Assembly: GCF_963664965.1 (NCBI RefSeq)
Contig: NZ_OY761823.1
Location: forward strand, 2,056,001-2,120,000
DNA length: 64,000 bases
Direction of reading: 5' to 3'
Source: an uncultured Pseudodesulfovibrio sp.
GTDB lineage: Bacteria; Desulfobacterota; Desulfovibrionia; Desulfovibrionales; Desulfovibrionaceae
The notes beneath the pieces were generated by a model that saw only the letters and a program-made list of their open reading frames with translations, was not told where the DNA came from and searched no databases. The translations under genes and the position numbers were made by a program. This document shows, one piece after another, positions 1-64,000 of the stretch; positions within the stretch are counted from its first letter, which is position 1, and the number at the start of each line of letters is the position of its first letter.

Positions 1-92
1 CCTTGCTGTACTTCCTCATCTGCTACGTGCTGACATCCATCAGCCGCCGCATGGAAGCCCAACTGTCACGCTATCAGGCAAGAGACCGCTAA
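1..92 (+). CDS. C-terminal end of a polar amino-acid ABC transporter permease (partial)
   Basis: The frame is open from the window edge to a TAA at 90-92 and encodes about 29 residues. They form a hydrophobic stretch (LLYFLICYVLTSISRR) followed by a short basic tail, which is how HisM/GltK-type permeases of polar amino-acid transporters usually end. The rest of the gene lies outside the window. deoC begins one base after the stop, so the two are probably co-transcribed. The family call rests on the tail alone. Confidence 0.6.
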   Translation, partial: LLYFLICYVLTSISRRMEAQLSRYQARDR

Positions 93-93
93 A

Positions 94-750
94 ATGACGT
101 TATCACCAAAGGACCTTGCGTCCTACATTGACCATACGCTGCTTAAACCCGCCGCCACGGTCCGGGAGCTGGACGAACTCTGCTCCCAGGCCGTGCGGTT
201 CGGTTTTTATGGGGTTTGCGTAAATCCCTCCCTCATTTCATTGGCAAGCTGGAAGCTCAGGGATGAAAAGCCTGTTTCGGTTTCCGTTGTCGGGTTCCCG
301 CTTGGCGCTACTTTGCCGGAAGTGAAGGCTTTCGAGACGGGTGAAGTTGTTGCGCGTGGGGCTGAAGAGATCGACATGGTACTAAACCTCGGCGCTTTCA
401 AGGCCGGTGATTATGATCTCGTGTCGCGCGATGTCGAAGCCGTCGTGCGTGCGGCAGATGGTTTTCCCGTGAAAGTCATTCTGGAAACCGCTCTGCTGGA
501 TGATGGTGAAATAGTGAAAGCGTGCAAGATTTGCGTCGACGCTGGGGCGAAATTCGTAAAAACGAGCACTGGTTTCGGGCCGGGTGGAGCGACTGTTCAT
601 GCTGTTCGCCTCATGCGGGAAACTGTGGGGCCGGATATCGGTGTGAAAGCCAGTGGTGGCATATCTACTTATAATGATGCACTTTCCATGATTGAGGCCG
701 GTGCGAATCGTATCGGTGCGTCTGCTTCTGTTGCTATTGTTTCTGAATAA
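94..750 (+). CDS. deoC: Deoxyribose-phosphate aldolase
   Basis: This 218-residue class I aldolase cleaves 2-deoxyribose 5-phosphate to glyceraldehyde 3-phosphate and acetaldehyde in cytosolic deoxynucleoside catabolism. The Schiff-base lysine is K156 in FVKTSTGF and the second conserved lysine is K185 in GVKASGG. Length and the opening DHTLLKP are typical of the short bacterial form. The ATG at 94 lies one base after the upstream permease stop. A purine nucleoside phosphorylase at 5328-6167 on the other strand could feed the same salvage route after phosphopentomutase, though the genes are not in one operon. It is followed by cbiC, which has no obvious metabolic link. Confidence 0.95.
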   Translation: MTLSPKDLASYIDHTLLKPAATVRELDELCSQAVRFGFYGVCVNPSLISLASWKLRDEKPVSVSVVGFPLGATLPEVKAFETGEVVARGAEEIDMVLNLGAFKAGDYDLVSRDVEAVVRAADGFPVKVILETALLDDGEIVKACKICVDAGAKFVKTSTGFGPGGATVHAVRLMRETVGPDIGVKASGGISTYNDALSMIEAGANRIGASASVAIVSE

Positions 751-761
751 AAGGAGCCATT

Positions 762-1400
762 TTGGCTGATATTACACTTCAAAATTTCATCAATCCGGAA
801 GAAATTGAAGCTGAATCTTTGCGGATTATTGATTCTGAAATCCCGAAACCGCGTCCTTTTGAAGGGCAAAAATGGGAAATTGTGCGCCGTATGATTCATA
901 CAACTGCGGATTTTGAGTTGATGAATTTGACCCGTTTTCATGAAGATGCAGTGGAAAACGGCGTGCGAGCTTTGCGTAATAAAGCGAAAATTGTCACTGA
1001 TACCGAGATGGCAAAGCGTGGAATTCCTGTCCGTCGAATGGACCCTCTCGGGTGTTCGGTACACTGTTTGATGAATGATGAGCGTGTTGTTTCCCGTGCA
1101 AAAGCCGAGGGTATTACCCGTGCCAAGGCTGCCGTTGATATCGCGGTCCGTGAAATCAAGCCTGAGATTTATGTGGTCGGCAATGCGCCGACTGCGCTGA
1201 TCCGTCTTGTCGAACATTTCGATAATGGGGATGTTTCGCCCGAACTGGTCGTGGGGATGCCCGTGGGATTCGTCAACGCGGCGGAATCCAAGGCGCTGCT
1301 CATGAGTCGGGACATTCCCTATATCTCCATCGAAGGTCGCAAGGGCGGTTCTGCTCTCGCGGCATGCGTTATCAACGCTCTTGCCATCATGGCTGCGTAG
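762..1400 (+). CDS. cbiC: Cobalt-precorrin-8 methylmutase
   Basis: A 212-residue CbiC/CobH protein that moves the methyl group from C11 to C12 to give cobyrinate in corrin-ring synthesis. H46 in RRMIHTTADF matches the catalytic histidine of CobH, and the C-terminal EGRKGGSALAACVINAL is characteristic. The start is a TTG at 762 behind a strong AAAGGAG at 749-755; no ATG gives a better N-terminus. In a sulfate reducer the anaerobic (cobalt-early) route is expected, hence cbiC rather than cobH. No other corrin gene is in the window, so the pathway is scattered. It lies 11 bases after deoC. Confidence 0.93.
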   Translation: MADITLQNFINPEEIEAESLRIIDSEIPKPRPFEGQKWEIVRRMIHTTADFELMNLTRFHEDAVENGVRALRNKAKIVTDTEMAKRGIPVRRMDPLGCSVHCLMNDERVVSRAKAEGITRAKAAVDIAVREIKPEIYVVGNAPTALIRLVEHFDNGDVSPELVVGMPVGFVNAAESKALLMSRDIPYISIEGRKGGSALAACVINALAIMAA

Positions 1401-1653
1401 TTTTCCTAGATTTATTTTTTTTCTTCGTATACGGGGGAGTGAGTGTCATCTGGACATCCTTCTTGCCGACTCTTTTCTTGCGCCTTCGGCCGACAGGGGA
1501 AGCAGAAGGGAAGGCGGGATGGCGCTGCTTTCGTATTGGTTCGATAGGGAGAGACGGTCTGCTGGGACTGCCATTGATCTGGACCAGGCGAGTGGCATGT
1601 GGGGGACAGGGCGTTGGGCCTGGAGAAAAAGTATAGCAGCTTTGGAAGGAGCT
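1401..1653. other. 253-base intergenic region upstream of the kor operon
   Basis: It holds a T-rich stretch just after the cbiC stop (about 1407-1425), which may help terminate cbiC although no convincing hairpin precedes it. The promoter for korDABC should lie here, but I find no clear -35/-10 or -24/-12 pair. The open frame running through the region into korD is not coding in character. Confidence 0.4.
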
Positions 1654-1929
1654 ATGGCCAAGAAAGACAAGGGAAAAAACAAGGTCACCGTGTATCCGGA
1701 CTGGTGCAAGGGGTGCGGCATCTGTGTCGAATTCTGTCCCGGAAAGGTGCTTGAATTGAATGATCAGGGCAAGTCGACGGTTGTACGTGAAGATGACTGT
1801 ATTCGTTGTGGATTCTGTGAGTTGCATTGTCCCGATTTCGCTATTGTCGTGCAGGACAAGGACTCGGCTGTGGACCAGAATTCAGCCGGTAATTCCGAGA
1901 AGAAACGCGTAAACGGCGAGGGAGCATAG
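1654..1929 (+). CDS. korD: 2-oxoacid:ferredoxin oxidoreductase, ferredoxin-like delta subunit
   Basis: This 91-residue protein has two [4Fe-4S] motifs, C18/C21/C24/C28 and C49/C52/C55/C59, the pattern of the delta subunit of 2-oxoglutarate or related ferredoxin oxidoreductases. It would pass electrons from the thiamine-diphosphate centre of KorB to external ferredoxin. The ATG at 1654 is chosen because GGAAGGAG lies just upstream and the charged start MAKKDKGKNK is usual; the frame extends further 5' but that part is not protein-like. It begins a four-gene operon whose members lie 0-4 bases apart. Confidence 0.9.
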   Translation: MAKKDKGKNKVTVYPDWCKGCGICVEFCPGKVLELNDQGKSTVVREDDCIRCGFCELHCPDFAIVVQDKDSAVDQNSAGNSEKKRVNGEGA

Positions 1930-1933
1930 GAAT

Positions 1934-3079
1934 ATGGCCAGACCGAAGAAACGCAAGGAAATTTTTGCCCTTGGCAATGAAGCCGTTGTCGAGGGTGCTC
2001 TTTTGGCCGGGTGTTCGTTTTACGGCGGATATCCCATCACGCCTTCCTCCGAAATCATGGAAATCATGGCGGCTCGGCTGCCTAAAACCGAAGACGGCGT
2101 ATTCATTCAACTCGAAGACGAGATTGCCAGCATGGGGGCGGTTATCGGCGCATCCATGGCTGGTCGCAAGGCGTTGACTGCGACGTCCGGTCCGGGATTT
2201 TCGCTCATGCAGGAAAACCTCGGGTACGCCATCATGGCGGAAGCGCCGCTGGTGCTCGTCAACGTCATGCGCGGCGGTCCGTCGACAGGGCTTCCGACCA
2301 GTCCGGCGCAGGGTGACGTGCAGCAGGCCCGTTGGGGTACGCACGGCGATCATCCGATCATTGTCCTTTCCGCTTCCAACGTGCAGGAATGTCTGGATAT
2401 GACCATCACCGCCTTTAACATGGCGGAGAAGTATCGTACCCCGGTTATCCTGCTTCTCGACGAAGTGACTTCACATACCCGCGAGAAGATCGAAATCCCC
2501 AATGAAGGGGAATATGAAGTGTTTTCCCGTACGGTCCCGAGCATGCCGCCCGAGTGGTACAAGCCGTACGAGGAGACCGTACGCGGAGTACCGCCCATGC
2601 CGCCGCTGGGTGCCGGATACCGGTTCCATGTCACCGGGCTGACGCATGACCGCAACGGTTTCCCCACACAGCGTCCCGAGGAAATCGAAGAACTCATGGA
2701 TCGTATCCATCGCAAGATCGACCAGTTCTTCTACGATATCCAGTTGGTGGATGAGATTGAGACCGAGGATGCCGACATTGTCGTCATTGCCTACGGCAGC
2801 GTGGCCCGTTCTGCGGAACTGGCGGTGCAGCAGGCGCGTGAAAACGGCATCAAGGCCGGTATGCTCAAGCTGAAAACCCTGTTCCCATTCCCCCGCCGCC
2901 ACACCGAAAAGGTGTTGGCACATGCGAAGACGCTGGTCGTACCCGAGATGAACATGGGCCAGATGTCGCGCGAGGTGAAGCGAGTCAACATGGGCAGGGC
3001 GTCGGTCAGGACAATCAACCGCATCGACGGTCAGATCGTCACGCCTGCGGAAATCCTCAAGGTCATCATGCAGGGGTAG
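1934..3079 (+). CDS. korA: 2-oxoacid:ferredoxin oxidoreductase, alpha subunit
   Basis: A 381-residue alpha subunit with the pyrimidine-binding domain (GGYPITPSSEIME near residues 33-45) followed by the transketolase C-terminal-like domain. With the other Kor subunits it oxidises a 2-oxoacid, most likely 2-oxoglutarate, to an acyl-CoA with reduction of ferredoxin, completing an incomplete or reductive TCA route. Substrate cannot be fixed from sequence: KorA, VorA and similar subunits look alike, and the four-subunit D-A-B-C order is the reason for the Kor name. The start lies four bases after korD. Confidence 0.9.
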   Translation: MARPKKRKEIFALGNEAVVEGALLAGCSFYGGYPITPSSEIMEIMAARLPKTEDGVFIQLEDEIASMGAVIGASMAGRKALTATSGPGFSLMQENLGYAIMAEAPLVLVNVMRGGPSTGLPTSPAQGDVQQARWGTHGDHPIIVLSASNVQECLDMTITAFNMAEKYRTPVILLLDEVTSHTREKIEIPNEGEYEVFSRTVPSMPPEWYKPYEETVRGVPPMPPLGAGYRFHVTGLTHDRNGFPTQRPEEIEELMDRIHRKIDQFFYDIQLVDEIETEDADIVVIAYGSVARSAELAVQQARENGIKAGMLKLKTLFPFPRRHTEKVLAHAKTLVVPEMNMGQMSREVKRVNMGRASVRTINRIDGQIVTPAEILKVIMQG

Positions 3080-3083
3080 TCAG

Positions 3084-3938
3084 ATGAGCAATAATATTAC
3101 CGGAAATGAAATAATCCATAAGTACCTGCGGCATAACAAGAAGTTTCCGCATGTCCTGTGTGCCGGATGTGGTCACGGGATTGTGCTTGGAACGCTGATT
3201 CGTTCCATTCATGATTTGCAGATTCCCAAGGACGACGTGGTCATCGTCGCGGGCATCGGCTGTTCGGGTCGTCTTGCCGTGTACGTTGATTTCAATACCG
3301 TACACACCACCCATGGTCGCGCCCTGACGTTTGCAACAGGCATCAAGATGGCCAATCCGAAGCTCAATGTCATCGCCCTCATGGGTGACGGTGACGCATT
3401 GTCCATCGGCGGCAACCATTTGATTCATGCGGCTCGCCGTAATATCGGCGTCACCGCAATGGTGCTCAACAACAGCATTTACGGCATGACCGGCGGCCAG
3501 AGTTCCCCGGCCACGCCGGAGGGTTCCATCACCATGACCATGCCTTACGGTCAGCTCGACAAGAGTTTCGATACCGTGGAGCTTGCGCGTGGAGCCGGTG
3601 CCAACTACGTGGCCCGCGGAACAGTCTTCCATGTGAAGAAGCTGGAAAAGATCATGACCGAGGCCATTGCCCGTCCCGGTTTCAGCCTTGTCGAAGCCAT
3701 CACTCCATGTCACACCCAGTATGGGCGCAAGAACAAGTACAAGAGCCCGGTGGATATGTACAAGTGGATGAAAAAGGCGGCTATTCCCGTGGAGCGGTAT
3801 AATGAGCTTCCGGAAGACAAGCGCAAGGGTCGTCTGCCTATCGGCGTTTTTGTCGAAAGGGATCGCGACGGTTTCGAGGAACGCTATTTCAACATGAAGG
3901 CGGAGTTCCTGAAGCAGGGCGCAAAGGGGGGCAAGTAA
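3084..3938 (+). CDS. korB: 2-oxoacid:ferredoxin oxidoreductase, beta subunit (TPP-binding)
   Basis: This 284-residue subunit carries thiamine diphosphate. CAGCGHGIVLG and GIGCSGR supply the conserved cysteines of the proximal iron-sulfur cluster, and GDGDALSIGGNHLIHAARR followed by NNSIYGMTGGQ is the Mg/TPP motif GDG-x(n)-NN. Length fits the short beta subunits of four-subunit enzymes. It starts four bases after korA and ends directly against korC. Confidence 0.92.
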   Translation: MSNNITGNEIIHKYLRHNKKFPHVLCAGCGHGIVLGTLIRSIHDLQIPKDDVVIVAGIGCSGRLAVYVDFNTVHTTHGRALTFATGIKMANPKLNVIALMGDGDALSIGGNHLIHAARRNIGVTAMVLNNSIYGMTGGQSSPATPEGSITMTMPYGQLDKSFDTVELARGAGANYVARGTVFHVKKLEKIMTEAIARPGFSLVEAITPCHTQYGRKNKYKSPVDMYKWMKKAAIPVERYNELPEDKRKGRLPIGVFVERDRDGFEERYFNMKAEFLKQGAKGGK

Positions 3939-4526
3939 ATGAAATCACAGCAGACTCTTGATCGATTCGAGATTCGTTTCTCCGGTCTGGGCGGTCAGGG
4001 TATCATCACCCTCGGCAAGGTCATGGGATCGGGGCTCGCCCTTGGACACGGGTACAATGTTACCCAGACGCAGAGCTACGGCCCCGAGGCTCGCGGCGGC
4101 TCAAGCAAGTGTGATCTCGTTCTGAGTTCCTCTCCCATCAGTTATCCCAAGGCGGAGAGTCTGGATCTTCTGGTGGCTCTGTCGCAGGAGGCGTGCAATG
4201 CCTACTATCCCTACCTCAAACCGGGCGGAGTTCTGGTGCTGGAGTCCGATCTGGTCAAGCAGCCGCCGACCAACAAGTTCCTCGGTTTGCCATATACCGC
4301 GCTTGCCAGAGAAAAAGTCGGTATCGTACAGGCCATGAATACCGTGGTTCTTGGTTCGCTGTCCTACCTGCTTCCGTTCGTGAATCAGGCAACCATGCGT
4401 AAGAGCCTGGAGTCCGTGCTTCCCGCAAAGATCAGGGCAGTCAACACCAAGGCCTTCAACCTCGGGCATCGACTCGCCAAGAAGGAATGGGGTGATGATC
4501 CCGGGGCTGTCTGGCGCGAGGCTTAA
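3939..4526 (+). CDS. korC: 2-oxoacid:ferredoxin oxidoreductase, gamma subunit
   Basis: A 195-residue gamma subunit with the family signature FSGLGGQGIITLGKVM near the N-terminus and SYGPEARGGSSKCDLVLS soon after. It forms the CoA-binding part of the complex. The ATG at 3939 directly follows the korB stop. The operon ends at a strong terminator at 4550-4580. Confidence 0.92.
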   Translation: MKSQQTLDRFEIRFSGLGGQGIITLGKVMGSGLALGHGYNVTQTQSYGPEARGGSSKCDLVLSSSPISYPKAESLDLLVALSQEACNAYYPYLKPGGVLVLESDLVKQPPTNKFLGLPYTALAREKVGIVQAMNTVVLGSLSYLLPFVNQATMRKSLESVLPAKIRAVNTKAFNLGHRLAKKEWGDDPGAVWREA

Positions 4527-4549
4527 CCTCTTTGACCCTAAAAAAAACG

Positions 4550-4580
4550 AAAGGCCGTTGGTTTTCCAACGGCCTTTTTC
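4550..4580. terminator. Bidirectional terminator between korC and the FlgO-like lipoprotein gene
   Basis: A perfect 11-bp stem (4551-4561 with 4566-4576) encloses a TTTT loop. It has a T run on the plus side and an A run upstream that serves the minus strand, so it can end both the kor operon and the convergent lipoprotein gene. Confidence 0.9.
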
Positions 4581-4598
4581 ATGTCCTGTGGGTGAATA

Positions 4599-5258
4599 TC
4601 AGTCGAACTTGGTTTTGACCGTCGGCTCCATCCCATTGTCCTGCTTGAGCTGCGGGAGCAGTTCGCGGACGTTGTCCGTGATGGGAATGGTCCAGTTGTG
4701 ACCTGAGATGATTGCGCTGTCATCAAGGCGCGTGATTTTGGCTGACATGTAGATGTAGTTGTCGCCGATGACGTATGTGCCGGTGAGTCGGGCTGCGCGC
4801 GGCGGGAGCCTGTCGAGACTGTCCTTGATCGGATTGCTGTATTTTTTCGGGTCCACGCCTTGCGGCAGAAAGTAGTTTTGGGCCGTGGGTTCTCCGCTGG
4901 TTATGACGACGCCGCGTTGTACGAGCCGATCCGAAACCTGTTCGGTCATGACCTGTCCGAAGATGGCGTTGTCACTGGGGTCATTCTGGTTGGTGAACCG
5001 CTTGGTGTAAACAGGAGACTTTCTTGAAAGCTCATACGAACCGATATTGGAGTAGAGGGTGTCTGCGGCCCGGTGGTTGATTTCAATGATCGGAATGGAT
5101 GCGGTCTCGTGGTAGGATCGCGTCGTGGGAGCCGTGTCAAAAACATAGTCATACGTATTGCCGGCAGTATCTTTGGTGTCCTGCCACATGCGATTGCCGC
5201 ACCCTGCCATGGGCAGCGTGAAGGCGAGAATTGCGAGAGTGATGAGCGCTTTTTTCAT
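4599..5258 (-). CDS. FlgO-family lipoprotein
   Basis: This 219-residue protein starts with a lipoprotein signal (MKKALITLAILAF then PMAGC), predicting lipidation at C20. The rest resembles the FlgO domain found in outer-membrane lipoproteins tied to flagellar stability. The features are paired segments around SIPIIEINHRAADTL and QVMTEQVSDRLVQRGVVI and a later ARLTGTYVIGDNYIYMSAKI. The start at 5258 is preferred over one 12 codons upstream because it places the signal peptide at the N-terminus. motAB lies nearby on the other strand. The flagellar role is inference; FlgO domains also occur in non-flagellar lipoproteins. Confidence 0.7.
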   Translation of the reverse strand: MKKALITLAILAFTLPMAGCGNRMWQDTKDTAGNTYDYVFDTAPTTRSYHETASIPIIEINHRAADTLYSNIGSYELSRKSPVYTKRFTNQNDPSDNAIFGQVMTEQVSDRLVQRGVVITSGEPTAQNYFLPQGVDPKKYSNPIKDSLDRLPPRAARLTGTYVIGDNYIYMSAKITRLDDSAIISGHNWTIPITDNVRELLPQLKQDNGMEPTVKTKFD

Positions 5259-5327
5259 GAGTCGGTTATCCCGTTTTGTCTTTCCCGAAAGCATATATCA
5301 AACCGGCGGCAAGGACCACCTGTGTAC

Positions 5328-6167
5328 TTATTCGGTAACTTGCGGGATTTCCTTTAGGATTGCCCGGAGAAGTTTCGTCATGGCGGCTGAGGATTTTTCA
5401 GCCTGGGCAATGACGGCTTCCAGCGGTGCCTCTTTCATGCAGTCGGGAAGGTTCTTGTTGGTCAGGCAGGAGATGCCAAGAAGTCGAATGCCCATGTGGT
5501 GCGCGGCGATGGCCTCCATGCAGGTGGACATGCCGATGGCGTCTGCGCCCATGGCCCGGTACATGCGGGTTTCCGCCGGTGTCTCCATGTTGGGCCCCAT
5601 GATCTGCATGAACACGCCCCGTTCCAGACGGATGCCGAGCTCCAGAGCCTTGCGTACGGCGAGGTCCCTGAGTTCCATGTCATAGACCTCGCACATGTCC
5701 GGGAAACGGTCTCCCCATGCGTCGACGTTTTCACCGCGAAGGGGAGTTGTTCCGGTCAGGTTGATATGGTCCTCGATGAGCATAGGGGAGCCGGTGGCGA
5801 AAGACGGATTGAGCGCGCCGACAGCGTTGGTCAGAACAAGCGTATTGACGCCGAGTTCTCCCAGAACGCGAATAGCGTAGGTCGCCTCGTGGGCATCGAA
5901 CCCTTCGTACAGGTGGAATCGTCCGCTCAGGGCGAGGACCGGAACAGAGTCGATGCTGCCCACGACGATTTGTCCGGCGTGGCTTTTCACCGTGGAGACG
6001 GGAAACTCCGGTATGTCGCTATAGGCAAGCGTTTGAGGGTTCTCGATGGCTTCGGTGAGGCCTCCCAGTCCCGTGCCTGTGACAAAAGCAACGGTACCGA
6101 CTTGAATTTTGCCTAGCTTTTCCTGTATATATGCGGCAGAATGTTGTATCTTTTCGTGGTATTTCAT
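5328..6167 (-). CDS. punA: Purine nucleoside phosphorylase
   Basis: A 279-residue member of the trimeric PNP/MTAP family that phosphorolyses inosine, guanosine or related nucleosides to base and ribose 1-phosphate. The phosphate loop GTGLGGL lies near residues 31-37, with SGRFHLYEG, TNAVGALNP, the region equivalent to GPSYETPAE (here GPNMETPAE) and MSTCMEAIAAHH. Two positions near the base site differ from common forms (AVGALN for AAGGLN, GPNMET for GPSYET), so the preferred base is uncertain and MTA phosphorylase is an alternative. It is divergent from motA. Confidence 0.9.
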   Translation of the reverse strand: MKYHEKIQHSAAYIQEKLGKIQVGTVAFVTGTGLGGLTEAIENPQTLAYSDIPEFPVSTVKSHAGQIVVGSIDSVPVLALSGRFHLYEGFDAHEATYAIRVLGELGVNTLVLTNAVGALNPSFATGSPMLIEDHINLTGTTPLRGENVDAWGDRFPDMCEVYDMELRDLAVRKALELGIRLERGVFMQIMGPNMETPAETRMYRAMGADAIGMSTCMEAIAAHHMGIRLLGISCLTNKNLPDCMKEAPLEAVIAQAEKSSAAMTKLLRAILKEIPQVTE

Positions 6168-6182
6168 GAAGACTCCCTTGAT

Positions 6183-6198
6183 CCAGGCAGGTGCCTGG
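6183..6198. repeat. Perfect 7-bp inverted repeat in the punA/motA divergent region
   Basis: CCAGGCA and TGCCTGG flank GG. It lies 16-31 bases upstream of the punA start, so it would fall in the punA leader or promoter, and 57 bases upstream of motA. It could be an operator or an RNA hairpin; nothing else identifies the factor. Confidence 0.45.
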
Positions 6199-6254
6199 GC
6201 ATAAGGGCAGGCTCCTGTGAAGGATCGAATTGAACCTAAGGACAGGCTCGCTAT

Positions 6255-7007
6255 ATGGATATTGTGACACTACTCGGCATGGCCGTCGGCCTTTCACTCA
6301 TTTTCGGTGCCATTGTCATCGGTGGGGCGGTTGATGTTTTCATCAATATACCCGGGATGATGATTGTTATCGGCGGCACGTTGGCCTCGATCATGGTGGC
6401 ATTCCCGTTTGAAGAGGTCATACAGGCCTTTAACGCTGCATTCAAGATGTTCGTGCAAAGAAAGACCAAAGTCCGTGACGTTGTGAACATCATGGTCAAG
6501 GTCGCCGAGATCAGCCGCAGGGAAGGCCTTGTCGCATTGGAGAATGTCCAGACCGAGAATATGGTCCTCAAGAAATCCTGTCAGCTCATCGCGGATAATG
6601 CGGATCCCGATCTTATCAGAACGACACTGACCATTGAAATCAATTCCATGCGCCGTCGCCATCAGGTCGGGCAGGATGTGTTCAAGCGGTTGGCCGCACT
6701 GGCTCCTTCGTTCGGTATGATGGGAACGCTCATCGGTCTGGTGCAGATGCTGTCCCAGCTTGATAATCCCAAGTCCATCGGTCCGGCCATGGCTGTTGCG
6801 TTGCTGACCACGTTCTACGGTAGTGCCATGGCAACCCTGTTGTTCATTCCCATCGGCGCGAAGCTGAGGGCAAGGACCTTGCAGGAACAGTTGCATCTTG
6901 AGGTCATTTTTGAAGGGGCGAAATCCATTCTGGAAAACAACAACCCGAGGCTCGTGTACGAAAAACTGTCATCGTTCCTTGCTCCGGGCGAGCGTGAGAC
7001 TCATTGA
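6255..7007 (+). CDS. motA: Flagellar motor stator protein MotA
   Basis: A 250-residue MotA/PomA-type stator subunit with four membrane segments, roughly residues 5-25, 30-50, 150-172 and 183-205. The large cytoplasmic loop between the second and third would contact the rotor protein FliG. The motif PSFGMMGTLIGLVQML in the third segment is typical. It works with MotB as an ion channel driving rotation. The stop codon overlaps the motB start, showing translational coupling. Confidence 0.95.
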   Translation: MDIVTLLGMAVGLSLIFGAIVIGGAVDVFINIPGMMIVIGGTLASIMVAFPFEEVIQAFNAAFKMFVQRKTKVRDVVNIMVKVAEISRREGLVALENVQTENMVLKKSCQLIADNADPDLIRTTLTIEINSMRRRHQVGQDVFKRLAALAPSFGMMGTLIGLVQMLSQLDNPKSIGPAMAVALLTTFYGSAMATLLFIPIGAKLRARTLQEQLHLEVIFEGAKSILENNNPRLVYEKLSSFLAPGERETH

Positions 7008-7741
7008 TGGAAGATTACCAGCCGCATAAACTTCAGGAAGAGGACGATAGCGACAGCGCTTGGTTGACGACGTTCGCCGACCTTTCGATGTTGCTGCTGG
7101 TCTTTTTTGTCCTGCTGTACTCCATGTCCACTTTGGATACTGAAAAGTTCTCCGAGACGTTCTCTTCGGTAACGCAGGCGCTTCAGGGGCAGATGGACAA
7201 GATCTCGACCAGTCGCATCACTCAGGAAGAGGCCGGTGTTCTCATCGATCAGGTCATGATGCGCCGGCAGATTATCGAGTCGCAGCGCAAGGTTTTTGCC
7301 GAGGTCAAGACGCTTCAGACCAAAAAAGGTGTTGAGGGGCTTGTCTCCGCAAACTTTGAAGACGGCGTCATCACCATTCGGGTACCCGGTGACGTGATGT
7401 TCCGGTCCGGTCAGATCAATTTGACTCCCAAGGGTGTCCAGATAATCACGACTTTGAAGAATTTTTTCATTCAGCATAAGGATCAGACGATCAAGATCAT
7501 CGGTTATACGGACAATGTGCGTCCTTCCAGTAAATCTCGATTCAAGGACAATTGGGAGATTTCCGCGCTTCGAGCCGTTTCCGTATTGCGTCAATTGCTG
7601 AAGATGGGGATTGAATCCACCCGGCTGACCGCCACTGGGTTGGCGTATCTCAATCCCATTTATCCCAACACCACGAATGAATACCGGGCCAAGAACCGCC
7701 GGGTCGAGTTTGTTCTGGAAAAGCGTGTCATGGGGCAGTAG
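7007..7741 (+). CDS. motB: Flagellar motor stator protein MotB
   Basis: A 244-residue stator subunit with one membrane helix (about residues 19-40) and a C-terminal OmpA-like peptidoglycan-binding domain (about 100-240, including IIGYTDNVRP). D25 in WLTTFADLSMLLLVFFVLL is the ion-carrying aspartate. The ATG at 7007 overlaps the motA TGA; a TTG one codon earlier is possible. Sequence alone does not say whether H+ or Na+ is used. Confidence 0.95.
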   Translation: MEDYQPHKLQEEDDSDSAWLTTFADLSMLLLVFFVLLYSMSTLDTEKFSETFSSVTQALQGQMDKISTSRITQEEAGVLIDQVMMRRQIIESQRKVFAEVKTLQTKKGVEGLVSANFEDGVITIRVPGDVMFRSGQINLTPKGVQIITTLKNFFIQHKDQTIKIIGYTDNVRPSSKSRFKDNWEISALRAVSVLRQLLKMGIESTRLTATGLAYLNPIYPNTTNEYRAKNRRVEFVLEKRVMGQ

Positions 7742-7788
7742 GCTGAGTAAACGGTAATTTTTTGAACCTCAATTCTTTGGGGGGAGTT

Positions 7789-8169
7789 ATGGGTTTTGAT
7801 ATTGATTTGCCAAATGGCGATGACCAATTGAGAAAGGCTTTTCGAACCAAGGTTCCCGGGTTGAGTGCCCGGTTTCCCGGTTTGAAAAAAATATATGAAG
7901 TCAAGGATTTGAGTGCCACCGGTTTTGCCGTGCTCGACAAGGAAGGCACTTTCAAGGAAGGGCAGTCGTTGGAAATCGAACTGCTTATCAAGAAGCGTTT
8001 GTTCCTTGATGGTGCCAAGACCGAAGTCATGCGCGTGCTCGACAACGGTATTATCGGTATCAATTTCATCGATCTGGAACGTCAGAAACAGGCCAAGCTG
8101 GACAAACTGGTTCTTGAGGTTCAAAAGCGGCTTATCGAGCTTCGCAAAAAGCAGCGGGAACAGGAATAG
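7789..8169 (+). CDS. PilZ-domain protein
   Basis: A 126-residue protein with the two PilZ hallmarks: RxxxR at R15/R19 and a DxSxxG motif, DLSATG at 40-45. These bind cyclic di-GMP in other PilZ proteins. A charged, probably coiled C-terminus (about 95-126) follows. The ATG at 7789 has a strong GGGGGGAG before it. Placed 48 bases after motB, it is a good candidate for c-di-GMP control of the stator, like YcgR-type brakes. That role is inference from position. Confidence 0.8.
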   Translation: MGFDIDLPNGDDQLRKAFRTKVPGLSARFPGLKKIYEVKDLSATGFAVLDKEGTFKEGQSLEIELLIKKRLFLDGAKTEVMRVLDNGIIGINFIDLERQKQAKLDKLVLEVQKRLIELRKKQREQE

Positions 8170-8181
8170 CAGAGGCTTTTC

Positions 8182-9600
8182 ATGACATATGATCGGCATA
8201 CGGTTCTTATCGCCAATCGTGGAGAGATAGCCATGCGGGTCATGCGGGCCTGTACTCGTCTGGGACTCGATTTTGTCTGTGTTTATACGCAGGAAGACCG
8301 TATGTCCGGACATGTTCGTCTGGCCAGGGAATTGGCTGGAGATCGGGCTGTTTACAAAATCACATCATATCTCGATGCCAATGAACTGTTTTCCGTGGCG
8401 GATCAATCCGGCGCGACCGCAGTGCATCCCGGATACGGCTTTTTTGCCGAAGACTTTCGTTTTGCGCGTCGTGTGGTACGCCGGGACCGTCCCATGGAAT
8501 TCATCGGGCCGTCATGGTGGGTCATTCGTGATCTCGGCGACAAGATCAACACGAAGCGCATTGCCCGCAGTCTGAAAGTGCCCACCGTTCCCGGTTCCGA
8601 TCGTCCCGTGTACAGTGAGATGGAGGCCGAAGAGATCGCTTCGAGCCTGTTTGAATTTCAGGCGACACAAGGCATCAGTGACGGTGTCATCATGGTCAAG
8701 GCCTCCGCAGGCGGCGGCGGAATGGGGATCGAGGAAGTCGGCAGTTTTGACGAGTTCCGTTCGGTTTTTCGCCGTATTCGCAATTATGCCAAGCGCAATT
8801 TCGGTGACGAGGGCGTGCTCATCGAGCAACGGATTTTTGATTTCAACCATCTGGAAGTACAGGTCGTTTCCGAGCGGGGCGGCAAGAATCATGTCCATTT
8901 CGGGACCCGCAACTGTTCGATTCAGAGCACTGGCAAGCAGAAGCGTGTGGAGATTGCGCCGGGGTTCGCTCCGGGGGTGATCCCGTATACCTTTGACGCT
9001 TCCAAGGTGCTCTCCGAAATAACCGAGCACTCGCTCGCCATGGCGCACAACGCGCATTATGACAATGTAGGGACATGGGAATGGATTGTTACCCCCAAGG
9101 GGGAGCCGTTTCTCATGGAGGTGAACACCCGCATTCAGGTCGAGAATGGTGTTTCCGCCGTCATTTCACGAGTGAATGGCGAGCATGTGGATATCATCAC
9201 CGAACAGATTCGTCTCGCACTGGGTGACAAGCTTGGCTACGGTCAGGATGATATCTCATTCGACGGTGTGGGAATCGAATACCGTGTTGTGGCCGAGAAT
9301 ACGGGCAATCGTTTTACTCCCTGTGCCGGACGGATTACCGATTTCGGGTGGCAGGAGCATGATTGGTTGCAGGTTTTCACTCAGGTACCGGTCGATCGCG
9401 AATATGAAATACCCATGGAGTTCGACCCCAACCTTGCTTTGGCCATAGTATGGGGCAGGGATTTGGACGAGGCGAAAGAACGGGGCAGCCGGTTCCTTGA
9501 TGAATTGGTGCTGCAAGGCGAAGTGGGCGGCAAGCCCGATGATTTTTATACCAATGTCCGGTACCTGAAAGAGAAGACCGGAAGAATCCTGGAGTTCTGA
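8182..9600 (+). CDS. Biotin carboxylase-like ATP-grasp protein (acyl-CoA carboxylase subunit)
   Basis: A 472-residue protein related to AccC: N-terminal pre-ATP-grasp domain (LIANRGEIAMRVMRACTRLG), glycine-rich ATP loop (KASAGGGGMGIEE), the catalytic stretch EVNTRIQVEN and a C-terminal biotin-carboxylase domain. It would carboxylate biotin using ATP and bicarbonate. It departs from standard AccC: QRRHQK is replaced by QSTGKQK, and EHPVTE after the catalytic NTRIQV is ENGVSA. It starts 12 bases after the PilZ gene and ends one base before the carboxyltransferase gene. Substrate (acetyl- or another acyl-CoA) is not determined. Confidence 0.85.
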   Translation: MTYDRHTVLIANRGEIAMRVMRACTRLGLDFVCVYTQEDRMSGHVRLARELAGDRAVYKITSYLDANELFSVADQSGATAVHPGYGFFAEDFRFARRVVRRDRPMEFIGPSWWVIRDLGDKINTKRIARSLKVPTVPGSDRPVYSEMEAEEIASSLFEFQATQGISDGVIMVKASAGGGGMGIEEVGSFDEFRSVFRRIRNYAKRNFGDEGVLIEQRIFDFNHLEVQVVSERGGKNHVHFGTRNCSIQSTGKQKRVEIAPGFAPGVIPYTFDASKVLSEITEHSLAMAHNAHYDNVGTWEWIVTPKGEPFLMEVNTRIQVENGVSAVISRVNGEHVDIITEQIRLALGDKLGYGQDDISFDGVGIEYRVVAENTGNRFTPCAGRITDFGWQEHDWLQVFTQVPVDREYEIPMEFDPNLALAIVWGRDLDEAKERGSRFLDELVLQGEVGGKPDDFYTNVRYLKEKTGRILEF

Positions 9601-9601
9601 T

Positions 9602-11869
9602 ATGGATGCTGACAGAAGAATCCAGGACCTTAAGGACCGTCTGACCTATATCCGTGATATTTTCGGGCAGAAGGAAGATGACAATATCCGTCTGCTGGCA
9701 GCCAAGCTCAATGAGTTGCTGGAGCGTGAAAGCAGTTTGCCGGGAAGAGTACTTGGCGAGGAACTGACTCGGCTTGAAGACCTGTTCGATTTTTCGGAGC
9801 GCAAGCTCGATACCCGCCTTTCACCCATGGACAGGGTACGCATCGTGCGCCATCCCCAGCGTATCTGCCTCAAGGACATTCTTGAAAACGTCTATGACAA
9901 CTATACCGAGATCGGCGGACGCGGCGAGTTCAACATCGATCCGAGCATGCTCATTGCGCGGGCCTATTTCACCAGACGGGTAGGCGACAAGGTCATCAAC
10001 CAGATGGTCATGGTAATCGGGCAGGAAAAAGGGCATGGCGAGGCCTTCCGCAATGGCGGCTCAGTCAAGCCTTCAGGCAATGCCAAGGCGCTGCACTACA
10101 TGAAGGTCGCCGAGACCGAAAACATCCCGGTCCATACGTTTGTCTTCACCCCCGGTGCCTATCCTGTGGAGGACTGGCCCGGTGCGGCACAGCAGATCGC
10201 ACGCAATCTGTATGAACTGGCTGCGCTTCGCGCTCCGGTCATTTCCGTGTTTTCCGAAGGCGGGTCCGGCGGTGCTGAAGCCGTGGGACTGGCTGACAGG
10301 CGCATCATGCTGTCGCACGGTTATTATTCGGTCATTTCACCGGAAGGTGCGGCGGCGATTGAAGGCGGTTTGCGCGGCGGCGCTCGGGCTACGCCTGAAC
10401 TCATCGAGAAATGTGCGCGACAGCTCTGCATCACTGCCGAGGACAACCTTGTCAATGGGTATATCGACCGGGTGCTGCAAGAGCCTCCGCTCGGTGCGCG
10501 GCCCAAGCATTACGAATTTTTCCGGGAACTCCGGCGTGAACTGATTCAGGCGACCAATGAGGCCGTGAGCGACGTCAAGTCCATGAAGCTTTACCGGGCC
10601 ATGGCCGTGCGTGCGAGCCGGACGGATGACGCCGAATCCATTTTCATGCGCTGGACGCTTTCTTCGTCTTCACTGAATCGTCTGGTGGAGCTTCGGCAGC
10701 GCAAGTTTCGCGCCTTGAGCAGTCATGCCCGACTCGACAGGACCGGGCTTGTGACGCGTGCCGTGGCCTCTGTTCGTGGGACTTTCTGGGCCATGCATTC
10801 ATTCCTGCGGTATGACGTGCTTGGCCGACAGAAGAAACGGCTGGACGCCATGTTTGAAGAACTGGGAGCCGAGGCGCATTTTGTTCGTCAGAAGTTGCTC
10901 CTGCCGTTCAAGAAGACCATGGACAAGGCCTTGCCCGGGAACAACGTGGAGCAGATTCGGAAGGGAGAGGAGGTCAGGAAGAAGCTGACCCGGCTTTCCT
11001 GTCCCGAGGACGGCGCGTGCCTCGTCGGCAGTGAGTGGCGATGGATCAGTCCCCGCAGTCAGGAGGATAGAACCGTTTCCTGTCCCAATGTGCGGACCCA
11101 TCATTGCCCGGACCTTTGGGTGCCCGATCTTTTTGGTGATTTTGCGGGAGTCTGTCCCAACTGCGGTCATCATTTTCCGATGGAATACCGCTGGTATCTG
11201 GAAAATGTTTTCGATTACAAACCGGCCCGTGAGTTCAACCAGCAGCTTGAGTCGGTCAATCCGCTGAATTACGAGCAGTTCGACATCAAGCTTGATCAGG
11301 CCAAGGAAAAAACAGGCCAGAAATCAGCCTGTATCACTTTTGAGACATCCATTGAAAATGTCGATGCCGTGGTCGCGGTCCTGTGTGCTCCGTTTCGGGG
11401 CGGCAGCGTGGGAGCCGCCGAGGGTGAGAAATTCATTCGCGCGGCAGAGCGGGCGGCCAGAAAAAGACAGCCGTTTATCGCCTATGTTCACGGCACTGCC
11501 GGAATTCGCATTCAGGAAGGCGTCAACGGTGTTATCCAGATGCCGCGCTGTACCATCGCCGTCCGCCGCTATATTGATGCCGGAGGGTTGTATCTGGTTT
11601 TGTACGATACCAATTCCTATGCAGGGCCGGTGGCGAGTTTTCTGGGATGTTCCCCCTATCAATTCGCGGTTCAGTCTTCCAACATCGGCTTCGCCGGTCC
11701 CGGCGTTATCACCGAGACCACCGGCATGCCTGTTCCGCCAGATTATCACCGCGCTTACCACGCTCTTTCGCGGGGACATATCCACGGCATATGGGATCGT
11801 CGTGAGGTCAAAAAGAACCTGCACCAGTCCCTCTTGACCATGGGCGGTCGAAACCTTTACTATCGTTAG
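9602..11869 (+). CDS. Fused carboxyltransferase: AccA-like then AccD-like domains
   Basis: This 755-residue protein joins both halves of a carboxyltransferase. Residues about 70-330 match AccA (ALHYMKVAETENIPVHTFVF, SEGGSGGAEAVGLADRRIM, SPEGAAAI). Residues about 490-755 match AccD, with a zinc-ribbon remnant (C-x7-C then CPNCGHHF), RGGSVGAAEGEKFIRAAERA and the closing GPGVITETTG. Between them is a roughly 150-residue helical linker. The order alpha-beta is opposite to the beta-alpha order of acyl-CoA carboxylase beta chains. It sits between a biotin carboxylase and a carrier-like gene. It probably transfers CO2 from biotin to acetyl-CoA for malonyl-CoA synthesis; another acyl-CoA is possible. 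Confidence 0.85.
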   Translation: MDADRRIQDLKDRLTYIRDIFGQKEDDNIRLLAAKLNELLERESSLPGRVLGEELTRLEDLFDFSERKLDTRLSPMDRVRIVRHPQRICLKDILENVYDNYTEIGGRGEFNIDPSMLIARAYFTRRVGDKVINQMVMVIGQEKGHGEAFRNGGSVKPSGNAKALHYMKVAETENIPVHTFVFTPGAYPVEDWPGAAQQIARNLYELAALRAPVISVFSEGGSGGAEAVGLADRRIMLSHGYYSVISPEGAAAIEGGLRGGARATPELIEKCARQLCITAEDNLVNGYIDRVLQEPPLGARPKHYEFFRELRRELIQATNEAVSDVKSMKLYRAMAVRASRTDDAESIFMRWTLSSSSLNRLVELRQRKFRALSSHARLDRTGLVTRAVASVRGTFWAMHSFLRYDVLGRQKKRLDAMFEELGAEAHFVRQKLLLPFKKTMDKALPGNNVEQIRKGEEVRKKLTRLSCPEDGACLVGSEWRWISPRSQEDRTVSCPNVRTHHCPDLWVPDLFGDFAGVCPNCGHHFPMEYRWYLENVFDYKPAREFNQQLESVNPLNYEQFDIKLDQAKEKTGQKSACITFETSIENVDAVVAVLCAPFRGGSVGAAEGEKFIRAAERAARKRQPFIAYVHGTAGIRIQEGVNGVIQMPRCTIAVRRYIDAGGLYLVLYDTNSYAGPVASFLGCSPYQFAVQSSNIGFAGPGVITETTGMPVPPDYHRAYHALSRGHIHGIWDRREVKKNLHQSLLTMGGRNLYYR

Positions 11870-11920
11870 CCCGTCAACGGCGGGGTAAATACCCATCCAA
11901 TAGAAATCAAGGAAACAATA

Positions 11921-12568
11921 GTGCTGAATATCAAAGAGTTGCTCGATAAAGTCAAAGCATCGCCTTACCGTGAGATCGAGATTCGCGCACCGCACACTGG
12001 TGTCGTGGAGTTCGCAGGTCTCAAAAAAGGTGATCAGGTTCATGGCCGTGAGGGCGAATATCAGGAAAAGCCCGGAACGCTGCTTGGACATTTGACACGA
12101 GAAAAGAACAAGAAGCCCATTTATGCTCCGGAAAAGGGCGAAGTGGAAAGTGTTCGCTCCGAACTGGAAGGTCAGTTTGTCGAGGCCGGCGAGCTTTTGG
12201 TCACCATCAAGCATTTTCTCACCCGCAAGGAAGTCATCGAGCTGATTCTTCAGGAGGCTCTGTTTCTTTTCCGGGCTCCGGAACGGGCAAAATATTACTT
12301 TGTCCCTGAAGTCGATCAGAAGCTCAAGGTTTCGGGCAAACGCTCGGTCAAGGTGCATGAGGGTATGGAAATCATGATCGTGTCCCGCATGAAGCGCGAG
12401 ACTCCGCTTTCCTACAGCGGTCCTGACGGCATCATTTATTCCGTATATTTCGGACGTGGCGACAATGTTGATGAAGGCGAACCGCTCATCGGCATCTGTC
12501 CTGAAGATCAGTTGACCGTCATTCAGGACGTGGTTGCACGTATTCAGAGCGAGTGGGAAGAGGAATAG
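11921..12568 (+). CDS. Candidate biotin carrier with two biotinyl/lipoyl-like hairpin domains
   Basis: A 215-residue protein starting at a GTG behind AAGGAAA. Residues 19-97 look like a biotinyl domain (IRAPHTGVV, then a hairpin, then YAPEKGEV and EGQFVEAGELLVTI), but the MKM tip is E61-K62-N63. Residues 118-195 form a second such fold with R156-M157-K158-R159 at the tip, followed by SGPDGIIYSV and GDNVDEGEPLIGI. K158 is the better candidate biotin site. Its position directly after biotin carboxylase and carboxyltransferase supports a carrier role. The hairpin is two residues longer than usual, so recognition by the standard biotin ligase is uncertain. Confidence 0.65.
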   Translation: MLNIKELLDKVKASPYREIEIRAPHTGVVEFAGLKKGDQVHGREGEYQEKPGTLLGHLTREKNKKPIYAPEKGEVESVRSELEGQFVEAGELLVTIKHFLTRKEVIELILQEALFLFRAPERAKYYFVPEVDQKLKVSGKRSVKVHEGMEIMIVSRMKRETPLSYSGPDGIIYSVYFGRGDNVDEGEPLIGICPEDQLTVIQDVVARIQSEWEEE

Positions 12569-12608
12569 AGCATTTCGCAGTGGATTGATCGAACGAATGA
12601 GGTAAAGC

Positions 12609-12950
12609 ATGGGCAAAGTTTTGCAGATTCGCGTTTCTGCGACTTCGCATGACGCTGATGTCGAAAAGACATGGAAGGCGTTGTGGAAGCTCGTCTGGGG
12701 TGAAGGCGGTGACGCCGTTCCAAAGAAGGGTGTGCTTGAACTTGCTCAGGCCGTGTTTGACGCGGTCCGTGCCGGTCTCATTGATTCGGACAAGGCGGAT
12801 GCATTGCGCGAAAAAGCCGAGCAGGCCGAAGAACTGCGTTTCAAGGTGCAGGATGCATTGGCCGCGAGGAATCCCGCTGAAGCGGATAGATTGTCTTATG
12901 AGATCGAGGATTGCCTTGATGATCTGGAAGACATTGCAAGTAAATTTTGA
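12609..12950 (+). CDS. Small conserved-looking protein of unknown function in the carboxylase cluster
   Basis: A 113-residue acidic protein. The first part (MGKVLQIRVSATSHDADVEKTWKALWKLVW) looks like a beta strand and helix; residues 45-113 are strongly helical and charged, probably coiled coil. No motif, signal or membrane segment is seen and I do not recognise a family. It follows the carrier-like gene by 40 bases and precedes ssb by 44, so co-transcription with the carboxylase genes is likely. An assembly or regulatory subunit is only a guess. Confidence 0.7.
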   Translation: MGKVLQIRVSATSHDADVEKTWKALWKLVWGEGGDAVPKKGVLELAQAVFDAVRAGLIDSDKADALREKAEQAEELRFKVQDALAARNPAEADRLSYEIEDCLDDLEDIASKF

Positions 12951-12994
12951 TAGGTATTCTTCTTTAATGAAAGATATGCCCGTAAGGAGTTAAT

Positions 12995-13540
12995 ATGGCT
13001 GGTAGCATGAATAAAGTTATCCTGATCGGCAGATTGGGACAGGACCCCAAGCTTTCCTACACTTCATCAGGACAGGCTGTAGCGAATTTTTCTCTGGCCA
13101 CCGATGAAGGGTATCGCGACAAGCAGACCGGCCAGAAAGTGGAACGCACCGAGTGGCATCGTGTCGTCGCATGGCGGCAGGCCGCTGAATTTGTCGGGAA
13201 CTATCTCAGCAAGGGGCGTCTGGTGATGGTCGAAGGCAAGCTCCAGACCCGCAAATGGCAGGGACAGGACGGCCAGGATCGTTACACCACCGAGATTGTG
13301 GCTGATCGTGTTGACGGCCTTGATCGTGCACCTGAAGGTCAGGGAAACTATCAGGGACGCCAGCAGGGTGGTTATCAGCAGAATAACCAGCAGAACAATT
13401 ATCAGCAGCAGGCTCCGCAGGGCGGATACCAGCAGAATCAGCAGCGTCAGGCTCCGCAACAGCAGCCGCAGCAGCCGGAAGAAGATCTCGGTCCGGCATT
13501 CCCGTCCGAAGCCAGCGGCATGGACGACGTGCCATTCTAG
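12995..13540 (+). CDS. ssb: Single-stranded DNA-binding protein
   Basis: A 181-residue SSB. Residues 1-105 are the OB fold ([49 protein letters not shown]). A glutamine-rich linker of about 50 residues with repeated GGYQQN-like units follows, and the protein ends in the acidic tip MDDVPF that docks SSB partners. The ATG at 12995 has AAGGAG eight bases upstream; an internal Met at residue 5 is less well placed. A terminator follows at 13566-13603. Confidence 0.96.
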
Positions 13541-13565
13541 GCATCATTGGATAGTTTGTAAGGAA

Positions 13566-13603
13566 ACACCCCGGCAACCTTTGGGCTGTCGGGGGTTTTT
13601 TTG
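13566..13603 (+). terminator. Rho-independent terminator of ssb
   Basis: CCCCGGCAACC pairs with a GGGC/TGTCGGGG arm (one G-U pair and a small internal loop) and is followed by seven or more T. It lies about 25 bases past the ssb stop. Confidence 0.8.
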
Positions 13604-13638
13604 TTCCGTGATAGTGGAATAAAATATTTCAAGTTTTT

Positions 13639-14526
13639 CTAAAATTTCTTTCGACTGGTATATGGCTGTTTTTCCGAGCAGAAAGTGATGTAGGTGAGCG
13701 TCAGGAGGCAGGCGAAGACCGCTGATCCGGTGCCAATGAGTACATTGTAGTACGGCGGTGCGGTCAGGGCCAGACGTATTAGCAGGGTTGCGAGAGCAAA
13801 ACCGGAGTTGCGGAAAACGGCCTTGAATTCCGGGAGAAACCGCTGCGCGATGAGTACGAGCATGATGTCGCTGAATATCAGGACCGTGTAGAAGCTCGAA
13901 AAGAAGTGAAAAGGTGGTTCGCCCTTGAGGATGAGAATGCTGTTTTTCACGCACATGCCGATGAAGATGCCGAGTATGATCAGTGCAACCATCTTCTTGG
14001 CTGCCACGAATTTATAAAGCTTTTCGCCTTTGCCCCTGAGGCCCGCCTCAAGGCGGCGGCGGAGCAGCGTGTAGACACCGAGCAATGCGAAAATCACAAG
14101 CGCACCGCCACCGTCGGACAGGATGATCCAGAGTTCCTTTTCATGGCCCGTGATGGTGATGGGCTCGGGAAAATCCGCCAGTGTCTTGAAGGCGCTCCTG
14201 AGCAGGATGAGCGCGAGAATTTCGAACTGTTTGCCGACGGCCTTGGAAATGGAGCAGGGCAGGGTGAATATCAGGCTGATGACCTCAAGGAACAGGACCA
14301 GCGTGAATGCGAGGTTGATCGCCATGTAGTGGCTGTTCGGAATGAGCGTGCCGAGATGTCCCGTGATCAGCCCTTGCCGTTTCAATTCAATGGAGCCGAG
14401 GGCGAGGATGAAGACGATGATGAGAAGGCCTGCAACGGCTCGTTGAGTGGAATCCTTTTCCCAGAAATAGTGGATCGGATCGAAGATGTAGGTCGCCAAG
14501 TCGTATGATTTGTGAATCAGGTTCAT
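13639..14526 (-). CDS. Integral membrane protein of unknown function
   Basis: A 295-residue protein with about six or seven hydrophobic segments, for example near residues 30-48, 68-90, 135-155, 180-200, 215-230 and 245-275. There is a basic cytoplasmic stretch RRRLEAGLRGKGEKLYKFVAAKK at roughly 160-182. I recognise no family motif. It stands alone between ssb (convergent) and the SNF2 gene, which is read in the same direction 109 bases upstream. Confidence 0.7.
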   Translation of the reverse strand: MNLIHKSYDLATYIFDPIHYFWEKDSTQRAVAGLLIIVFILALGSIELKRQGLITGHLGTLIPNSHYMAINLAFTLVLFLEVISLIFTLPCSISKAVGKQFEILALILLRSAFKTLADFPEPITITGHEKELWIILSDGGGALVIFALLGVYTLLRRRLEAGLRGKGEKLYKFVAAKKMVALIILGIFIGMCVKNSILILKGEPPFHFFSSFYTVLIFSDIMLVLIAQRFLPEFKAVFRNSGFALATLLIRLALTAPPYYNVLIGTGSAVFACLLTLTYITFCSEKQPYTSRKKF

Positions 14527-14594
14527 GGGTCAACCTTTATGGGAGATTGATTCCTGTGTCGTTTCAATGACACGGAAAAGAGGTGACAGGTATG

Positions 14595-14622
14595 CGGCAG
14601 GGGATGTCCCCCTGCCGTATTT
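14595..14622. terminator. Possible terminator hairpin after the SNF2 helicase gene
   Basis: A nine-bp GC-rich stem (14595-14603 with 14609-14617) lies about 20 bases beyond the helicase stop. On the minus strand it is not followed by a T run; the TATTTTT tract is on the plus side, where no gene ends. It may therefore act as a 3' stabilising hairpin rather than a terminator for the helicase mRNA. Confidence 0.4.
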
Positions 14623-14635
14623 TTGTGAAGCTATG

Positions 14636-17600
14636 TTAAATCTCGAACAGCATTTCGAGATCATCGCGTGTGAGGCTCTTGAGAGCGGACTGGCCGGGAA
14701 TAATCGCTTCGGCAACGTCCTTTTTCTGTTCCTGCAATTTGAGGATGCGCTCTTCGACCGTGTTCTGGCAGATCATCTTGTAGGCAAAAACCTGACGTTT
14801 CTGGCCAATGCGGTGTGTACGGTCGGTTGCCTGATTTTCCACTGCGGGGTTCCACCACGGATCATAGTGAATGACATAGTCCGCACTGGTCAGGTTGAGG
14901 CCGGTACCACCTGCCTTGAGCGAGATAAGGAAGATCGGGATATCTTCGTTCTCGTTGAATCGGTCCACCTGTTCGAAGCGGTCCTTGGACGAGCCGTCGA
15001 GGTAGGCGAACGGGATTTCCCGAATCTGGAGCCAACTGCGGATGACATGAAGCATCTGGACGAACTGCGAGAAGACGAGCACCTTGTGACCGCCTTCGAT
15101 GATATCAACTACAAGATCCTTGAATGCATCGAATTTGCCGGAGGGCAGGTTGGTGGAAACTCCGGGCATGTCGAGTTTGAGCAGGCGCGGATGGCAGCAG
15201 ATCTGGCGCAGCTTGAGCAGTGCGTCGAGGATGGACATCTGGCTTTTGGCCATGCCCTTTTCGTCGACGTCCCTGAGAACCTGATCCTTGAGTTTCTTTG
15301 CCAAGGCATTATAAAGATCCCGCTGTTCCTCGACCAGATCGCAATAATGCGTGGTTTCGATCTTGGGCGGCAGGTCCTTGGCGACCTCCGACTTGGTGCG
15401 GCGCAGGATGAATGGTTTCACGCGAGTCCGCAGGTAGTCGAGGGTTTCCTCGTCTCCGTCCTTGATCGGCTTGACTATGCCGCGCTGGAAGGAATGCTGG
15501 GAACCGAGGAATCCGGGCATGAGAAATTCGAACAGCGACCACAGTTCGAAAAGATTGTTTTCGATGGGCGTACCGGACAGGCAGACGCGAAGGCCTGCTT
15601 CCAGTTTGCGTACGGAGCGCGCCGTGATCGTATTGGGATTCTTGATGTTCTGGGCCTCATCAAGAATGACGCTTGCGTAGTCGTACTTGAGCAGTTCCTC
15701 AAGGTCACGGCGAAGCAGTGCGTATGTGGTGATGACCAGATGCGAGCTGCTGATGTGCTGGAACAGATCATCGCGCTTGGCTCCGTAAATGGTTAGCCGT
15801 TTGAGATTGGGAACAAATTTTTCCGCCTCACGCTCCCAGTTGGGCAGAACCGAAGTCGGGACGATGATGAGGTTCGGTCCGTCGATTCCCTTGTCCACGA
15901 GGGACTGAATGTATGACAGGGTCTGGATGGTTTTTCCGAGTCCCATTTCGTCGGCGAGGATGCCGCCGAAGCCGTACTCACGCAGGAAGTTGAGATAGCT
16001 GAGTCCCTGTACCTGATACGGGCGCAGGGTGGCTTGCAGCTCCTTGGGCTGATCGACGATCTTGATCTGTTCGAAGTTGTTGATCTTCTCGCGCAACTGA
16101 ACGAAGAATTCGTCGGTCTGTGCCTGCGGCAGGTCTTCCAGAATCTTTTCGAGAACCGGCGCTTCATACTGGTTGAATTGGCTCTTGGGAGCCTTTTCAG
16201 GATCAAAGCCGAGGGTCTTGAGCTTGTGGCCGAGCTTGTTGAGCCATGCTTCGGGAAGGCTGGTGTATGAGCCGTCCTTGAGCTGTACATAGCGTTTGCC
16301 CTTGGTCCATGCCTCCCAGATGACTTCGATGGGCACGCGCTGATCGTCGTACTCGACCGAGAGTTCGAGATTGAACCACTTATCCTCTTCGTCGGTTTCG
16401 ACTTCAGCCACCACCATGGGCTGCGTTGTCCGCACTTTGTATCGGGTGAGGTTCTGCTCACCGTAGACACGGTATGCCTCAACGAGCTGCGGGTAGTGGT
16501 CGAGCAGGAAGTTGATGGCCTCTTCCTGTTCCATGAACCAGATATGATTGTTTCTGGGCTGAAAATTCATGTCCTGCAACTCGGCCATGAGTTGTGTTTC
16601 TTCATCCTGTGCCCGACGGATGAGGTAGCTCTTGCCGCCTTCGTGGTAGCTGCCTGTCTGGAGATCCGGGTTCGGACCGGGCATGACGAATTCGCCGTGC
16701 TCGTTTTCGTAGATGTTCTGCACCTTGAGGACCAGCAGGGAGCCTTCTTCATCCAGATAGAGTTTTGGGTTGTAATCCGCATCCTGGAAGATGGGGCCGA
16801 CCCGTTCAAGGAAGTCTTCCTGTCCGTAAAGGTCGGAAACCGGAATTTTCGTCCACACGCGGTCAAGGAATTCCGAGACGTCGGCATGGGGCACGATGGG
16901 CTTTTGTTCAACCATGCCCTGAACGAGTTTGGGATCAAGGCCGGTCTGCACCGGATAGAAGGAATTCTTGTAGTACACCCAGAGCGGAAGGCGACCGTAG
17001 AAATATATTTCTTCCTCGTCCGTGATGGAGAAGGGCATCTTGTCTTCACGGGCCAGAAGGATGTCGAAGTTCAAGCCGTCTTCACTCAGTGCCGGGGAAA
17101 GCTTGAGCTGCATGGTCTTGGACTCGATGGTCACGGGCTGATCGGATTCGCGCAGGTAAAGGTAGTATTCCCCTTTGACGGCACGGAAGAACCAAGAGTG
17201 AAGGCCTGCCGGAATTTCGACCTTGTGTCCCCAGTAGTCGAGGTAATGGCCGATCTGTTCGGCAACACCGGGCAAGGCTGGTGAAGTGTCGCACCAGTCC
17301 GGGTTTTCCACGATCTGTGCAAGTGTCACTTCGTTCTGTACCTGAGAAATGCCGGACTTGTTTTGGCGGGCACGGAAGAAGGCAACCTGCAATCGACCGA
17401 GTTCCGGGTAAATGCGATATATAATGTAATGGCGACCGGCTTCGGGTTCCAGCTCGGTGGCAAAGAAGGGACGGAAGGTCTGTTTCCATTCCGTGCGTGG
17501 CAGCGGTGCTTCCTCGCTTGATTCGGAATCAAGCGATTTGAGCATCTTGTATGCCGTGGCTGCAACATGTCGGCAGACGCCAGAGAAGGAGTCCGGACAG

Positions 17601-17845
17601 TTGCAATAGTAGTTTATCGTCTTGTCATTGAGATTAAGGCCGATTTCCGAGGAATAATTCTGGAAATCATCGCCCTGCACCTGACCATCGATGTCCCAGT
17701 ACTGCTCCCGTTTCTTGAGATCCAGCTTCTGTACACCGCCTTGATTCACTACATCGCGCGCGCCTTCCAGAATATATTCCGGGACGCTGTCGTCGATAAA
17801 ATCCTGTAATATGGATTTGACTATTTGTTCTTCACCATTCGTCAT
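14636..17845 (-). CDS. SNF2-family DNA translocase with SWIM zinc finger
   Basis: A protein of about 1069 residues. Near residue 80 it has a SWIM finger (YYCNCPDSF then VCRH, a CxC-x(n)-CxH pattern). The C-terminal half is a full SNF2 ATPase: Walker A DEMGLGKT near 635, DEAQ box near 730, GTPIENNL, and a helicase C domain ending in ATDRTHRIGQ. The middle region is unassigned. The start at 17845 is preferred over one ten codons upstream because AGGAAG precedes it. SWIM-SNF2 proteins act on DNA or on nucleoprotein complexes in bacteria; the exact role is not settled. No methylase, nuclease or phage-defence partner sits beside it here. Confidence 0.9.
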   Translation of the reverse strand: MTNGEEQIVKSILQDFIDDSVPEYILEGARDVVNQGGVQKLDLKKREQYWDIDGQVQGDDFQNYSSEIGLNLNDKTINYYCNCPDSFSGVCRHVAATAYKMLKSLDSESSEEAPLPRTEWKQTFRPFFATELEPEAGRHYIIYRIYPELGRLQVAFFRARQNKSGISQVQNEVTLAQIVENPDWCDTSPALPGVAEQIGHYLDYWGHKVEIPAGLHSWFFRAVKGEYYLYLRESDQPVTIESKTMQLKLSPALSEDGLNFDILLAREDKMPFSITDEEEIYFYGRLPLWVYYKNSFYPVQTGLDPKLVQGMVEQKPIVPHADVSEFLDRVWTKIPVSDLYGQEDFLERVGPIFQDADYNPKLYLDEEGSLLVLKVQNIYENEHGEFVMPGPNPDLQTGSYHEGGKSYLIRRAQDEETQLMAELQDMNFQPRNNHIWFMEQEEAINFLLDHYPQLVEAYRVYGEQNLTRYKVRTTQPMVVAEVETDEEDKWFNLELSVEYDDQRVPIEVIWEAWTKGKRYVQLKDGSYTSLPEAWLNKLGHKLKTLGFDPEKAPKSQFNQYEAPVLEKILEDLPQAQTDEFFVQLREKINNFEQIKIVDQPKELQATLRPYQVQGLSYLNFLREYGFGGILADEMGLGKTIQTLSYIQSLVDKGIDGPNLIIVPTSVLPNWEREAEKFVPNLKRLTIYGAKRDDLFQHISSSHLVITTYALLRRDLEELLKYDYASVILDEAQNIKNPNTITARSVRKLEAGLRVCLSGTPIENNLFELWSLFEFLMPGFLGSQHSFQRGIVKPIKDGDEETLDYLRTRVKPFILRRTKSEVAKDLPPKIETTHYCDLVEEQRDLYNALAKKLKDQVLRDVDEKGMAKSQMSILDALLKLRQICCHPRLLKLDMPGVSTNLPSGKFDAFKDLVVDIIEGGHKVLVFSQFVQMLHVIRSWLQIREIPFAYLDGSSKDRFEQVDRFNENEDIPIFLISLKAGGTGLNLTSADYVIHYDPWWNPAVENQATDRTHRIGQKRQVFAYKMICQNTVEERILKLQEQKKDVAEAIIPGQSALKSLTRDDLEMLFEI

Positions 17846-18041
17846 CGATACATTCTTCCTGTGACCTGCCTGCATTTTGAACAGGTGTCATTACATACAT
17901 CCGTCGCGCTCGGCAAGCTGAATAAAAAAAGCTCTGTCAGCATCAGCGGCCTTGGCTTTTCACAATCATTGGTTCATAGTGGGCAGACTAGCTGATGCTC
18001 TCATATTATATGGTCCAACCCCTGTATTATTGCAAGAAAAA

Positions 18042-19679
18042 ATGAGCCTGCGTACCTTACTTATAATTTGTCTTGTTTTGGTCCTGCTGGCCGGATGTGA
18101 AGAAAACGGCGGGGTGGCAACGCCCGTTGCGCCTGTTTCCGTGGCGGAAATACCGTCACAGCCTCAATTCGGCGGCAGTCTTACCGAGACAATGCTTGGC
18201 GAACCCAGCAATCTGATCAGTCCTCTGGCGACCGACAGCGCGTCGCATGCCGTGGCTTCGCAGATTTACGTCAGCCTCATGAAATATGACAAGGACATCA
18301 ATCTGGTGCCCTATGCCGCTGAATCGTGGGAGGTTCTCGATGACGGCAGGCTGCTTCGTTTCAAGATGCGCGAGGATATTCGCTGGTTTGACGGTGAACC
18401 CCTGACCGCTGACGATGTCGAGTTCACCTATCGGCTCATGATTGATCCCAAAACGCCCACGGCTTATGCCGGAAATTTCAAACTCGTCAAGAAGTTTCGG
18501 AAAACAGGGAGATATTCGTTTGAAGTCGAGTATGATGAGCCGTTTGCCAAGGCGCTCATAACGTGGGCCATGGACATCCTCCCCAAGCATGCGTTGGAGG
18601 GCGAAAATCTGCTGGACACGAAATACAGCCGAGCCCCGCTCGGTGCCGGTCCCTACAAACTCGGGGAGTGGCAGCCGGGGAGCCAGATGACGCTGGAAGC
18701 CAACCCGGACTTTTTCGAGGGCCGACCGTATATCGACCAGGTCGTCTATCGGATGATTCCCGATTTATCCACGCAGTTTCTTGAACTTAAGGCCGGAAAT
18801 GTCGACGCCATGGACCTGACTCCCCTCCAGTACCTTTACCAGACATCAGGACCGGGATGGGACGGGAGTTTTCATAAGTTTCAATATCTTTCGTCCGGTT
18901 ACACTTTTCTCGGCTTCAATTTCAAGCATCCCTTTTTCAAGGATGTCCGCGTTCGGAAAGCCATTGATCATGCCATTAATCGTGAGGAACTCGTCAAAGG
19001 CGTGCTTTATGGACTGGGAGAGGCGGCCAACGGTCCCTACAAGTCCGGGACATGGCCGTACAATGAATCCATCAAGCCGCGCAGCTATGATCCTCAACTG
19101 GCGAAATCGCTGCTTTCCGAGGCCGGGTGGAGCGATACCGACGGCGACGGCATTCTGGACAAGGACGGCAAACCTTTTTCCTTTTCCATTATCACCAATC
19201 AGGGCAACACGCAGCGGATCAAGACCGGCGTCATCATTCAGCAGCGCCTGAAGGATATTGGGATAGAGGTGGGCCTTCGTACCGTGGAATGGGCTGCCTT
19301 TATCAAGGAATTTGTGGACAAGGGGCGTTTTGACGCCATTATTCTCGGTTGGAACATTTTGCAGGACCCTGATATATATAATGTATGGCATTCATCCATG
19401 GCCGTTGACGGTGGGTTGAATTTTACCCGTTACGTCAATCCTGAGCTGGATCGCCTGCTGGAGCAGGGGCGGCATATGGTGGAGCAGCAAAAGCGCAAGC
19501 CAGTGTATGATGCTGTTCAGCAGATATTGTTTGATGACGTACCATATTGTTTTCTGTACGTTCCCAAAGCCCTGCCCATCGTGCAGGCGCGCGTACAGAA
19601 TATAAAGGCGGCTCCGGCGGGAATCGCTTATAATTTCACGAAGTGGTGGATACCGAAAACGCTGCAAAGACAGCCGTAA
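18042..19679 (+). CDS. Peptide/nickel-type ABC transporter substrate-binding lipoprotein
   Basis: A 545-residue extracytoplasmic solute-binding protein of family 5 (oligopeptide/dipeptide/nickel). A short lipoprotein signal LRTLLIICLVLVLLAGC places lipidation at C18. Family features include LLRFKMREDIRWFDGEPLTADDV, RAPLGAGPYKL and NFKHPFFKDVRVRKAIDHAINRE. The ATG at 18042 is chosen so that the signal is N-terminal; its ribosome site is weak. No permease or ATPase adjoins it. It ends 20 bases before rel, so both may share a transcript. Confidence 0.88.
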   Translation: MSLRTLLIICLVLVLLAGCEENGGVATPVAPVSVAEIPSQPQFGGSLTETMLGEPSNLISPLATDSASHAVASQIYVSLMKYDKDINLVPYAAESWEVLDDGRLLRFKMREDIRWFDGEPLTADDVEFTYRLMIDPKTPTAYAGNFKLVKKFRKTGRYSFEVEYDEPFAKALITWAMDILPKHALEGENLLDTKYSRAPLGAGPYKLGEWQPGSQMTLEANPDFFEGRPYIDQVVYRMIPDLSTQFLELKAGNVDAMDLTPLQYLYQTSGPGWDGSFHKFQYLSSGYTFLGFNFKHPFFKDVRVRKAIDHAINREELVKGVLYGLGEAANGPYKSGTWPYNESIKPRSYDPQLAKSLLSEAGWSDTDGDGILDKDGKPFSFSIITNQGNTQRIKTGVIIQQRLKDIGIEVGLRTVEWAAFIKEFVDKGRFDAIILGWNILQDPDIYNVWHSSMAVDGGLNFTRYVNPELDRLLEQGRHMVEQQKRKPVYDAVQQILFDDVPYCFLYVPKALPIVQARVQNIKAAPAGIAYNFTKWWIPKTLQRQP

Positions 19680-19699
19680 GACATAAAGAAGCAAGTTGC

Positions 19700-21865
19700 A
19701 TGATTCGCATCAATGAGATCACCGACAAGGTGGCGTCCTACATAGACAAGCCCGATCTGGACCTTATTCAGCGGGCCTATGTTTTTTCAGCTCAGGCCCA
19801 TGACGGCGTAGTGCGCCGTTCCGGTGAGCCGTATATTTCCCATCCCATGAACGTGGCCTTCTTGCTGGCTGACATGCAGCTTGACGAGGCGACCGTCGCG
19901 GCGGGGCTGCTACATGACACGGTGGAGGATACTGATACCACCGTGGACGAGATTGAAGACCTGTTCGGTTCGGATGTGGCCGATATTGTTGACGGTGTCA
20001 CCAAGATATCCCGTATGGATTTCGAATCCAAGGCAGTGCAGCAGGCAGAGAACATTCGTAAGCTGATACTCGCCATGGCCGAGGATATTCGTGTCCTCAT
20101 GGTCAAGCTTGCCGACCGCCTGCACAATATGCGTACCCTTGAATTCATGAAGCCGGTCAAGCAGCGGCTCATCGCCCAGGAAACCCAGGATATCTACGCT
20201 CCGCTCGCCAACCGTCTCGGTTTGCACCGGGTCAAGACCGAGCTTGAAGACCTTTGCCTCAAGTACTTGAAGCCGGACGTCTTCGGGCAGCTCAGTGAGG
20301 CTGTTTCCGAGCATCGCGCCGCCGGTGAGCCGTATATCGAAAAGGTCATCGACCTGATGAACGATATGCTCAAGAAGAACAAGCTCAAGGGGCGAGTCTA
20401 CGGCCGGACAAAGCATCTGCATTCCATTCATGTGAAGATGGAGCAGCAGGGGCTGACCTTTGATGAAATTTACGACCTCATCGCATTCCGCATCATCGTG
20501 AAGTCGCTCAAGGACTGTTATGCGGTTCTTGGTCTTATTCATGCCATATGGCGGCCGGTTCCGGGGCGTTTCAAGGATTACATTTCCATCCCCAAGGCCA
20601 ACATGTACCAGTCGCTGCACTCCACGGTCATTGGGCCGGATGGTGAGCGCATCGAGTTCCAGATCCGAACCGAGGAGATGAACCAGATCGCGGAATACGG
20701 TGTGGCCGCGCATTGGCAGTACAAGGAAGTCGGCAAGGGGGCGAAAAAGGGCAGGACGACCGGCACGCGTGATGCCGAGCGGTATACGTGGCTCAAACAG
20801 ATCATGGATTGGCAGCGGGAACTGTCCGATCCCCGTGAGTTCATGTCTTCACTTCGACTGGATATGTTTCAGGAGGAGGTCTACGTCTTCACGCCCCACG
20901 GCGATATCAAGGAACTGCCCGAGGGCGCGACCCCGCTGGATTTCGCTTATGCCATTCACTCCGAAGTGGGCGACAAGTGTGCCGGGGCCAAGGTCAACGG
21001 GCGTATCGTGCCGTTGCACAGCACCCTCAAGAACGGTGATTCGATCGAGATTATTACCGACAAGAACCGTATGCCGAGTCGCGACTGGCTCAAATTTGTC
21101 AAGACAGCCAAGGCGCGTACCCGCATCAAGCAGTACATTCGAACCGTTGAGCGTGAACGTGCCATTGCCCTTGGCAAGGAGCTGCTTGAAAAGGAAGGGC
21201 GTCGGGTCGGCATCAACGTTCAGAAGGCCATCAAGGACGGTGACCTGAGCAAGCTTGCGGGAGATTTCAACTGTGGCTGTGTGGACGATCTGCTTACTCA
21301 AGTCGGATTTTCACGATTCACTCCGCGCAAGGTGATGAAAAAGCTTTACTCCGTGATGCACGGTGAAAGCTATGACGCTCGCAAACTCAAGCCCAAGGCT
21401 GAACCTGAAACAAAGAAGAAGCCCAAGACTGACGGCTTGCAGATTTCCGGCGTGGACAACGTGCTTGTCCGTTTTGCCAGTTGTTGCAATCCGTTACCGG
21501 GCGAGCCGATTGTCGGTTATATCACCCGGGGACGCGGTGTTACCGTTCATCGGATTGACTGTCATAACGTCAAGAATTTTGAAGATGAGCGCCTGCTACA
21601 GGTGACCTGGGAAGGGGTCGAGGAAAAGCCGTATCCCACCAAGATCCGGATCAAGTGTCTCAACAAGATGGGGATGCTTGGCAAGATCTGCATGATGCTG
21701 GCCGAAATGGATGTGAATATCGATTCCGGTACATTCGAGTCCAAGGTGGATGGAACTTCCACTCTGGAGTTTACCGTCGAAGTCAAAGACCTTGACCAGT
21801 TGTATTCGACACTTGCCAAGATCAAGGCGCTCAAGGCAGTGCAGGAAGCGCTTCGCGTTTCATAG
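19700..21865 (+). CDS. rel: Bifunctional (p)ppGpp synthetase/hydrolase
   Basis: A 721-residue RelA/SpoT homologue. The N-terminal HD hydrolase domain is intact (AAGLLHDTVEDT has the HDxxED motif). The synthetase domain (about 230-350) has YDLIAFRIIV, RFKDYI and NMYQSLHSTV. A TGS domain (VYVFTPHGDIKELPEGATPLD), a cysteine-containing region (RFASCCNPLPGEPIVGY) and a C-terminal ACT domain complete the long form. It both makes and degrades ppGpp in starvation. The ATG at 19700 starts MIRINEITDK; the longer frame overlaps the preceding gene. Confidence 0.95.
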   Translation: MIRINEITDKVASYIDKPDLDLIQRAYVFSAQAHDGVVRRSGEPYISHPMNVAFLLADMQLDEATVAAGLLHDTVEDTDTTVDEIEDLFGSDVADIVDGVTKISRMDFESKAVQQAENIRKLILAMAEDIRVLMVKLADRLHNMRTLEFMKPVKQRLIAQETQDIYAPLANRLGLHRVKTELEDLCLKYLKPDVFGQLSEAVSEHRAAGEPYIEKVIDLMNDMLKKNKLKGRVYGRTKHLHSIHVKMEQQGLTFDEIYDLIAFRIIVKSLKDCYAVLGLIHAIWRPVPGRFKDYISIPKANMYQSLHSTVIGPDGERIEFQIRTEEMNQIAEYGVAAHWQYKEVGKGAKKGRTTGTRDAERYTWLKQIMDWQRELSDPREFMSSLRLDMFQEEVYVFTPHGDIKELPEGATPLDFAYAIHSEVGDKCAGAKVNGRIVPLHSTLKNGDSIEIITDKNRMPSRDWLKFVKTAKARTRIKQYIRTVERERAIALGKELLEKEGRRVGINVQKAIKDGDLSKLAGDFNCGCVDDLLTQVGFSRFTPRKVMKKLYSVMHGESYDARKLKPKAEPETKKKPKTDGLQISGVDNVLVRFASCCNPLPGEPIVGYITRGRGVTVHRIDCHNVKNFEDERLLQVTWEGVEEKPYPTKIRIKCLNKMGMLGKICMMLAEMDVNIDSGTFESKVDGTSTLEFTVEVKDLDQLYSTLAKIKALKAVQEALRVS

Positions 21866-21882
21866 ACTGCGTATCAGATATG

Positions 21883-21920
21883 AATCCGGAGTCCCTTGAG
21901 CAAGGGACTCCGGATTGTTT
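21883..21920. terminator. Bidirectional terminator between rel and cytochrome c3
   Basis: Two perfectly complementary 16-base arms (21883-21898 and 21901-21916) flank a two-base AG. The structure lies between the convergent rel and cytochrome genes. T-rich tracts are short, so it may also protect 3' ends. Confidence 0.8.
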
Positions 21921-21945
21921 CATGTTATTTTGCGTACTTTTCCAG

Positions 21946-22347
21946 TTACTTGTCCTTGGGATGACACTGCTTGCAGGAAACAGGCACATTCTTGCGGCCC
22001 TGCTTCTTCATGGTCTTGTGGCATCCAAGACAGCTTGAGTCTGTCTTCTTGGCATGGAAGGCGGTGTAGTACGCTGTTTCTCCCTTCTTTCCGGGCTGGT
22101 CATGGCAACCCGCTGTGGAACAGTTCTGTATTTCACCCTTGCCGTCCCAAGTGTGGTGGCAGGTGGCACATTCGAGCTTGGCGGCCTCATGCTTTGCGTG
22201 GGGAAACGTGACGAACGTCTTGGTCGCCTTGATGGCCTCAGGCGGACTGAGCGTGAGGCTTTCCGGTGCCTTGGTTGCGGCCCATGCGAATGTTACCGCC
22301 AGAATGAGGACACATAGTGTCGCTGTGCTGATAATGAAACGGTGCAT
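21946..22347 (-). CDS. Tetraheme cytochrome c3 (periplasmic)
   Basis: A 133-residue precursor with a cleavable signal ending near TFAWA. Four heme-attachment motifs are present: CATCH, a CX4CH form (CSTAGCH), CLGCH and CKQCH. Distal ligand histidines are supplied by VTFPHAKHE, the HH of CATCHH and FHAKK. This is class III cytochrome c3, the periplasmic electron carrier between hydrogenases or formate dehydrogenases and the membrane complexes of Desulfovibrio. The leader has AAGGAGAG. A -24/-12-like element at 22389-22404 would give a leader of about 30 bases. Confidence 0.95.
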   Translation of the reverse strand: MHRFIISTATLCVLILAVTFAWAATKAPESLTLSPPEAIKATKTFVTFPHAKHEAAKLECATCHHTWDGKGEIQNCSTAGCHDQPGKKGETAYYTAFHAKKTDSSCLGCHKTMKKQGRKNVPVSCKQCHPKDK

Positions 22348-22388
22348 GTAATCTCTCCTTGGGTTGATGGGTTGCGTATATGTTTATT

Positions 22389-22404
22389 GGCAATAGACAT
22401 GCCA
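22389..22404 (-). promoter_or_regulatory. Sigma-54-like -24/-12 element upstream of cytochrome c3
   Basis: On the minus strand the sequence reads TGGCATGTCTATTGCC: GG and GC are exactly ten bases apart, with the -24 TGGCA and -12 TTGC cores. The predicted start would be about 30 bases before the ATG. The same bases also form a TGGCA-N7-TGCCA dyad, so an operator is an alternative reading. Confidence 0.5.
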
Positions 22405-22536
22405 GAGAGCCCCACGCTGTTTTTATTGGATAAATTGAGTTAGCCAGAGTCGTGTGCGTACCTTTTTTGCACACATGCGCGCGGTTTGTCGTGGTATGTT
22501 TCCAAGGTTGTCGAAAATCAGAACGTCAGCCTCGAT

Positions 22537-22977
22537 TTATTCTTCGTCGGTATTTGGTTGTTCTTCATTTTTTAGAATGACATTTTTCATTTTCCGAACT
22601 TCCGGTTCGATTTCCTGCATGGTGACTCCGAGGCCGGTGCTTACGCGGGCGATCAGTTCCCTTTCCGTTTGATCGATTTTTTCGTCTGCTCCGGCTATGA
22701 GCGTCATGAGTGCCAGCGTTTTTATGCGAAAAGCCGGATATGCGCTTTTCAGGGTTGCAACGGCTTTTCTCTCAAGTTCCTGTTTTCCCTGTTCCTCCAA
22801 AGCCATATTGTATTTTTCGATGAAGTCTCTGGGTGGCCCGAGTTTGTCTGAAACATGGTCGATGAAAAACGGATTGACGAGAATGGAGCCGATTTCTTCC
22901 GGCTTGTTTTCATTGTTTGCACTGAGCATGAGCAGACAGAGAACAGTGGCAGCTTCGGTCGTGTTGAGAATGTCCAT
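22537..22977 (-). CDS. TerB-like domain protein
   Basis: A 146-residue soluble protein. The part ALMTLIAGADEKIDQTERELIARVSTGLG (about 87-115) resembles the helical pair of TerB/DjlA-N-type domains, which carry acidic residues that may bind metal. The N-terminal half is helical without recognised motif. The Met at 22977 (MDILNTTEAA) is chosen as start; the frame extends seven codons upstream. It lies alone between cytochrome c3 and the ABC permease terminator. Function unknown. Confidence 0.65.
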   Translation of the reverse strand: MDILNTTEAATVLCLLMLSANNENKPEEIGSILVNPFFIDHVSDKLGPPRDFIEKYNMALEEQGKQELERKAVATLKSAYPAFRIKTLALMTLIAGADEKIDQTERELIARVSTGLGVTMQEIEPEVRKMKNVILKNEEQPNTDEE

Positions 22978-23040
22978 GTACAAGAATCCTTGTTTCAATA
23001 TGGAATTTCAGTTTGGTGATAACACGAATTCGTAGTGAAA

Positions 23041-23071
23041 AAAAAGGGGAAAGCCAGTTGGCTTTCCCCTC
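23041..23071 (-). terminator. Terminator of the amino-acid ABC transporter operon
   Basis: On the minus strand an 11-bp stem (23060-23070 with 23045-23055) closes an AACT loop and is followed by a run of eight T. It lies about 25 bases past the permease stop. On the plus strand the same stem is followed by TTGTTTTTT. Confidence 0.88.
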
Positions 23072-23095
23072 TTGTTTTTTTGGGCTGTGAGAGTT

Positions 23096-24859
23096 CTACA
23101 TTTCGATGCGAACATTCTCCGGATTGAGCTTTCTTTCAAGATGCTTGGCATACAGACTCATGAAGTAGCTGAAGACGAAGTACATGACCGCGATAGTCGT
23201 ATAGATTTCAAACGGGTAGACCATGATACGGTTGTTGATGGCGTAGGCCGCACGGGTCAGTTCCATCACGCCGATGATGTAAGCGAGTGACGTATCCTTG
23301 AAGGCCGCGATGAACATGCCGACCAAAGCCGGGAGCATCTGCTTGAGTGCCTGTGGGAGTACGATTTTACGCATGGTCTGGAAGTAGGTCAGGCCGGATG
23401 CCTTGGCCGCTTCCACCTGTCCGGCGGGAATGTTTTCGATGCCGCCGCGAACGGTTTCCGCGATGTACGCCGCAAAGAAGAAGGTCATGGCAATGGTTGC
23501 TGCCCAGAAGGCGTGGAGTTCGATCTTGAGCATGATGTCGAGCACCACTGTGTAGAACCAGAAGATGACCAGAATGAGCGGGATGCCCCGGACGAATTCG
23601 ATGTAAATCGTGCAGGGGATTCGGAAGGCTCTGTTCTTGGCGGTTCTGCCCATGCCGACGAGAAGTCCGATGAAGAAGCTGCCCGTGATGGATATGATCG
23701 ACATCAGGAGTGCGCCGGAAAGGCCGCCGAGGCCCATGAAGAATTCCGTTTCGTCTCCATTGGGGAAACGCCAGAACAGCAGGGTGTACAGGTTGTTCCA
23801 GATGACTTCGAAATTGAAGGAAGCAATGGCCATGCCGACTTCGTAAAGAATGTAGAGCAGGACCGCAACGAACGTGGCTTTTGCCGCAAGGATCATGCTT
23901 TTGGTCGCAGCCTTCAGCATGCGGCGCAAGGGTGAGACGGTCTTGGCGTCGGGGGCCTTGCGGAAGTACCAGAGCAGGTATTCCATGCCGCTTCCCAGCA
24001 GTTCCAGAGGGTAGAAGAGTATGTCGGCAATCTTGCGCGACAGTGGCTCATGCCCTCTGGGCAGGATTTTCAGCTTGATGTTAATCAGGTTGAGCGAACC
24101 TGCGATAGTCAGCGAGAGCGCAAGATAGATGACGGTCGCGGCTATCAGGGCTTCGAAAATGTGGTAGGTCAGGGACGATACTTCCTGCATGGACCAACAG
24201 ACCTCGGCCACGCCGATGGTCATGGCGAGCGAGGTGTTTTTCATGTTGTTCAGGAATTCACTGCCCAGCGGCGGGATGATTTCGCGGAAGGACAGCGGCA
24301 GGATGATCTTTCGCAGTGTCTGCGTGAAGTTCAGGCCGGAAGAATACGAGGCCTCAAGCAGTCCCTTGGGTATGGACTGGATGCCTGCGCGGATGATCTC
24401 GGCCATGAAAGCGCCTGTGAAAATACCACAACCTGCGGTTGCGGCCCAGAACTCGAAATTCATTTCGAAAAGCTTGAAGCGGAGTTCTTCAGGGAAGGCG
24501 TAAGGCAGTGCGAAGTACCAGAAAAAGAGCTGTACGAGAAGCGGAGTGTTTCGAATCAGCTCCACATACGAGGTGGCGAACCAGTAAACCGGCTTGAAGC
24601 TGGAAAGGCGCGCCAGACCGAAAATTGTTCCAAGGGTCAAGGCGATGGCGGAAGAGTACAGGGCCATCGTGATGGTCGTCCCCAAGCCATGCAGCATGAG
24701 TTTGCCCATGTGGCCGTACTGGCCTTCCGTGAGGAATACCGCCCAGTTGAAATCATATTTGAAATCAAAGACGAAGGCGAAATAATAGACCACCAGACTG
24801 ATCATTGCCAGCAGGGTGACGTTCTGGACCCAGAGTTTTTCAAAAAGGCGATTCAGCAT
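23096..24859 (-). CDS. Tandem-fused polar amino-acid ABC transporter permease
   Basis: A 587-residue membrane protein holding two complete HisM/GltK-type permease domains in one chain. The first (about 45-275) has VELIRNTPLLVQLFFWYFA and the loop EIIRAGIQSIPKGLLEASYS. The second (about 350-580) has IEFVRGIPLILVIFWFY and ETVRGGIENIPAGQVEAAKA. Each has its own EAA-type loop for docking the ATPase, so one polypeptide can replace the usual permease pair. The two halves are joined by a hydrophilic segment near 275-320. It is the last gene of an ATPase, binding protein, permease operon. Confidence 0.92.
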   Translation of the reverse strand: MLNRLFEKLWVQNVTLLAMISLVVYYFAFVFDFKYDFNWAVFLTEGQYGHMGKLMLHGLGTTITMALYSSAIALTLGTIFGLARLSSFKPVYWFATSYVELIRNTPLLVQLFFWYFALPYAFPEELRFKLFEMNFEFWAATAGCGIFTGAFMAEIIRAGIQSIPKGLLEASYSSGLNFTQTLRKIILPLSFREIIPPLGSEFLNNMKNTSLAMTIGVAEVCWSMQEVSSLTYHIFEALIAATVIYLALSLTIAGSLNLINIKLKILPRGHEPLSRKIADILFYPLELLGSGMEYLLWYFRKAPDAKTVSPLRRMLKAATKSMILAAKATFVAVLLYILYEVGMAIASFNFEVIWNNLYTLLFWRFPNGDETEFFMGLGGLSGALLMSIISITGSFFIGLLVGMGRTAKNRAFRIPCTIYIEFVRGIPLILVIFWFYTVVLDIMLKIELHAFWAATIAMTFFFAAYIAETVRGGIENIPAGQVEAAKASGLTYFQTMRKIVLPQALKQMLPALVGMFIAAFKDTSLAYIIGVMELTRAAYAINNRIMVYPFEIYTTIAVMYFVFSYFMSLYAKHLERKLNPENVRIEM

Positions 24860-24876
24860 ATCTTTATCCGAAGCAA

Positions 24877-24905
24877 AGGTCCCGGAGCACGAGGCTCCGG
24901 GACCT
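24877..24905 (-). repeat. Intercistronic hairpin between binding protein and permease genes
   Basis: A perfect 12-bp GC-rich stem (24877-24888 with 24894-24905) with a five-base loop lies between the two genes. On the minus strand only a weak T stretch follows, so it is more likely to block exonucleases and keep binding-protein mRNA above permease mRNA, as in other binding-protein operons. That effect is inferred. Confidence 0.7.
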
Positions 24906-24929
24906 GGTGTTGGCTTATTGCCGTGCGGC

Positions 24930-25754
24930 TTACGGCCACATCTCGATCTTTTCAGTCATGGGGAACGGGTAAGCGGAATCGGGACCGAACCACTTGTTGT
25001 AAATCTTCATGTAGGTGCCATCTTTCCAGATGTCCTGAACAGTGAAGTTCACAGCGTCGCGCCATGCGGAATCGTCCTGAGGCAGGCCGATGCCGTAAGG
25101 TTCGTCAGAGATGAACTCGCCGACCAGTTCGAACTGACCGGGGACCTTGGAGGCGTAACCCAGCAGCAGGGTGGAGTCGGTGGAGATAGCCTGAACGCGA
25201 CCGGAGCGCAGAGCTTCGAACATGGCGATTTCACCATCGTAACCGATGACCTTGGGGTTCGGGTTGCCGAGCTTCTTCAGGTAGGCGGTAGCGTTGACGA
25301 TGGAGGTGGTGCCCTGCATGGAGCCGACCTTCATGTTAGCGAGATCCTTGGGATCCTTGACTTTGCCTTTGCGAGCCAGGAACTTCTGGCCGTCGAAGAA
25401 GTAGGTGATGGAGAAGTCGATCTTCTCATCGCGCACGCGCTTGTGGGTCATGTTTGCCAGAACCATGTCAACCTTGGGCGGATTGGTCTGAACAAAGGAA
25501 ATACGGGTGTTGTTGTTCACAACGACTTTTTCGAGCTTGCAGCCCAGACGCTTGGCGATTTCGCCGGCCATTTCAACGTCGAAACCGACCCATTCGTTCT
25601 TGTCGTTGATGAAGCCAAAAGGCATGCCCTGGTTGGAAAGACCGACCTTGACGACTTTGGTGGACATCACACGGTCATAGGTGGGACCTGCAAAGGCGAT
25701 GCTTGCGGCCATAACCAACAGAGCGGCCAGAACAGTAATTTTGAGAACTCGCAT
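24930..25754 (-). CDS. Polar amino-acid ABC transporter periplasmic binding protein
   Basis: A 274-residue protein with a Sec signal (MRVLKITVLAALLVMAASIAFA) and a family 3 solute-binding fold: VVKVGLSNQGMPFGFIN, WVGFDVEMAGEIAKRLG, SITYFFDGQKFLARKG and KVGSMQGTTS. Glutamate/aspartate- or general polar-amino-acid-type ligands are likely; specificity cannot be read. The ATG at 25754 follows AGAGGAGAGG. Hairpins lie on both sides of the gene. Confidence 0.9.
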   Translation of the reverse strand: MRVLKITVLAALLVMAASIAFAGPTYDRVMSTKVVKVGLSNQGMPFGFINDKNEWVGFDVEMAGEIAKRLGCKLEKVVVNNNTRISFVQTNPPKVDMVLANMTHKRVRDEKIDFSITYFFDGQKFLARKGKVKDPKDLANMKVGSMQGTTSIVNATAYLKKLGNPNPKVIGYDGEIAMFEALRSGRVQAISTDSTLLLGYASKVPGQFELVGEFISDEPYGIGLPQDDSAWRDAVNFTVQDIWKDGTYMKIYNKWFGPDSAYPFPMTEKIEMWP

Positions 25755-25783
25755 TAACCTCTCCTCTATCGTTGAGTTGCTCC

Positions 25784-25820
25784 AAAAAAAATCCCGCCCG
25801 GACACCATGTCCGGCGGGAT
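25784..25820 (-). terminator. Terminator-like hairpin inside the ABC operon
   Basis: On the minus strand a 13-bp GC-rich stem (25808-25820 with 25791-25804, one bulge) is followed by an eight-T run. It sits between the ATPase stop (25833) and the binding-protein ATG (25754). Only about 29 bases separate the T run from that ATG, leaving little room for a new promoter, so partial termination or mRNA protection is likely. Confidence 0.75.
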
Positions 25821-25832
25821 ATATATCCTTAA

Positions 25833-26561
25833 CTAGTGGCTGAGGATCTTGCTCAGGAAATCTTTTGTACGGTCACTCTTCGGGTTGTTGAAGAAATCTT
25901 CGGGCGTATTTTCCTCGATCAGATATCCGCCGTCCATAAAGATGACCCTGTCCGCCACTTCGCGCGCAAACCCCATTTCGTGCGTGACGCAGATCATGGT
26001 CATTCCCTCTTTTGCGAGAGACTTCATGACGTCGAGAACTTCGTTGATCATTTCCGGATCAAGTGCCGAAGTGGGTTCGTCGAAGAGCATGATTTTCGGC
26101 TGCATGGCGAGGCCGCGGGCAATGGCGACACGCTGCTGCTGACCGCCGGAAAGCTGGGAAGGATATGCGCCGGCCTTATCCGGGATATCGACCTTTTTCA
26201 GCAGTTCCATGGCGATGGCCGTAGCGTCACCTTTGCTTTGATGACGGACCAGCGATGGTGCGAGAATGATGTTATCCAGCACGGTCATGTGCGGATACAG
26301 ATTGAATTGCTGGAACACGAATCCGACTTCGGCCCGGAGCATGGTCATGTTGGTCCGAGGATCGGATACATTCATGCCGTCAACCGAGATGTCGCCTTCC
26401 TGAATCGGCTCGAGCCGATTAATACATCTGATAAGGGTGGATTTGCCGGAACCGGAAGGTCCACAGATGACGACAACTTCACCTTTTTCGATTTCAAGAT
26501 TTATGTTGTTGAGGACATGAAAATCCCCATACCATTTATTTACATTTTTGAAAGAAATCAC
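25833..26561 (-). CDS. Polar amino-acid ABC transporter ATPase
   Basis: A 242-residue GlnQ/HisP-type ATPase: Walker [10 protein letters not shown] near residue 34, Q-loop FQQFNLYPH, signature [16 protein letters not shown], Walker [14 protein letters not shown] and the switch histidine in CVTHEMGFA. It energises import through the fused permease. The start is a GTG at 26561 with GGGGAGAGG before it. It is the first gene of the operon. Confidence 0.94.
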
Positions 26562-26639
26562 AGCCTCTCCCCAAAAGAAATGATTTAACTTAACGTAAGC
26601 GGTTTCTTTAGCAAGAAATCACACTCAGGGCAATCAAAA

Positions 26640-26689
26640 TTCTGACGGCAATGTGGCATTTTGAATATAATTCTGTTTTGCCGTCAGAA
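26640..26689. repeat. Perfect 12-bp inverted repeat upstream of the ABC ATPase gene
   Basis: TTCTGACGGCAA (26640-26651) and its exact reverse complement (26678-26689) are separated by 26 bases. The repeat lies between the sdaA stop and the ATPase start, both read on the minus strand. On that strand the second arm is followed by TTTTG. It could be an operator pair for the transporter or a long-loop terminator of sdaA. Confidence 0.6.
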
Positions 26690-26734
26690 AGATGACAATT
26701 TTGGCTGTTTCAGTAATCTCAATATGTTGGGTGC

Positions 26735-28099
26735 CTAGCATTCTGTCATGCTGAGTGCCAATCCGGCCAGTGAGGTTTCCTTGTACTTGCGGGACATGTC
26801 GCGTCCGGTTTGGGCCATGGCCTCAAAGGCTTTGTCGAGGTCGACTTTCTGGTAGGATTCGTCCAGCGTCGATGCGATGAGGAAGGCGTTGTATGACTTG
26901 ACCACTCCCATGGCATTTCGTTCGATACACGGAATCTGCACGTATCCGCCGACAGGGTCGCACGTCAGGCCGAGATGGTGTTCCATGGCGATTTCAGCAG
27001 CGTTTTCAGTTACCTGAAAACGGTAGCCGCGCGCGTATGACAGGAATGCCGCAGCCATGGCCGAGGCCACGCCGACTTCACCCTGACAGCCGACTTCCGC
27101 GCCGGAAATGGAGGCATTGTGTTTGGCCAGAAATCCGATGGATGCCGCTGCGAGCAATCCCTGGCGAATTTCTTCCTGCAATGCTCCCATGTGGCGTTTG
27201 AGCATGAAAAGAATGGCGGGAATGACGCCTGCCGCACCGCAGGTGGGGGCGGTGACGACGCAGTGGCCGGATGCATTTTCTTCGGAGGCGGCAAGAGCGT
27301 AGGCGTTGAGTGCCTTGAGGAAGCCCGATCCCTGAAATTGTTCTCTTTTGGCCCACTCATACATGGCGGGTGCCTTGCGCTGTAGACCGATAGGGCCGGG
27401 GAGTACACCGTTTGTCTGAATGCCGAGTTCCACGGCGTGTTCCATGACTTCCGTAATTCTGTCGAGTCCCTTGTTGATTTCTTCCTCACTCATGCCGGTA
27501 ATCGCCTGCTCGTTGGCGAGTATCAGTTCATGCAGGCGCATGGAATTGTCAGTGAGGTGTTTCTTGAGCTCGGCCATGGTCTCATAGGGATATACCGGCT
27601 CACCTCGCTGAGGCTCTTCCCATCCCATCCATCGCAGAAAGCCGCCGCCAACGGAGAAATAAATGCGTTCAAGCATGGTCTTGCCGTCGCTGTCGAGCAA
27701 TCGGAAGATCATGGTGTTGCTGTGCGGGTAGTCGTGTTGTACCGCGTCAAAGATAATGTCACCGGGGTGGTAGGTGATCGCCTTGCCGTCTATGTCGAGT
27801 TCGAAAGGACGTGAGTTTTCTTCAAATTGTTCAAATATATTGGGTTGGCAGGTGTCAGGCTTGAAGCCCAGCAGGCCGGACATGACTGCACGGCGGGTGC
27901 CGTGGCCTTCGCCTGTGGCGGACAGGGAGCCAAAGAGGCGTATCTCCAGAGTCTCGCCTTTGAGGCGTTCCTCTTTCGGGAGTTCCCGGATGCGGTCCAT
28001 GAAATCGAAGCCCGCCTTCATGGGGCCGATGGTGTGGGAGCTGGATGGGCCGGGGCCGATTTTGAGCAACTCGAATATAGAAGTGGATATGGCTGTCAT
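26735..28099 (-). CDS. sdaA: L-serine dehydratase (iron-sulfur, single chain)
   Basis: A 454-residue SdaA that deaminates serine to pyruvate with a [4Fe-4S] cluster. The N-terminal domain starts SIFELLKIGPGPSSSHTIGPMKAG; the C-terminal catalytic part has VVTAPTCGAAGVIPAI and LTCDPVGGYVQIPCIERNA, which hold the cluster cysteines. Both domains are in one chain as in E. coli, not split alpha/beta. It lies upstream of an amino-acid importer on the same strand, which may supply substrate. Confidence 0.95.
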   Translation of the reverse strand: MTAISTSIFELLKIGPGPSSSHTIGPMKAGFDFMDRIRELPKEERLKGETLEIRLFGSLSATGEGHGTRRAVMSGLLGFKPDTCQPNIFEQFEENSRPFELDIDGKAITYHPGDIIFDAVQHDYPHSNTMIFRLLDSDGKTMLERIYFSVGGGFLRWMGWEEPQRGEPVYPYETMAELKKHLTDNSMRLHELILANEQAITGMSEEEINKGLDRITEVMEHAVELGIQTNGVLPGPIGLQRKAPAMYEWAKREQFQGSGFLKALNAYALAASEENASGHCVVTAPTCGAAGVIPAILFMLKRHMGALQEEIRQGLLAAASIGFLAKHNASISGAEVGCQGEVGVASAMAAAFLSYARGYRFQVTENAAEIAMEHHLGLTCDPVGGYVQIPCIERNAMGVVKSYNAFLIASTLDESYQKVDLDKAFEAMAQTGRDMSRKYKETSLAGLALSMTEC

Positions 28100-28384
28100 G
28101 GCGTACTTTTGTTGTTGAAGATTGAATGAGTGGTTGCCTCGAATGCAGGTCGCGCTACCTTACGATAAAAGCAGTGTAAGGAGAAGTTTTTTTCGGAATA
28201 TGCTTACTGAATTTAATGATGGAATTCTGTATGCATTTGAGGAGTCGAAGGAGTGGTTTGCATTGATAATGATACGTATTTTTTGGGGAAGCATTGAGTC
28301 ATCCAAAAAAACAAAGAGTTTTCGGGATTGTTACACGCTTTGTGTTGACGCTCTAGTGGGGCAGGTATACCATTCTGTCCGTTT

Positions 28385-28415
28385 CGGCATAATAGTTCGC
28401 GAGTCGGATATGCCG
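28385..28415. repeat. Distal palindrome with CGGCATA/TATGCCG arms
   Basis: CGGCATA (28385-28391) and its exact complement TATGCCG (28409-28415) are separated by 17 bases, a 31-bp dyad. It shares its TATGCC core with the promoter-proximal palindrome about 195 bases downstream, suggesting two sites for one regulator. Confidence 0.55.
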
Positions 28416-28551
28416 TGATGCATGGTTGTTCTGACGAAGGTTGGTGCTGAATCGTGCGTATGATTATGTCTTGTTGAGCATAATCCTTGAGGCGAATACA
28501 CCTCTACGCTGTCGGTCGTGAAAGTATGAGCGGCCTTGGATATGATAAAGA

Positions 28552-28581
28552 TTGCAAAGGTTTTAAGGGGTGCTGTAATAA
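28552..28581 (+). promoter_or_regulatory. Probable sigma-70 promoter of the molybdopterin/Mop locus
   Basis: TTGCAA (28552-28557), an 18-base spacer and TAATAA (28576-28581). The predicted start, near 28588, falls inside the palindrome at 28581-28608, giving a leader of about 100 bases. Confidence 0.45.
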
Positions 28582-28608
28582 GTATTATGCCTATTCTGGC
28601 ATAGTGAG
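28581..28608. promoter_or_regulatory. Promoter-proximal palindromic operator candidate
   Basis: TATGCC (28586-28591) and GGCATA (28598-28603) flank a six-base spacer. Extending each arm to 11 bases gives the 11-6-11 geometry of XerC/XerD-type sites, with 7 of 11 outer-to-inner positions matching. It covers the predicted transcription start, which suits a repressor. Confidence 0.5.
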
Positions 28609-28685
28609 ACGAGTTGCCTGATTATATATTGAACCGGATTGACGGTGAGCGCCGGGTACGATTCGGAATATGGAGTTGAATACAG

Positions 28686-29702
28686 ATGAAAACCGTTCGA
28701 GTTCAGGAAGCCGTGGGCATGGTTCTGTGCCATGACATGACAAGAATTGTTCCGGGTGAGTGCAAGGGACCTGCCTTCAAGAAAGGGCATGTGATTGTAG
28801 AAGAGGATATTCAGGCTCTGCTGGAGATCGGCAAGGAGCACGTCTATGTGCTCAACATGGAAAAAGGGCGCATTCATGAAAACGAAGCTGCCGAACGCAT
28901 TGCCAAGGCTGCCGCAGGTCCGGGCATTACGCTCTCAGCCGTCAGCGAAGGGCGTATAAATTTTGAAGCTTCCCCAGGGTTGCTGGACGTCAATGTAGAA
29001 GCCCTCAACCGTATCAATTCCATTGAAGAGGTCGTGCTCGCGACCATGCACACCGGCCAGCAGGTGACGGAATCCCGTCCTGTGGCCGGAACCCGCGTCG
29101 TCCCGCTCGTTATTGATGAAAAGAAGATTGAGCGGGTCGAGGAAATCTGTGCCGAGTATCCCTATGTCGTCGGCGTGAAGCCATTCGCGCACTACAACGT
29201 CGGCGTCGTGACGACCGGCAGCGAGGTCTTCCACGGCCGTATCAAGGACAAGTTCGGTCCTGTCATTCGAAAGAAATTTTCCCGGTTGGGTTCCACGGTC
29301 ATGGATCAGCGGTTGACTTCGGATGACCCTGTCATGACTCGTGACGCCATTCTGGCTTTCATTGCCGAAGGCGCGGAGATGGTTGTTGTCACCGGCGGCA
29401 TGTCCGTGGACCCGGACGACCAGACGCCCACGGCCATCCGTGCCACTGGGGCCGAGGTCATCACCTACGGTTCCCCGACGTTCCCCGGTGTCATGTTCAT
29501 GGTTGCCGTCCGGGACGGCGTTCCCATTCTGGGACTGCCCGGTTGCGTCATGTATTACCGTGCCAGCATTTTCGATCTCATCGTTCCCCGCATATTGGCC
29601 GGGGAGGAAATTACCCGTGAAGACATAGTCGCTTTGGGGCATGGCGGATTCTGTGCAAGTTGCGATGTTTGCCGTTACCCGACGTGTCCATTTGGAAAAT
29701 AG
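28686..29702 (+). CDS. Molybdopterin-binding (MoCF-domain) protein with cysteine-rich tail
   Basis: A 338-residue protein. Residues about 165-310 form a MoaB/MogA/MoeA-type molybdopterin-binding domain (VGVVTTGSEVFHG, GAEMVVVTGGMSVDPDDQTP, GVPILGLPGCVMY). The N-terminal 100 residues are a SAF-like or unassigned domain (VGMVLCHDMTRIVPGECKGPAF resembles the start of such MoeA-like proteins). It ends with a six-residue-spaced cysteine cluster, CASCDVCRYPTCPFGK. It lies directly upstream of Mop and probably handles molybdenum cofactor for it. The tail may bind a metal; that is inference. Confidence 0.85.
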   Translation: MKTVRVQEAVGMVLCHDMTRIVPGECKGPAFKKGHVIVEEDIQALLEIGKEHVYVLNMEKGRIHENEAAERIAKAAAGPGITLSAVSEGRINFEASPGLLDVNVEALNRINSIEEVVLATMHTGQQVTESRPVAGTRVVPLVIDEKKIERVEEICAEYPYVVGVKPFAHYNVGVVTTGSEVFHGRIKDKFGPVIRKKFSRLGSTVMDQRLTSDDPVMTRDAILAFIAEGAEMVVVTGGMSVDPDDQTPTAIRATGAEVITYGSPTFPGVMFMVAVRDGVPILGLPGCVMYYRASIFDLIVPRILAGEEITREDIVALGHGGFCASCDVCRYPTCPFGK

Positions 29703-29772
29703 CATTCAATGCCGTTCCCTTCATTCGAAGGAGCGGCTCTCGGACAGTGAACAATCTAAGGAGGAATACTGT

Positions 29773-32490
29773 ATGATCAAACTCACTCTCAAGGTGAACG
29801 GTGTCGCCAAGCAGGTCATATGCGAGCAGGATGAGTCCCTCGCAAACGTGCTGCGCGAAAACCTTGGTCTCACCAGCGTCAAGATCGGTTGCGCCACCGG
29901 CCAGTGCGGCAGCTGCTCTGTAATTGTGGACGGCAAATTGGTTCGTTCCTGCTCCATGAAAATGAAACGGGTCAAGGAAGGCGCTGTCATCCTGACGACC
30001 GAAGGAATCGGTACCCCGGACAACCTGCATCCCATTCAGGTCTCCTGGATCGCCAATGGTGGCGCACAGTGCGGTTTCTGCACTCCGGGCTTCATTGTTT
30101 CTTCGTACGCACTGCTTCAGTCCAACCCGTCTCCGACCCGCGAAGATATCCGCAACTGGTTCCAGAAATACCGCAACGCCTGCCGTTGTACCGGTTACAA
30201 GCAACTGGTTGATTCCGTCATGGATGCGGCCGCGGTCATGCGTGGCGAAATGCCGCTGGACGACCTGCTCTTCAAGATTCCGGAAGACGGACGCATCTGG
30301 GGCACCAAGTACCCCCGTCCCACGGGCGTCGCCAAGGTGACAGGTACGCTGGATTACGGTGCGGACCTCGGCATCAAGATGCCCACTGGCACCTTGAAAT
30401 GCGCTCTGGTGCAGGCCGAAGTGTCTCATGCCAAGATCCTCTCCATTGATACTTCCGAAGCCGAGAAGATGCCCGGTGTCGAGAAAATCGTCACCCACAA
30501 GGACGTCAAGGGCAAGAATCGCATCACTGGCCTGATCACCTTCCCCACCAACAAGGGTGACGGTTGGGATCGTCCCATTCTGTGCGATGAAAAGGTCTTC
30601 CAGTACGGTGACGCTCTCGCCATCGTCTGCGCCGACAGTGAAAAGAACGCCAAGGCCGCAGCCGCCAAGGTCAAGGTCGAACTGGAACGGCTTCCCGAGT
30701 ACATGAACGCCCATGCCGCCATGGCGGATGATGCGATCGAGATTCATCCCGGCACGCCGAACATCTATTACACCCAGAAGGTCGCCAAGGGCGAGGAAAC
30801 CGCTCCCATCTTCGACAAGGCCGATGTGGTCATGGAAGGCGATTACTTCACGACTCGTCAGCCGCACATGCCTATCGAGCCGGACGTGGGATTCGCCTAT
30901 CTGGACGACGACGGAAAACTGTGCATCCACTCCAAATCCATCGGCCTGCATCTGCATCTGTACATGATCGCTCCCGGTCTCGGCGTGGATCCCGAGAATC
31001 TGGTCATGGTCCAGAACCCCACCGGCGGTACCTTCGGTTACAAGTTCTCCCCGACCATGGAAGCATTGGTCGGCGCAGCATGCCTTGCCACCGGCAAGCC
31101 CGTGTTCCTGGCTTACGACTGGTATCAGCAGCAGACCTACACAGGTAAGCGCTCGCCCCAGTTCACCAGCGTTCGCATGGCTGCCGACAAGGAAGGCAAG
31201 CTCCTCGGCATGGAGACCGACTGGACGGTCGACCACGGTCCTTACTCCGAGTTCGGTGACTTGCTGACCCTGCGCGGCGCACAGTTCATCGGTGCCGGTT
31301 ACGATATCGCCAATATCCGTGGCGAAGGCCGGACCGTCTGCACCAACCACGCATGGGGCGCGGCTTTTCGTGGTTACGGCGGCCCCGAGGCCGAGTTCCC
31401 CTCCGAAGTGCTCATGGACGAACTGGCTGAAAAGCTCGGCATGGATCCTCTGGAACTTCGCTACAAGAACGTGTACCGCGAAGGTTCCACCACTCCCACC
31501 GGGTGTGATCCCGAAGTATACTCCCTGCCGGAGATGCTCGACACCCTTCGTCCCAAGTACGAGGAAGCCAAGAAGAGAACCGCTGCAAATTCCACCGACG
31601 AGATCAAGCGCGGTGTCGGCATCGCCCTCGGTGTGTACGGCTCCGGTCTCGACGGCCCGGATACCGCTGAAGCCGATGTTCGCCTGAACGAAGACGGCAC
31701 GGTGACCGTGCTGACCTGCTGGCATGACCACGGTCAGGGCGCGGACATGGGTGTTCTGGGTACTGCCCACGAGACCCTGCGTCCTCTGGGACTGGCTCCC
31801 GAGCAGATTCATCTGGTTCTCAACGACACGCGTTACTGCCCGAACGGCGGCCCTGCCGGTGGTTCCCGCTCTCAGGTCGTTGTCGGCAACGCCATCAAGG
31901 TCGGCTGTGAAATGCTGATGAAGGCCATGCGTAAGGATGACGACTCCTTCCGCACCTATCAGGAAATGGTCGATGAGAAGATCGATCTTCTTCATCACGG
32001 CAAGTGGACCGCTCCGGCAAACGATTGTGACGAAAACGGTCAGGGCAAACCCTTTGCCTGCTACATGTACGGTCTGTGCATGGCTGAAGTCGCTGTGGAA
32101 ACCGCGACAGGCAAGACCACAGTCGAGAAGATCACCTTTGTTGCCGATATCGGAAAGATCAACAACAAGTTGGTCGTCGACGGTCAGATTTACGGCGGTG
32201 TCGCTCAGGGCATCGGTCTGGCCTTGTCCGAGGATTACGAGGACATCAAGAAGCACTCCACCATGAAGGGTGCCGGGTTCCCGTACATCAAGCAGATTCC
32301 GGACGACATGGAGATCATCTACATCGAGTCTCCGCGTCCTGACGGTCCGCATGGGGCGTCCGGTGTCGGTGAAGTGCCGCTGTGCTCCCCGCACTCGGCT
32401 GTCATCAACGCGATCTACAACGCTTGCGGTGTCCGCATCCGCGAGTTGCCCGCTTTGCCTGAAAAGGTGCTGGCAGGCCTCAAGGGTTAA
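29773..32490 (+). CDS. mop: Molybdenum aldehyde oxidoreductase (xanthine oxidase family)
   Basis: A 905-residue protein close in length to the D. gigas aldehyde oxidoreductase (907). The plant-type [2Fe-2S] cluster cysteines are C40/C45/C48/C60, and the second cluster uses C100/C103/C137/C139, matching D. gigas numbering. A large Mo-binding part follows, with the catalytic glutamate at E867 in GASGVGEVPL. It oxidises aldehydes to acids on Mo-MCD and passes electrons to flavodoxin or ferredoxin; there is no FAD domain. The ATG at 29773 has AAGGAGG upstream; the longer frame overlaps the previous gene. A terminator follows. Confidence 0.95.
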   Translation: MIKLTLKVNGVAKQVICEQDESLANVLRENLGLTSVKIGCATGQCGSCSVIVDGKLVRSCSMKMKRVKEGAVILTTEGIGTPDNLHPIQVSWIANGGAQCGFCTPGFIVSSYALLQSNPSPTREDIRNWFQKYRNACRCTGYKQLVDSVMDAAAVMRGEMPLDDLLFKIPEDGRIWGTKYPRPTGVAKVTGTLDYGADLGIKMPTGTLKCALVQAEVSHAKILSIDTSEAEKMPGVEKIVTHKDVKGKNRITGLITFPTNKGDGWDRPILCDEKVFQYGDALAIVCADSEKNAKAAAAKVKVELERLPEYMNAHAAMADDAIEIHPGTPNIYYTQKVAKGEETAPIFDKADVVMEGDYFTTRQPHMPIEPDVGFAYLDDDGKLCIHSKSIGLHLHLYMIAPGLGVDPENLVMVQNPTGGTFGYKFSPTMEALVGAACLATGKPVFLAYDWYQQQTYTGKRSPQFTSVRMAADKEGKLLGMETDWTVDHGPYSEFGDLLTLRGAQFIGAGYDIANIRGEGRTVCTNHAWGAAFRGYGGPEAEFPSEVLMDELAEKLGMDPLELRYKNVYREGSTTPTGCDPEVYSLPEMLDTLRPKYEEAKKRTAANSTDEIKRGVGIALGVYGSGLDGPDTAEADVRLNEDGTVTVLTCWHDHGQGADMGVLGTAHETLRPLGLAPEQIHLVLNDTRYCPNGGPAGGSRSQVVVGNAIKVGCEMLMKAMRKDDDSFRTYQEMVDEKIDLLHHGKWTAPANDCDENGQGKPFACYMYGLCMAEVAVETATGKTTVEKITFVADIGKINNKLVVDGQIYGGVAQGIGLALSEDYEDIKKHSTMKGAGFPYIKQIPDDMEIIYIESPRPDGPHGASGVGEVPLCSPHSAVINAIYNACGVRIRELPALPEKVLAGLKG

Positions 32491-32506
32491 TACATAATAT
32501 GAAATA

Positions 32507-32547
32507 GGGAGCGGTCCGTGTGCGGCATGGACCGCTCCCTTGTTTTT
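32507..32547 (+). terminator. Terminator/attenuator after mop
   Basis: An 11-bp perfect stem (32507-32517 with 32529-32539), an 11-base loop and a TTGTTTTT tract. The next gene starts at 32564, only 17 bases on, so downstream genes are probably reached by read-through at lower level than mop. Confidence 0.85.
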
Positions 32548-32563
32548 ACAGGAACAGGCGAGC

Positions 32564-34813
32564 ATGGAACAGGCAGAATTGAGACAATGGGAACACAAGT
32601 GTGTTCAGGAAGAGGTGCCGCAGTGTGTTGCCGCCTGTCCGTTGCATGTGGATGCGCGGACATTCTGTTCGCTCTTGGCACAGCGGCGGTGGGACAAGGC
32701 ATGGCAGGTGCTTGCCAAGACACTCCCGCTGCCCGGGGTGCTTTCCCGACTGTGTGACGGGCCGTGCAAGCATGCCTGCGTGCGTAAGGATGCGGGCGGC
32801 AGTATCGAGATGGACCGGCTGGAACGATTCTGTGCTGAAACGGCCAAGCCTGTTGCACCGCCCCGGCCTTTGCCCAAGCGCGGGAAATCCGTTGCCGTGG
32901 TAGGTGATGGCCTGACAGCCTTGTGCGCGGCATGGGAGATGGCGCGCAGGGGATTTGATGTTACCCTGCATTGTTTCGTGCCGGGGGGACTGCTGTCGGC
33001 CTTGCCCGAAGGGGTGCTGGAGCGGGAGCTTGAAAATCTCGTCAAACTCGGTGTGACCATTGAAGACGGGGTGGATTTGACCTCCGAAGCCATTGACGTG
33101 CTGATGGATGAAAATGATGCCGTGTTCGTGGATGGTGAATTCTGGCCTGTGCATCTCTCCGGGGTGGGTGAGCCTGACGAATTGACACTCGGTACACAGC
33201 GTGTCGGTCTGTTTGCCGGACCCAAGGGGGAGACGTCGGCAGTCCTGTTGGCTGCTGCCGGTCGCAGGGCAGCCAATTCCGTGGAACGTTTCACGCAGGG
33301 CGTGTCCATGGTCACCGGACGGGAGCTGGAAGGACCGTATGCAACGCGCCTGTTCACCAGTCTGGCAAAGGTCGAATCAGTGCCGCCTGTCGTGGCTGAC
33401 GGCATATATACCGAGGAAACCGGGCGGGACGAGGCAAGGCGGTGTCTCCAATGTGAATGCATGGAATGCGTGAAGCATTGTGAATACCTGAAGCATTACA
33501 AATTCTATCCCAAGGTCTACGCACGGCAGATCTACAATAACGAGTCCATTGTCATGGGCACGCGGCAGGCCAACAGCATGATCAATTCCTGCATGTTGTG
33601 CGGTTTGTGCGAAACCCTGTGTCCCGAAGATTTTTCCATGGCCGACGTCTGTCTTGAGGCGCGGCGTACCATGGTCGAGAGTGACACCATGCCGCCGTCT
33701 GCTCATGAATTCGCCCTGCGGGACATGGCCTTTGCCAATAGCGAAAAATGTGTGTTGGCCCGCCATGCTCCGGGGCTGGACCAGAGCGAATACCTGTTTT
33801 TCCCCGGCTGCCAGTTGACCGCATCCAACCCGGACAGCGTGCAGGCTGCATACGCCGACCTGCGTAAACAGCTCGGGAGTGTGGGACTGCTGCTTCATTG
33901 CTGTGGCGCTCCGGCTGAATGGTCCGGCCGTCAGGGGCTGATGAATGAAACCGTGGCCGTTCTCCGAAAGGAATGGGAAGCCCTTGGCAGTCCGAAGATC
34001 ATTGCGGCCTGTCCGACCTGTCTCAAGACGTTGCATGCATATCTGCCCGATGCGGAAGTTGTTTCGCACTGGTCCATTTTGCGTGCGCTCGGCTTGCCGA
34101 CTGATACCGCAGGGGATTGTGGCTCCATGGCGATCAATGATCCGTGCGCGGCCCGTCATAATGCCATGCTGCGCGAGGATGTCCGCGCCATTCTGGAGCA
34201 GGTCGGCGTCACCGTCGAAGAACCGGAAATGACCGGCGAGACCGCGCAGTGCTGCGGGTATGGCGGATTGCTGTCCGAGGCCAACCCGGAACTCGGCAGG
34301 GCGGTTGCCGAGCGGCGTGCTGCGGAAATGGAAGAAGACTGGGTCACTTATTGCGTAATGTGCCGGGACATGATCGCCAAAACCGGCAAGCGGGCTGTGC
34401 ATATCTATGATCTGCTGTACCTGCAGGACGTGGATGCTGGTGCGCGCCCATCACCGGGCTATTCCCTTCGCCGCGAAAACCGTGCGCGCCTTCGGGAGAG
34501 GTTGCTTGCCGAAATCTGGCAGGAAAACGGTGCGCTGGCTGTTGAACCGTACGAGTCCGTTGCTGTGGATTTCACGGCTGAAGCCTCGGTTCTGATGGAA
34601 GAAAGGCGTATCCTGAAAAGCGATGTCCAGAAGGTCTTTCTGAATATGCAAAAGAGCGGGCGGCGATTTATCAGCCGTGAAAATGGACATTTCCTGACTT
34701 CGTTCAGACCTGTTGTCGTGACCTACTGGGTCGAATTTTCCGAGCAGGGGGAAGGGTATCTTGTCCATAATGTGTGGTCACACCGAATGAAGGTGCGGGA
34801 GGTTCGGTCATGA
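32564..34813 (+). CDS. Multi-cluster iron-sulfur oxidoreductase with GltD-like and HdrB-like parts
   Basis: A 749-residue soluble protein. The N-terminus (about 1-90) is a GltD-type Fe-S domain (CVQEEVPQCVAACPLHVDA, LCDGPCKHAC). Residues about 110-280 contain a Rossmann start VAVVGDGLTALCAAWEMARR; a second glycine-rich motif is not obvious, so the flavin/NAD(P) part may be reduced. Two [4Fe-4S] motifs follow (CLQCECMECVKHC and CMLCGLCETLCPED), then two CCG domains as in HdrB/GlpC (CCGAPAEW, ACPTCLKTL, CCGYGGLL, CVMCRDM). NCBI naming, as I recall, is pyridine nucleotide-disulfide oxidoreductase/dicluster-binding protein. It likely links Mop or its partners to a thiol or ferredoxin pool. Confidence 0.8.
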   Translation: MEQAELRQWEHKCVQEEVPQCVAACPLHVDARTFCSLLAQRRWDKAWQVLAKTLPLPGVLSRLCDGPCKHACVRKDAGGSIEMDRLERFCAETAKPVAPPRPLPKRGKSVAVVGDGLTALCAAWEMARRGFDVTLHCFVPGGLLSALPEGVLERELENLVKLGVTIEDGVDLTSEAIDVLMDENDAVFVDGEFWPVHLSGVGEPDELTLGTQRVGLFAGPKGETSAVLLAAAGRRAANSVERFTQGVSMVTGRELEGPYATRLFTSLAKVESVPPVVADGIYTEETGRDEARRCLQCECMECVKHCEYLKHYKFYPKVYARQIYNNESIVMGTRQANSMINSCMLCGLCETLCPEDFSMADVCLEARRTMVESDTMPPSAHEFALRDMAFANSEKCVLARHAPGLDQSEYLFFPGCQLTASNPDSVQAAYADLRKQLGSVGLLLHCCGAPAEWSGRQGLMNETVAVLRKEWEALGSPKIIAACPTCLKTLHAYLPDAEVVSHWSILRALGLPTDTAGDCGSMAINDPCAARHNAMLREDVRAILEQVGVTVEEPEMTGETAQCCGYGGLLSEANPELGRAVAERRAAEMEEDWVTYCVMCRDMIAKTGKRAVHIYDLLYLQDVDAGARPSPGYSLRRENRARLRERLLAEIWQENGALAVEPYESVAVDFTAEASVLMEERRILKSDVQKVFLNMQKSGRRFISRENGHFLTSFRPVVVTYWVEFSEQGEGYLVHNVWSHRMKVREVRS

Positions 34814-35025
34814 GTGTCATCAAGGTGCCGGAAGCGGACGCCGCGGGATGGAAGTGTGCGACCTGTGACGAGGAACTGGTTTCCCGGCCTGTGGAACTTG
34901 AGTATCTCGATTCCCTGTTCAATGTGGAGCTGCCGACCTGTCAGAAGTGCGGGATGGTGCTCATTCCCGAGAACCTTGCGCTCGGCAAGATGAATCAGGT
35001 GGAGCATCTGCTGGAGGACAAGTAG
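34810..35025 (+). CDS. Small zinc-ribbon/rubredoxin-like protein (DVU_1557-like)
   Basis: A 71-residue protein with two CxxC pairs, C16/C19 (WKCATCDEEL) and C44/C47 (PTCQKCGMVLIP). This spacing suits a single Zn or Fe site of zinc-ribbon or rubredoxin type. It overlaps the preceding stop by ATGA. I recall the DvH homologue being named DVU_1557 family redox protein. A small electron carrier for the neighbouring oxidoreductase is a reasonable guess; a structural zinc site is the alternative. Confidence 0.75.
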   Translation: MSVIKVPEADAAGWKCATCDEELVSRPVELEYLDSLFNVELPTCQKCGMVLIPENLALGKMNQVEHLLEDK

Positions 35026-35029
35026 CGTC

Positions 35030-35692
35030 ATGCGGTCGGCTGTTCCATTGTGGGAGAAACCCGTGCTGCGTCGGGCAGCAGGCGAGACTCTGCGTCCCGG
35101 CGGATTCCGTCTGACGGATCGGGCCGCCGAAGTCATGAGGCTGGTGCCGGGATGCCGGGTGCTTGATGTCGGCTCCGGTCTGGGAGCGACGGTCGGGCGT
35201 CTGCGGTCACGGTTCGGCGTCGAGGCGTATGGCGTTGAGTCGTCCGGGCAACAGATTCTGCGTGCCGGAAGCCAGCGTGGATTGGTGCAGGCCCAAGGCG
35301 ATTGCCTGCCGTTTCAGGCAGAATCGTTCAGCGCGATATTTTGCGAGTGCGTGTTTTCACTATTTTCCGATCCACGGGCCGGACTTCGGGAGTTTTGGCG
35401 CGTGCTCGAACCCGGCGGATATTTGGCTCTCTCCGATTTGTGTTCTCAGGATGCATGGACGTCGGAAATCTCTTCCTGTGCGGAGAGGGCCATACCTTTT
35501 TCAGAGATAAGGGAAATGGTCGAATCGCAGGGATTCGCCGTGCGCTTGGTGGAAGATCATACCGCGTATCTCAAGGAACTGGCTGCAAAGTTGGTGTTTG
35601 CCGGAGATGGGGAAGGGCAGGCATGCGGATGCGGGCGTCGTCTTGGGTATTACCTGATGATCGCCCGAAAAAAAGGAAGTCAGGATGTTTGA
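35030..35692 (+). CDS. Class I SAM-dependent methyltransferase (DVU_1556-like)
   Basis: A 220-residue Rossmann methyltransferase: motif I VLDVGSGLGATVGRL near 44-58, acidic AYGVESS after beta 2, and EPGGYLALSDL later. The C-terminal region carries cysteines (SSCAERA, and ACGCGRR near 201-207) not usual in small-molecule methyltransferases. The overlap with the next gene is eight bases. Substrate unknown; a metabolite or cofactor modified together with the radical SAM enzyme is plausible. Confidence 0.8.
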   Translation: MRSAVPLWEKPVLRRAAGETLRPGGFRLTDRAAEVMRLVPGCRVLDVGSGLGATVGRLRSRFGVEAYGVESSGQQILRAGSQRGLVQAQGDCLPFQAESFSAIFCECVFSLFSDPRAGLREFWRVLEPGGYLALSDLCSQDAWTSEISSCAERAIPFSEIREMVESQGFAVRLVEDHTAYLKELAAKLVFAGDGEGQACGCGRRLGYYLMIARKKGSQDV

Positions 35693-36140
35693 TGACACTG
35701 GACTGAAGATGATGGAACTGGCCGGAAAAGGGTACTGTTGCAGCCAGATCATGGTGCAGCTCGCTCTTGAGGAGATGGACCGTGAAAACCCCGATTTGGT
35801 AAGAGCTGTTGCCGGACTCTGCAACGGGCTGGGCGATTGTTCGGGACCGTGCGGCGTATACACCGGGGCGACCCTGCTTCTCGGATTGCATGCGGGCAAG
35901 GGGACGGACATGGAAGAAGTGGATGACTGCCTGTCGCTCATGCTGGAGGAATTGCGGGGATGGTTTGTCGCGGCTACGACGCAGTACGGCGGCACGTCCT
36001 GCGGAGACATTCTTGAGGGCAATTGCGGGCAGCCGAATACGGCCCGTTGCGGCGGTCTGGTTTCCGAAGCTTATGCAAAGGTTCGGGAGATTCTGGCCGG
36101 TAACGGATTTGATCCGGCAGAAGGGCGCGAATTGTCATGA
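35685..36140 (+). CDS. C-GCAxxG-C-C family protein (DVU_1555-like)
   Basis: A 151-residue cysteine-rich protein with C18/C19, C46, C52, C56, C82, C106, C114 and C122. The block DCSGPCGVYTGA (51-62) corresponds to the GCGG-GxCGALTGA signature of C_GCAxxG_C_C proteins, which often occur as redox or selenium-containing proteins near molybdenum or selenium enzymes. All positions here are cysteine, with no in-frame TGA. It is translationally coupled to the radical SAM gene. Confidence 0.8.
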   Translation: MFDDTGLKMMELAGKGYCCSQIMVQLALEEMDRENPDLVRAVAGLCNGLGDCSGPCGVYTGATLLLGLHAGKGTDMEEVDDCLSLMLEELRGWFVAATTQYGGTSCGDILEGNCGQPNTARCGGLVSEAYAKVREILAGNGFDPAEGRELS

Positions 36141-37483
36141 ATCGAGTTCCCCGCAGTGTCTGTCCCGTTTGTTTGAAGCCCATTCCCGCCAGTCATGAGA
36201 TTGAGGATGGCAACGCCTATCTGGTCAAGGAATGCCCGGAACATGGTGAGTTCAGAACCATTGTCTGGCGTGGTGAACCCGATTTTCAGGATTGGAAGCG
36301 TACCAAGATTCCTTCCTTGCCAAAGCAGCCGTTTACGCGTTCGGAAAAGGGTTGTCCCTATGATTGCGGACTGTGTGACGCGCATCGGCAGCATACCTGC
36401 ACGGCGGTCATGGAGGTAACGTGGCGTTGCGACCTTGGTTGCCCGGTTTGTTTTGCTTCGTCCGGGAAAAAAGCACCCGCCGATCCCGCATTGGATGAGC
36501 TTGCATATCTTTTCGATAGGGTGAAACTGGCGTCCGGCTACTGCAATGTCCAGTTGTCCGGTGGCGAGCCGACCATTCGCAATGATTTGCAGGACATTAT
36601 CCGTCTTGCCAAGAGCAAGGGATTTCCTTTTGTTCAACTGAACACCAACGGTCTGCGTATCGGTCGGGAAGCCGGGTATGCCGCTTTATTGGCCGAGGCC
36701 GGACTGGATTCCGTTTTCTTGCAGTTCGACGGCATGGAAGACGATATTTACACGCGGTTGCGGGGCAGGCCTTTGCTTGAAACGAAACTTGCTGCCATCC
36801 GTGCGCTTGTTGATGCCGGTATCGGCATTGTGCTTGTGCCGACCGTGGTGCCGGGTGTCAACGAGCACAATCTTGGTGCGATTTTGCGTCTGGCCTCGGA
36901 GAATTCACCCGGCGTGCGCGGGGTTCATTTCCAGCCCGTGAGTTATTTCGGGCGGTATCCCGAAGCCCCGGCGGATGATCAGCGCATTACCCTGCCGGAT
37001 GTCATGCGCTTGCTTGAAGAGCAGACGGAAGGGGCGGTCCGTACCCGGGATTTCCTCCCGCCAGGATGTGAACATTCGCATTGTTCCTTTCACGCCAACT
37101 ATATGGTCCTTGAGGACGGGGGGCTGAAAAAGCTTTCGGCTAACGGCAAATGCGGTTGCACGCCGCGTCCGGCTTCGGAAGGTGCGGACAAGGCCAAGGC
37201 GTTTGTCAAACGTCAGTGGGCTGCGCCTGACAATGTCTTGCCCATGGCGGATAAGCAGGATGATCTCGACGCGTTCATATCCCGTGCGGCAACGCATACG
37301 CTCGCCGTGTCGGCCATGGCGTTTCAGGATGCATGGACGCTTGATTTCGAACGGCTCAAGGGATGCTGCATCCATACTGTTTCACCTGATGGGCGGCTTA
37401 TTCCGTTCTGTGCCTACAATCTGACGTCCATGGACGGCGAAACCCTGTATCGAGGCAAATGTGATGGGTCTGCCTCCGCTTGA
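36137..37483 (+). CDS. Radical SAM protein with two CX3CX2C motifs (TrsS-like)
   Basis: A 448-residue enzyme. The N-terminus has C9/C12 and KECPEHGEF (zinc-ribbon-like). CPYDCGLC (C73/C77/C80) and CDLGCPVC (C98/C102/C105) are both CX3CX2C; the second is the canonical SAM-cluster motif. SGGEPTIRND and NTNGLRIG belong to the SAM barrel. The C-terminal half has GCEHSHCSFH, GKCGCTP and GCCIHTV for auxiliary clusters. The layout resembles the MJ0619/Tes-like branch. From memory, NCBI calls the DvH neighbour radical SAM (seleno)protein TrsS; this copy is all cysteine. Substrate unknown. Confidence 0.82.
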   Translation: MNRVPRSVCPVCLKPIPASHEIEDGNAYLVKECPEHGEFRTIVWRGEPDFQDWKRTKIPSLPKQPFTRSEKGCPYDCGLCDAHRQHTCTAVMEVTWRCDLGCPVCFASSGKKAPADPALDELAYLFDRVKLASGYCNVQLSGGEPTIRNDLQDIIRLAKSKGFPFVQLNTNGLRIGREAGYAALLAEAGLDSVFLQFDGMEDDIYTRLRGRPLLETKLAAIRALVDAGIGIVLVPTVVPGVNEHNLGAILRLASENSPGVRGVHFQPVSYFGRYPEAPADDQRITLPDVMRLLEEQTEGAVRTRDFLPPGCEHSHCSFHANYMVLEDGGLKKLSANGKCGCTPRPASEGADKAKAFVKRQWAAPDNVLPMADKQDDLDAFISRAATHTLAVSAMAFQDAWTLDFERLKGCCIHTVSPDGRLIPFCAYNLTSMDGETLYRGKCDGSASA

Positions 37484-38771
37484 TGCATGGCTGATCCGCC
37501 GCATGGGGTGGACTGATGACGTGCCTCCTTCACCGGATCAGGTACGCGGCTGGCAGCTTGAACGGTTGCGGGATGTCGTGCGCCATGCCCGGGAAAACAG
37601 TCCGTTTTATGCCCGGTCTCTGGCTGATGTTGATGTTGCCGCACTGCTGACTGCCGAGGATTTTGCTCGTCTGCCCATGATGACCCCGGATGATGTGCGA
37701 AACGGGCCGGAGCAGTTGCTCTGTGTGTCTCAGGACGAGATCGCACGGGTTGTGACGTTGCAGAGTTCCGGGACTACGGGAGCGCCTAAGCGGATTTTTC
37801 ATACGCAGGAAGACCTGGAAGCCACGGTGGAGTATTTCGGCTGGGGTATGCGTAACCTTGTCGGTCCGGGGCAAACGGCATTCGTGCTCATGCCCGGAGA
37901 ACGTCCCGGAGGAGTGGGACGGTTGCTTGTGAAGGCCTTGAATCGAACCGGCGCGCGGGCCGTGACGCACGGTGTCATGGAAGATGTCGGTGTTGCGTTC
38001 GATCATCTGTTGGAGGAAGGGGCTGACTGCATTGTCGGTCCGGCGGCGCATGTGAACATGCTGGCCCGTGAATGGGAGTGGCGGGGATTGCCGCAGGGGC
38101 AAATTCAGTCCGTGCTTCTCTGCTGGGATGCGGCCCCGGACGCCGTGGTTCGCAATGTGGAACAGGCGCTTGGGTGTCAGGTGTTTCGCCATTGGGGCAT
38201 GATTGAAACCGGACTCGGCGGAGCCGTCGAGTGTTCACCCGGTTCGGGGATGCATCTTCGCGAAACCGATGTGTATCTGGAAATCATTGATCCGCAGACC
38301 GGCACTCCTGTCCCGGACGGTTTGTTCGGGGAGATGGTGGTGACCACGCCGCTGAGGCGGGGCATGCCGCTCATCCGGTATCGCACCGGGGACATGGGGC
38401 GGATTCTGCCGGACAGGTGCGCGTGCAAAAGTCCGTTGCGTCGTCTGGACCCCGCTGTTCGGCGCGTGGATGACTTCGTAAAAGTCGGAAATGACGGTTT
38501 CGGACTGACAAAATTGAATGAATTTCTTTACTCACTGCCGGGGTTATGGGATTTTGCGGCGTGTCTCCATAATGAGACATTACACGTTGTCGCCTGTGGC
38601 CGCGAAAGCGGGCTGGCTGACAGTGTGAGGTCGGTTTTACGTTCTATGCCCGCCATTGGTCATGGGGTTGAAAACGGTACTTTGCATATTGAAATTGAAA
38701 CGAAAAACGACGGGACTCCGGCTGTGCCCGGACTTGGAAAGCGCCGTTTGCAGAGAGATATGGAGTGTTGA
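37464..38771 (+). CDS. PaaK-like AMP-dependent adenylating enzyme (DVU_1553-like)
   Basis: A protein of about 435 residues of the phenylacetate-CoA ligase branch. The N-terminus RLRDVVRHARENSPFYA is typical of PaaK; the P-loop is SSGTTGAPKR near 106-115, followed by HWGMIETG and RYRTGDMGRI. It would activate a carboxylate as acyl-adenylate and perhaps make the CoA ester. Start is ATG 37464, or GTG 37461; GAGG lies eight bases before the ATG. It overlaps the radical SAM gene by 20 bases. Because Mop yields carboxylic acids, this enzyme could consume its product; it could also act on a maturation intermediate. Confidence 0.82.
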   Translation: MGLPPLDAWLIRRMGWTDDVPPSPDQVRGWQLERLRDVVRHARENSPFYARSLADVDVAALLTAEDFARLPMMTPDDVRNGPEQLLCVSQDEIARVVTLQSSGTTGAPKRIFHTQEDLEATVEYFGWGMRNLVGPGQTAFVLMPGERPGGVGRLLVKALNRTGARAVTHGVMEDVGVAFDHLLEEGADCIVGPAAHVNMLAREWEWRGLPQGQIQSVLLCWDAAPDAVVRNVEQALGCQVFRHWGMIETGLGGAVECSPGSGMHLRETDVYLEIIDPQTGTPVPDGLFGEMVVTTPLRRGMPLIRYRTGDMGRILPDRCACKSPLRRLDPAVRRVDDFVKVGNDGFGLTKLNEFLYSLPGLWDFAACLHNETLHVVACGRESGLADSVRSVLRSMPAIGHGVENGTLHIEIETKNDGTPAVPGLGKRRLQRDMEC

Positions 38772-38774
38772 TTC

Positions 38775-39791
38775 ATGAAGGCTTTTGTACGTTCCGTATG
38801 CGGACTTATTGAGCAGGATGAAAATTTTGTCATGGCGACCGTGGTCGAAAGTTCCGGCTCCACGCCGCGTTCTTCCGGTGCGAAAATGGCGGTGCGCCGG
38901 GACGGCAGCATCCTCGGTACCGTGGGCGGCGGTCTTGTCGAGGCAATGGCCTGCAAGGATGGCCGCAAGATGATTGATTCCGCCGACGGGCAGGCCCAGC
39001 TTTCTTTTGTGGACATGACACAGGAGCTTGCTGCCAATTCGGATATGATCTGTGGTGGCGGGCTGTCTGTCCTGCTTGAGGTCGTGCATGCGGACGGTCC
39101 CTGTGCATCGGCGTATCGGCAACTGGACGAGTTGCTGCGGAGCGGGCGTGAATCTGTTCTGCTGACGTCCTTTGACGGGACTGATTCTTCGTGTGCGGTG
39201 AAACACGAGGTTGTCACGGACGGCGCGTGTTCTTCGATGTGCCAGCAGGCCATGGATGCCGGTTCTGTCTGTTTCGAGAAAAATGAATCCGACATGACGC
39301 TGGCCGAGCCGTTCATCCCCCCGGCACCGCTGTATATTTTTGGAGCCGGACATGTCTCTCTGTTTACCGCAAAGGTCGGGGCCATGGTCGGTTTCCGTAC
39401 TGTCGTACTTGATGACCGGGACGATTTTGCCAATGAAACCCGTTTCCCTGATGCCGATGAAGTGATTGTCCTGCCTTCATTTGACGGGTGTTGCGACGAT
39501 CTGGAGATCGGTGAGGACGCATATATCGTCATTGTCACTCGCGGCCATCTGCATGACCGCAACGTGCTTGCCGAGGCCCTTCGCACCAAGGCGAAATACA
39601 TCGGCATGATCGGCAGCAAGAAGAAGCGTGACAAGATTTATGATTCGCTGCTTTCGGACGGATTCACGCAGGCGGATATTGACCGCTGTCATTGCCCGAT
39701 CGGCCTGTCCATCGGCGCGCAGACGCCGGAAGAGATTGGTGTCTGCATCGGTGGCGAACTCATTCAGGTCAGGTCGGGATACGGGCAGTGA
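38775..39791 (+). CDS. XdhC/CoxI family molybdenum-enzyme maturation protein
   Basis: A 338-residue protein with the N-terminal CoxI-like region (VVESSGSTPRSSGAKMAVRR, GTVGGGLVEAMA) and the C-terminal Rossmann XdhC domain (LYIFGAGHVSLFTAKVGA, VTRGHLHDRNVL, IGMIGSKKKRD). XdhC proteins bind and sulfurate Mo cofactor before insertion into xanthine-oxidase-family enzymes, so Mop is the obvious client. GTG of the next gene overlaps its stop. Confidence 0.9.
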   Translation: MKAFVRSVCGLIEQDENFVMATVVESSGSTPRSSGAKMAVRRDGSILGTVGGGLVEAMACKDGRKMIDSADGQAQLSFVDMTQELAANSDMICGGGLSVLLEVVHADGPCASAYRQLDELLRSGRESVLLTSFDGTDSSCAVKHEVVTDGACSSMCQQAMDAGSVCFEKNESDMTLAEPFIPPAPLYIFGAGHVSLFTAKVGAMVGFRTVVLDDRDDFANETRFPDADEVIVLPSFDGCCDDLEIGEDAYIVIVTRGHLHDRNVLAEALRTKAKYIGMIGSKKKRDKIYDSLLSDGFTQADIDRCHCPIGLSIGAQTPEEIGVCIGGELIQVRSGYGQ

Positions 39792-40909
39792 ACGACGTCG
39801 CGGCGATAATTCCTGCTGCGGGGTTGTCCTCGCGCATGGGACGGTTCAAGCCTCTGCTGCCGCTCGGGGGCGGGACCGTGCTGTCGTCGTGTATTGATGT
39901 TTTCAAGGCCAATGGTATCGAAAGGATTCTGGTGGTCACCGGAAAGCGGGCTGACGAAGTGTCGGAGGCGGCAGAGCGGTCCGGCGCTGTCACTGTCTAT
40001 AATGAATCGTATGAACAGGGGATGTTTTCCTCGGTATTGAAAGGGCTTGGCGCGCTTGATGGTGTGTCGGCCTTTTTCATGTTGCCTGTTGATATACCGT
40101 TGTTGCGGCGCGAAACCGTGGCGCGGTTGCTTCAAGAGTTCAAGCGGTGCAGCCCAACCATCCTGTACCCCTGTTTTCTGGGAGAACGTGGGCATCCACC
40201 GATCATCAGCCGGACGCTTCTGCCGGACATCTTCGCGCATGATGGTGCGGGGGGCTTGCGGACCGTGCTGGACAGACATGAGCCCGGTGCGCGTGATCTG
40301 AATGTGGCTGATTTCGGGGTGGGGCATGACCTTGACTGCCCTGCGGATTACGAATTGGCGTTGTCTCGCGCCGGAACGGGGTATCCCTGTGAGGAGGAGT
40401 GTCGCCAGTTGTGGGAGATGTATTCGCTGCCGTTCGATATAATTCGGCATTGTCAGGCGGTTTCGTGCGTGGCCGAGGCTTTGGCCGACAATCTGAATAC
40501 TCGGGGGGGGAAATCGATGCTTGATCCGGCGTTGGTTCGGGGGGCGGCATTGACCCATGACATAGGCAAAGGATCAAGGCGTCATGAAGCCGAGGGTGCC
40601 GAGTATCTGCATACGCATGGTTTTCATGTCGCCGCTGATATCGTTCTGGAACACTCCGACCTTGTGCTTGAATCGGATGCGCCCATCACGGAAAAGGAAG
40701 TGGTTTTCCTTGCCGACAAGCTGGTGCAGGGAGAAAGACCGTCTCAGCTGGAATCCCGGTACATGGCGAAAATGGATTTGTATGGTCATGAACCGGATGC
40801 GAAGCAGGCCATACTGGGAAGACTTGCACGGGCACAGGTTGTCCTTGCCCGTTTTGACCGGGAGATGACGGTGCCTGCCGAAAAGCTTGCACGGGAGGTG
40901 CTTGAATGA
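39788..40909 (+). CDS. NTP transferase (MocA-like) fused to an HD domain (DVU_1551-like)
   Basis: A 373-residue protein starting at GTG 39788, overlapping the XdhC stop. Residues 1-195 are a MobA/MocA nucleotidyltransferase (IIPAAGLSSRMGRFKPLL), as in the enzyme that makes molybdopterin cytosine dinucleotide, the cofactor of D. gigas Mop. Residues about 205-373 are an HD phosphohydrolase (AALTHDIGKGSRRHEAEGAE, LEHSD). The two activities in one chain suggest making and hydrolysing a nucleotide, or editing of the dinucleotide cofactor. Substrate of the HD part is unknown. Confidence 0.82.
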   Translation: MNDVAAIIPAAGLSSRMGRFKPLLPLGGGTVLSSCIDVFKANGIERILVVTGKRADEVSEAAERSGAVTVYNESYEQGMFSSVLKGLGALDGVSAFFMLPVDIPLLRRETVARLLQEFKRCSPTILYPCFLGERGHPPIISRTLLPDIFAHDGAGGLRTVLDRHEPGARDLNVADFGVGHDLDCPADYELALSRAGTGYPCEEECRQLWEMYSLPFDIIRHCQAVSCVAEALADNLNTRGGKSMLDPALVRGAALTHDIGKGSRRHEAEGAEYLHTHGFHVAADIVLEHSDLVLESDAPITEKEVVFLADKLVQGERPSQLESRYMAKMDLYGHEPDAKQAILGRLARAQVVLARFDREMTVPAEKLAREVLE

Positions 40910-41508
40910 TCGTGCTCATGCGTCATGCGCGGACAGAAGGCGGGGAAGGGCGATGTATCGGACGTACGCCGATACCGCTTTCCGATGAGGGAAGGCGACA
41001 GTCCGTCTGCATTGCCGAGGTGTTGCACAATGCCGGTTTCGCCCGGTTGTGTTGCAGTCCTTCCCTGCGGGCATTGGATACGATTTCGCCGCTTGCCGAG
41101 CGCATAGATTCAGGTGTGGATATCCTTCCGGCACTGGATGAAATCGACATGGGTGAATGGGACGGCCTGCTGTTTGACGATGTTCGCAGCAGATATGCCG
41201 AGCAGTATGGCGAGCGGGGAAAGTGTTTTGCGGATTTTCGTCCGCCGAACGGGGAAAATTTCAATGACGTTGCCGATCGTGCTGTCTCGGTATTGCAGGA
41301 TTTGGCCGCTGGCCCCCAGTCCGTACTCGCCGTGACGCATGCCGGGGTGCTTCGTGCCGTGCAATGCCGCCTGACCGGGCATCCCATGGATGATCTGTTT
41401 CATTTCAAACCGAAATACGGTTGCTGTACTCTTCTTGAATCCAAGAATGGCGAACTGCGGTTTGTCAAAGGCAATGTCCTGCCTCAGGTTCTATTCCATT
41501 TTCTGTAA
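40906..41508 (+). CDS. Histidine phosphatase superfamily protein
   Basis: A 200-residue phosphoglycerate-mutase-like phosphatase. The catalytic motif is RHARTEGG (RHG usually; here RHA) with H7 as phosphoacceptor, ALDEIDMGEWDG and VTHAGVLRAV follow. It resembles alpha-ribazole phosphatase (CobC) and general PhoE-type enzymes. It is the last gene before a terminator and is coupled by ATGA to the NTP transferase-HD gene, so it may hydrolyse a phosphate left by that enzyme; a cobalamin role is the alternative. Confidence 0.85.
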   Translation: MIVLMRHARTEGGEGRCIGRTPIPLSDEGRRQSVCIAEVLHNAGFARLCCSPSLRALDTISPLAERIDSGVDILPALDEIDMGEWDGLLFDDVRSRYAEQYGERGKCFADFRPPNGENFNDVADRAVSVLQDLAAGPQSVLAVTHAGVLRAVQCRLTGHPMDDLFHFKPKYGCCTLLESKNGELRFVKGNVLPQVLFHFL

Positions 41509-41512
41509 AAAA

Positions 41513-41545
41513 AAGGGGCTGTAAATTTACAGCCCCTTCTTGTTG
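41513..41545. terminator. Bidirectional terminator between the Mop locus and the mod operon
   Basis: A 26-bp perfect palindrome (41513-41538). On the minus strand it is followed by an eight-T run, ending the modCAB-DUF364 operon; on the plus strand CTTGTTG follows the phosphatase gene. Confidence 0.85.
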
Positions 41546-41567
41546 AATTCACTCAATTCGTTTGTTG

Positions 41568-42293
41568 CTAGCTGCTCATCGGGCAGAAGCGTTCCCAGCC
41601 CATGAGGCTGGCGGCTCCGGATATGGTGGTACCGTAAAACAGCACGGGTTTGTCGGTCAGGAACATGTCGATGGTGCTGTTGGCAAGGGTCGTGCCTGTG
41701 ACGAGCAGCAGGTCGCACCAGCCGATGGCTTCTTGCGTGGCGTCGCCGCCTTCCACGAGCACGCCGCGTTTGATCTGTCCCACGTTGTCCGGGTCGAGGT
41801 CGATGAGCCGGACCTCGGTTTCCTTGTTGAGTGCTTCGGCGAGCGCGGGCTGAAAACCGATGATGGTGATCTTGCAGTTGCCGTGCTTTTTGCGGATGCA
41901 GTCGAAAATCTGTGTCGAGCATTCCTTCGGGCCTGAGTCCTTGCAGTGAATGGTGCCTTCGGCCTGTCCCAGCGAGCGGGAAACCGCGTTGACCGTTGAG
42001 ACGAGTATGGCGCGGTTGAAGTTGTTGTCCAGCGGAAGCGCCGCCACTTCGGTCAGTGTGCCGGAGTAATTGCCGTAATGATCCGTGAAGGCCTGTCCTC
42101 GTGCTTCACGGAAGCGCGCTTCCATGAGTTTTTCCTTGCCCTGCTGGATGGGGAAGTCCTGCTCCTCGGGTTCTCCGATGGCTTCTTTCACACTCAGCGG
42201 ACCGGCGGAAACGGTGATTCTTTCGTTCAGTATATCCTCTGTTTCCCAGAGTGCCACAGCCTTGTCACGTACAGTTTCCAGTATTGTCTTCAT
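41568..42293 (-). CDS. DUF364/DUF4213 protein at the end of the mod operon
   Basis: A 241-residue protein with an N-terminal enolase-like DUF4213 portion (ILNERITVSAGPLS) and a C-terminal Rossmann-like DUF364 part (ITIIGFQPALAEAL, CDLLLVTGTTLANSTIDMFL, PVLFYGTTISGAASLMGWERFCP). Family members have been suggested to chelate or handle heavy metals. Here it is the fourth gene of a molybdate transport operon, nine bases after modB, which supports a role with molybdate, tungstate or the cofactor. Biochemistry is unknown. Confidence 0.8.
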   Translation of the reverse strand: MKTILETVRDKAVALWETEDILNERITVSAGPLSVKEAIGEPEEQDFPIQQGKEKLMEARFREARGQAFTDHYGNYSGTLTEVAALPLDNNFNRAILVSTVNAVSRSLGQAEGTIHCKDSGPKECSTQIFDCIRKKHGNCKITIIGFQPALAEALNKETEVRLIDLDPDNVGQIKRGVLVEGGDATQEAIGWCDLLLVTGTTLANSTIDMFLTDKPVLFYGTTISGAASLMGWERFCPMSS

Positions 42294-42302
42294 GATGTTC
42301 TC

Positions 42303-42971
42303 CTATACGGCTGAAAGCCGTTTCAATGCAATGAAAATGGTGAGTGAAAAGAGTCCGATAATGGCCGACAGGACCAGTGCCCGTTCGAATTCGCCGCTGA
42401 ATACGGCGTTGTATATTTCAAGGGACAGGGTGTTGGTCTTGCCGATGATGTTGCCGCCCAGCATGAGGGTGATGCCGACCTCGCCGAGTGAACGGCCAAG
42501 GGCGAGGAACCAGCCGGACGCCACATTGCGCCGTACATTGGGCAGCAGGACGAGCCAGAATGTCTGCCAGTCATTTTTCCCGAGTACCTTCGAAGCCTCG
42601 GCAAGTTTGCGGACATCTCCGCGAAGGGCAGCTTCCACCGGCTTGACCATGAGCGGCAGTCCGGCCACAAACGCCGCCAGAACCACGCCGGGGAAGCTGA
42701 ACACGATATCGACCGGAAGTACCTGCCCGATCAGTCCCGCACGCCCGAGCAGCATAAGGAGGATGAAGCCGGTGGCGATGGGCGGGAATACAAGCGGCAG
42801 TGTGACCATGAAGTCCACTGCGGACCGCATGACGCTTTTTCTGCCGGTCAGGTAATAACCGAGCAGGATGCCGCAGACCAGATGCAGCGCACCGGAAACC
42901 GCCAGAACCTTGAGGGTCAGTTTCAGTGGTGCCGTTGTTTCCGGCTGTACCAGGATATCGAAAAAGTTCAT
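42303..42971 (-). CDS. modB: Molybdate ABC transporter permease
   Basis: A 222-residue permease with about five membrane segments and the conserved loop REVGITLMLGGN region preceded by ALGRSLGEVG, the ATPase docking site of ModB/CysT-type permeases. LPLVFPPIATGFILL is typical. It begins five bases after modA. Confidence 0.93.
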   Translation of the reverse strand: MNFFDILVQPETTAPLKLTLKVLAVSGALHLVCGILLGYYLTGRKSVMRSAVDFMVTLPLVFPPIATGFILLMLLGRAGLIGQVLPVDIVFSFPGVVLAAFVAGLPLMVKPVEAALRGDVRKLAEASKVLGKNDWQTFWLVLLPNVRRNVASGWFLALGRSLGEVGITLMLGGNIIGKTNTLSLEIYNAVFSGEFERALVLSAIIGLFSLTIFIALKRLSAV

Positions 42972-42976
42972 TCCGG

Positions 42977-43705
42977 TTACAGGCCGTTGTTCCTGATGAT
43001 GACCTTTGCTTCCGGAGTTTCAAGGAAACGCAGGAAGTCAGCCGTTTCAGCCGTGTGTTCACGGGTTTTCAGGGGAGCGGCAATGATCTTGATCGGGGAG
43101 TAGTCCTTTTCATTAAGAATGATGTAGCCGCCCAGTTTGTCTGCGACGTTGAGCGTATGGGTGAGGTTCATGAATCCCATATCCACTTCCTTGGTCGTCA
43201 GGTAGGAAAAGACCTGCGGAACGGTGGCGACTTCCACCAGTCTGGGCTTGATGCCGGGGAGCCTCTTCGTGGTCGTCAGGTACTGCCGTGCGGCCTTGCC
43301 ATAGATGGCTTTTTGCGTATCCGGCAGTGCGATCCGTCCGGCTTCCGGATTATCCAGATCTGTGACTGCGGAGAATGTGCTCTGTTTGGCAAATGCCAGA
43401 ACCAGTTTGCCGCGTCCGAGTTCCAGTTCATTTTCGAGCGGCAGTTCCGCCTTGGTCAGAAATGTCCTGTCACCAAGAACGATATCGACTTTACCGCTCT
43501 GCTTTGCCTGTGTGGTGACGCGGGCCATGTTGCCGTAAATGAGATCGACAGAGTGGCCTGTTTTTTGTTTGTAGGCGGCATTGAGGGCATTGACCATTTT
43601 CTTGTAGCCGCCGCCGGATGCGAGAACCGCGTTGTCGGCAAGGGCGACGGAGGAAAGGGTGAGGACAATGAATGCGCTGACAAGCAGCGTACGAATGGCT
43701 TTCAT
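42977..43705 (-). CDS. modA: Molybdate ABC transporter periplasmic binding protein
   Basis: A 242-residue precursor. Sec signal MKAIRTLLVSAFIVLTLSSVALA is cleaved near residue 23. ASGGGYKKMVNALNAAYKQKTG and LIYGNMARVTTQAKQSGKVDIVLGD follow the ModA pattern (AASL and YGSSG equivalents are altered to ASGG and YGNMA). This divergence may mean changed oxyanion contacts. It starts at 43705 behind AAGGAA, eleven bases after modC. Confidence 0.88.
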   Translation of the reverse strand: MKAIRTLLVSAFIVLTLSSVALADNAVLASGGGYKKMVNALNAAYKQKTGHSVDLIYGNMARVTTQAKQSGKVDIVLGDRTFLTKAELPLENELELGRGKLVLAFAKQSTFSAVTDLDNPEAGRIALPDTQKAIYGKAARQYLTTTKRLPGIKPRLVEVATVPQVFSYLTTKEVDMGFMNLTHTLNVADKLGGYIILNEKDYSPIKIIAAPLKTREHTAETADFLRFLETPEAKVIIRNNGL

Positions 43706-43716
43706 GATGCGTTCCT

Positions 43717-44406
43717 TTAAGAGTAGAGGGGTGAAACGGAAAGGGCTTGTTCCTGGGGACGCTGTTGGCGGGTCAGCCAATCCGGTGTGATGCGCCCCTT
43801 TTCAACGGCGATGACCCTATCGCCGAGGCGGTCGGCCTCGTTGAGGTCGTGTGTTACGTGCAGAATGGGGATTCCAAGGTCTTTTTTCATTTCCGCAAGC
43901 AAAGAACAGAGGTATTTGCGCGTGGCAACATCAAGCGCCGAAAACGGTTCATCAAGCAGCAGCAGGTCGGGTTCGCGTGCGAGTGCCTGACAGAAGGCGG
44001 TTCGCTGCCTTTCTCCGCCGGAAATGGTGTCGGGTCTCTTGTTCTTCAGATGGCTGATTTCAAAGGCCCGCATCAGACTGTCCGCCGTGTCCGGTTTCTG
44101 CGCGCCAAAGGTGATGTTCTGACGGACCGTCATGTGCGGGAAAAGGGTGTAGTCCTGAAAGACCAGTCCGATTTTTCTTTTATGAGTGGGGACACAATGG
44201 TTCGTGTTCGTGTCAGTCCATAGGGTATCGCCAAGGGCTATCGTTCCCCGGTCCGGATGCTCCAGTCCTGCGATGGTCCTGACGAGTGTTGTCTTTCCAG
44301 CACCGGAGGGGCCGACGATTGCAGTCAATTCACCGGCTGGACAGGAGAAATCCGTCCTCAGTTCGTAATGCTCCAGTTGCTTTGCTATGTTGACTGTCAG
44401 TGTCAT
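43717..44406 (-). CDS. modC: Molybdate ABC transporter ATPase, short form
   Basis: A 229-residue ATPase: Walker A GPSGAGKTT, Q-loop FQDYTLFPH, signature SGGERQRTAFCQALA, Walker B LLLDEPFSALD, switch HVTHDL. Canonical ModC has about 350 residues with a C-terminal MOP/TOBE domain; that domain is missing here. The start at 44406 (MTLTVNIAKQ) is preferred to one ten codons upstream. The order is modC-modA-modB-DUF364, divergent from tunR. Confidence 0.9.
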   Translation of the reverse strand: MTLTVNIAKQLEHYELRTDFSCPAGELTAIVGPSGAGKTTLVRTIAGLEHPDRGTIALGDTLWTDTNTNHCVPTHKRKIGLVFQDYTLFPHMTVRQNITFGAQKPDTADSLMRAFEISHLKNKRPDTISGGERQRTAFCQALAREPDLLLLDEPFSALDVATRKYLCSLLAEMKKDLGIPILHVTHDLNEADRLGDRVIAVEKGRITPDWLTRQQRPQEQALSVSPLYS

Positions 44407-44511
44407 ATCTTTCCGTTGCTGTTTCTGTTGCTGCAATGAAGCGCCGTGTTGGTGCGGCCTTGTGTCGTTTGCTAAATTCTCCTATGTTTTGTGCGGTTAT
44501 TCAGCAACCCT

Positions 44512-44537
44512 GTCACGCGAATGAATGAATGCGTGAC
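44512..44537. promoter_or_regulatory. 26-bp palindrome between modC and tunR, candidate TunR site
   Basis: GTCACGC (44512-44518) and GCGTGAC (44531-44537) flank 12 bases. Taken as 11-6-11 it fits the geometry of XerC/XerD recombination sites, from which the TunR binding domain derives. It ends 18 bases before the tunR start and about 105 bases upstream of modC, so it could both autoregulate tunR and activate modCAB. Confidence 0.6.
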
Positions 44538-44555
44538 TTTTCATGAGAAAGAGCA

Positions 44556-45617
44556 ATGAACGACACCAAGATATCCGGTAAAGTCTCGCCTCAGGACGTT
44601 TTCAGTGTTTCTGACGAGGTGAATTATCTCGAACCTTCGCAGCTTGCGGGGTTCGAAAAGTCATTTCTGCAATGGAAGAATGCCGCCAGTCGTGCGGACA
44701 GCGTTCGCGCCAGAGGGCGGATGTGGCTTCTGTTTTTGCTGTTGAGGCATTCGGGAGCACGGTTGGGGGAAGTGCTGGCGCTGGATGATTCGTGTGCCTT
44801 TGAATCCGAAGGTTCGGTGGTCTGTTTCGGACGGGCGGACAGGGTGCGGAGGGTCCCACTTCCCGATGACCTGTTTTCCGAGATAACCGAAGCCCTGGAA
44901 AGCCCGATGGGATGTGGACTGCGCGGGCAGTTTTTTCATGTGGACCCCGGATATTTCCGGCGTATCTGCTATGCCCGCGGCAGGGAGTGCGGCCTGCCCA
45001 AGGCATTGGCATGTCCAAGGGCGCTGCGAAATACGCGGGCTGTCGAATTGCTTCGCGGTGGTGTTCCCATCACCGTGGTCAAGGAAATCCTCGGTCAGTC
45101 TTCACTCAATCTTACGGCGGGATTTCAACAGTTCTCTCAAGGTGAGGCCGCGTCAATCGTTCGGACTGCACAGCAGGCAATGTGCAAGCAGACCAGTGCG
45201 CGCAATGCCTTTGTCGGTACTGTGATCGACGTTGAACGGGACTCGATCATGTCGCAGGTCGTTATGGAGACGCGAACGGGCGTGCGGATCAGCGCGGTCA
45301 TTACGACAGAAAGTCAGCGCAATCTGAAAATCGTTCCGGGGAGTCCCGTCATCGCGACAATCAAGGCTCCGCTGGTCAACGTTCTTTCATGTGACGGGCT
45401 TCCTGCGGGAAGTGCGCGGAATCGTCTCCGGGCGACTGTCCTTCGTGCCACCCATTCTCCGGTGCTGTCGGAAGTGATAGGCCGGTTGGATGACGGCACT
45501 GAAGTGTGTGCCCTTATCTCGGCCGAAAGTACGAAAAACCTCGCCCTCGAGTCCGGGGATGAAGTGGAATTCTGGTTCAAGGCCCTGTCCGTGGTCTTGA
45601 ATACTGTTCAGTTGTAA
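44556..45617 (+). CDS. tunR: TunR-type regulator: inactivated tyrosine recombinase with two MOP domains
   Basis: A 353-residue protein. Residues about 25-205 follow a XerC/XerD catalytic domain, including HSGARLGEVLAL (Arg R69) and ALRNTRAVELLRGGVPITVV. By alignment the active site is destroyed: the HxLRH histidines are R155 and N159, LGH is LGQ (Q181), and the nucleophilic tyrosine is F190. Residues about 215-278 and 286-350 are two MOP/TOBE oxyanion-binding domains. This matches the TunR family known in sulfate-reducing deltaproteobacteria, which bind DNA and sense tungstate/molybdate. It is divergent from modC. It should not be annotated as an integrase. Confidence 0.9.
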   Translation: MNDTKISGKVSPQDVFSVSDEVNYLEPSQLAGFEKSFLQWKNAASRADSVRARGRMWLLFLLLRHSGARLGEVLALDDSCAFESEGSVVCFGRADRVRRVPLPDDLFSEITEALESPMGCGLRGQFFHVDPGYFRRICYARGRECGLPKALACPRALRNTRAVELLRGGVPITVVKEILGQSSLNLTAGFQQFSQGEAASIVRTAQQAMCKQTSARNAFVGTVIDVERDSIMSQVVMETRTGVRISAVITTESQRNLKIVPGSPVIATIKAPLVNVLSCDGLPAGSARNRLRATVLRATHSPVLSEVIGRLDDGTEVCALISAESTKNLALESGDEVEFWFKALSVVLNTVQL

Positions 45618-45639
45618 GGCTGACTGAAAGTGAATGAAA

Positions 45640-45671
45640 AAGGCCCTGCGGTTTCCCGTAGGGCCTTCTCT
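45640..45671. terminator. Bidirectional terminator between tunR and trmO
   Basis: A 12-bp stem (45640-45651 with 45656-45667, one G-U pair) closes a TTTC loop. A tract of A lies before and CTCTT after, so it can serve both converging genes. Confidence 0.85.
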
Positions 45672-45676
45672 TATGG

Positions 45677-46165
45677 CTATTTATCTGCGAACCGTTTGTC
45701 GGATCGAATTGTCTCGGCCTTGTGGGCGTTTTCATCCAGCCAGCCGAAGCGGTCCGCAGAGGGCGCATCGAATTTGGCTACATATGGTTTGATGTCCAGC
45801 AGGGGGGTGCCGTCGAGAACGTCGATTCCCCGGATATGCAGGATGTTGCCTTCGATTTTCTCCAGACAGACAATGGACATGCCGATCATGTTCGGGCGGC
45901 GTGGTGCGCGTGTGGAGAACAGGCCGCGCTTTACGGTGTCCATGAAAGGGATGACGGTCAGTTCGTAATCCGTGTTCTGGTGGAAGTGGTAGATCAGGTG
46001 GATATGCGAGAATCCGTCCAGATCCTGAAGCCCTGCCGCCAACTCTTCTCGTAGATGGACTTCTCCAACGACGTCCTTTGCCCCGGTGGGCTGGATGGGC
46101 ATGTCTCCCAATTTCTTGAAGGGAGTATGTATGGTTCCTATCGGATTGAATTCTATGGAATCCAT
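45677..46165 (-). CDS. trmO: tRNA (t6A37-N6)-methyltransferase TrmO/TsaA
   Basis: A 162-residue single-domain TsaA/YaeB protein: FNPIGTIHTPF, FSHIHLIYHFHQ, FSTRAPRRPNMIGMSIV and LDIKPYVAKFDAP are family hallmarks. E. coli TrmO methylates N6-threonylcarbamoyladenosine-37 of tRNA-Thr. This copy lacks the longer C-terminal part of the E. coli protein. The start at 46165 (MDSIEFNPIG) is chosen over the longer frame. It is 17 bases after a molybdate-type ATPase gene and likely co-transcribed with that transporter. Confidence 0.85.
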   Translation of the reverse strand: MDSIEFNPIGTIHTPFKKLGDMPIQPTGAKDVVGEVHLREELAAGLQDLDGFSHIHLIYHFHQNTDYELTVIPFMDTVKRGLFSTRAPRRPNMIGMSIVCLEKIEGNILHIRGIDVLDGTPLLDIKPYVAKFDAPSADRFGWLDENAHKAETIRSDKRFADK

Positions 46166-46182
46166 TTTCAGACTACCGCCTT

Positions 46183-47244
46183 TTATGCGAGTTTGACGTT
46201 GGCTGCCTTGACGCCGAGGAATGATGTGCTTTTGCGTTCCAGATTCAGCTCCTGAAAGGCGCTGGAAGTGACAACCGCCGGGATGCATACCTCGCCGCTT
46301 CGGAAAGTGAGGTGGTACAGCACGCCTTCCTTGTAATAATCCTCAAGTGTCGCCTGCACAAGGTTTTGTATGGAAGTTTTCTCCGGACGTTCCTGAAAAA
46401 CCATCACGTTTTCCGGGCGAAGTGCAACACGGACCTGTTCGCCCTCTTTTGCGTGGTCGATCGTGGATAGCTGCAAGCCTTGGATATCCACGTTGCAACG
46501 GCCGTTGCAACCGGGCAGAACCGTGCCGTCATAGATGGTTGCGCCGACAAAATCCGCGATAAACCGGCTATTTGGGCGGTTGAACACGCATTGCATGGTG
46601 TCGTGCTGTTCCAGTTTGCCGTTACGCATGATTGCCACACGGTCAGCCAGCGCCCATACGTCGTCCATGTCATGCGTGATGTGCAGAACGGTGATGTCGG
46701 TGTCGCGCATGATGTTACGCAGCAGCGAACGGGTGGTCTGCCGGGTTTGCGGATCAAGCGCGGACAGCGGTTCATCCATGAGCAGAAGCCGCGGTTCGAC
46801 CACCAGTGCGCGGGCAAGGGCCGTACGCTGTTGCTCGCCGCCGGACAGGGTGGGGGGCTTGCGGTGCAGAATGTGGCTGATGTTCAGGTTCTCGGCCATT
46901 TTCAGTATCTTTTGCCGTCTGCTTTCCTTGTCCCGGTCGATCTTTTTCAGCCCGTATTCAATGTTGCTGAATACGTCCTTGTGCGGGAGCAGGGCATAAT
47001 CCTGATATACGATGCCGATGCGTCTTTTTTCAGGCGGATCGTCGGTGATATCGCGTCCGTCAAGGAAAACGCGTCCTTTTTTCGGACGATAGAAACCGAT
47101 GATGCATTCCAGCAGAATGGTTTTGCCAGCGCCGGTCGGTCCCATGATCGTATGGTACTCGCCTCGTCCAAGCTCGATGGAAACGCCCTTGAGAGAGAAT
47201 TCACCGAGATTGATGTGCATGTCTTCCACGCGTAAGAAACTCAT
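46183..47244 (-). CDS. Molybdate/tungstate-type ABC transporter ATPase with TOBE domain
   Basis: A 353-residue ATPase: Walker A GPTGAGKTI, Q-loop YQDYALLPH, signature LSGGEQQRTALARAL, Walker B LLMDEPLSALDP, switch HITHDMDD. Residues about 240-350 form a C-terminal TOBE/MOP-type domain. It is the long form missing from the modC at 43717. A neighbouring ModA-type binding protein suggests molybdate or tungstate; WtpC-like tungstate transport is possible. It overlaps the permease gene by four bases. Confidence 0.88.
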   Translation of the reverse strand: MSFLRVEDMHINLGEFSLKGVSIELGRGEYHTIMGPTGAGKTILLECIIGFYRPKKGRVFLDGRDITDDPPEKRRIGIVYQDYALLPHKDVFSNIEYGLKKIDRDKESRRQKILKMAENLNISHILHRKPPTLSGGEQQRTALARALVVEPRLLLMDEPLSALDPQTRQTTRSLLRNIMRDTDITVLHITHDMDDVWALADRVAIMRNGKLEQHDTMQCVFNRPNSRFIADFVGATIYDGTVLPGCNGRCNVDIQGLQLSTIDHAKEGEQVRVALRPENVMVFQERPEKTSIQNLVQATLEDYYKEGVLYHLTFRSGEVCIPAVVTSSAFQELNLERKSTSFLGVKAANVKLA

Positions 47245-48023
47245 AGTTTTGCTTCCGTCTTTTCAAAGATGAAGATGGCGATGAATGACACCGCGACAAG
47301 CATGATTCCGCTGGTCAGGGCCATGCCCATGTTTCCGTAGGAAATGTTCAGGTACAGCGTGATCGGCAGGGTCTCGGTGCGCATGTACGAACCGCCTGCG
47401 AGGATGAGAACGGTGCCGAATGTGCCGATGCAGCGCGCAAAGGCAATGACGGTTGAGGCGAGAATGCCGTTACCGGCCAGAGGCAGGGAGACCCTGATGA
47501 ATGTCTCGAACTGCGTGTATCCGAGGCTTCTGGATACGAATTCCATTCGCGGGTTGATGTAGTCGAAGGTCGATTTCATGATGCGGACGGAATAGGGTAG
47601 GGCCGTGAAAAACTGGGCCGCTACCACGCCTTTCTGGGTAAAGACGAAGTCCAGTCCAATGGCACTGAGCGCCTTGCCTATCGGAGTCTTGCCGAACAGG
47701 AGCAGCAGGCACAGGCCGAGGACCAGTTCGGGAAAGGCGACCGGAAGGTCGAGAATGGTCTTCACGATACCTTTTCCCCAGAAGTCGAGCCGGGACAGGG
47801 TAAAACCGATGGGCAATGCGAACGCCATGACCAGAAAGGTGGAAATGAAACCCGTTACGAGCGAAAGTTTCAGCGAGAGCCGCATTTCCTCGTTCCAGAC
47901 ATTTGCCATGACATCTTCAAAAGTCGGCACCATGAACAGGGCCCCGATCGCGCAGATCAGAAGCCCTGTGATGAGAAACGAACTGAAAAGAAGTCCGGCC
48001 TTGAATGGGCCTATTTTACGCAT
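47241..48023 (-). CDS. Molybdate/tungstate-type ABC transporter permease
   Basis: A 260-residue permease with about six membrane segments and a docking loop near SRSLGYTQFETFIRVSLPLA. The sequence LDLPVAFPELVLGLCLLLLFG matches ModB/WtpB/CysT-type permeases. It overlaps the binding-protein gene by 13 bases and the ATPase gene by four. Confidence 0.88.
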   Translation of the reverse strand: MRKIGPFKAGLLFSSFLITGLLICAIGALFMVPTFEDVMANVWNEEMRLSLKLSLVTGFISTFLVMAFALPIGFTLSRLDFWGKGIVKTILDLPVAFPELVLGLCLLLLFGKTPIGKALSAIGLDFVFTQKGVVAAQFFTALPYSVRIMKSTFDYINPRMEFVSRSLGYTQFETFIRVSLPLAGNGILASTVIAFARCIGTFGTVLILAGGSYMRTETLPITLYLNISYGNMGMALTSGIMLVAVSFIAIFIFEKTEAKL

Positions 48024-48784
48024 CGTTCAAAGCCCCATTTTTCCCATATTTTCAAGCCGTCTTCGGATGCGATGTAGTCATTGAGCTGGATGGCGAGCGG
48101 GTTGTCCTTTGCAGAGATGTGAACGGCCGTGGGGATGGTCTTGATGAGATTGCGCTTTGCATCAATGGCCACGGTGCTGACTTTGCCTTTTCCTTCAGCC
48201 CATGTGGTGACGTCCAGCCAGTTGATCGTTGCATTGGCCTGATCCAGTGCCGCGTAGATGAGCAACTGGTTGGCGGTGGGGGTGAAGACCACCACGTTGG
48301 GTTTGACCGCGTCCCACAGACCCGCCTTGGTCAGCATTTTCTTGGCGACCTTGCCGATTGCGGCGGCTTTGGGGTCGCCGAGGGCCACTTTGACTCCCGG
48401 CCGGGTCAGATCGTCCAGGGATTTGATGTTTGCGGGGTTGCCGCTCGGCACGACGATGACCGGCACATGCTTGACGATGGTTTTCATGGTGGACTGGTCA
48501 ATCCAGCCGTTTTTGATGGCGTCCTTGGTGTATTTTTCAGCGCCGGGAATAAAGACGTCGCAGGTCTGGCCCACGCCGAGCATTCCGAAGATTTCGCCGG
48601 AACTGCCGTAGTGGACGTCGATGGTCACGTTGTGCTTCTTTTCAAAATTCTGGCGAAGCTCTTCCATGGGCTTCATGAGGCCTGCGCCTGAGAAAATTTT
48701 CAGGTTTTCGGCGTAGACGGTTGAGGACAGACAGAGCGTAAAGAGAAAAAGACAGGAAATGAGGGCAATAATACGGCGGGACAT
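48011..48784 (-). CDS. Molybdate/tungstate-type periplasmic binding protein
   Basis: A 257-residue ModA-family precursor. The signal ends near STVYA. LKIFSGAGLMKPMEELRQ and VHYGSSGEIFGMLGVGQTCDVFIPG align with the ModA ligand loops, keeping the YGSSG serines that the other modA (42977) has lost. Which oxyanion it prefers is open. First gene of a four-gene set ending with trmO. Confidence 0.87.
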   Translation of the reverse strand: MSRRIIALISCLFLFTLCLSSTVYAENLKIFSGAGLMKPMEELRQNFEKKHNVTIDVHYGSSGEIFGMLGVGQTCDVFIPGAEKYTKDAIKNGWIDQSTMKTIVKHVPVIVVPSGNPANIKSLDDLTRPGVKVALGDPKAAAIGKVAKKMLTKAGLWDAVKPNVVVFTPTANQLLIYAALDQANATINWLDVTTWAEGKGKVSTVAIDAKRNLIKTIPTAVHISAKDNPLAIQLNDYIASEDGLKIWEKWGFERCVK

Positions 48785-48830
48785 TTTCGAACTCCGGTTA
48801 TGAGTTTTGATACAACTGTACCAAAGTAGA

Positions 48831-48850
48831 GTTCCAGACCGCCTTGGAAC
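48831..48850. repeat. GTTCCA-N8-TGGAAC inverted repeat
   Basis: Perfect six-base arms, about 47 bases upstream of the binding-protein start on the minus strand, a normal operator distance for a repressor or activator site. Confidence 0.45.
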
Positions 48851-48912
48851 CGAACTGATTCATAACGCCGTTCCGATTTCCCTCAAATTTGACCCCGGAC
48901 CGGATCGCGTGC

Positions 48913-48926
48913 TGCACGAACGTGCA
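48913..48926. repeat. TGCACG-AA-CGTGCA palindrome
   Basis: Perfect six-base arms with a two-base spacer, about 130 bases upstream of the second oxyanion transporter. No factor can be named. Confidence 0.4.
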
Positions 48927-49048
48927 TTATGTTGCGATGGGAATAATGTATGTTCGGCAATTTTTCAATTACTATAATCTATGGCGTGAATCGACACTTG
49001 CAGTATGCCGCGTTCCGTGGGCTGTTTGTTGTGAGACAGGCGCTCAGG

Positions 49049-51577
49049 TTATTGTGGTGCCAGTTCATATCTGGTGGACGGTCCCTTGCCTGTCTTGACA
49101 AGCATGCCGCGTTTCACAAAGTCCTGAAGGTCGTAAATGGCCGTGCGGGTGGGTAAACTGTCTCCCACCTGTTCCTGATATTTCTTGCGGGTTATCGTGC
49201 CGGACTTGAGGATGGCGGGCCAAGCCGTCTTTTGCCGTTCATTCAGGGGAGGCTCGGAGCTTGCGCTCGGCTGGCGAGGGGCTTCGGCAGGCGCAGGGAT
49301 TTCGGCGTCCTGCTTGTCATCCTCAATCGCTGTATCTTTTGGCGTGATGTGTTCGGTTGCTTCCTGAGGAAGCGGGGAGTCATTGTCGAGCCGTATTTCT
49401 TCGGCCTGAATAATGTCGGTTTCGGCCATGACCGCGGCACGGGTGATGCAGTTGACGAGTTCGCGGACATTTCCGGGCCATTCGTGGGAAATGAGTTTGG
49501 ACAGTGCCCCCTTGCTGAGATCGATCGCGCCGCGTCCGGCCAGTTGTTCAGCCTGCATGAGGTAGTAGACGGAGAGCAGGGGAATGTTCTCGCGGTGTTC
49601 TCTCAGGGGCGGAGTCGTGATCGAAACGACTTTCAATCTGTAGTAGAGATCCTCACGGAATCGGTTTTCCTGAATCAGGGTCGGGAGATCGATGTTTGTT
49701 GCGGCAATGATTCTGACGTCAACGGACAATTCCGTATCACTGCCCAGGGGCTTGATCTTTCGTGATGCGATGGCTCTGAGCAGGGATTGCTGGACCTTGG
49801 GAGAGGCTGACTGGATTTCATCGAGAAAGAGCGTGCCGCCGCTGGCTTCATGAAAAGCGCCGTTTCGGTCAGCCTTGGCTTCGGAAAAAGCTCCTTTGAC
49901 ATGTCCGAACAGGGCATCCAGAAGCAGGTTTTCATCCAGTGCGCCACAGTTGATGGAAACGAATGGATTGGCGGAGCGGTTGCTGTGGTTGTGTATCGCT
50001 TCCGCTACCAGTTGCTTGCCTGTGCCGGTTTCGCCTGAAACGAGGACATCGACGTCGACCTGTGCGGCTTTCAGGATGTTCACCTTCATGTTTGAGATTG
50101 CCGGACCGAGGCCGATGATTTCCGGGATTCGGCTTAACTCCGTCTCGGCGAGGGTTTCCCGTTCCCGCTTGAGCGGAGCCCGTTCCCGTTTGTTGACATT
50201 GAGTATTGCTTCATCCTTGGCCTGAATTTCAACGACCTGCTCCTTGACGCGTCGGATGATGTTGTTGATCGCCGTCTGGAGTCGGGTGATGTCATATCCG
50301 CTGTAGGGAAGGTCGATTTCTTCCATGCTTTCAAGGGAACTGAGCTCGTTCACTTTGTCGGACAGGGCACGGATCGGTTTTGTGAGGATTCTGCCAAACA
50401 GGAATATGAGAAGCGAAATCAGAAGGATGGAGCTGATCGTCATGGTGAGCATGACATCGAGATTCTTGTATCCCGCAACGATGGGCAGCAGGCTTCTGTC
50501 CACAAAAACAACGCCGCCATAATAGGTCGGAGAAGCATTCGGATTGCTGCGGAATTTGACTGGTGCATAGCTGAAATAGAATGAATCGACTTCCGAATTG
50601 CTGGATTTGTCTTCGAAAATCTCGTCAAGGCCGTTTTTGCCGTTGCCGATGGCCTCAACCGCATTCCAGTATTCGATGTGTTTTTCATTGGGACGGAATG
50701 CGGATGGCTGTCCGGGTTTTCCGAGTGTTCCGCTGAAGTTTTCACGGGCAAGAAATGTAGCGAGTTCGCCGTTTTGCTCAGCCAAGGGACCTGATTGAAA
50801 CAGAATCCAGCCTTCGGGGTCGAGAAAGTAGCTGAAGCGGAGTTCATCGCTTCTGGGGAAGGCCCACAGCGGTGATTCGGTCGAGTTGTACCACGAAAGG
50901 ATATTGCGAAGCCGGGTCGCGTCAATGGAGAGAAAGAGAATGCCTGCCGGGGAAGTCTCGTCGCCGGGAAGGTAGGTATAAAAGCGAATGACCTGCGATT
51001 TCAGGTGGAGATTGGATTGTTGTTCCCTTGGCATGGGGTAAGTGATTTCCACGATTTCCGACGGAATGACCTGTCCCGCTTTCAGATTTCCGGTTTTCTC
51101 CAGTGCCAGAAACGGATTGGGGCTGATGGTTGCCTGTTCTGAGGAGGAAATCTGCCGGACGTTGCCATTGTCGTTGATCAGAAGGACCGGCGTGCCGCCA
51201 GTTGTCGGGATGTAGCAGAGTTCGAAGTAGCTGTTGGTGCCGGAGCGAAGTCTTTTTTCCAGTGCCGAGCGGAGGGTTTGAGCCTGCATCTTTTCCTGTG
51301 CGAAGAGCAGCAGGTCTGTCCGGCAGGTTTCAAGGTGCTGTTCCATCTCGTGGGATATTGCCAGTGTGTGCTGTTTGACCGAGCGTTCCAGCGCGATATC
51401 GATGAATTCCTCAGAGGCTTTGTAGGACGCATACCCTGTTGCCATGAGGATGATGACGATGGAGGGAAGGAGGGCAAGAAGCAGCCGTCCCCGGAGTCCC
51501 AGCCTGCGTATCAGATGAGAGAGAAAGCGGTGTGAACGGCTGATGAATGAGTGCGTCGTGTCGTGAGATGCTGCCAT
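49049..51577 (-). CDS. Membrane-bound sigma-54 interacting regulator with a non-canonical GAFTGA loop
   Basis: An 842-residue protein. It has an N-terminal membrane segment (about 30-50), a large extracytoplasmic sensor, a second membrane segment (about 370-395), a HAMP-like linker and a AAA+ domain with Walker A GETGTGKQ near 514 and Walker B GGTLFLDEI. The sigma-54 contact loop GAFTGA reads GAFSEA near 562. The C-terminus carries no Fis-type helix-turn-helix; instead residues about 780-840 (LNERQKTAWPAILKSGTIT, TRTAIYDLQDFVKRGML) look like a winged helix. It stands divergent from the kinase gene. What it senses is unknown. Confidence 0.85.
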   Translation of the reverse strand: MAASHDTTHSFISRSHRFLSHLIRRLGLRGRLLLALLPSIVIILMATGYASYKASEEFIDIALERSVKQHTLAISHEMEQHLETCRTDLLLFAQEKMQAQTLRSALEKRLRSGTNSYFELCYIPTTGGTPVLLINDNGNVRQISSSEQATISPNPFLALEKTGNLKAGQVIPSEIVEITYPMPREQQSNLHLKSQVIRFYTYLPGDETSPAGILFLSIDATRLRNILSWYNSTESPLWAFPRSDELRFSYFLDPEGWILFQSGPLAEQNGELATFLARENFSGTLGKPGQPSAFRPNEKHIEYWNAVEAIGNGKNGLDEIFEDKSSNSEVDSFYFSYAPVKFRSNPNASPTYYGGVVFVDRSLLPIVAGYKNLDVMLTMTISSILLISLLIFLFGRILTKPIRALSDKVNELSSLESMEEIDLPYSGYDITRLQTAINNIIRRVKEQVVEIQAKDEAILNVNKRERAPLKRERETLAETELSRIPEIIGLGPAISNMKVNILKAAQVDVDVLVSGETGTGKQLVAEAIHNHSNRSANPFVSINCGALDENLLLDALFGHVKGAFSEAKADRNGAFHEASGGTLFLDEIQSASPKVQQSLLRAIASRKIKPLGSDTELSVDVRIIAATNIDLPTLIQENRFREDLYYRLKVVSITTPPLREHRENIPLLSVYYLMQAEQLAGRGAIDLSKGALSKLISHEWPGNVRELVNCITRAAVMAETDIIQAEEIRLDNDSPLPQEATEHITPKDTAIEDDKQDAEIPAPAEAPRQPSASSEPPLNERQKTAWPAILKSGTITRKKYQEQVGDSLPTRTAIYDLQDFVKRGMLVKTGKGPSTRYELAPQ

Positions 51578-51672
51578 GTCGACCTCCGGAATGCGAACTT
51601 CTGCATGAAGGTTGGAATTCCCATTTCACTTTTCCCGTTATTCCCTGTTTGGCAGGTCTGTCAATATATAAT

Positions 51673-51688
51673 TGGCATAATGATTGCT
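51673..51688 (+). promoter_or_regulatory. Sigma-54 promoter of the Cache histidine kinase gene
   Basis: TGGCATAATGATTGCT: GG and GC ten bases apart, TGGCA and TTGCT cores. Predicted start near 51700, leader of about 100 bases to the ATG at 51803. Confidence 0.75.
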
Positions 51689-51802
51689 GATTGTAGGGGT
51701 GTTTGCTTGTATTTGTGATCGTTTGTTGCGTGAAATATGTAATTCATTGAATTAAAAGCGTAAAATTTTATAAAAAGTGGCAAAATCAGGCAAGAGGTCG
51801 GC

Positions 51803-53494
51803 ATGAGTGATGAGGTTGTTTTTTGTGGAGTCCGCAGGTCGTTGCTTGTTTCCATGATCGTGGTGCCAGCCCTTACGTTGTTGCTGGCTGCTGCTATCGG
51901 TTTGTATTCCTACTCAACCACGACTGAACGGCTGGCAGTGGGGGCCATTCAGCAGGTCGCTGTCGATCATGGGGATATGATCGACGGTTTTCTTGACGAA
52001 CGTCGGAGTGATCTCGAATCGTTTTTTGAAATGTTTTATCGTGAGATCGGTGACGGGAACGCTATGCAAACGGTGGCGGAGCGGATGTTCTGGGCCGCTG
52101 GTGGCGTGTTCAAGGATCTGGGGATTATCGCCCCTGACGGGATACAGGCCGCGTATGTCGGGGAATTCGCCCTTGCGGGGAAAGAGTATGGCGAAGCGCC
52201 GTGGTATCGGGAAACGCTCAAGAACGGATACTATGTCAGTGATGTTTTTCTTGGATATCGGAATGTTCCGCATTTTGTCGTTGCGGTCACCCGGCGTATC
52301 GGCGAGAAGATGTGGGTGCTGCGCGCCACGATCAATTCCCAGGTGTTCAGGCAGTTGGTCGAGAAGGTCAGCATCGGTGATACCGGTGAGGCATATATCC
52401 TTGACCGCAACGGTTTTTTTCAGACGGTGCGCCGATCCGGTGGAGAACTGCTCGAAAGGGATGAGTATGAATACCCGGCCCAGACGAACAGCATCATGAC
52501 ATTCATGGGCACGGAAGACGGTGTGGATTATCTTTTCGCATCGGCGCTGCTCAATGACGGCAAATGGCGTCTCATCGTCAGGCAGAAAAGGAGCGACGCC
52601 TTTCATTCCGCCATCATGGCTGGGTATGTCGTATTGCTTATCCTGCTTTGCGGTGGTGGCGGGATCGTCGGACTGGCGTTCATGCTGAGCCGTCGTGTCG
52701 CCGAAGCGCTGCGCCGAAAGACAGAGGCGGTTTGCTCGCTTGAGAATCAACTGCTTCAAGCGGCTCGTCTGGCTGAACTCGGCGAGATGTCGGCTGGCTT
52801 TGCTCATGAAATCAATAATCCTCTTCAGATCATGAAGACGGATTTGGCGTTGCTGGATATGACGCTCAAGGACTTGATGGACAAGGGCGCTGACTCCGCA
52901 TTGTGTGCGGAACTGACGGAAATAGCCGATCAGTTTGAGGTTCAGATTGGGCGGTGTGCGGCCATTACCCGTGAAATCCTTCGGTTCGGGCGTCAGGACG
53001 CACCTCAGTTGCAGCGCGTTGATCTTGTCTCCTACCTGCCAAAGGTGGGAGCGATGGTTGAAAAAAAGGCGGCGGTCAACGGTGTTTCATTGCATTGCGA
53101 GGTGGATGAAACGGTGCCTGTCATCGAAGCGGACCCCGGACAGTTGCAGCAGGTCATGATCAACCTGCTGAACAACGCCATCCATGCCGTTCAGGAAAAA
53201 CACGGTGCCAGCGGCGGCGAGGTCAATATCGCGGCGGGGCGGGATGACAAAAACAACGCGGTCATTCGCGTATCAGACAATGGCCGCGGAATCAGCTCGG
53301 ATATTCTCGATAAGATATTCCTGCCGTTTTTCACGACTAAGGCCCCCGGACAGGGAACAGGCATGGGGCTTGCCGTCTGCCACAGCATCATTGATTCCCT
53401 TGGCGGTGAACTGCGTGTTCAGAGTGACCGCGGGGTCGGCACCGTGTTTACCATCACGGTGCCGGAAATCAAGGCCCCCAATGGGGAAGCGTGA
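51803..53494 (+). CDS. Cache-domain sensor histidine kinase
   Basis: A 563-residue kinase: membrane segment near 13-37, extracytoplasmic Cache-like sensor (about 40-270, including [20 protein letters not shown] and [13 protein letters not shown]), second membrane segment about 275-300. The HisKA domain has H335 in FAHEINNP. The ATPase domain has [18 protein letters not shown] and [12 protein letters not shown]. It belongs to the NtrB/DctB-like class. It is behind a sigma-54 promoter and has no response regulator next to it; the receivers at 56854, 57311 and 60990 are candidates. Confidence 0.9.
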
Positions 53495-53510
53495 TGTCGC
53501 GTGTTTGAGG

Positions 53511-56500
53511 TCAGTTCAAATCCCTGGCCTTTGCCTGCGCTGCCACTTTCTGGATTTCCTTCAGGTATTCCTTGTAGCGCAACAGGTAGAAAGCGAGTGC
53601 TTTTGCGAAATTTCGCCCCACCAGTCCGTTGACGAAGAGATGGGAGATATCCTTTTCCCTCGTCAATATCTGCTGTGAGGCCAGAAAGACTTCCATCTCG
53701 TCGTCCGTCATGTCCTCCATGGCCTGACGGAGAGCGTCACCGGCCCGGGGCTTGTAGGCCCTGATGTAGAGCATGTCCAAGGCGTTGGCGATAACTTCGG
53801 GAGCATGGTTTGCCGTGGCCTCGTTCGACATGGCGAGGAATTCGGCTGGCTCGTTCATCGTCTTTAGCATGTCTTTCGTGGGAAACTCTATTTCGAGCCG
53901 CGAGAAAAGCGCGAATATCTGCTTGAGCTTTTCGGAGTAATCCCATTGTCTCATGGCGATATTGTGGCTTCTGTCCGCCAGACCTTCGATGATACCGGCG
54001 ACACAATCCGAAGCGAATTTGGAGATGACAGCGGCCCAGAGTTGCAGGACACCTGCCACGTCCGGCGCACCGGCAGCGTGCAGGGCCACCCCGACGCCGA
54101 AGTTGAAGAGCATGGCGACCGGAATGGAGAGGATACTCCTGAAGAAATTGCCCAGAGCCGCCTGATGCGGCAAGCCTCTGATGAGGTTGTGGCTCGATAT
54201 GTATATCCCGTTCGTCAGCGCCATGATGGAATAGAGCAGGACCGGGTTCGTGGCAGTCGTGATGCCGAACCCCTTGTCGAGCAGCATGGATTTACACAGC
54301 CAGTCGAGCAGGGGGACCGAAAACCCCGTGTATAGCAGCGAATCCGATATTCGTTCCCAGTCGATGTAGTCATTCCAGCCCAGATACGGTGAACGCCGGA
54401 AGCCGCCGCCTCCGAGAACGGATTGGATTACGTTTCTGAGAGCCGTGATGGTGAACCAGATGACGCCACCGAAATAGGCGAGGAGCCACCAGTCTTTTGT
54501 GAGTGAAAAAGTCAGGAATGCCGGGATGAAGCCGATGATGACCTTGGATAGGTTTTTCAGCGTGCTGTTCAATCGGTCCAGAGAAGGGCGTTCCTCTTTT
54601 TTCTTTTTTGCGGGATCAAGGCTCAAGCCGTTGTCGTTGTCACTTTGCCCGCCAAGCGTCATGACGTTGCCGCAACTTTCATCTTCCACGGTATAGCCGT
54701 CGATGTGCCATCGCTGTTTTCGGGGGCAGGTCAAGGAACGGATACCGGGAATCCGGCAGGCGGCTTGCGTGATTTTCGAAACGATTCCCTTTTTGCGGGA
54801 CGGCGGAGTGAATTCTATGGATTCGGTTGTTTCGCAGTAAACCGGGACGCAGCCATGGGACTCGCGCCTGCGGATTTCCATTCGAGTCTTGAGAGGAAGC
54901 GTATCGCGAACGGCAAACCCCATTCCGTGTGTTCTGGTGGAGCCGCCTGTCGATCCACTGCCGATCTTGGTCCTGATCGTTACCCGCTTGTAGTAGTCGA
55001 GCAACGTGCTGAAATCGGCAAGAATCGTTTTCAGCTTGCCGGATTGTTCTTCCGTGTCGGGCGATTCGGATTCCTTGAGTTGCGCGACACAGTTGAAGAT
55101 GATTCGCTTGAGCGTGACAGCGTTTTGCTCGTTTATTGCCTTTTGCAGGAGACAGAAAGGCTTGCGCTGCACGATCTGGTAATCCGAAATATTCTTTATG
55201 TTGAAAAGTTCGAAATGCGTGATTCTGCCTTTGCAGTCATACAGAAGTTCTATGGCGTCTTTCAGTTCGAGGTCGAAAAGAATGAGTGTCAGGTGGCTTG
55301 AGCGGCACGCTCGGCGTAACTGGGCCGTCAGTTTTTCCGGAGACAGGGTGAGAAGCGTTGGCTCATCTGCATCGGAGGACGGGGCGTCCGGGTTGGGGAT
55401 ATCCCTGTTTTCCTCGGGAACGAGATAGCGTGCGATAATGGTGTCTGCATCCAGTGAATTCAGGGATTCCAGTTGCAGCAGAATCGCGGCCTGACTATCA
55501 TAGTCGGCGTTTGCATACTCTTTTTTGAGCGTGGCGACGCGATCCGCGAAGATCGGCAGCGCGATTTCATGAATATGCCTGCCGAGATGGAAAATGGACG
55601 GCTGGCCTGTGCCGATTGTGCGGGCCACGTCGTCGTAATGAATTTCGGGAAGGCAGATGCCGAATTCCTTGGCAATGGAAGAACGGTGTGTGTCGTTGAA
55701 TGCCTGTGTAACGGCTTGGACGTACCGGGTTCGATAGGCCTGAACCTCGCGCCCGAGCGTCATGAGTTCCCGTACCCGTTCCTGTCCGAAAAAGCCGCAG
55801 ATGTCGGATTCTTCCTGCAAGTCCTTCGGGTCCCAGACTATTTTGACGAATCTGTCGCCGAATCTGGCCTTGTACTCAATCCCTATCCTGACTGAAATGC
55901 CCAGAATTCTGGCCGAGGCAAACAGTTCTTTTGCCACATCCGGTTCCATGAAGTCGTAATAGACGACCGTCAGGTGCCTGATGCCCTTGACCCACGCATC
56001 CATGATGAGGTGCGTGGCCGATTTCCGGCCTTTGCTGTTTGCGTCGTGAACCCTGTCGTCAAAGGTCACCTGATTCCATGCTTCCGGCATTTCGAGCAGA
56101 TGATACTTTTTCAACTGCTTACGGAGGAAACTGGTTTTTCCCAGTGCGGCTGTGCGGAAATCATGGGCCAACCCCAGTTGCCGCTGTGTATTTCCTTTTG
56201 CCCGGATCAGTTCCTTGCCGATCTGGATGAGCACGCGTGCCCGGTTTTTCCGCATGCTGCCGCGTGCTGCCGCATGGGTTTCATCACGCAGAGCTGTGAG
56301 CGCCTTGATTCGGTCAGAGGCCTGATCGGATTCAAGGGAACTGAGCAGGTGCATGATTGCGTAGGCGATGCGAATGCCGGGTTCGGCTGCGAGTTCCTTG
56401 ATGCCGTGCGGCCTGAGATATGGAGCCAGAATTGTTTTGAACTGGGCGTGGTCCACCTCTCGCTGCGAGAGATCATTCAGGATTTCAAGAAGCTTGTAGT

Positions 56501-56534
56501 CGTTTTTGTCGTAATAGAGAGGGCGTAGCGGCAA
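53511..56534 (-). CDS. Large membrane protein of unknown function (1007 residues)
   Basis: The N-terminal 600 residues look soluble. The segment HLTVVYYDFMEPDVAKELFA and SVRIGIEYKARFGDRFVKIVW near 190-235 resemble a Rossmann or PLD-like strand-helix pattern, but no HKD motif is present. A central basic and cysteine-containing region lies near 560-610. Residues about 670-880 hold roughly six hydrophobic segments. The C-terminal 120 residues are helical. I do not recognise the family. It is convergent with the kinase gene, 16 bases apart, with no room for a terminator. Confidence 0.75.
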   Translation of the reverse strand: MPLRPLYYDKNDYKLLEILNDLSQREVDHAQFKTILAPYLRPHGIKELAAEPGIRIAYAIMHLLSSLESDQASDRIKALTALRDETHAAARGSMRKNRARVLIQIGKELIRAKGNTQRQLGLAHDFRTAALGKTSFLRKQLKKYHLLEMPEAWNQVTFDDRVHDANSKGRKSATHLIMDAWVKGIRHLTVVYYDFMEPDVAKELFASARILGISVRIGIEYKARFGDRFVKIVWDPKDLQEESDICGFFGQERVRELMTLGREVQAYRTRYVQAVTQAFNDTHRSSIAKEFGICLPEIHYDDVARTIGTGQPSIFHLGRHIHEIALPIFADRVATLKKEYANADYDSQAAILLQLESLNSLDADTIIARYLVPEENRDIPNPDAPSSDADEPTLLTLSPEKLTAQLRRACRSSHLTLILFDLELKDAIELLYDCKGRITHFELFNIKNISDYQIVQRKPFCLLQKAINEQNAVTLKRIIFNCVAQLKESESPDTEEQSGKLKTILADFSTLLDYYKRVTIRTKIGSGSTGGSTRTHGMGFAVRDTLPLKTRMEIRRRESHGCVPVYCETTESIEFTPPSRKKGIVSKITQAACRIPGIRSLTCPRKQRWHIDGYTVEDESCGNVMTLGGQSDNDNGLSLDPAKKKKEERPSLDRLNSTLKNLSKVIIGFIPAFLTFSLTKDWWLLAYFGGVIWFTITALRNVIQSVLGGGGFRRSPYLGWNDYIDWERISDSLLYTGFSVPLLDWLCKSMLLDKGFGITTATNPVLLYSIMALTNGIYISSHNLIRGLPHQAALGNFFRSILSIPVAMLFNFGVGVALHAAGAPDVAGVLQLWAAVISKFASDCVAGIIEGLADRSHNIAMRQWDYSEKLKQIFALFSRLEIEFPTKDMLKTMNEPAEFLAMSNEATANHAPEVIANALDMLYIRAYKPRAGDALRQAMEDMTDDEMEVFLASQQILTREKDISHLFVNGLVGRNFAKALAFYLLRYKEYLKEIQKVAAQAKARDLN

Positions 56535-56769
56535 TGTGAATCTCCGGGGCTTGATTGTAGAATATTGCTATTCTGCTTTGCAGTAACCATGCCTTGCCTG
56601 AGGCGGGTTACTTGCCTGTCTAATCATTATGAAGCCGAGTGCCTTTGGGCAAGCGGTTTTTTGTCGTTTTTATCTTTGCTTCATCTCTTTGTCTTTTTTC
56701 AGTCTCACCATCTCTTTTCTATCTGGCAAGCTTGGTTTTGCGAGTTTTTTGCAATTAAATATCAAATAA

Positions 56770-56782
56770 AATCAAACAGTTA
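56770..56782 (+). promoter_or_regulatory. IHF-like site
   Basis: AATCAAACAGTTA matches WATCAANNNNTTR exactly and lies five bases upstream of the -24 element. IHF usually binds farther upstream, so it may be chance in AT-rich DNA. Confidence 0.35.
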
Positions 56783-56786
56783 AGAC

Positions 56787-56802
56787 TGGCACGCGGGTTG
56801 CT
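56787..56802 (+). promoter_or_regulatory. Strong sigma-54 promoter of the signalling operon
   Basis: TGGCACGCGGGTTGCT matches the consensus TGGCACG-N4-TTGCW fully. Start predicted near 56813, giving a leader of about 40 bases to the ATG at 56854. Confidence 0.9.
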
Positions 56803-56853
56803 ATGTGAGAAGCGTTTACGAATGCATAAGTGAATAAAACGTACGGTGGCACC

Positions 56854-57309
56854 ATGGAAAAAATGAAAATTTTACTCGTGGATGACGAAGAGCGCCTGCT
56901 CAGCACGACAAGGAAGCTCTTCGAGAAAATTGGGATTGAAGCGCTGACTGCCTCCTCCGGCAGAGAGGCTCTTTCGATATTGAAGGAAAGGGAAGTGAAT
57001 GTCGTTTTTCTCGACATCAAGATGCCGGGAATGGACGGCATGGAAACACTGCAACACATCAAGAAAGACTACCCGCTGATCGAGGTCGTCATTCTTACCG
57101 GACACGCGACCATGGAGACGGCGGTCGAGGGACTCAAGCTTGGTGCGTTGGACTATCTCATCAAGCCCGTGAGCATGAAGAATTTTCTGCAAAAGGCGGA
57201 AGAAGCCTTTGAGAAGGTCGTGCGTCAGAAACAAAAGATTCACTCCGCCCGGATGGCTGAAGCGGCTGAAGGGACGGAGGGAACGGCGATAGATACTCAA
57301 GGAGGTTGA
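56854..57309 (+). CDS. Single-domain response regulator
   Basis: A 151-residue receiver: acidic pair DDE at 10-12, phospho-acceptor D54 in VFLDIKMPG, T-loop LTGHA and lysine in YLIKPVS. A short alanine/glutamate-rich tail follows. No output domain. Start at ATG 56854; a GTG eight codons upstream is less likely. It precedes the next regulator gene by one base. Confidence 0.88.
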   Translation: MEKMKILLVDDEERLLSTTRKLFEKIGIEALTASSGREALSILKEREVNVVFLDIKMPGMDGMETLQHIKKDYPLIEVVILTGHATMETAVEGLKLGALDYLIKPVSMKNFLQKAEEAFEKVVRQKQKIHSARMAEAAEGTEGTAIDTQGG

Positions 57310-57310
57310 A

Positions 57311-58210
57311 ATGGCTAAAATCAAGGTCCTCATGGTTGATGATGAGGAACGTTTCCGAACTACTACGGCGAAAATTCTGGCTCGCAAGGGATTTGAGACA
57401 ATCCTGGCGGAAAGCGGAGAAGAAGCGTTGGAAAAAATGGATGAAGGCCCGGATGTCGTTATCCTCGACGTGAAAATGGGAGGAATGGACGGGCACGCCA
57501 CCCTGAAACTCATCAAGGAGAAAACACCTGATGTCCCGGTCATCATGCTGACCGGTCACGGCGATGTTCCGGGTGCCCAGAAAGCTTATGAAACCGGTGC
57601 GTTCGATTATCTTGCAAAACCCTGCGACGTGGACCTGCTGGGGACCAAGATTCAGGATGCCCATCAGTATGCCACCAAAGTGGCCTACATTGAAAAGAAG
57701 GCCGGGGACATCATGATTCCCCTGGACAATTACACCCAGATATCCATCGACAGCACTGTACGGGATGCGATCCTCGCCCTTGAAAAGACCATGCGCGAGT
57801 TTTTGGCTACCGACAGGTTGATGGACACCGGGCACCGGTCCGTTGTCGTGACAGATTCTTCCGGTTCCGTCGTCGGTATGTTGAGTCCTCTCGATCTTAT
57901 TGACGCGGTCCGTCCCGAATACCTTTCGGCTCCAAAACCTTCCATGGCTGACAGTCTGCAATACTCGGCCATGTTCTGGCACGGGCTATTCACCTCTCGC
58001 GTGAAAGAGATAATGGGCAGATCCGTTCGGGATTTCATGTCCGACACCCTGCCGAAAATCGATGCTGAAACCAACCTCATGGAAGTCGCCAACATGATGG
58101 TGACGGGGCCGGCCCGCCGCATGCTGGTGCAGTCCGGCGGAGCGAATGTCGGCATCGTTCGTGAGCAGGAACTTTTCTATGAGATCGCAAAAATAATCTC
58201 GTCCAGCTAA
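57311..58210 (+). CDS. Response regulator with CBS-domain output
   Basis: A 299-residue protein. Receiver residues 1-120 have DDE 10-12, D53 in ILDVKMGG and LTGHG, YLAKPCD. Two CBS domains follow (about 130-210, including VRDAILALEKTMREF and SVVVTDSSGSVVGMLSPLDLIDAV, and about 230-298 with RDFMSDTLPKIDAETNLMEVANMM). CBS pairs usually bind adenine nucleotides, so it may combine phosphorylation and energy-state input. It is upstream of the transporter gene. Confidence 0.88.
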   Translation: MAKIKVLMVDDEERFRTTTAKILARKGFETILAESGEEALEKMDEGPDVVILDVKMGGMDGHATLKLIKEKTPDVPVIMLTGHGDVPGAQKAYETGAFDYLAKPCDVDLLGTKIQDAHQYATKVAYIEKKAGDIMIPLDNYTQISIDSTVRDAILALEKTMREFLATDRLMDTGHRSVVVTDSSGSVVGMLSPLDLIDAVRPEYLSAPKPSMADSLQYSAMFWHGLFTSRVKEIMGRSVRDFMSDTLPKIDAETNLMEVANMMVTGPARRMLVQSGGANVGIVREQELFYEIAKIISSS

Positions 58211-58242
58211 AGCGGCGAAATTTCAACATATAGAGGTTACAC

Positions 58243-60093
58243 ATGGCACAAGAAAAGAGTAAGGCGACCGGTTACGATAAATATGTCAACTGGAAGCTGT
58301 TCATCATACCGGTAGTGCTTTTTGCGGCGATTCTCGTTCTTCCCACGCCGGAAGGAATGAAAAAAGTCGGAATGCAGTATTCTGTCGGCCCCAAGGTCGT
58401 GTCCAATTTCATTTGCCAGCAGCTCTTCGGCAAAAACAGTTCGGATAGTGAACAGTGGGAAGTGCTGACGGCTCGGATGATGGAACAGAACATGCGTATG
58501 GGGGCGTTGACCAAGGAGCGTTTCCTGAAGCGTAACGAGAAGTGGGCGAAGAAGTACAAGATTCCTGTCGATTCCGCCAACTTCAACAGGTCGTTCGAAT
58601 ACATCAAGAGTAGTGTGCCCGACGAGGCATACCTCAAGGTCATGAAGGCTGCTTTTGATCTGAGAACGAAGAATCTCGAGTATGGAGACCTGTCGGACAA
58701 GGACAAGAAAAGTGCGGACTCGGGTTCATGGAAAATCAAGGTGTCCATTGCGTTGGTCGTGTTCGTGGTCTTCTGCTTCATGACCGAATGCATCCCGCTT
58801 CCCGGCGTTGCATTCTCCATCGGCCTGATTCTCGTGTTTAGCGGGGTCGTGACAAGAAGCCAGGTGGCCGGTCTCTACTGGTCTGATGCCTGCTGGTTCA
58901 TCATGGGTTCGCTCATGTTTGCCGCTGCGTTCGTCAAGACCGGCGTGGATAAGCGCATGTGTCTGTTGATGTTCAAGAAATTGGCTGTTCCGAATGTTCG
59001 CTGGATCACGCTGATATTCTTCGTGGTTATCAGTCCGCTCGCGGCATTCATCTCCGACCATGCACTCGCCGCCATGTTCCTGCCCATCGGCATGCTGCTG
59101 TATCAGAACAGCCTGACCGATGAAGTGCCCGAGGACAAGGAGCTTGCCAAAATGCTGATGGTCACCATTGCCATGGCATGTAACATCGGTGGTCCCGGCG
59201 CTCCGTCCGGCGGTGCTCGAAACGTCATCATGATGACCTATTTGAGCGACATGTTCGGCATGGACATCGGTTACGCCCAGTGGATCGTCTATTGTATGCC
59301 GTTTGTTATTATCATGATTCCCTGTACCTGGCTCATCACGAACATGATCTTCAAGCCCCGGATCACGTCTTTGGCCCCGGCCATGCGCCATCTCGAGGGC
59401 GAGATCGGCAAGATGGGACGATGGAACAGGAATCAGATCTGGGCCATGGTCATCTTCGTCGTAATGGTCTTCGGTTGGTTCACGGAAAAGGCTTTCTACA
59501 ATATGGGCATTTACCCGATCCGTTTGGGCATCGGTGTCATCGCGGTCGGCGGTGCCGTGGCATATCTGCTGGCCGGTGTCGTCAACTGGCGTGATTATCA
59601 GGAAAAGGTCGACTGGGGTGTTGTCTGGCTGTACGCGGGCGCGATCATCTTCGGCCGCACCCTCGACAAGACCGGCGCCGCCTACTGGCTGGCCCAGTCC
59701 GTTATCGACATGCTGGCTCCGCTCGGCATGAGCGAAGGCATCCCGCTGATGCTCACATCCAACGGCCTGACAGCCGTCTTGACCAACCTGATGGCGGATG
59801 GTCCCGCTGCTGCTGCGGTCGGTCCCATCACCCTGAACCTGGCCAGTATCGTGCATCCCGGAACCACGTTCCTGCCGTTCATGGCCATGTCCACGGCTGT
59901 TGCGTCTTCCTTTGCATATTGCCTCATTATCGGAACCCCGCCTAACGCGATCGTGTATGCGTCCGGGTATCTCGAACCCAAGGATTATGTCCGTATCGGC
60001 ATTCCCATGTGGTTCATTGCCAACATACTGATCGTGCTTCTGACGGCGGTTTACTGGAGCGGTATCGGATTCAACAATCTGCCGGGTTTCTGA
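58243..60093 (+). CDS. SLC13/DASS-family transporter with an N-terminal insert
   Basis: A 616-residue membrane protein. After a first membrane segment (about 20-40) there is a roughly 125-residue hydrophilic, helical region (about 45-165) that ordinary SLC13 proteins lack. The rest holds about ten membrane segments with the two Asn-containing signature loops, CNIGGPGAPSGGARNVI and TSNGLTAVLTNLMADGPAA, then IIGTPPNAIVYASGY. SLC13 transporters co-import sulfate, dicarboxylates or related anions with sodium. The substrate is not readable; sulfate is attractive in this organism. Confidence 0.9.
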   Translation: MAQEKSKATGYDKYVNWKLFIIPVVLFAAILVLPTPEGMKKVGMQYSVGPKVVSNFICQQLFGKNSSDSEQWEVLTARMMEQNMRMGALTKERFLKRNEKWAKKYKIPVDSANFNRSFEYIKSSVPDEAYLKVMKAAFDLRTKNLEYGDLSDKDKKSADSGSWKIKVSIALVVFVVFCFMTECIPLPGVAFSIGLILVFSGVVTRSQVAGLYWSDACWFIMGSLMFAAAFVKTGVDKRMCLLMFKKLAVPNVRWITLIFFVVISPLAAFISDHALAAMFLPIGMLLYQNSLTDEVPEDKELAKMLMVTIAMACNIGGPGAPSGGARNVIMMTYLSDMFGMDIGYAQWIVYCMPFVIIMIPCTWLITNMIFKPRITSLAPAMRHLEGEIGKMGRWNRNQIWAMVIFVVMVFGWFTEKAFYNMGIYPIRLGIGVIAVGGAVAYLLAGVVNWRDYQEKVDWGVVWLYAGAIIFGRTLDKTGAAYWLAQSVIDMLAPLGMSEGIPLMLTSNGLTAVLTNLMADGPAAAAVGPITLNLASIVHPGTTFLPFMAMSTAVASSFAYCLIIGTPPNAIVYASGYLEPKDYVRIGIPMWFIANILIVLLTAVYWSGIGFNNLPGF

Positions 60094-60117
60094 CGATTGT
60101 GACCTGACAGTTCATAT

Positions 60118-60147
60118 CCGGCGGCCCGTCTGCGGGCGGGCCGCCGG
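60118..60147 (+). repeat. GC-rich intercistronic hairpin after the transporter gene
   Basis: An 11-bp perfect stem (60118-60128 with 60137-60147) lies 24 bases past the transporter stop with no T run, so it is more likely an mRNA stabiliser than a terminator. Confidence 0.7.
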
Positions 60148-60163
60148 CCATAAGGAGAAGATC

Positions 60164-60313
60164 ATGAAGTGTGATGAAAAAAAGGAACGGTCGTTCACCC
60201 ATCGGAACGGAGTGACGTACTTCACGAAGCAGGCTGAAAGGCGTGTGCTTTTCATAATGACTCTGGCGATGCTCGCATGGGGCGTCGTCGATTTCACCAA
60301 GGATCTTTTTTAG
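60164..60313 (+). CDS. Small single-pass membrane protein (49 residues)
   Basis: A 49-residue protein with a charged N-terminus (MKCDEKKERSFTHRNG) and one hydrophobic helix (VLFIMTLAMLAWGVV, about 28-42). A perfect TAAGGAG ribosome site lies seven bases before the ATG. It sits between the SLC13 transporter and the Yip1-like gene and is shorter than usual gene-finder cutoffs. It may be an accessory subunit of the transporter; that is inference. Confidence 0.75.
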   Translation: MKCDEKKERSFTHRNGVTYFTKQAERRVLFIMTLAMLAWGVVDFTKDLF

Positions 60314-60328
60314 GCAGGAGGGGGGACA

Positions 60329-60877
60329 ATGGAAACTGCAACCGTGGCAGAACGAAGAATCGGCATCAGGGATTATTTTGAAATTTTGTTTGAGATCATA
60401 CGGTCTCCGGCCCGTTATTACCAAAAAGTCGCGAGCGAAACCGGCTCAAGGAACGCGCTGTTTTTTCTCATGATTTCCGCGGTGTTCTATTGCTCTGTCA
60501 GCATGGCGTATTTTTTTGAAAACTCGCTCGCCATGGGAGTGGTCATGATGGTCAATGCCGTAGTCATGCCTGTTTTCAGTGCCGCCATCACATTCATTCT
60601 GCTTTCCATGACCGGGATCGGAAGAGTTTCCTACGGCAGGGTGTTCAATATTTACGGCTATGCGAGCGGGGCGGTCATGGTCGTGTCGTGGATTCCCGGC
60701 CTCGCCATAGTCATGGAGCCGATTCGAGCTGCGCTTGTCTGCGTCGGTCTGGTCAAGGTGACCGGAATCGGAAAGATCAAGTCCATTTTTATTGTCGTGC
60801 TGACCGCTCTCCTGCTGTTGCTGTTTTTCTGGACTGCGGCCCCTCTCGTTTTCGAGTTGCAGCAGTTGCTGCACTGA
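60329..60877 (+). CDS. Yip1-family-like membrane protein
   Basis: A 182-residue protein with about five hydrophobic segments and the pattern of Yip1/YIP1-domain proteins: IRSPARYYQKV near residues 25-35, a membrane block, NIYGYASGAVMVVSWIPG and a closing FFWTAAPLVF. An AGGAGGGGGG ribosome site precedes the ATG at 60329. It is co-transcribed with the small membrane gene 15 bases upstream. Confidence 0.75.
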   Translation: METATVAERRIGIRDYFEILFEIIRSPARYYQKVASETGSRNALFFLMISAVFYCSVSMAYFFENSLAMGVVMMVNAVVMPVFSAAITFILLSMTGIGRVSYGRVFNIYGYASGAVMVVSWIPGLAIVMEPIRAALVCVGLVKVTGIGKIKSIFIVVLTALLLLLFFWTAAPLVFELQQLLH

Positions 60878-60941
60878 CGGTCGGTCATGAGTTTTTAGCG
60901 CATGAAGCAAGGTGCATCCTTGCCCCCTCACCTTCCCGGAC

Positions 60942-60966
60942 GGGCCGGGGCGTTGTGCCCCGGCCC
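60942..60966 (+). repeat. GC-rich hairpin before the third response regulator
   Basis: Ten perfectly paired bases (60942-60951 with 60957-60966) with a GTTGT loop, no T run. It is similar in style to the hairpin at 60118 and lies 23 bases before the ATG at 60990. Confidence 0.65.
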
Positions 60967-60989
60967 TAGTGGGAAAACGGAGATAAGCA

Positions 60990-61373
60990 ATGAAAAAGAT
61001 TCGATTGCTGCTGGTAGATGACGAGAGTGATTTCCTGACGGCCTATTCGCGTCGTTTTGTTCGCAGAAATGCGGAAATAAGCCTCGCCACCAGCGGGGAA
61101 GAGGCGATCGAAAAAGTGATCGCCAATTCATATGACGTGGTCATTCTGGACGTCATGATGCCCGGAATGAACGGCATTGAGACGCTCAGGCGCATCAAGG
61201 CCATTGATGCCAGTTTGCCGGTGATAATTCTGACAGGGCATGCCGATTCAAAGGTTCTCGGTGAAGGAATGGAATGCGGGGCGTTCGACTATCTCCTGAA
61301 ACCGGTCGGGACTGATGAACTCTATTTCAAGGTGCTGGATGCCGTGAGGGCACGGCAGTACGCGACAGCCTGA
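60990..61373 (+). CDS. Single-domain response regulator
   Basis: A 127-residue receiver with DDE at 10-12, phospho-acceptor D54 in VILDVMMPG, LTGHA and YLLKPVG. No output domain, so it acts through protein contact or as a phosphate sink. It precedes the PEP-synthase-like gene by 17 bases. Confidence 0.9.
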   Translation: MKKIRLLLVDDESDFLTAYSRRFVRRNAEISLATSGEEAIEKVIANSYDVVILDVMMPGMNGIETLRRIKAIDASLPVIILTGHADSKVLGEGMECGAFDYLLKPVGTDELYFKVLDAVRARQYATA

Positions 61374-61390
61374 CGCTATGGAGGTGTGGC

Positions 61391-63985
61391 ATGGCCGGTA
61401 TTCTCAAGACAGTATGCAATCTTATCCGGGGAACTTCTGCGAAGAAGGATCAGTCGCCTGAAGATTTTCTGGCCAAGTCGGAAAATTTCCGACTCTTGCT
61501 TGCGGCGAACAACCGGACGCTTGAACTCATGTCCGAAATGACGGCGCAGTCGCTTTCGGATCAGATGTTCGGAATGGCCTACATCCGCGGCATGAGCGTC
61601 AGGATCGAGGCGGGAGTGCGGCAGATGGTCCAGCGGTTATGCCTCATGCGCCCCGGCAAATATGACGGACTCAAGGATGCTTGTGACCGTATTGTGGCGA
61701 AACTTGAAGAAGCCATTGACGGCCATGGGGATCGGCATGGCTGCTCTCTGGTGCTGGGACTTGAGAAAATCAATGCGGGGTCGATCTCCGAAGTCGGTTC
61801 CAAAATGGCCATGCTCGGGGAGATTCGTTCAGAACTGGGATTGCATGTCCCGCAGGGGTTTTCCATTACCGCTTCCGCCTTCCATCTTTTCATGGAAAGT
61901 GGCGGACTTGATGATGAGATAAACCGTTTGATCCAGATATGTGATTGTGATGGCGGCAGCCTTGAGAATTTGTTGGAGCTTGAAGACCGCATTCGTAAGA
62001 TGATCGAGGCGGTGGAGATTCCCTTGGTCATGGAAAGGGAGATATTTAAAGAAAGCGAGCTGCTTGGCAATGTCCGGCTGGCGGTTCGCAGCAGTGCGGT
62101 GGGAGAGGATTCCGAACATGCGAGTTTCGCGGGACAGTTTCGGTCCGAGCTGGGCGTGAAGGCTGATGACTTGCTGGAGGCTTACAGAAAAATCGTGGCG
62201 AGTCTCTATTCGACAACGGCCATGGCCTACCGGTTGAATCACGGGTTGCGTGAGGACGACATGGTCATGTGTGTCGGTTGCCTTGCGGTTGTCGATGCCG
62301 TGGCCGGAGGCGTTCTCTATACCCGGCCTCCCATTGGAGAGGATGATGGGCGCTTGGTCATCAATGCGGTTCCGGGACTTCCCTGTTCAGTGGTGAACGG
62401 AAGTTCCTCTGTGGATATATGGGTGATTGATCGGGATTCGATGGACATCTGCGATATGGAAGTCGCGGAAAAGGAGCTGCGTTATGTGCAGACTTCCAGC
62501 GGAAGGGTGCGCCGGGAAAGACTCTATGGCGACATGCGTTTTGAGCCTTCCGTTTCAGATAAGGTGGCAAAAAAGCTCGCAAAGATAGCGTTGCGTATTG
62601 AAGAACATTTCAAGCGTCCGCAGGACATTGAATGGGCGTTGGACCGCGACGGGCGGATTTTCATTCTCCAATGCCGTCCGTTGTCCGTCTGCGGTGTGAA
62701 CACTTCCAAGGTTACTGAAAGCAGGGAAGACAAGGCGTTTACCATTCTGTCTTCCGGTGTCCCGGCAAGCCCCGGCGTTGCAGCCGGATATGTGTTTTTT
62801 GTCCAGACGGATGACGATATGGCCCGGTTCCCGGATGGCGGTGTTTTGCTGGCCCGTAACGCGCGTCCGCAGCTCGCGGCTTTGTTGCCGAGGGCCGCAG
62901 CTGTTATCACGGAATTCGGCAGCTCGGTCGGGCATCTGGCGAATGTGGCGAGAGAGTTCGGCGTGCCTGCTCTTATCGGGGCGTCTGAGGCTGTGGAACG
63001 GCTATCCGGTGTGAGTGTCGTGACAGTCAACGGCGATACCGGAACCGTGTATCTCGGCCGCAGGAAGGAATTGCTCAAGCAGGTGAAGGAGCGTCAGTCC
63101 GATTTTGGCGAGAGTGATGTCAAATCTGCGCTGAATCAGGTGCTCCAGCACATAACGCCGCTTTCGTTGACCGATCCGAATTCACCGGATTTCAAGCCGG
63201 AAAGTTGTGCGTCGCTGCATGATATCACAAGATATTGCCACGAAAAGGCTGTTGCCGAGATGTTCATGCACGGCAGGCGGCCTGTTGCCAATGCGAGGCG
63301 GCTGGTCGGTGATCTGCCCATGCGGTACTGGCTGGTGGATATCGGCGGCGGGACCGTGAATTCCGGAGACGGCAAGTACATCGGTCTTGAATATATCCGT
63401 TCCAATGCGATGAAGGCGCTGTGGAAGGGCATGACCGCCATCCCGTGGGAAGGGCCTCCGCCGGTCAATGCGGGCGGTCTGGCTTCCATCATCTCCCAGG
63501 CCGCGAGCAATCCCGCGCTGGTTCCGGGCGTGGCCAACGACATGGGGGAGCGCAGCTATTTCATCGTGGGGACGAACTATTGTAATCTTCAGTCCCGTTT
63601 CGGATTTCATTTTTGCACGGTCGAAGGCTTTGCCGGGGAAGATCCTGACAGAAATTATGCCTTGTTTCAGTTCAAGGGCGGGGGAGCGGACCCTGTTCGC
63701 CGCCAGAACCGTTCGCATCTTGTGGGCGAAGCGCTGGAGCGGCATGGATTCATCGTCACAATCCGTAATGATGCACTGTTCGCCCGGATGGAAGGGGTGT
63801 CAGGGGAAGCCGTGGAGCGAGCCCTTGCCGTGGTCGGCTACATGCTGATCCATACCCGCCAGATCGACATGGTCATGTCGGACCGGTCTGCGGTTCGCCA
63901 TTATCAGGAGAAGTTTGATAGGGATATCGAATACATCCTGTCGCATCTGTCTCTGGAAAATCTTGATCGGGGGCAGGTGTCATGA
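61391..63985 (+). CDS. PEP-synthase-like protein with a replaced C-terminal domain
   Basis: An 864-residue protein. Residues about 1-110 are a helical region. Residues about 135-430 match the ATP-binding PPDK_N domain (EVGSKMAMLGEIRSELGLHV, AVRSSAVGEDSEHASFAGQF). Residues about 445-565 are the phosphohistidine domain (GVPASPGVAAGYV, then SSVGHLANVAREFGVPALIG with H515 as likely phosphoacceptor; the usual SHAAIVARE). The C-terminal TIM barrel that binds PEP/pyruvate is absent; residues about 570-864 form another, unrecognised domain. It therefore cannot be an ordinary PEP synthase. In this signalling operon it may transfer phosphate to a protein. The stop overlaps the next ATG. Confidence 0.82.
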   Translation: MAGILKTVCNLIRGTSAKKDQSPEDFLAKSENFRLLLAANNRTLELMSEMTAQSLSDQMFGMAYIRGMSVRIEAGVRQMVQRLCLMRPGKYDGLKDACDRIVAKLEEAIDGHGDRHGCSLVLGLEKINAGSISEVGSKMAMLGEIRSELGLHVPQGFSITASAFHLFMESGGLDDEINRLIQICDCDGGSLENLLELEDRIRKMIEAVEIPLVMEREIFKESELLGNVRLAVRSSAVGEDSEHASFAGQFRSELGVKADDLLEAYRKIVASLYSTTAMAYRLNHGLREDDMVMCVGCLAVVDAVAGGVLYTRPPIGEDDGRLVINAVPGLPCSVVNGSSSVDIWVIDRDSMDICDMEVAEKELRYVQTSSGRVRRERLYGDMRFEPSVSDKVAKKLAKIALRIEEHFKRPQDIEWALDRDGRIFILQCRPLSVCGVNTSKVTESREDKAFTILSSGVPASPGVAAGYVFFVQTDDDMARFPDGGVLLARNARPQLAALLPRAAAVITEFGSSVGHLANVAREFGVPALIGASEAVERLSGVSVVTVNGDTGTVYLGRRKELLKQVKERQSDFGESDVKSALNQVLQHITPLSLTDPNSPDFKPESCASLHDITRYCHEKAVAEMFMHGRRPVANARRLVGDLPMRYWLVDIGGGTVNSGDGKYIGLEYIRSNAMKALWKGMTAIPWEGPPPVNAGGLASIISQAASNPALVPGVANDMGERSYFIVGTNYCNLQSRFGFHFCTVEGFAGEDPDRNYALFQFKGGGADPVRRQNRSHLVGEALERHGFIVTIRNDALFARMEGVSGEAVERALAVVGYMLIHTRQIDMVMSDRSAVRHYQEKFDRDIEYILSHLSLENLDRGQVS

Positions 63986-64000
63986 CAGCCGGTTCCTACA
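63982..64000 (+). CDS. Start of a gene cut by the window end
   Basis: An ATG at 63982 overlaps the previous stop (ATGA) and opens MTAGSY. Only six codons are inside the window, so no product can be named; it belongs to the same operon. Confidence 0.5.

Follow-up and report, generated by a model that had tools for sequence, protein, structure and literature searches.

The genes around the molybdopterin-dependent aldehyde oxidoreductase (Mop) of an uncultured Pseudodesulfovibrio sp. form two separable modules rather than one indivisible pathway, since in other genomes Mop is found without the radical SAM enzyme TrsS and the TrsS gene set is found without Mop. The molybdenum module consists of Mop, an XdhC-type carrier, an NTP transferase-HD fusion and MoCF, the last probably serving molybdenum insertion into Mop. 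The TrsS module consists of a methyltransferase, TrsS, a ligase, two small metal proteins (DVU_1557 and C-GCAxxG-C-C) and the HdrB-type CCG half of a dicluster protein. Our leading, still tentative reading is that the dicluster protein is the flavin partner of Mop, and that the TrsS module makes or processes a small molecule that is served by the HdrB half.

The window analyzed is a 64,000-nucleotide stretch of contig NZ_OY761823.1. At 28686-41508 it holds, as the original prediction said, an eleven-gene system around Mop; the coordinates were checked, and all eleven frames are open, uninterrupted and on the + strand. The first is MoCF (28686-29702; PF00994, 85 bits), which resembles the molybdopterin-binding proteins MoeA/MoaB and has a C-terminus rich in Cys. 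It is followed by Mop (29773-32490), which matches NF045668 over its full length (residues 3-904) at 1695.6 bits, the cut-off being 1100. A terminator-like hairpin of 16 pairs, 10 of them G-C, with a T tail (32506-32540, + strand) lies between Mop and the dicluster gene (32564-34813; NF045663, 1013.7 bits). Then come a small CxxC/CxxC protein of the DVU_1557 family (34810-35025; NF045645, 102 bits), a SAM methyltransferase of the DVU_1556 family (35030-35692; NF045667, 208 bits), a C-GCAxxG-C-C protein of the DVU_1555 family (35685-36140; NF045669, over cut-off), TrsS (36137-37483; NF045646, 688 bits) and a PaaK-like adenylate-forming ligase of the DVU_1553 family (37461-38771; NF045666, 456.5 bits). 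The start codon of the ligase is either GTG at 37461 or ATG at 37464. The operon ends with the XdhC-type Moco carrier (38775-39791; NF045664, 432.7 bits), the MocA-like NTP transferase-HD fusion of the DVU_1551 family (39788-40909; NF045665, 424.2 bits; PF12804 and PF01966), for which a GTG start at 39788 was inferred in a frame scanned from 39782, and an alpha-ribazole-phosphatase-like histidine phosphatase (40906-41508; PF00300, 157 bits). The XdhC-type carrier is alone in the genome in matching XdhC_CoxI. The phosphatase scores 131 bits against the CobC-like model TIGR03162, under its cut-off of 162.9. Past the dicluster gene, six of the eight junctions overlap and two are gaps of 4 and 3 nt, where seven overlapping or touching junctions had been counted before. 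Promoter-pattern matches numbered 7, with 5.9 expected. The convergent neighbor of the operon is a molybdate ABC transporter-like modB, modA, modC set (42303-44436, - strand), in which modA is above the cut-off of TIGR01256 and the matches to TIGR02141 (169.6 bits) and TIGR02142 (218.9 bits) are under theirs; it resembles a molybdate supply system.

These gene families are already catalogued in NCBIfam. Eight of the nine genes after Mop pass curated models, the exception being the histidine phosphatase; five of those models carry the names DVU_1551, 1553, 1555, 1556 and 1557, and another is TrsS. With DVU_1559 listed as an aldehyde oxidoreductase, this bears out the parallel to DVU_1551-1559 drawn in the original prediction. 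Every product with a model in the DVU_155x/TrsS set passes its curated cut-off (nine models); MoCF and the histidine phosphatase have no model in the set. Nothing was found that sets the window locus apart from this set, whose models name families and not a chemistry. TrsS is reportedly to be credited to Haft and Tolstoy in 2025. No functional paper on the cassette was among the literature matches listed, which do not take in the Haft and Tolstoy study.

Among 199 genomes of the order, both TrsS and Mop are over cut-off in 122 and neither in 69, with TrsS only in 3 and Mop only in 5 (Fisher p = 2.4e-43), so the pairing is not due to chance. All seven core genes are present in 40 of 80 named loci, and in 35 of these 40 they keep the same order and strand: Mop-dicluster-DVU1557-MTase-CGC-TrsS-ligase, which is also the order in the window. 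The conserved order spans eight phyla, as read from record names. Of the 52 named loci with Mop, 23 also have MoCF within the stretch that was fetched. Another 28 named loci show no Mop in that stretch, and 16 of their genomes were looked up for Mop elsewhere; eight have it over cut-off, one falls just short at 1099.7, two have pieces, and five have no canonical Mop. When distances between Mop proteins are compared with those of seven partners, the dicluster protein tracks Mop best (r 0.78, n 53) and TrsS only moderately (r 0.50). The poorest fit is that of the ligase (r 0.16, n 42), a value that 71 of 999 permutations reached.

The modules come apart in both directions. TrsS genes without Mop form one clade of 12 rows from ten loci (SH-aLRT 100 in a quick tree), which indicates that the TrsS module can leave the molybdenum module; the forks placing this clade within the Mop carriers have support of only 86 to 89. 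In that tree, 70 of the 81 rows labeled as Mop-bearing were verified and 11 were not. The Mop status of 6 rows was entered as unknown, L195 was dropped as a duplicate (it is the same contig as L135), and truncated TrsS, such as that of L136, was excluded. At the Mop-less loci the molybdenum genes are missing, and the HdrB-type half, methyltransferase, TrsS and, mostly, the ligase remain together. HGD-D proteins are encoded near 4 of 11 Mop-less TrsS loci (L122, L129, L131 and L205) and, in the same scan, near none of the remaining 120 loci. Three of the four loci also have BadF ATPases. In the other direction, one 100% complete genome (G003) has Mop without TrsS and without a full dicluster protein, and its XdhC scores 319.7 bits, under the cut-off of 350. 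Extra Mop copies without the cassette also exist. One locus, L156, reads ADH-Mop-dicluster-DVU1557-CGC-ligase, without TrsS and methyltransferase, and TrsS is elsewhere in its genome (G065); so at this locus the dicluster protein, DVU1557, CGC and ligase can work for Mop with no TrsS beside them. Of the two situations that the original prediction had set against itself, Mop without the other genes occurs in part, in that G003 lacks TrsS, and the nine genes without a molybdenum hydroxylase occur in part, as the TrsS set without canonical Mop in the one clade.

The dicluster protein is composed of a GltD/NfnA-like FAD half, a dicluster [4Fe-4S] part, an HdrB/EtfD-type CCG half and a C-terminal domain. 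Its AF2 model (pLDDT 93.9) matches Nfn, EtfD, LutA and HdrB structures. The FAD subunits of Nfn/Stn and the CCG proteins EtfD, LutA and HdrB each resemble one of its halves in sequence or fold. In the alignment to an NfnA-type chain, the query passes from 195 to 204 where the chain goes from 289 to 457; therefore, the NAD(P)H-binding domain that Nfn/Stn-type FAD subunits have is absent. The FAD half would so be unable to bind NAD(P)H, the protein is not filed as an NAD(P)H-linked GltD/Nfn flavoprotein, and an NAD(P)H link, considered as a candidate, was rejected on account of the missing domain. Of 59 Mop loci whose dicluster gene is complete, 58 have the FAD and CCG halves fused; in the 59th, L221, the gene is split into two frames. 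Among Mop-less loci with a dicluster core, including L130 with a weak core match of 154 bits, the FAD half is missing in 7 of 8. The eighth, L215, from a 1.7 Mb genome, keeps a complete dicluster protein without Mop. In one dicluster comparison, the Mop-bearing group comprised all rows outside the Mop-less list, Tes-like rows included. Hairpins that have 12 or more pairs and a T tail are present at 21 of 54 Mop-dicluster junctions; they appeared in none of 20 shuffles of the junction set and in 0 of 54 cases inside the next gene. The hairpin of the window is probably a partial terminator, one that reduces the expression of what lies past Mop, and the presence of such hairpins at many junctions argues against a 1:1 Mop-dicluster complex.

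The solved relatives of the window Mop are 1sij/1vlb and 1dgj, and the D. gigas enzyme, whose structure we take to show plain MCD, belongs to the same curated family. In genome G093, Mop is identical to the crystallized D. gigas enzyme over all 103 of 103 residues compared, and ten of the eleven genes are clustered there, with cassette genes adjoining Mop; NTP transferase-HD was the one not found. In the available text of a review (PMC10223205), D. gigas Mop is the xanthine-oxidase-type reference whose structure was the model for others; its Mo center is of xanthine-oxidase type with oxo replacing sulfido, and a modified pterin is not mentioned there. The same text describes the enzyme as lacking FAD, lists aromatic aldehydes such as salicylaldehyde and benzaldehyde among its substrates, and gives flavodoxin, which accepts its electrons in vitro, as the putative electron partner, while omitting the adjoining dicluster protein (PMC10223205).

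TrsS is a homologue of the tetraether lipid synthase Tes and, judging from its sequence, is likely Tes-like in chemistry. It matches the Tes structure 7tol at 302 bits and the curated Tes model NF045702 at 357.3 bits; the cut-off of 450 is not reached, so it is not filed as Tes. Shared with Tes (GDGT-MAS, MJ0619, 7tol) are the rubredoxin-like Cys3His site, the Cys3 and His of [Fe4S4]N, the radical SAM motif and the labile Met that ligates [Fe4S4]C. TrsS also has the Gln and Arg found in the Tes loop that closes on SAM. The metal ligands C9/C12/C33/H36, C73/C77/C80 with H83, C98/C102/C105 and M394 are conserved in 12 of 12 aligned sequences, H83 being taken as the histidine ligand and the Cys ligands of [Fe4S4]C in TrsS being putative assignments. 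M394 aligns to residue 459 of the 7tol chain (offset 20), which is the labile Met439 of Tes. TrsS differs from Tes in being shorter ahead of the C-terminal cluster domain, where the stretch between two significant matches is 72 residues in TrsS and 115 in Tes (query 309-382, chain 331-447), in usually being in an operon with redox proteins, a methyltransferase and a ligase, and in its occurrence in bacteria that are not known to make tetraethers. The absence of a defined chemistry, originally claimed for the system, thus holds for the product but not for the radical SAM enzyme. The Pfam name of the TrsS zinc ribbon is HMPTM, which comes from a pterin-methylase activity formerly proposed for the Tes family. 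A selenoprotein form of TrsS was not seen; no in-frame stop occurs among the over-cut-off matches listed for the sampled order and phylum.

Of the remaining TrsS-module proteins, the ligase has the phenylacetate-CoA ligases 4r1l and 2y27 as its closest solved structures, and also has a weak LuxE match (27.4 bits). The predicted model of the C-GCAxxG-C-C protein gave nothing significant in Foldseek, and a PDB sequence search gave nothing useful; a second structural comparison (VIA) matched it to 1h21. From this model, its fold may be like that of the split-Soret cytochrome c with an iron center. In DVU_1557, four Cys and a C-terminal LEdK are conserved in 78 sequences. It was considered as a RiPP precursor and rejected, being a conserved metal-site protein that lacks a variable core.

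We suggest, then, that Mop would oxidize an aldehyde to an acid, with its Mo cofactor made and delivered by MoCF, the MocA-like NTP transferase-HD and XdhC. Cofactor delivery by the last two was part of the original prediction and is supported, as is a specialized redox chain. In that chain the dicluster protein would be the missing flavin partner of Mop, electrons presumably passing from Mo through two [2Fe-2S] clusters to the FAD of the GltD-like half, and from there through [4Fe-4S] clusters to the HdrB/EtfD-type CCG half. On the side of the TrsS module, the ligase may adenylate a carboxylic acid; TrsS may take a hydrogen from an sp3 carbon, which would be held on a sulfur of the C-terminal cluster as in Tes; and the methyltransferase may cap the modified molecule. 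The CCG half, to judge by its retention in the Mop-less loci, may reduce or oxidize the product. The product would then most likely be the terminal acceptor or carrier for electrons from Mop. Counted against this two-module reading were L215, L156, G003, the extra Mop copies, the in vitro activity of flavodoxin, and the r values of 0.16 for the ligase and 0.50 for TrsS.

The well-known PQQ and mycofactocin systems pair the gene of a dedicated dehydrogenase with genes for redox partners and a radical SAM enzyme. The TrsS module may likewise supply anaerobes with an undescribed small-molecule redox carrier, a counterpart of PQQ or mycofactocin that does not depend on oxygen; we consider this proposal unlikely as it stands. 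A carboxylic acid would be adenylated, functionalized Tes-style at an unactivated sp3 carbon with formation of a C-C or C-S bond, and then methylated; the resulting carrier would receive the electrons of Mop via the FAD/HdrB protein, and one clade would have re-used it with other partners after loss of Mop, in some cases beside ATP-driven HGD-D/BadF reductases. The resemblance is in how the systems would work only. No precursor peptide is among the annotated products of the operon, of which DVU_1557 is the sole small one.

The alternative that we consider possible, though doubtful, is linear catabolism, in which an alcohol is converted to an aldehyde by an alcohol dehydrogenase, to an acid by Mop and to an acyl-CoA by the ligase, and TrsS and the methyltransferase act on a particular, possibly aromatic, substrate. 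At 4 cassette loci, though no more, an alcohol dehydrogenase lies less than 400 bases from one of the genes: L156, L189 (Zn type), L160 and L187 (Fe type). Eight extra Mop loci, L150-L157, were fetched out of a larger number in existence; an Fe alcohol dehydrogenase is 0.1-2.2 kb from Mop in five of them, L150-L154, and none is seen in L155 and L157. AcoR-type sigma-54 regulators, counted at 18 of the 124 loci, an indolepyruvate:ferredoxin oxidoreductase alpha gene near the L183 cassette, and the aromatic aldehydes accepted by D. gigas Mop (PMC10223205) fit this route. So do the HGD-D and BadF genes near Mop-less TrsS, in four and three loci, respectively, though HGD-D was counted at the loci rather than across those genomes. 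The ligase does resemble phenylacetate-CoA ligase, but it remains with TrsS where Mop is missing, and its distances fail to follow those of Mop. That same ligase, by its LuxE match, and TrsS, by its homology to Tes with metal ligands retained, could instead belong to a lipid module, with TrsS coupling or altering fatty chains and Mop and the ligase recycling fatty aldehydes and acids. We regard this as rather unlikely. TrsS falls below the Tes cut-off, the stretch that is shortened in it presumably helps to line the lipid pocket, and no lipid enzyme was conspicuous by eye among nine neighbor groups present in at least 4 loci.

Radical SAM enzymes require a low-potential electron donor, and the dicluster protein could be a dedicated reductase that carries electrons from aldehyde oxidation to TrsS for its activation. 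Its HdrB-type half does stay with TrsS, the methyltransferase and, mostly, the ligase in the absence of Mop. We think this quite improbable; dedicated donors of such a size are unusual, one-electron delivery needs no CCG half, and the L156 operon retains the dicluster gene without TrsS. Finally, the strong co-occurrence and adjacency, and the name HMPTM, could suggest that Mop carries a modified molybdenum cofactor made by the extra genes, as the original prediction had offered as one possibility. This was rejected as the main reading and is very improbable. The cassette accompanies a Mop of the crystallized D. gigas type, for which the available review text mentions no modified pterin (PMC10223205), G003 has Mop without TrsS, and a whole clade has the TrsS set without Mop.

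The dicluster protein offers a concrete, testable candidate for the electron partner of Mop, which stays putative in the available text of the review (PMC10223205). The operon also ties a Tes-type radical enzyme to the well-studied Mop in tractable bacteria. With Mop accessible and a homologue of TrsS solved, direct tests become possible on an orphan family of radical enzymes that, by record names, occurs in eight or more phyla.

Eleven genes run along the + strand at 28686-41508, encoding in order a MoCF protein, the molybdenum aldehyde oxidoreductase Mop, a dicluster oxidoreductase, a 71-residue CxxC/CxxC protein, a SAM methyltransferase, a C-GCAxxG-C-C protein (CGC), the radical SAM enzyme TrsS, a PaaK-like ligase, XdhC, an NTP transferase-HD protein and a histidine phosphatase. 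The eight junctions 3' of the dicluster gene comprise six overlaps and two gaps (4 and 3 nt), and the eleven-gene system of the original prediction stands. Mop and eight products after it pass curated NCBIfam models. Since five of these models bear DVU_155x names, the parallel that had been drawn with D. vulgaris is right; PMC10920352 lists DVU_1559 as aldehyde oxidoreductase. This locus is a typical example of a gene system that is widespread and already catalogued. At the end of the MoCF protein (29630-29702) lies a cysteine cluster, CASCDVCRYPTC, which to our knowledge is unusual among MoeA/MoaB relatives. The convergent downstream neighbours, in the stretches 41568-44436 and 44556-45617, are molybdate-transporter-like (modABC-like) genes on the minus strand and then a TOBE/integrase-like regulator gene; the latter's phage-integrase-like, two-TOBE product is a putative TunR-type tungstate regulator.

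The 199 genomes examined from the order divide into 122 with both TrsS and Mop over the cut-off, 3 with only TrsS, 5 with only Mop and 69 with neither. The exceptions are drafts in part. Mop lies in pieces across two contigs in G019, G077 and G081 are assemblies of many contigs, G192 has a TrsS piece at 421 bits, below the cut-off, and the cassette sits at a contig end in G146 (98% complete). Completeness is put at 100% for both G003 and G187. In G079, 77% complete and sharing a genus group with G003, an in-frame TAG interrupts the surviving dicluster gene (G079:C2:904-3192), perhaps the sign of a decaying cassette. A phylum-wide draw of 297 genomes, including 11 from the window's own family, has TrsS over the cut-off in 33 and Mop in 26. 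Among the best 80 named loci from a scan of genome contigs, Mop is within the fetched stretch in 52 and all seven core genes (Mop-dicluster-DVU1557-methyltransferase-CGC-TrsS-ligase) in 40; order and strand are identical in 35 of these 40, with eight phyla represented by record name.

The system falls into two separable modules. Eleven TrsS loci come from genomes in which Mop over the cut-off was not found (L122, L128-L133, L136, L205, L215 and L234), and no XdhC, NTP transferase-HD or histidine phosphatase was found in their stretches. Twelve TrsS rows from 10 of these loci form a single clade (SH-aLRT 100). With Tes-like proteins at the root, this clade is nested, by forks with support of 86 to 89, among TrsS sequences from genomes that carry Mop. 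Conversely, G003 has Mop, with an XdhC relative 17 kb off (319.7 bits, below the cut-off of 350), and neither TrsS nor a full dicluster protein was found there. Eight extra Mop loci were fetched, and five of them (L150-L154) are cassette-free copies with an iron alcohol dehydrogenase 0.1-2.2 kb away. For the label "solitary", the Mop phylogeny requires four or more changes on well-supported branches. Because of the Mop-less TrsS loci, G003 and the cassette-free Mop loci, keeping Mop needs no TrsS, and TrsS needs no Mop. The suggestion that the system makes a modified cofactor for Mop is unlikely.

The best solved relative of TrsS is the tetraether lipid synthase Tes (7tol, 302 bits), which joins sp3 carbons by way of a carbon attached to cluster sulfur. 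TrsS keeps the rubredoxin-like iron ligands (C9, C12, C33, H36), the N-terminal cluster ligands (C73, C77, C80 and a histidine, taken as H83) and the radical SAM cluster cysteines (C98/C102/C105). Its M394 aligns with Met439, the labile ligand among those reported for the Tes metal sites (PMC9433317). C316, C410 and C425 are likely remaining ligands. Every residue named here is invariant across alignment A1 (12 of 12 sequences). The most economical guess, by analogy, is that TrsS would run the same first half-reaction as Tes. We do not file TrsS as Tes, because it is shorter ahead of the C-terminal cluster and reaches 357 bits against the Tes family model, where the cut-off is 450. Tes-like proteins with no cassette gene nearby are also encoded elsewhere in the order and phylum (L138-L145); mostly longer, they match the TrsS model at about 210-377 bits and are possible bacterial membrane-spanning-lipid enzymes. 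The boldest reading, to which we give a low probability, is that the TrsS module makes a new anaerobic redox carrier.

Several loci show other arrangements. DUF5714 shares one open frame with TrsS at L174:9980-12157 and adjoins TrsS or the ligase of the TrsS locus in L146, L147, L122 and L234; the last two have tandem TrsS copies. In Sporomusa (L175:8504-9950 and L183:8517-9948), what by eye is an aminotransferase-V/cysteine-desulfurase-like gene lies with a small gene between the NTP transferase and TrsS. The Mop-less cassettes L132 and L133 adjoin a RACo-like gene and what by eye are TRAP-transporter-like genes, and L133 additionally has molybdopterin-oxidoreductase-like and corrinoid-protein-like genes (by eye).

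Other neighbours offer hints at the chemistry. An alcohol dehydrogenase is close to cassettes L156, L189, L160 and L187; L156:2930-11275 runs ADH-Mop-dicluster-DVU1557-CGC-ligase, with TrsS and the methyltransferase both absent from the fetched stretch. AcoR-type regulators occur in 18 of 124 loci and near four of the five cassette-free Mop copies. HGD-D proteins stand beside Mop-less TrsS in L122, L129, L131 and L205, the latter three of which also have BadF ATPases; neither was found in any other of the 124 loci. These neighbours suggest, and do not settle, aldehyde or acid chemistry, possibly aromatic.

Within the operon, Mop is followed by a strong terminator-like hairpin (32506-32540; 16 pairs and a T tail). 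Of 54 Mop-dicluster junctions, 21 carry a T-tailed hairpin of 12 or more pairs and 26 carry one of 8 or more; in 20 shuffles of the set, the former number 0 each time and the latter average 1.5 (maximum 3). None of the former was found within equal stretches inside the next gene. Junction hairpins occur in about half of related loci, in sequence different from that of the window, and Mop output probably exceeds that of the genes behind it.

In the N-terminal half of the dicluster protein, the alignment to NfnA and its flavoprotein relatives covers their FAD segments and leaves out the NAD(P)H-binding domain, moving from 195 to 204 in the query while the chain advances from 289 to 457. An EtfD/LutA/HdrB-type part makes up the second half (AF2 model pLDDT 93.9). 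Of the 59 Mop loci whose dicluster gene is complete, 58 have the FAD half, and the remaining one, L221, has that gene split in two reading frames; of the 8 Mop-less loci holding the dicluster core, 7 lack the FAD half (the exception is L215). Among seven partners, the dicluster protein has the highest correlation with Mop pairwise distances (r 0.78, n 53), followed by XdhC (0.61), TrsS (0.50), methyltransferase (0.44), NTP transferase (0.43), CGC (0.40) and ligase (0.16). D. gigas Mop is described, in PMC10223205, as without flavin; its putative partner is a flavodoxin, through which a chain was reconstituted in vitro. Because of the FAD-half distribution, the distance correlation and the flavin-free D. 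gigas enzyme, we propose that the dicluster protein would be the physiological electron acceptor of Mop, which supports, in more definite form, the specialised redox chain first envisaged for this system.
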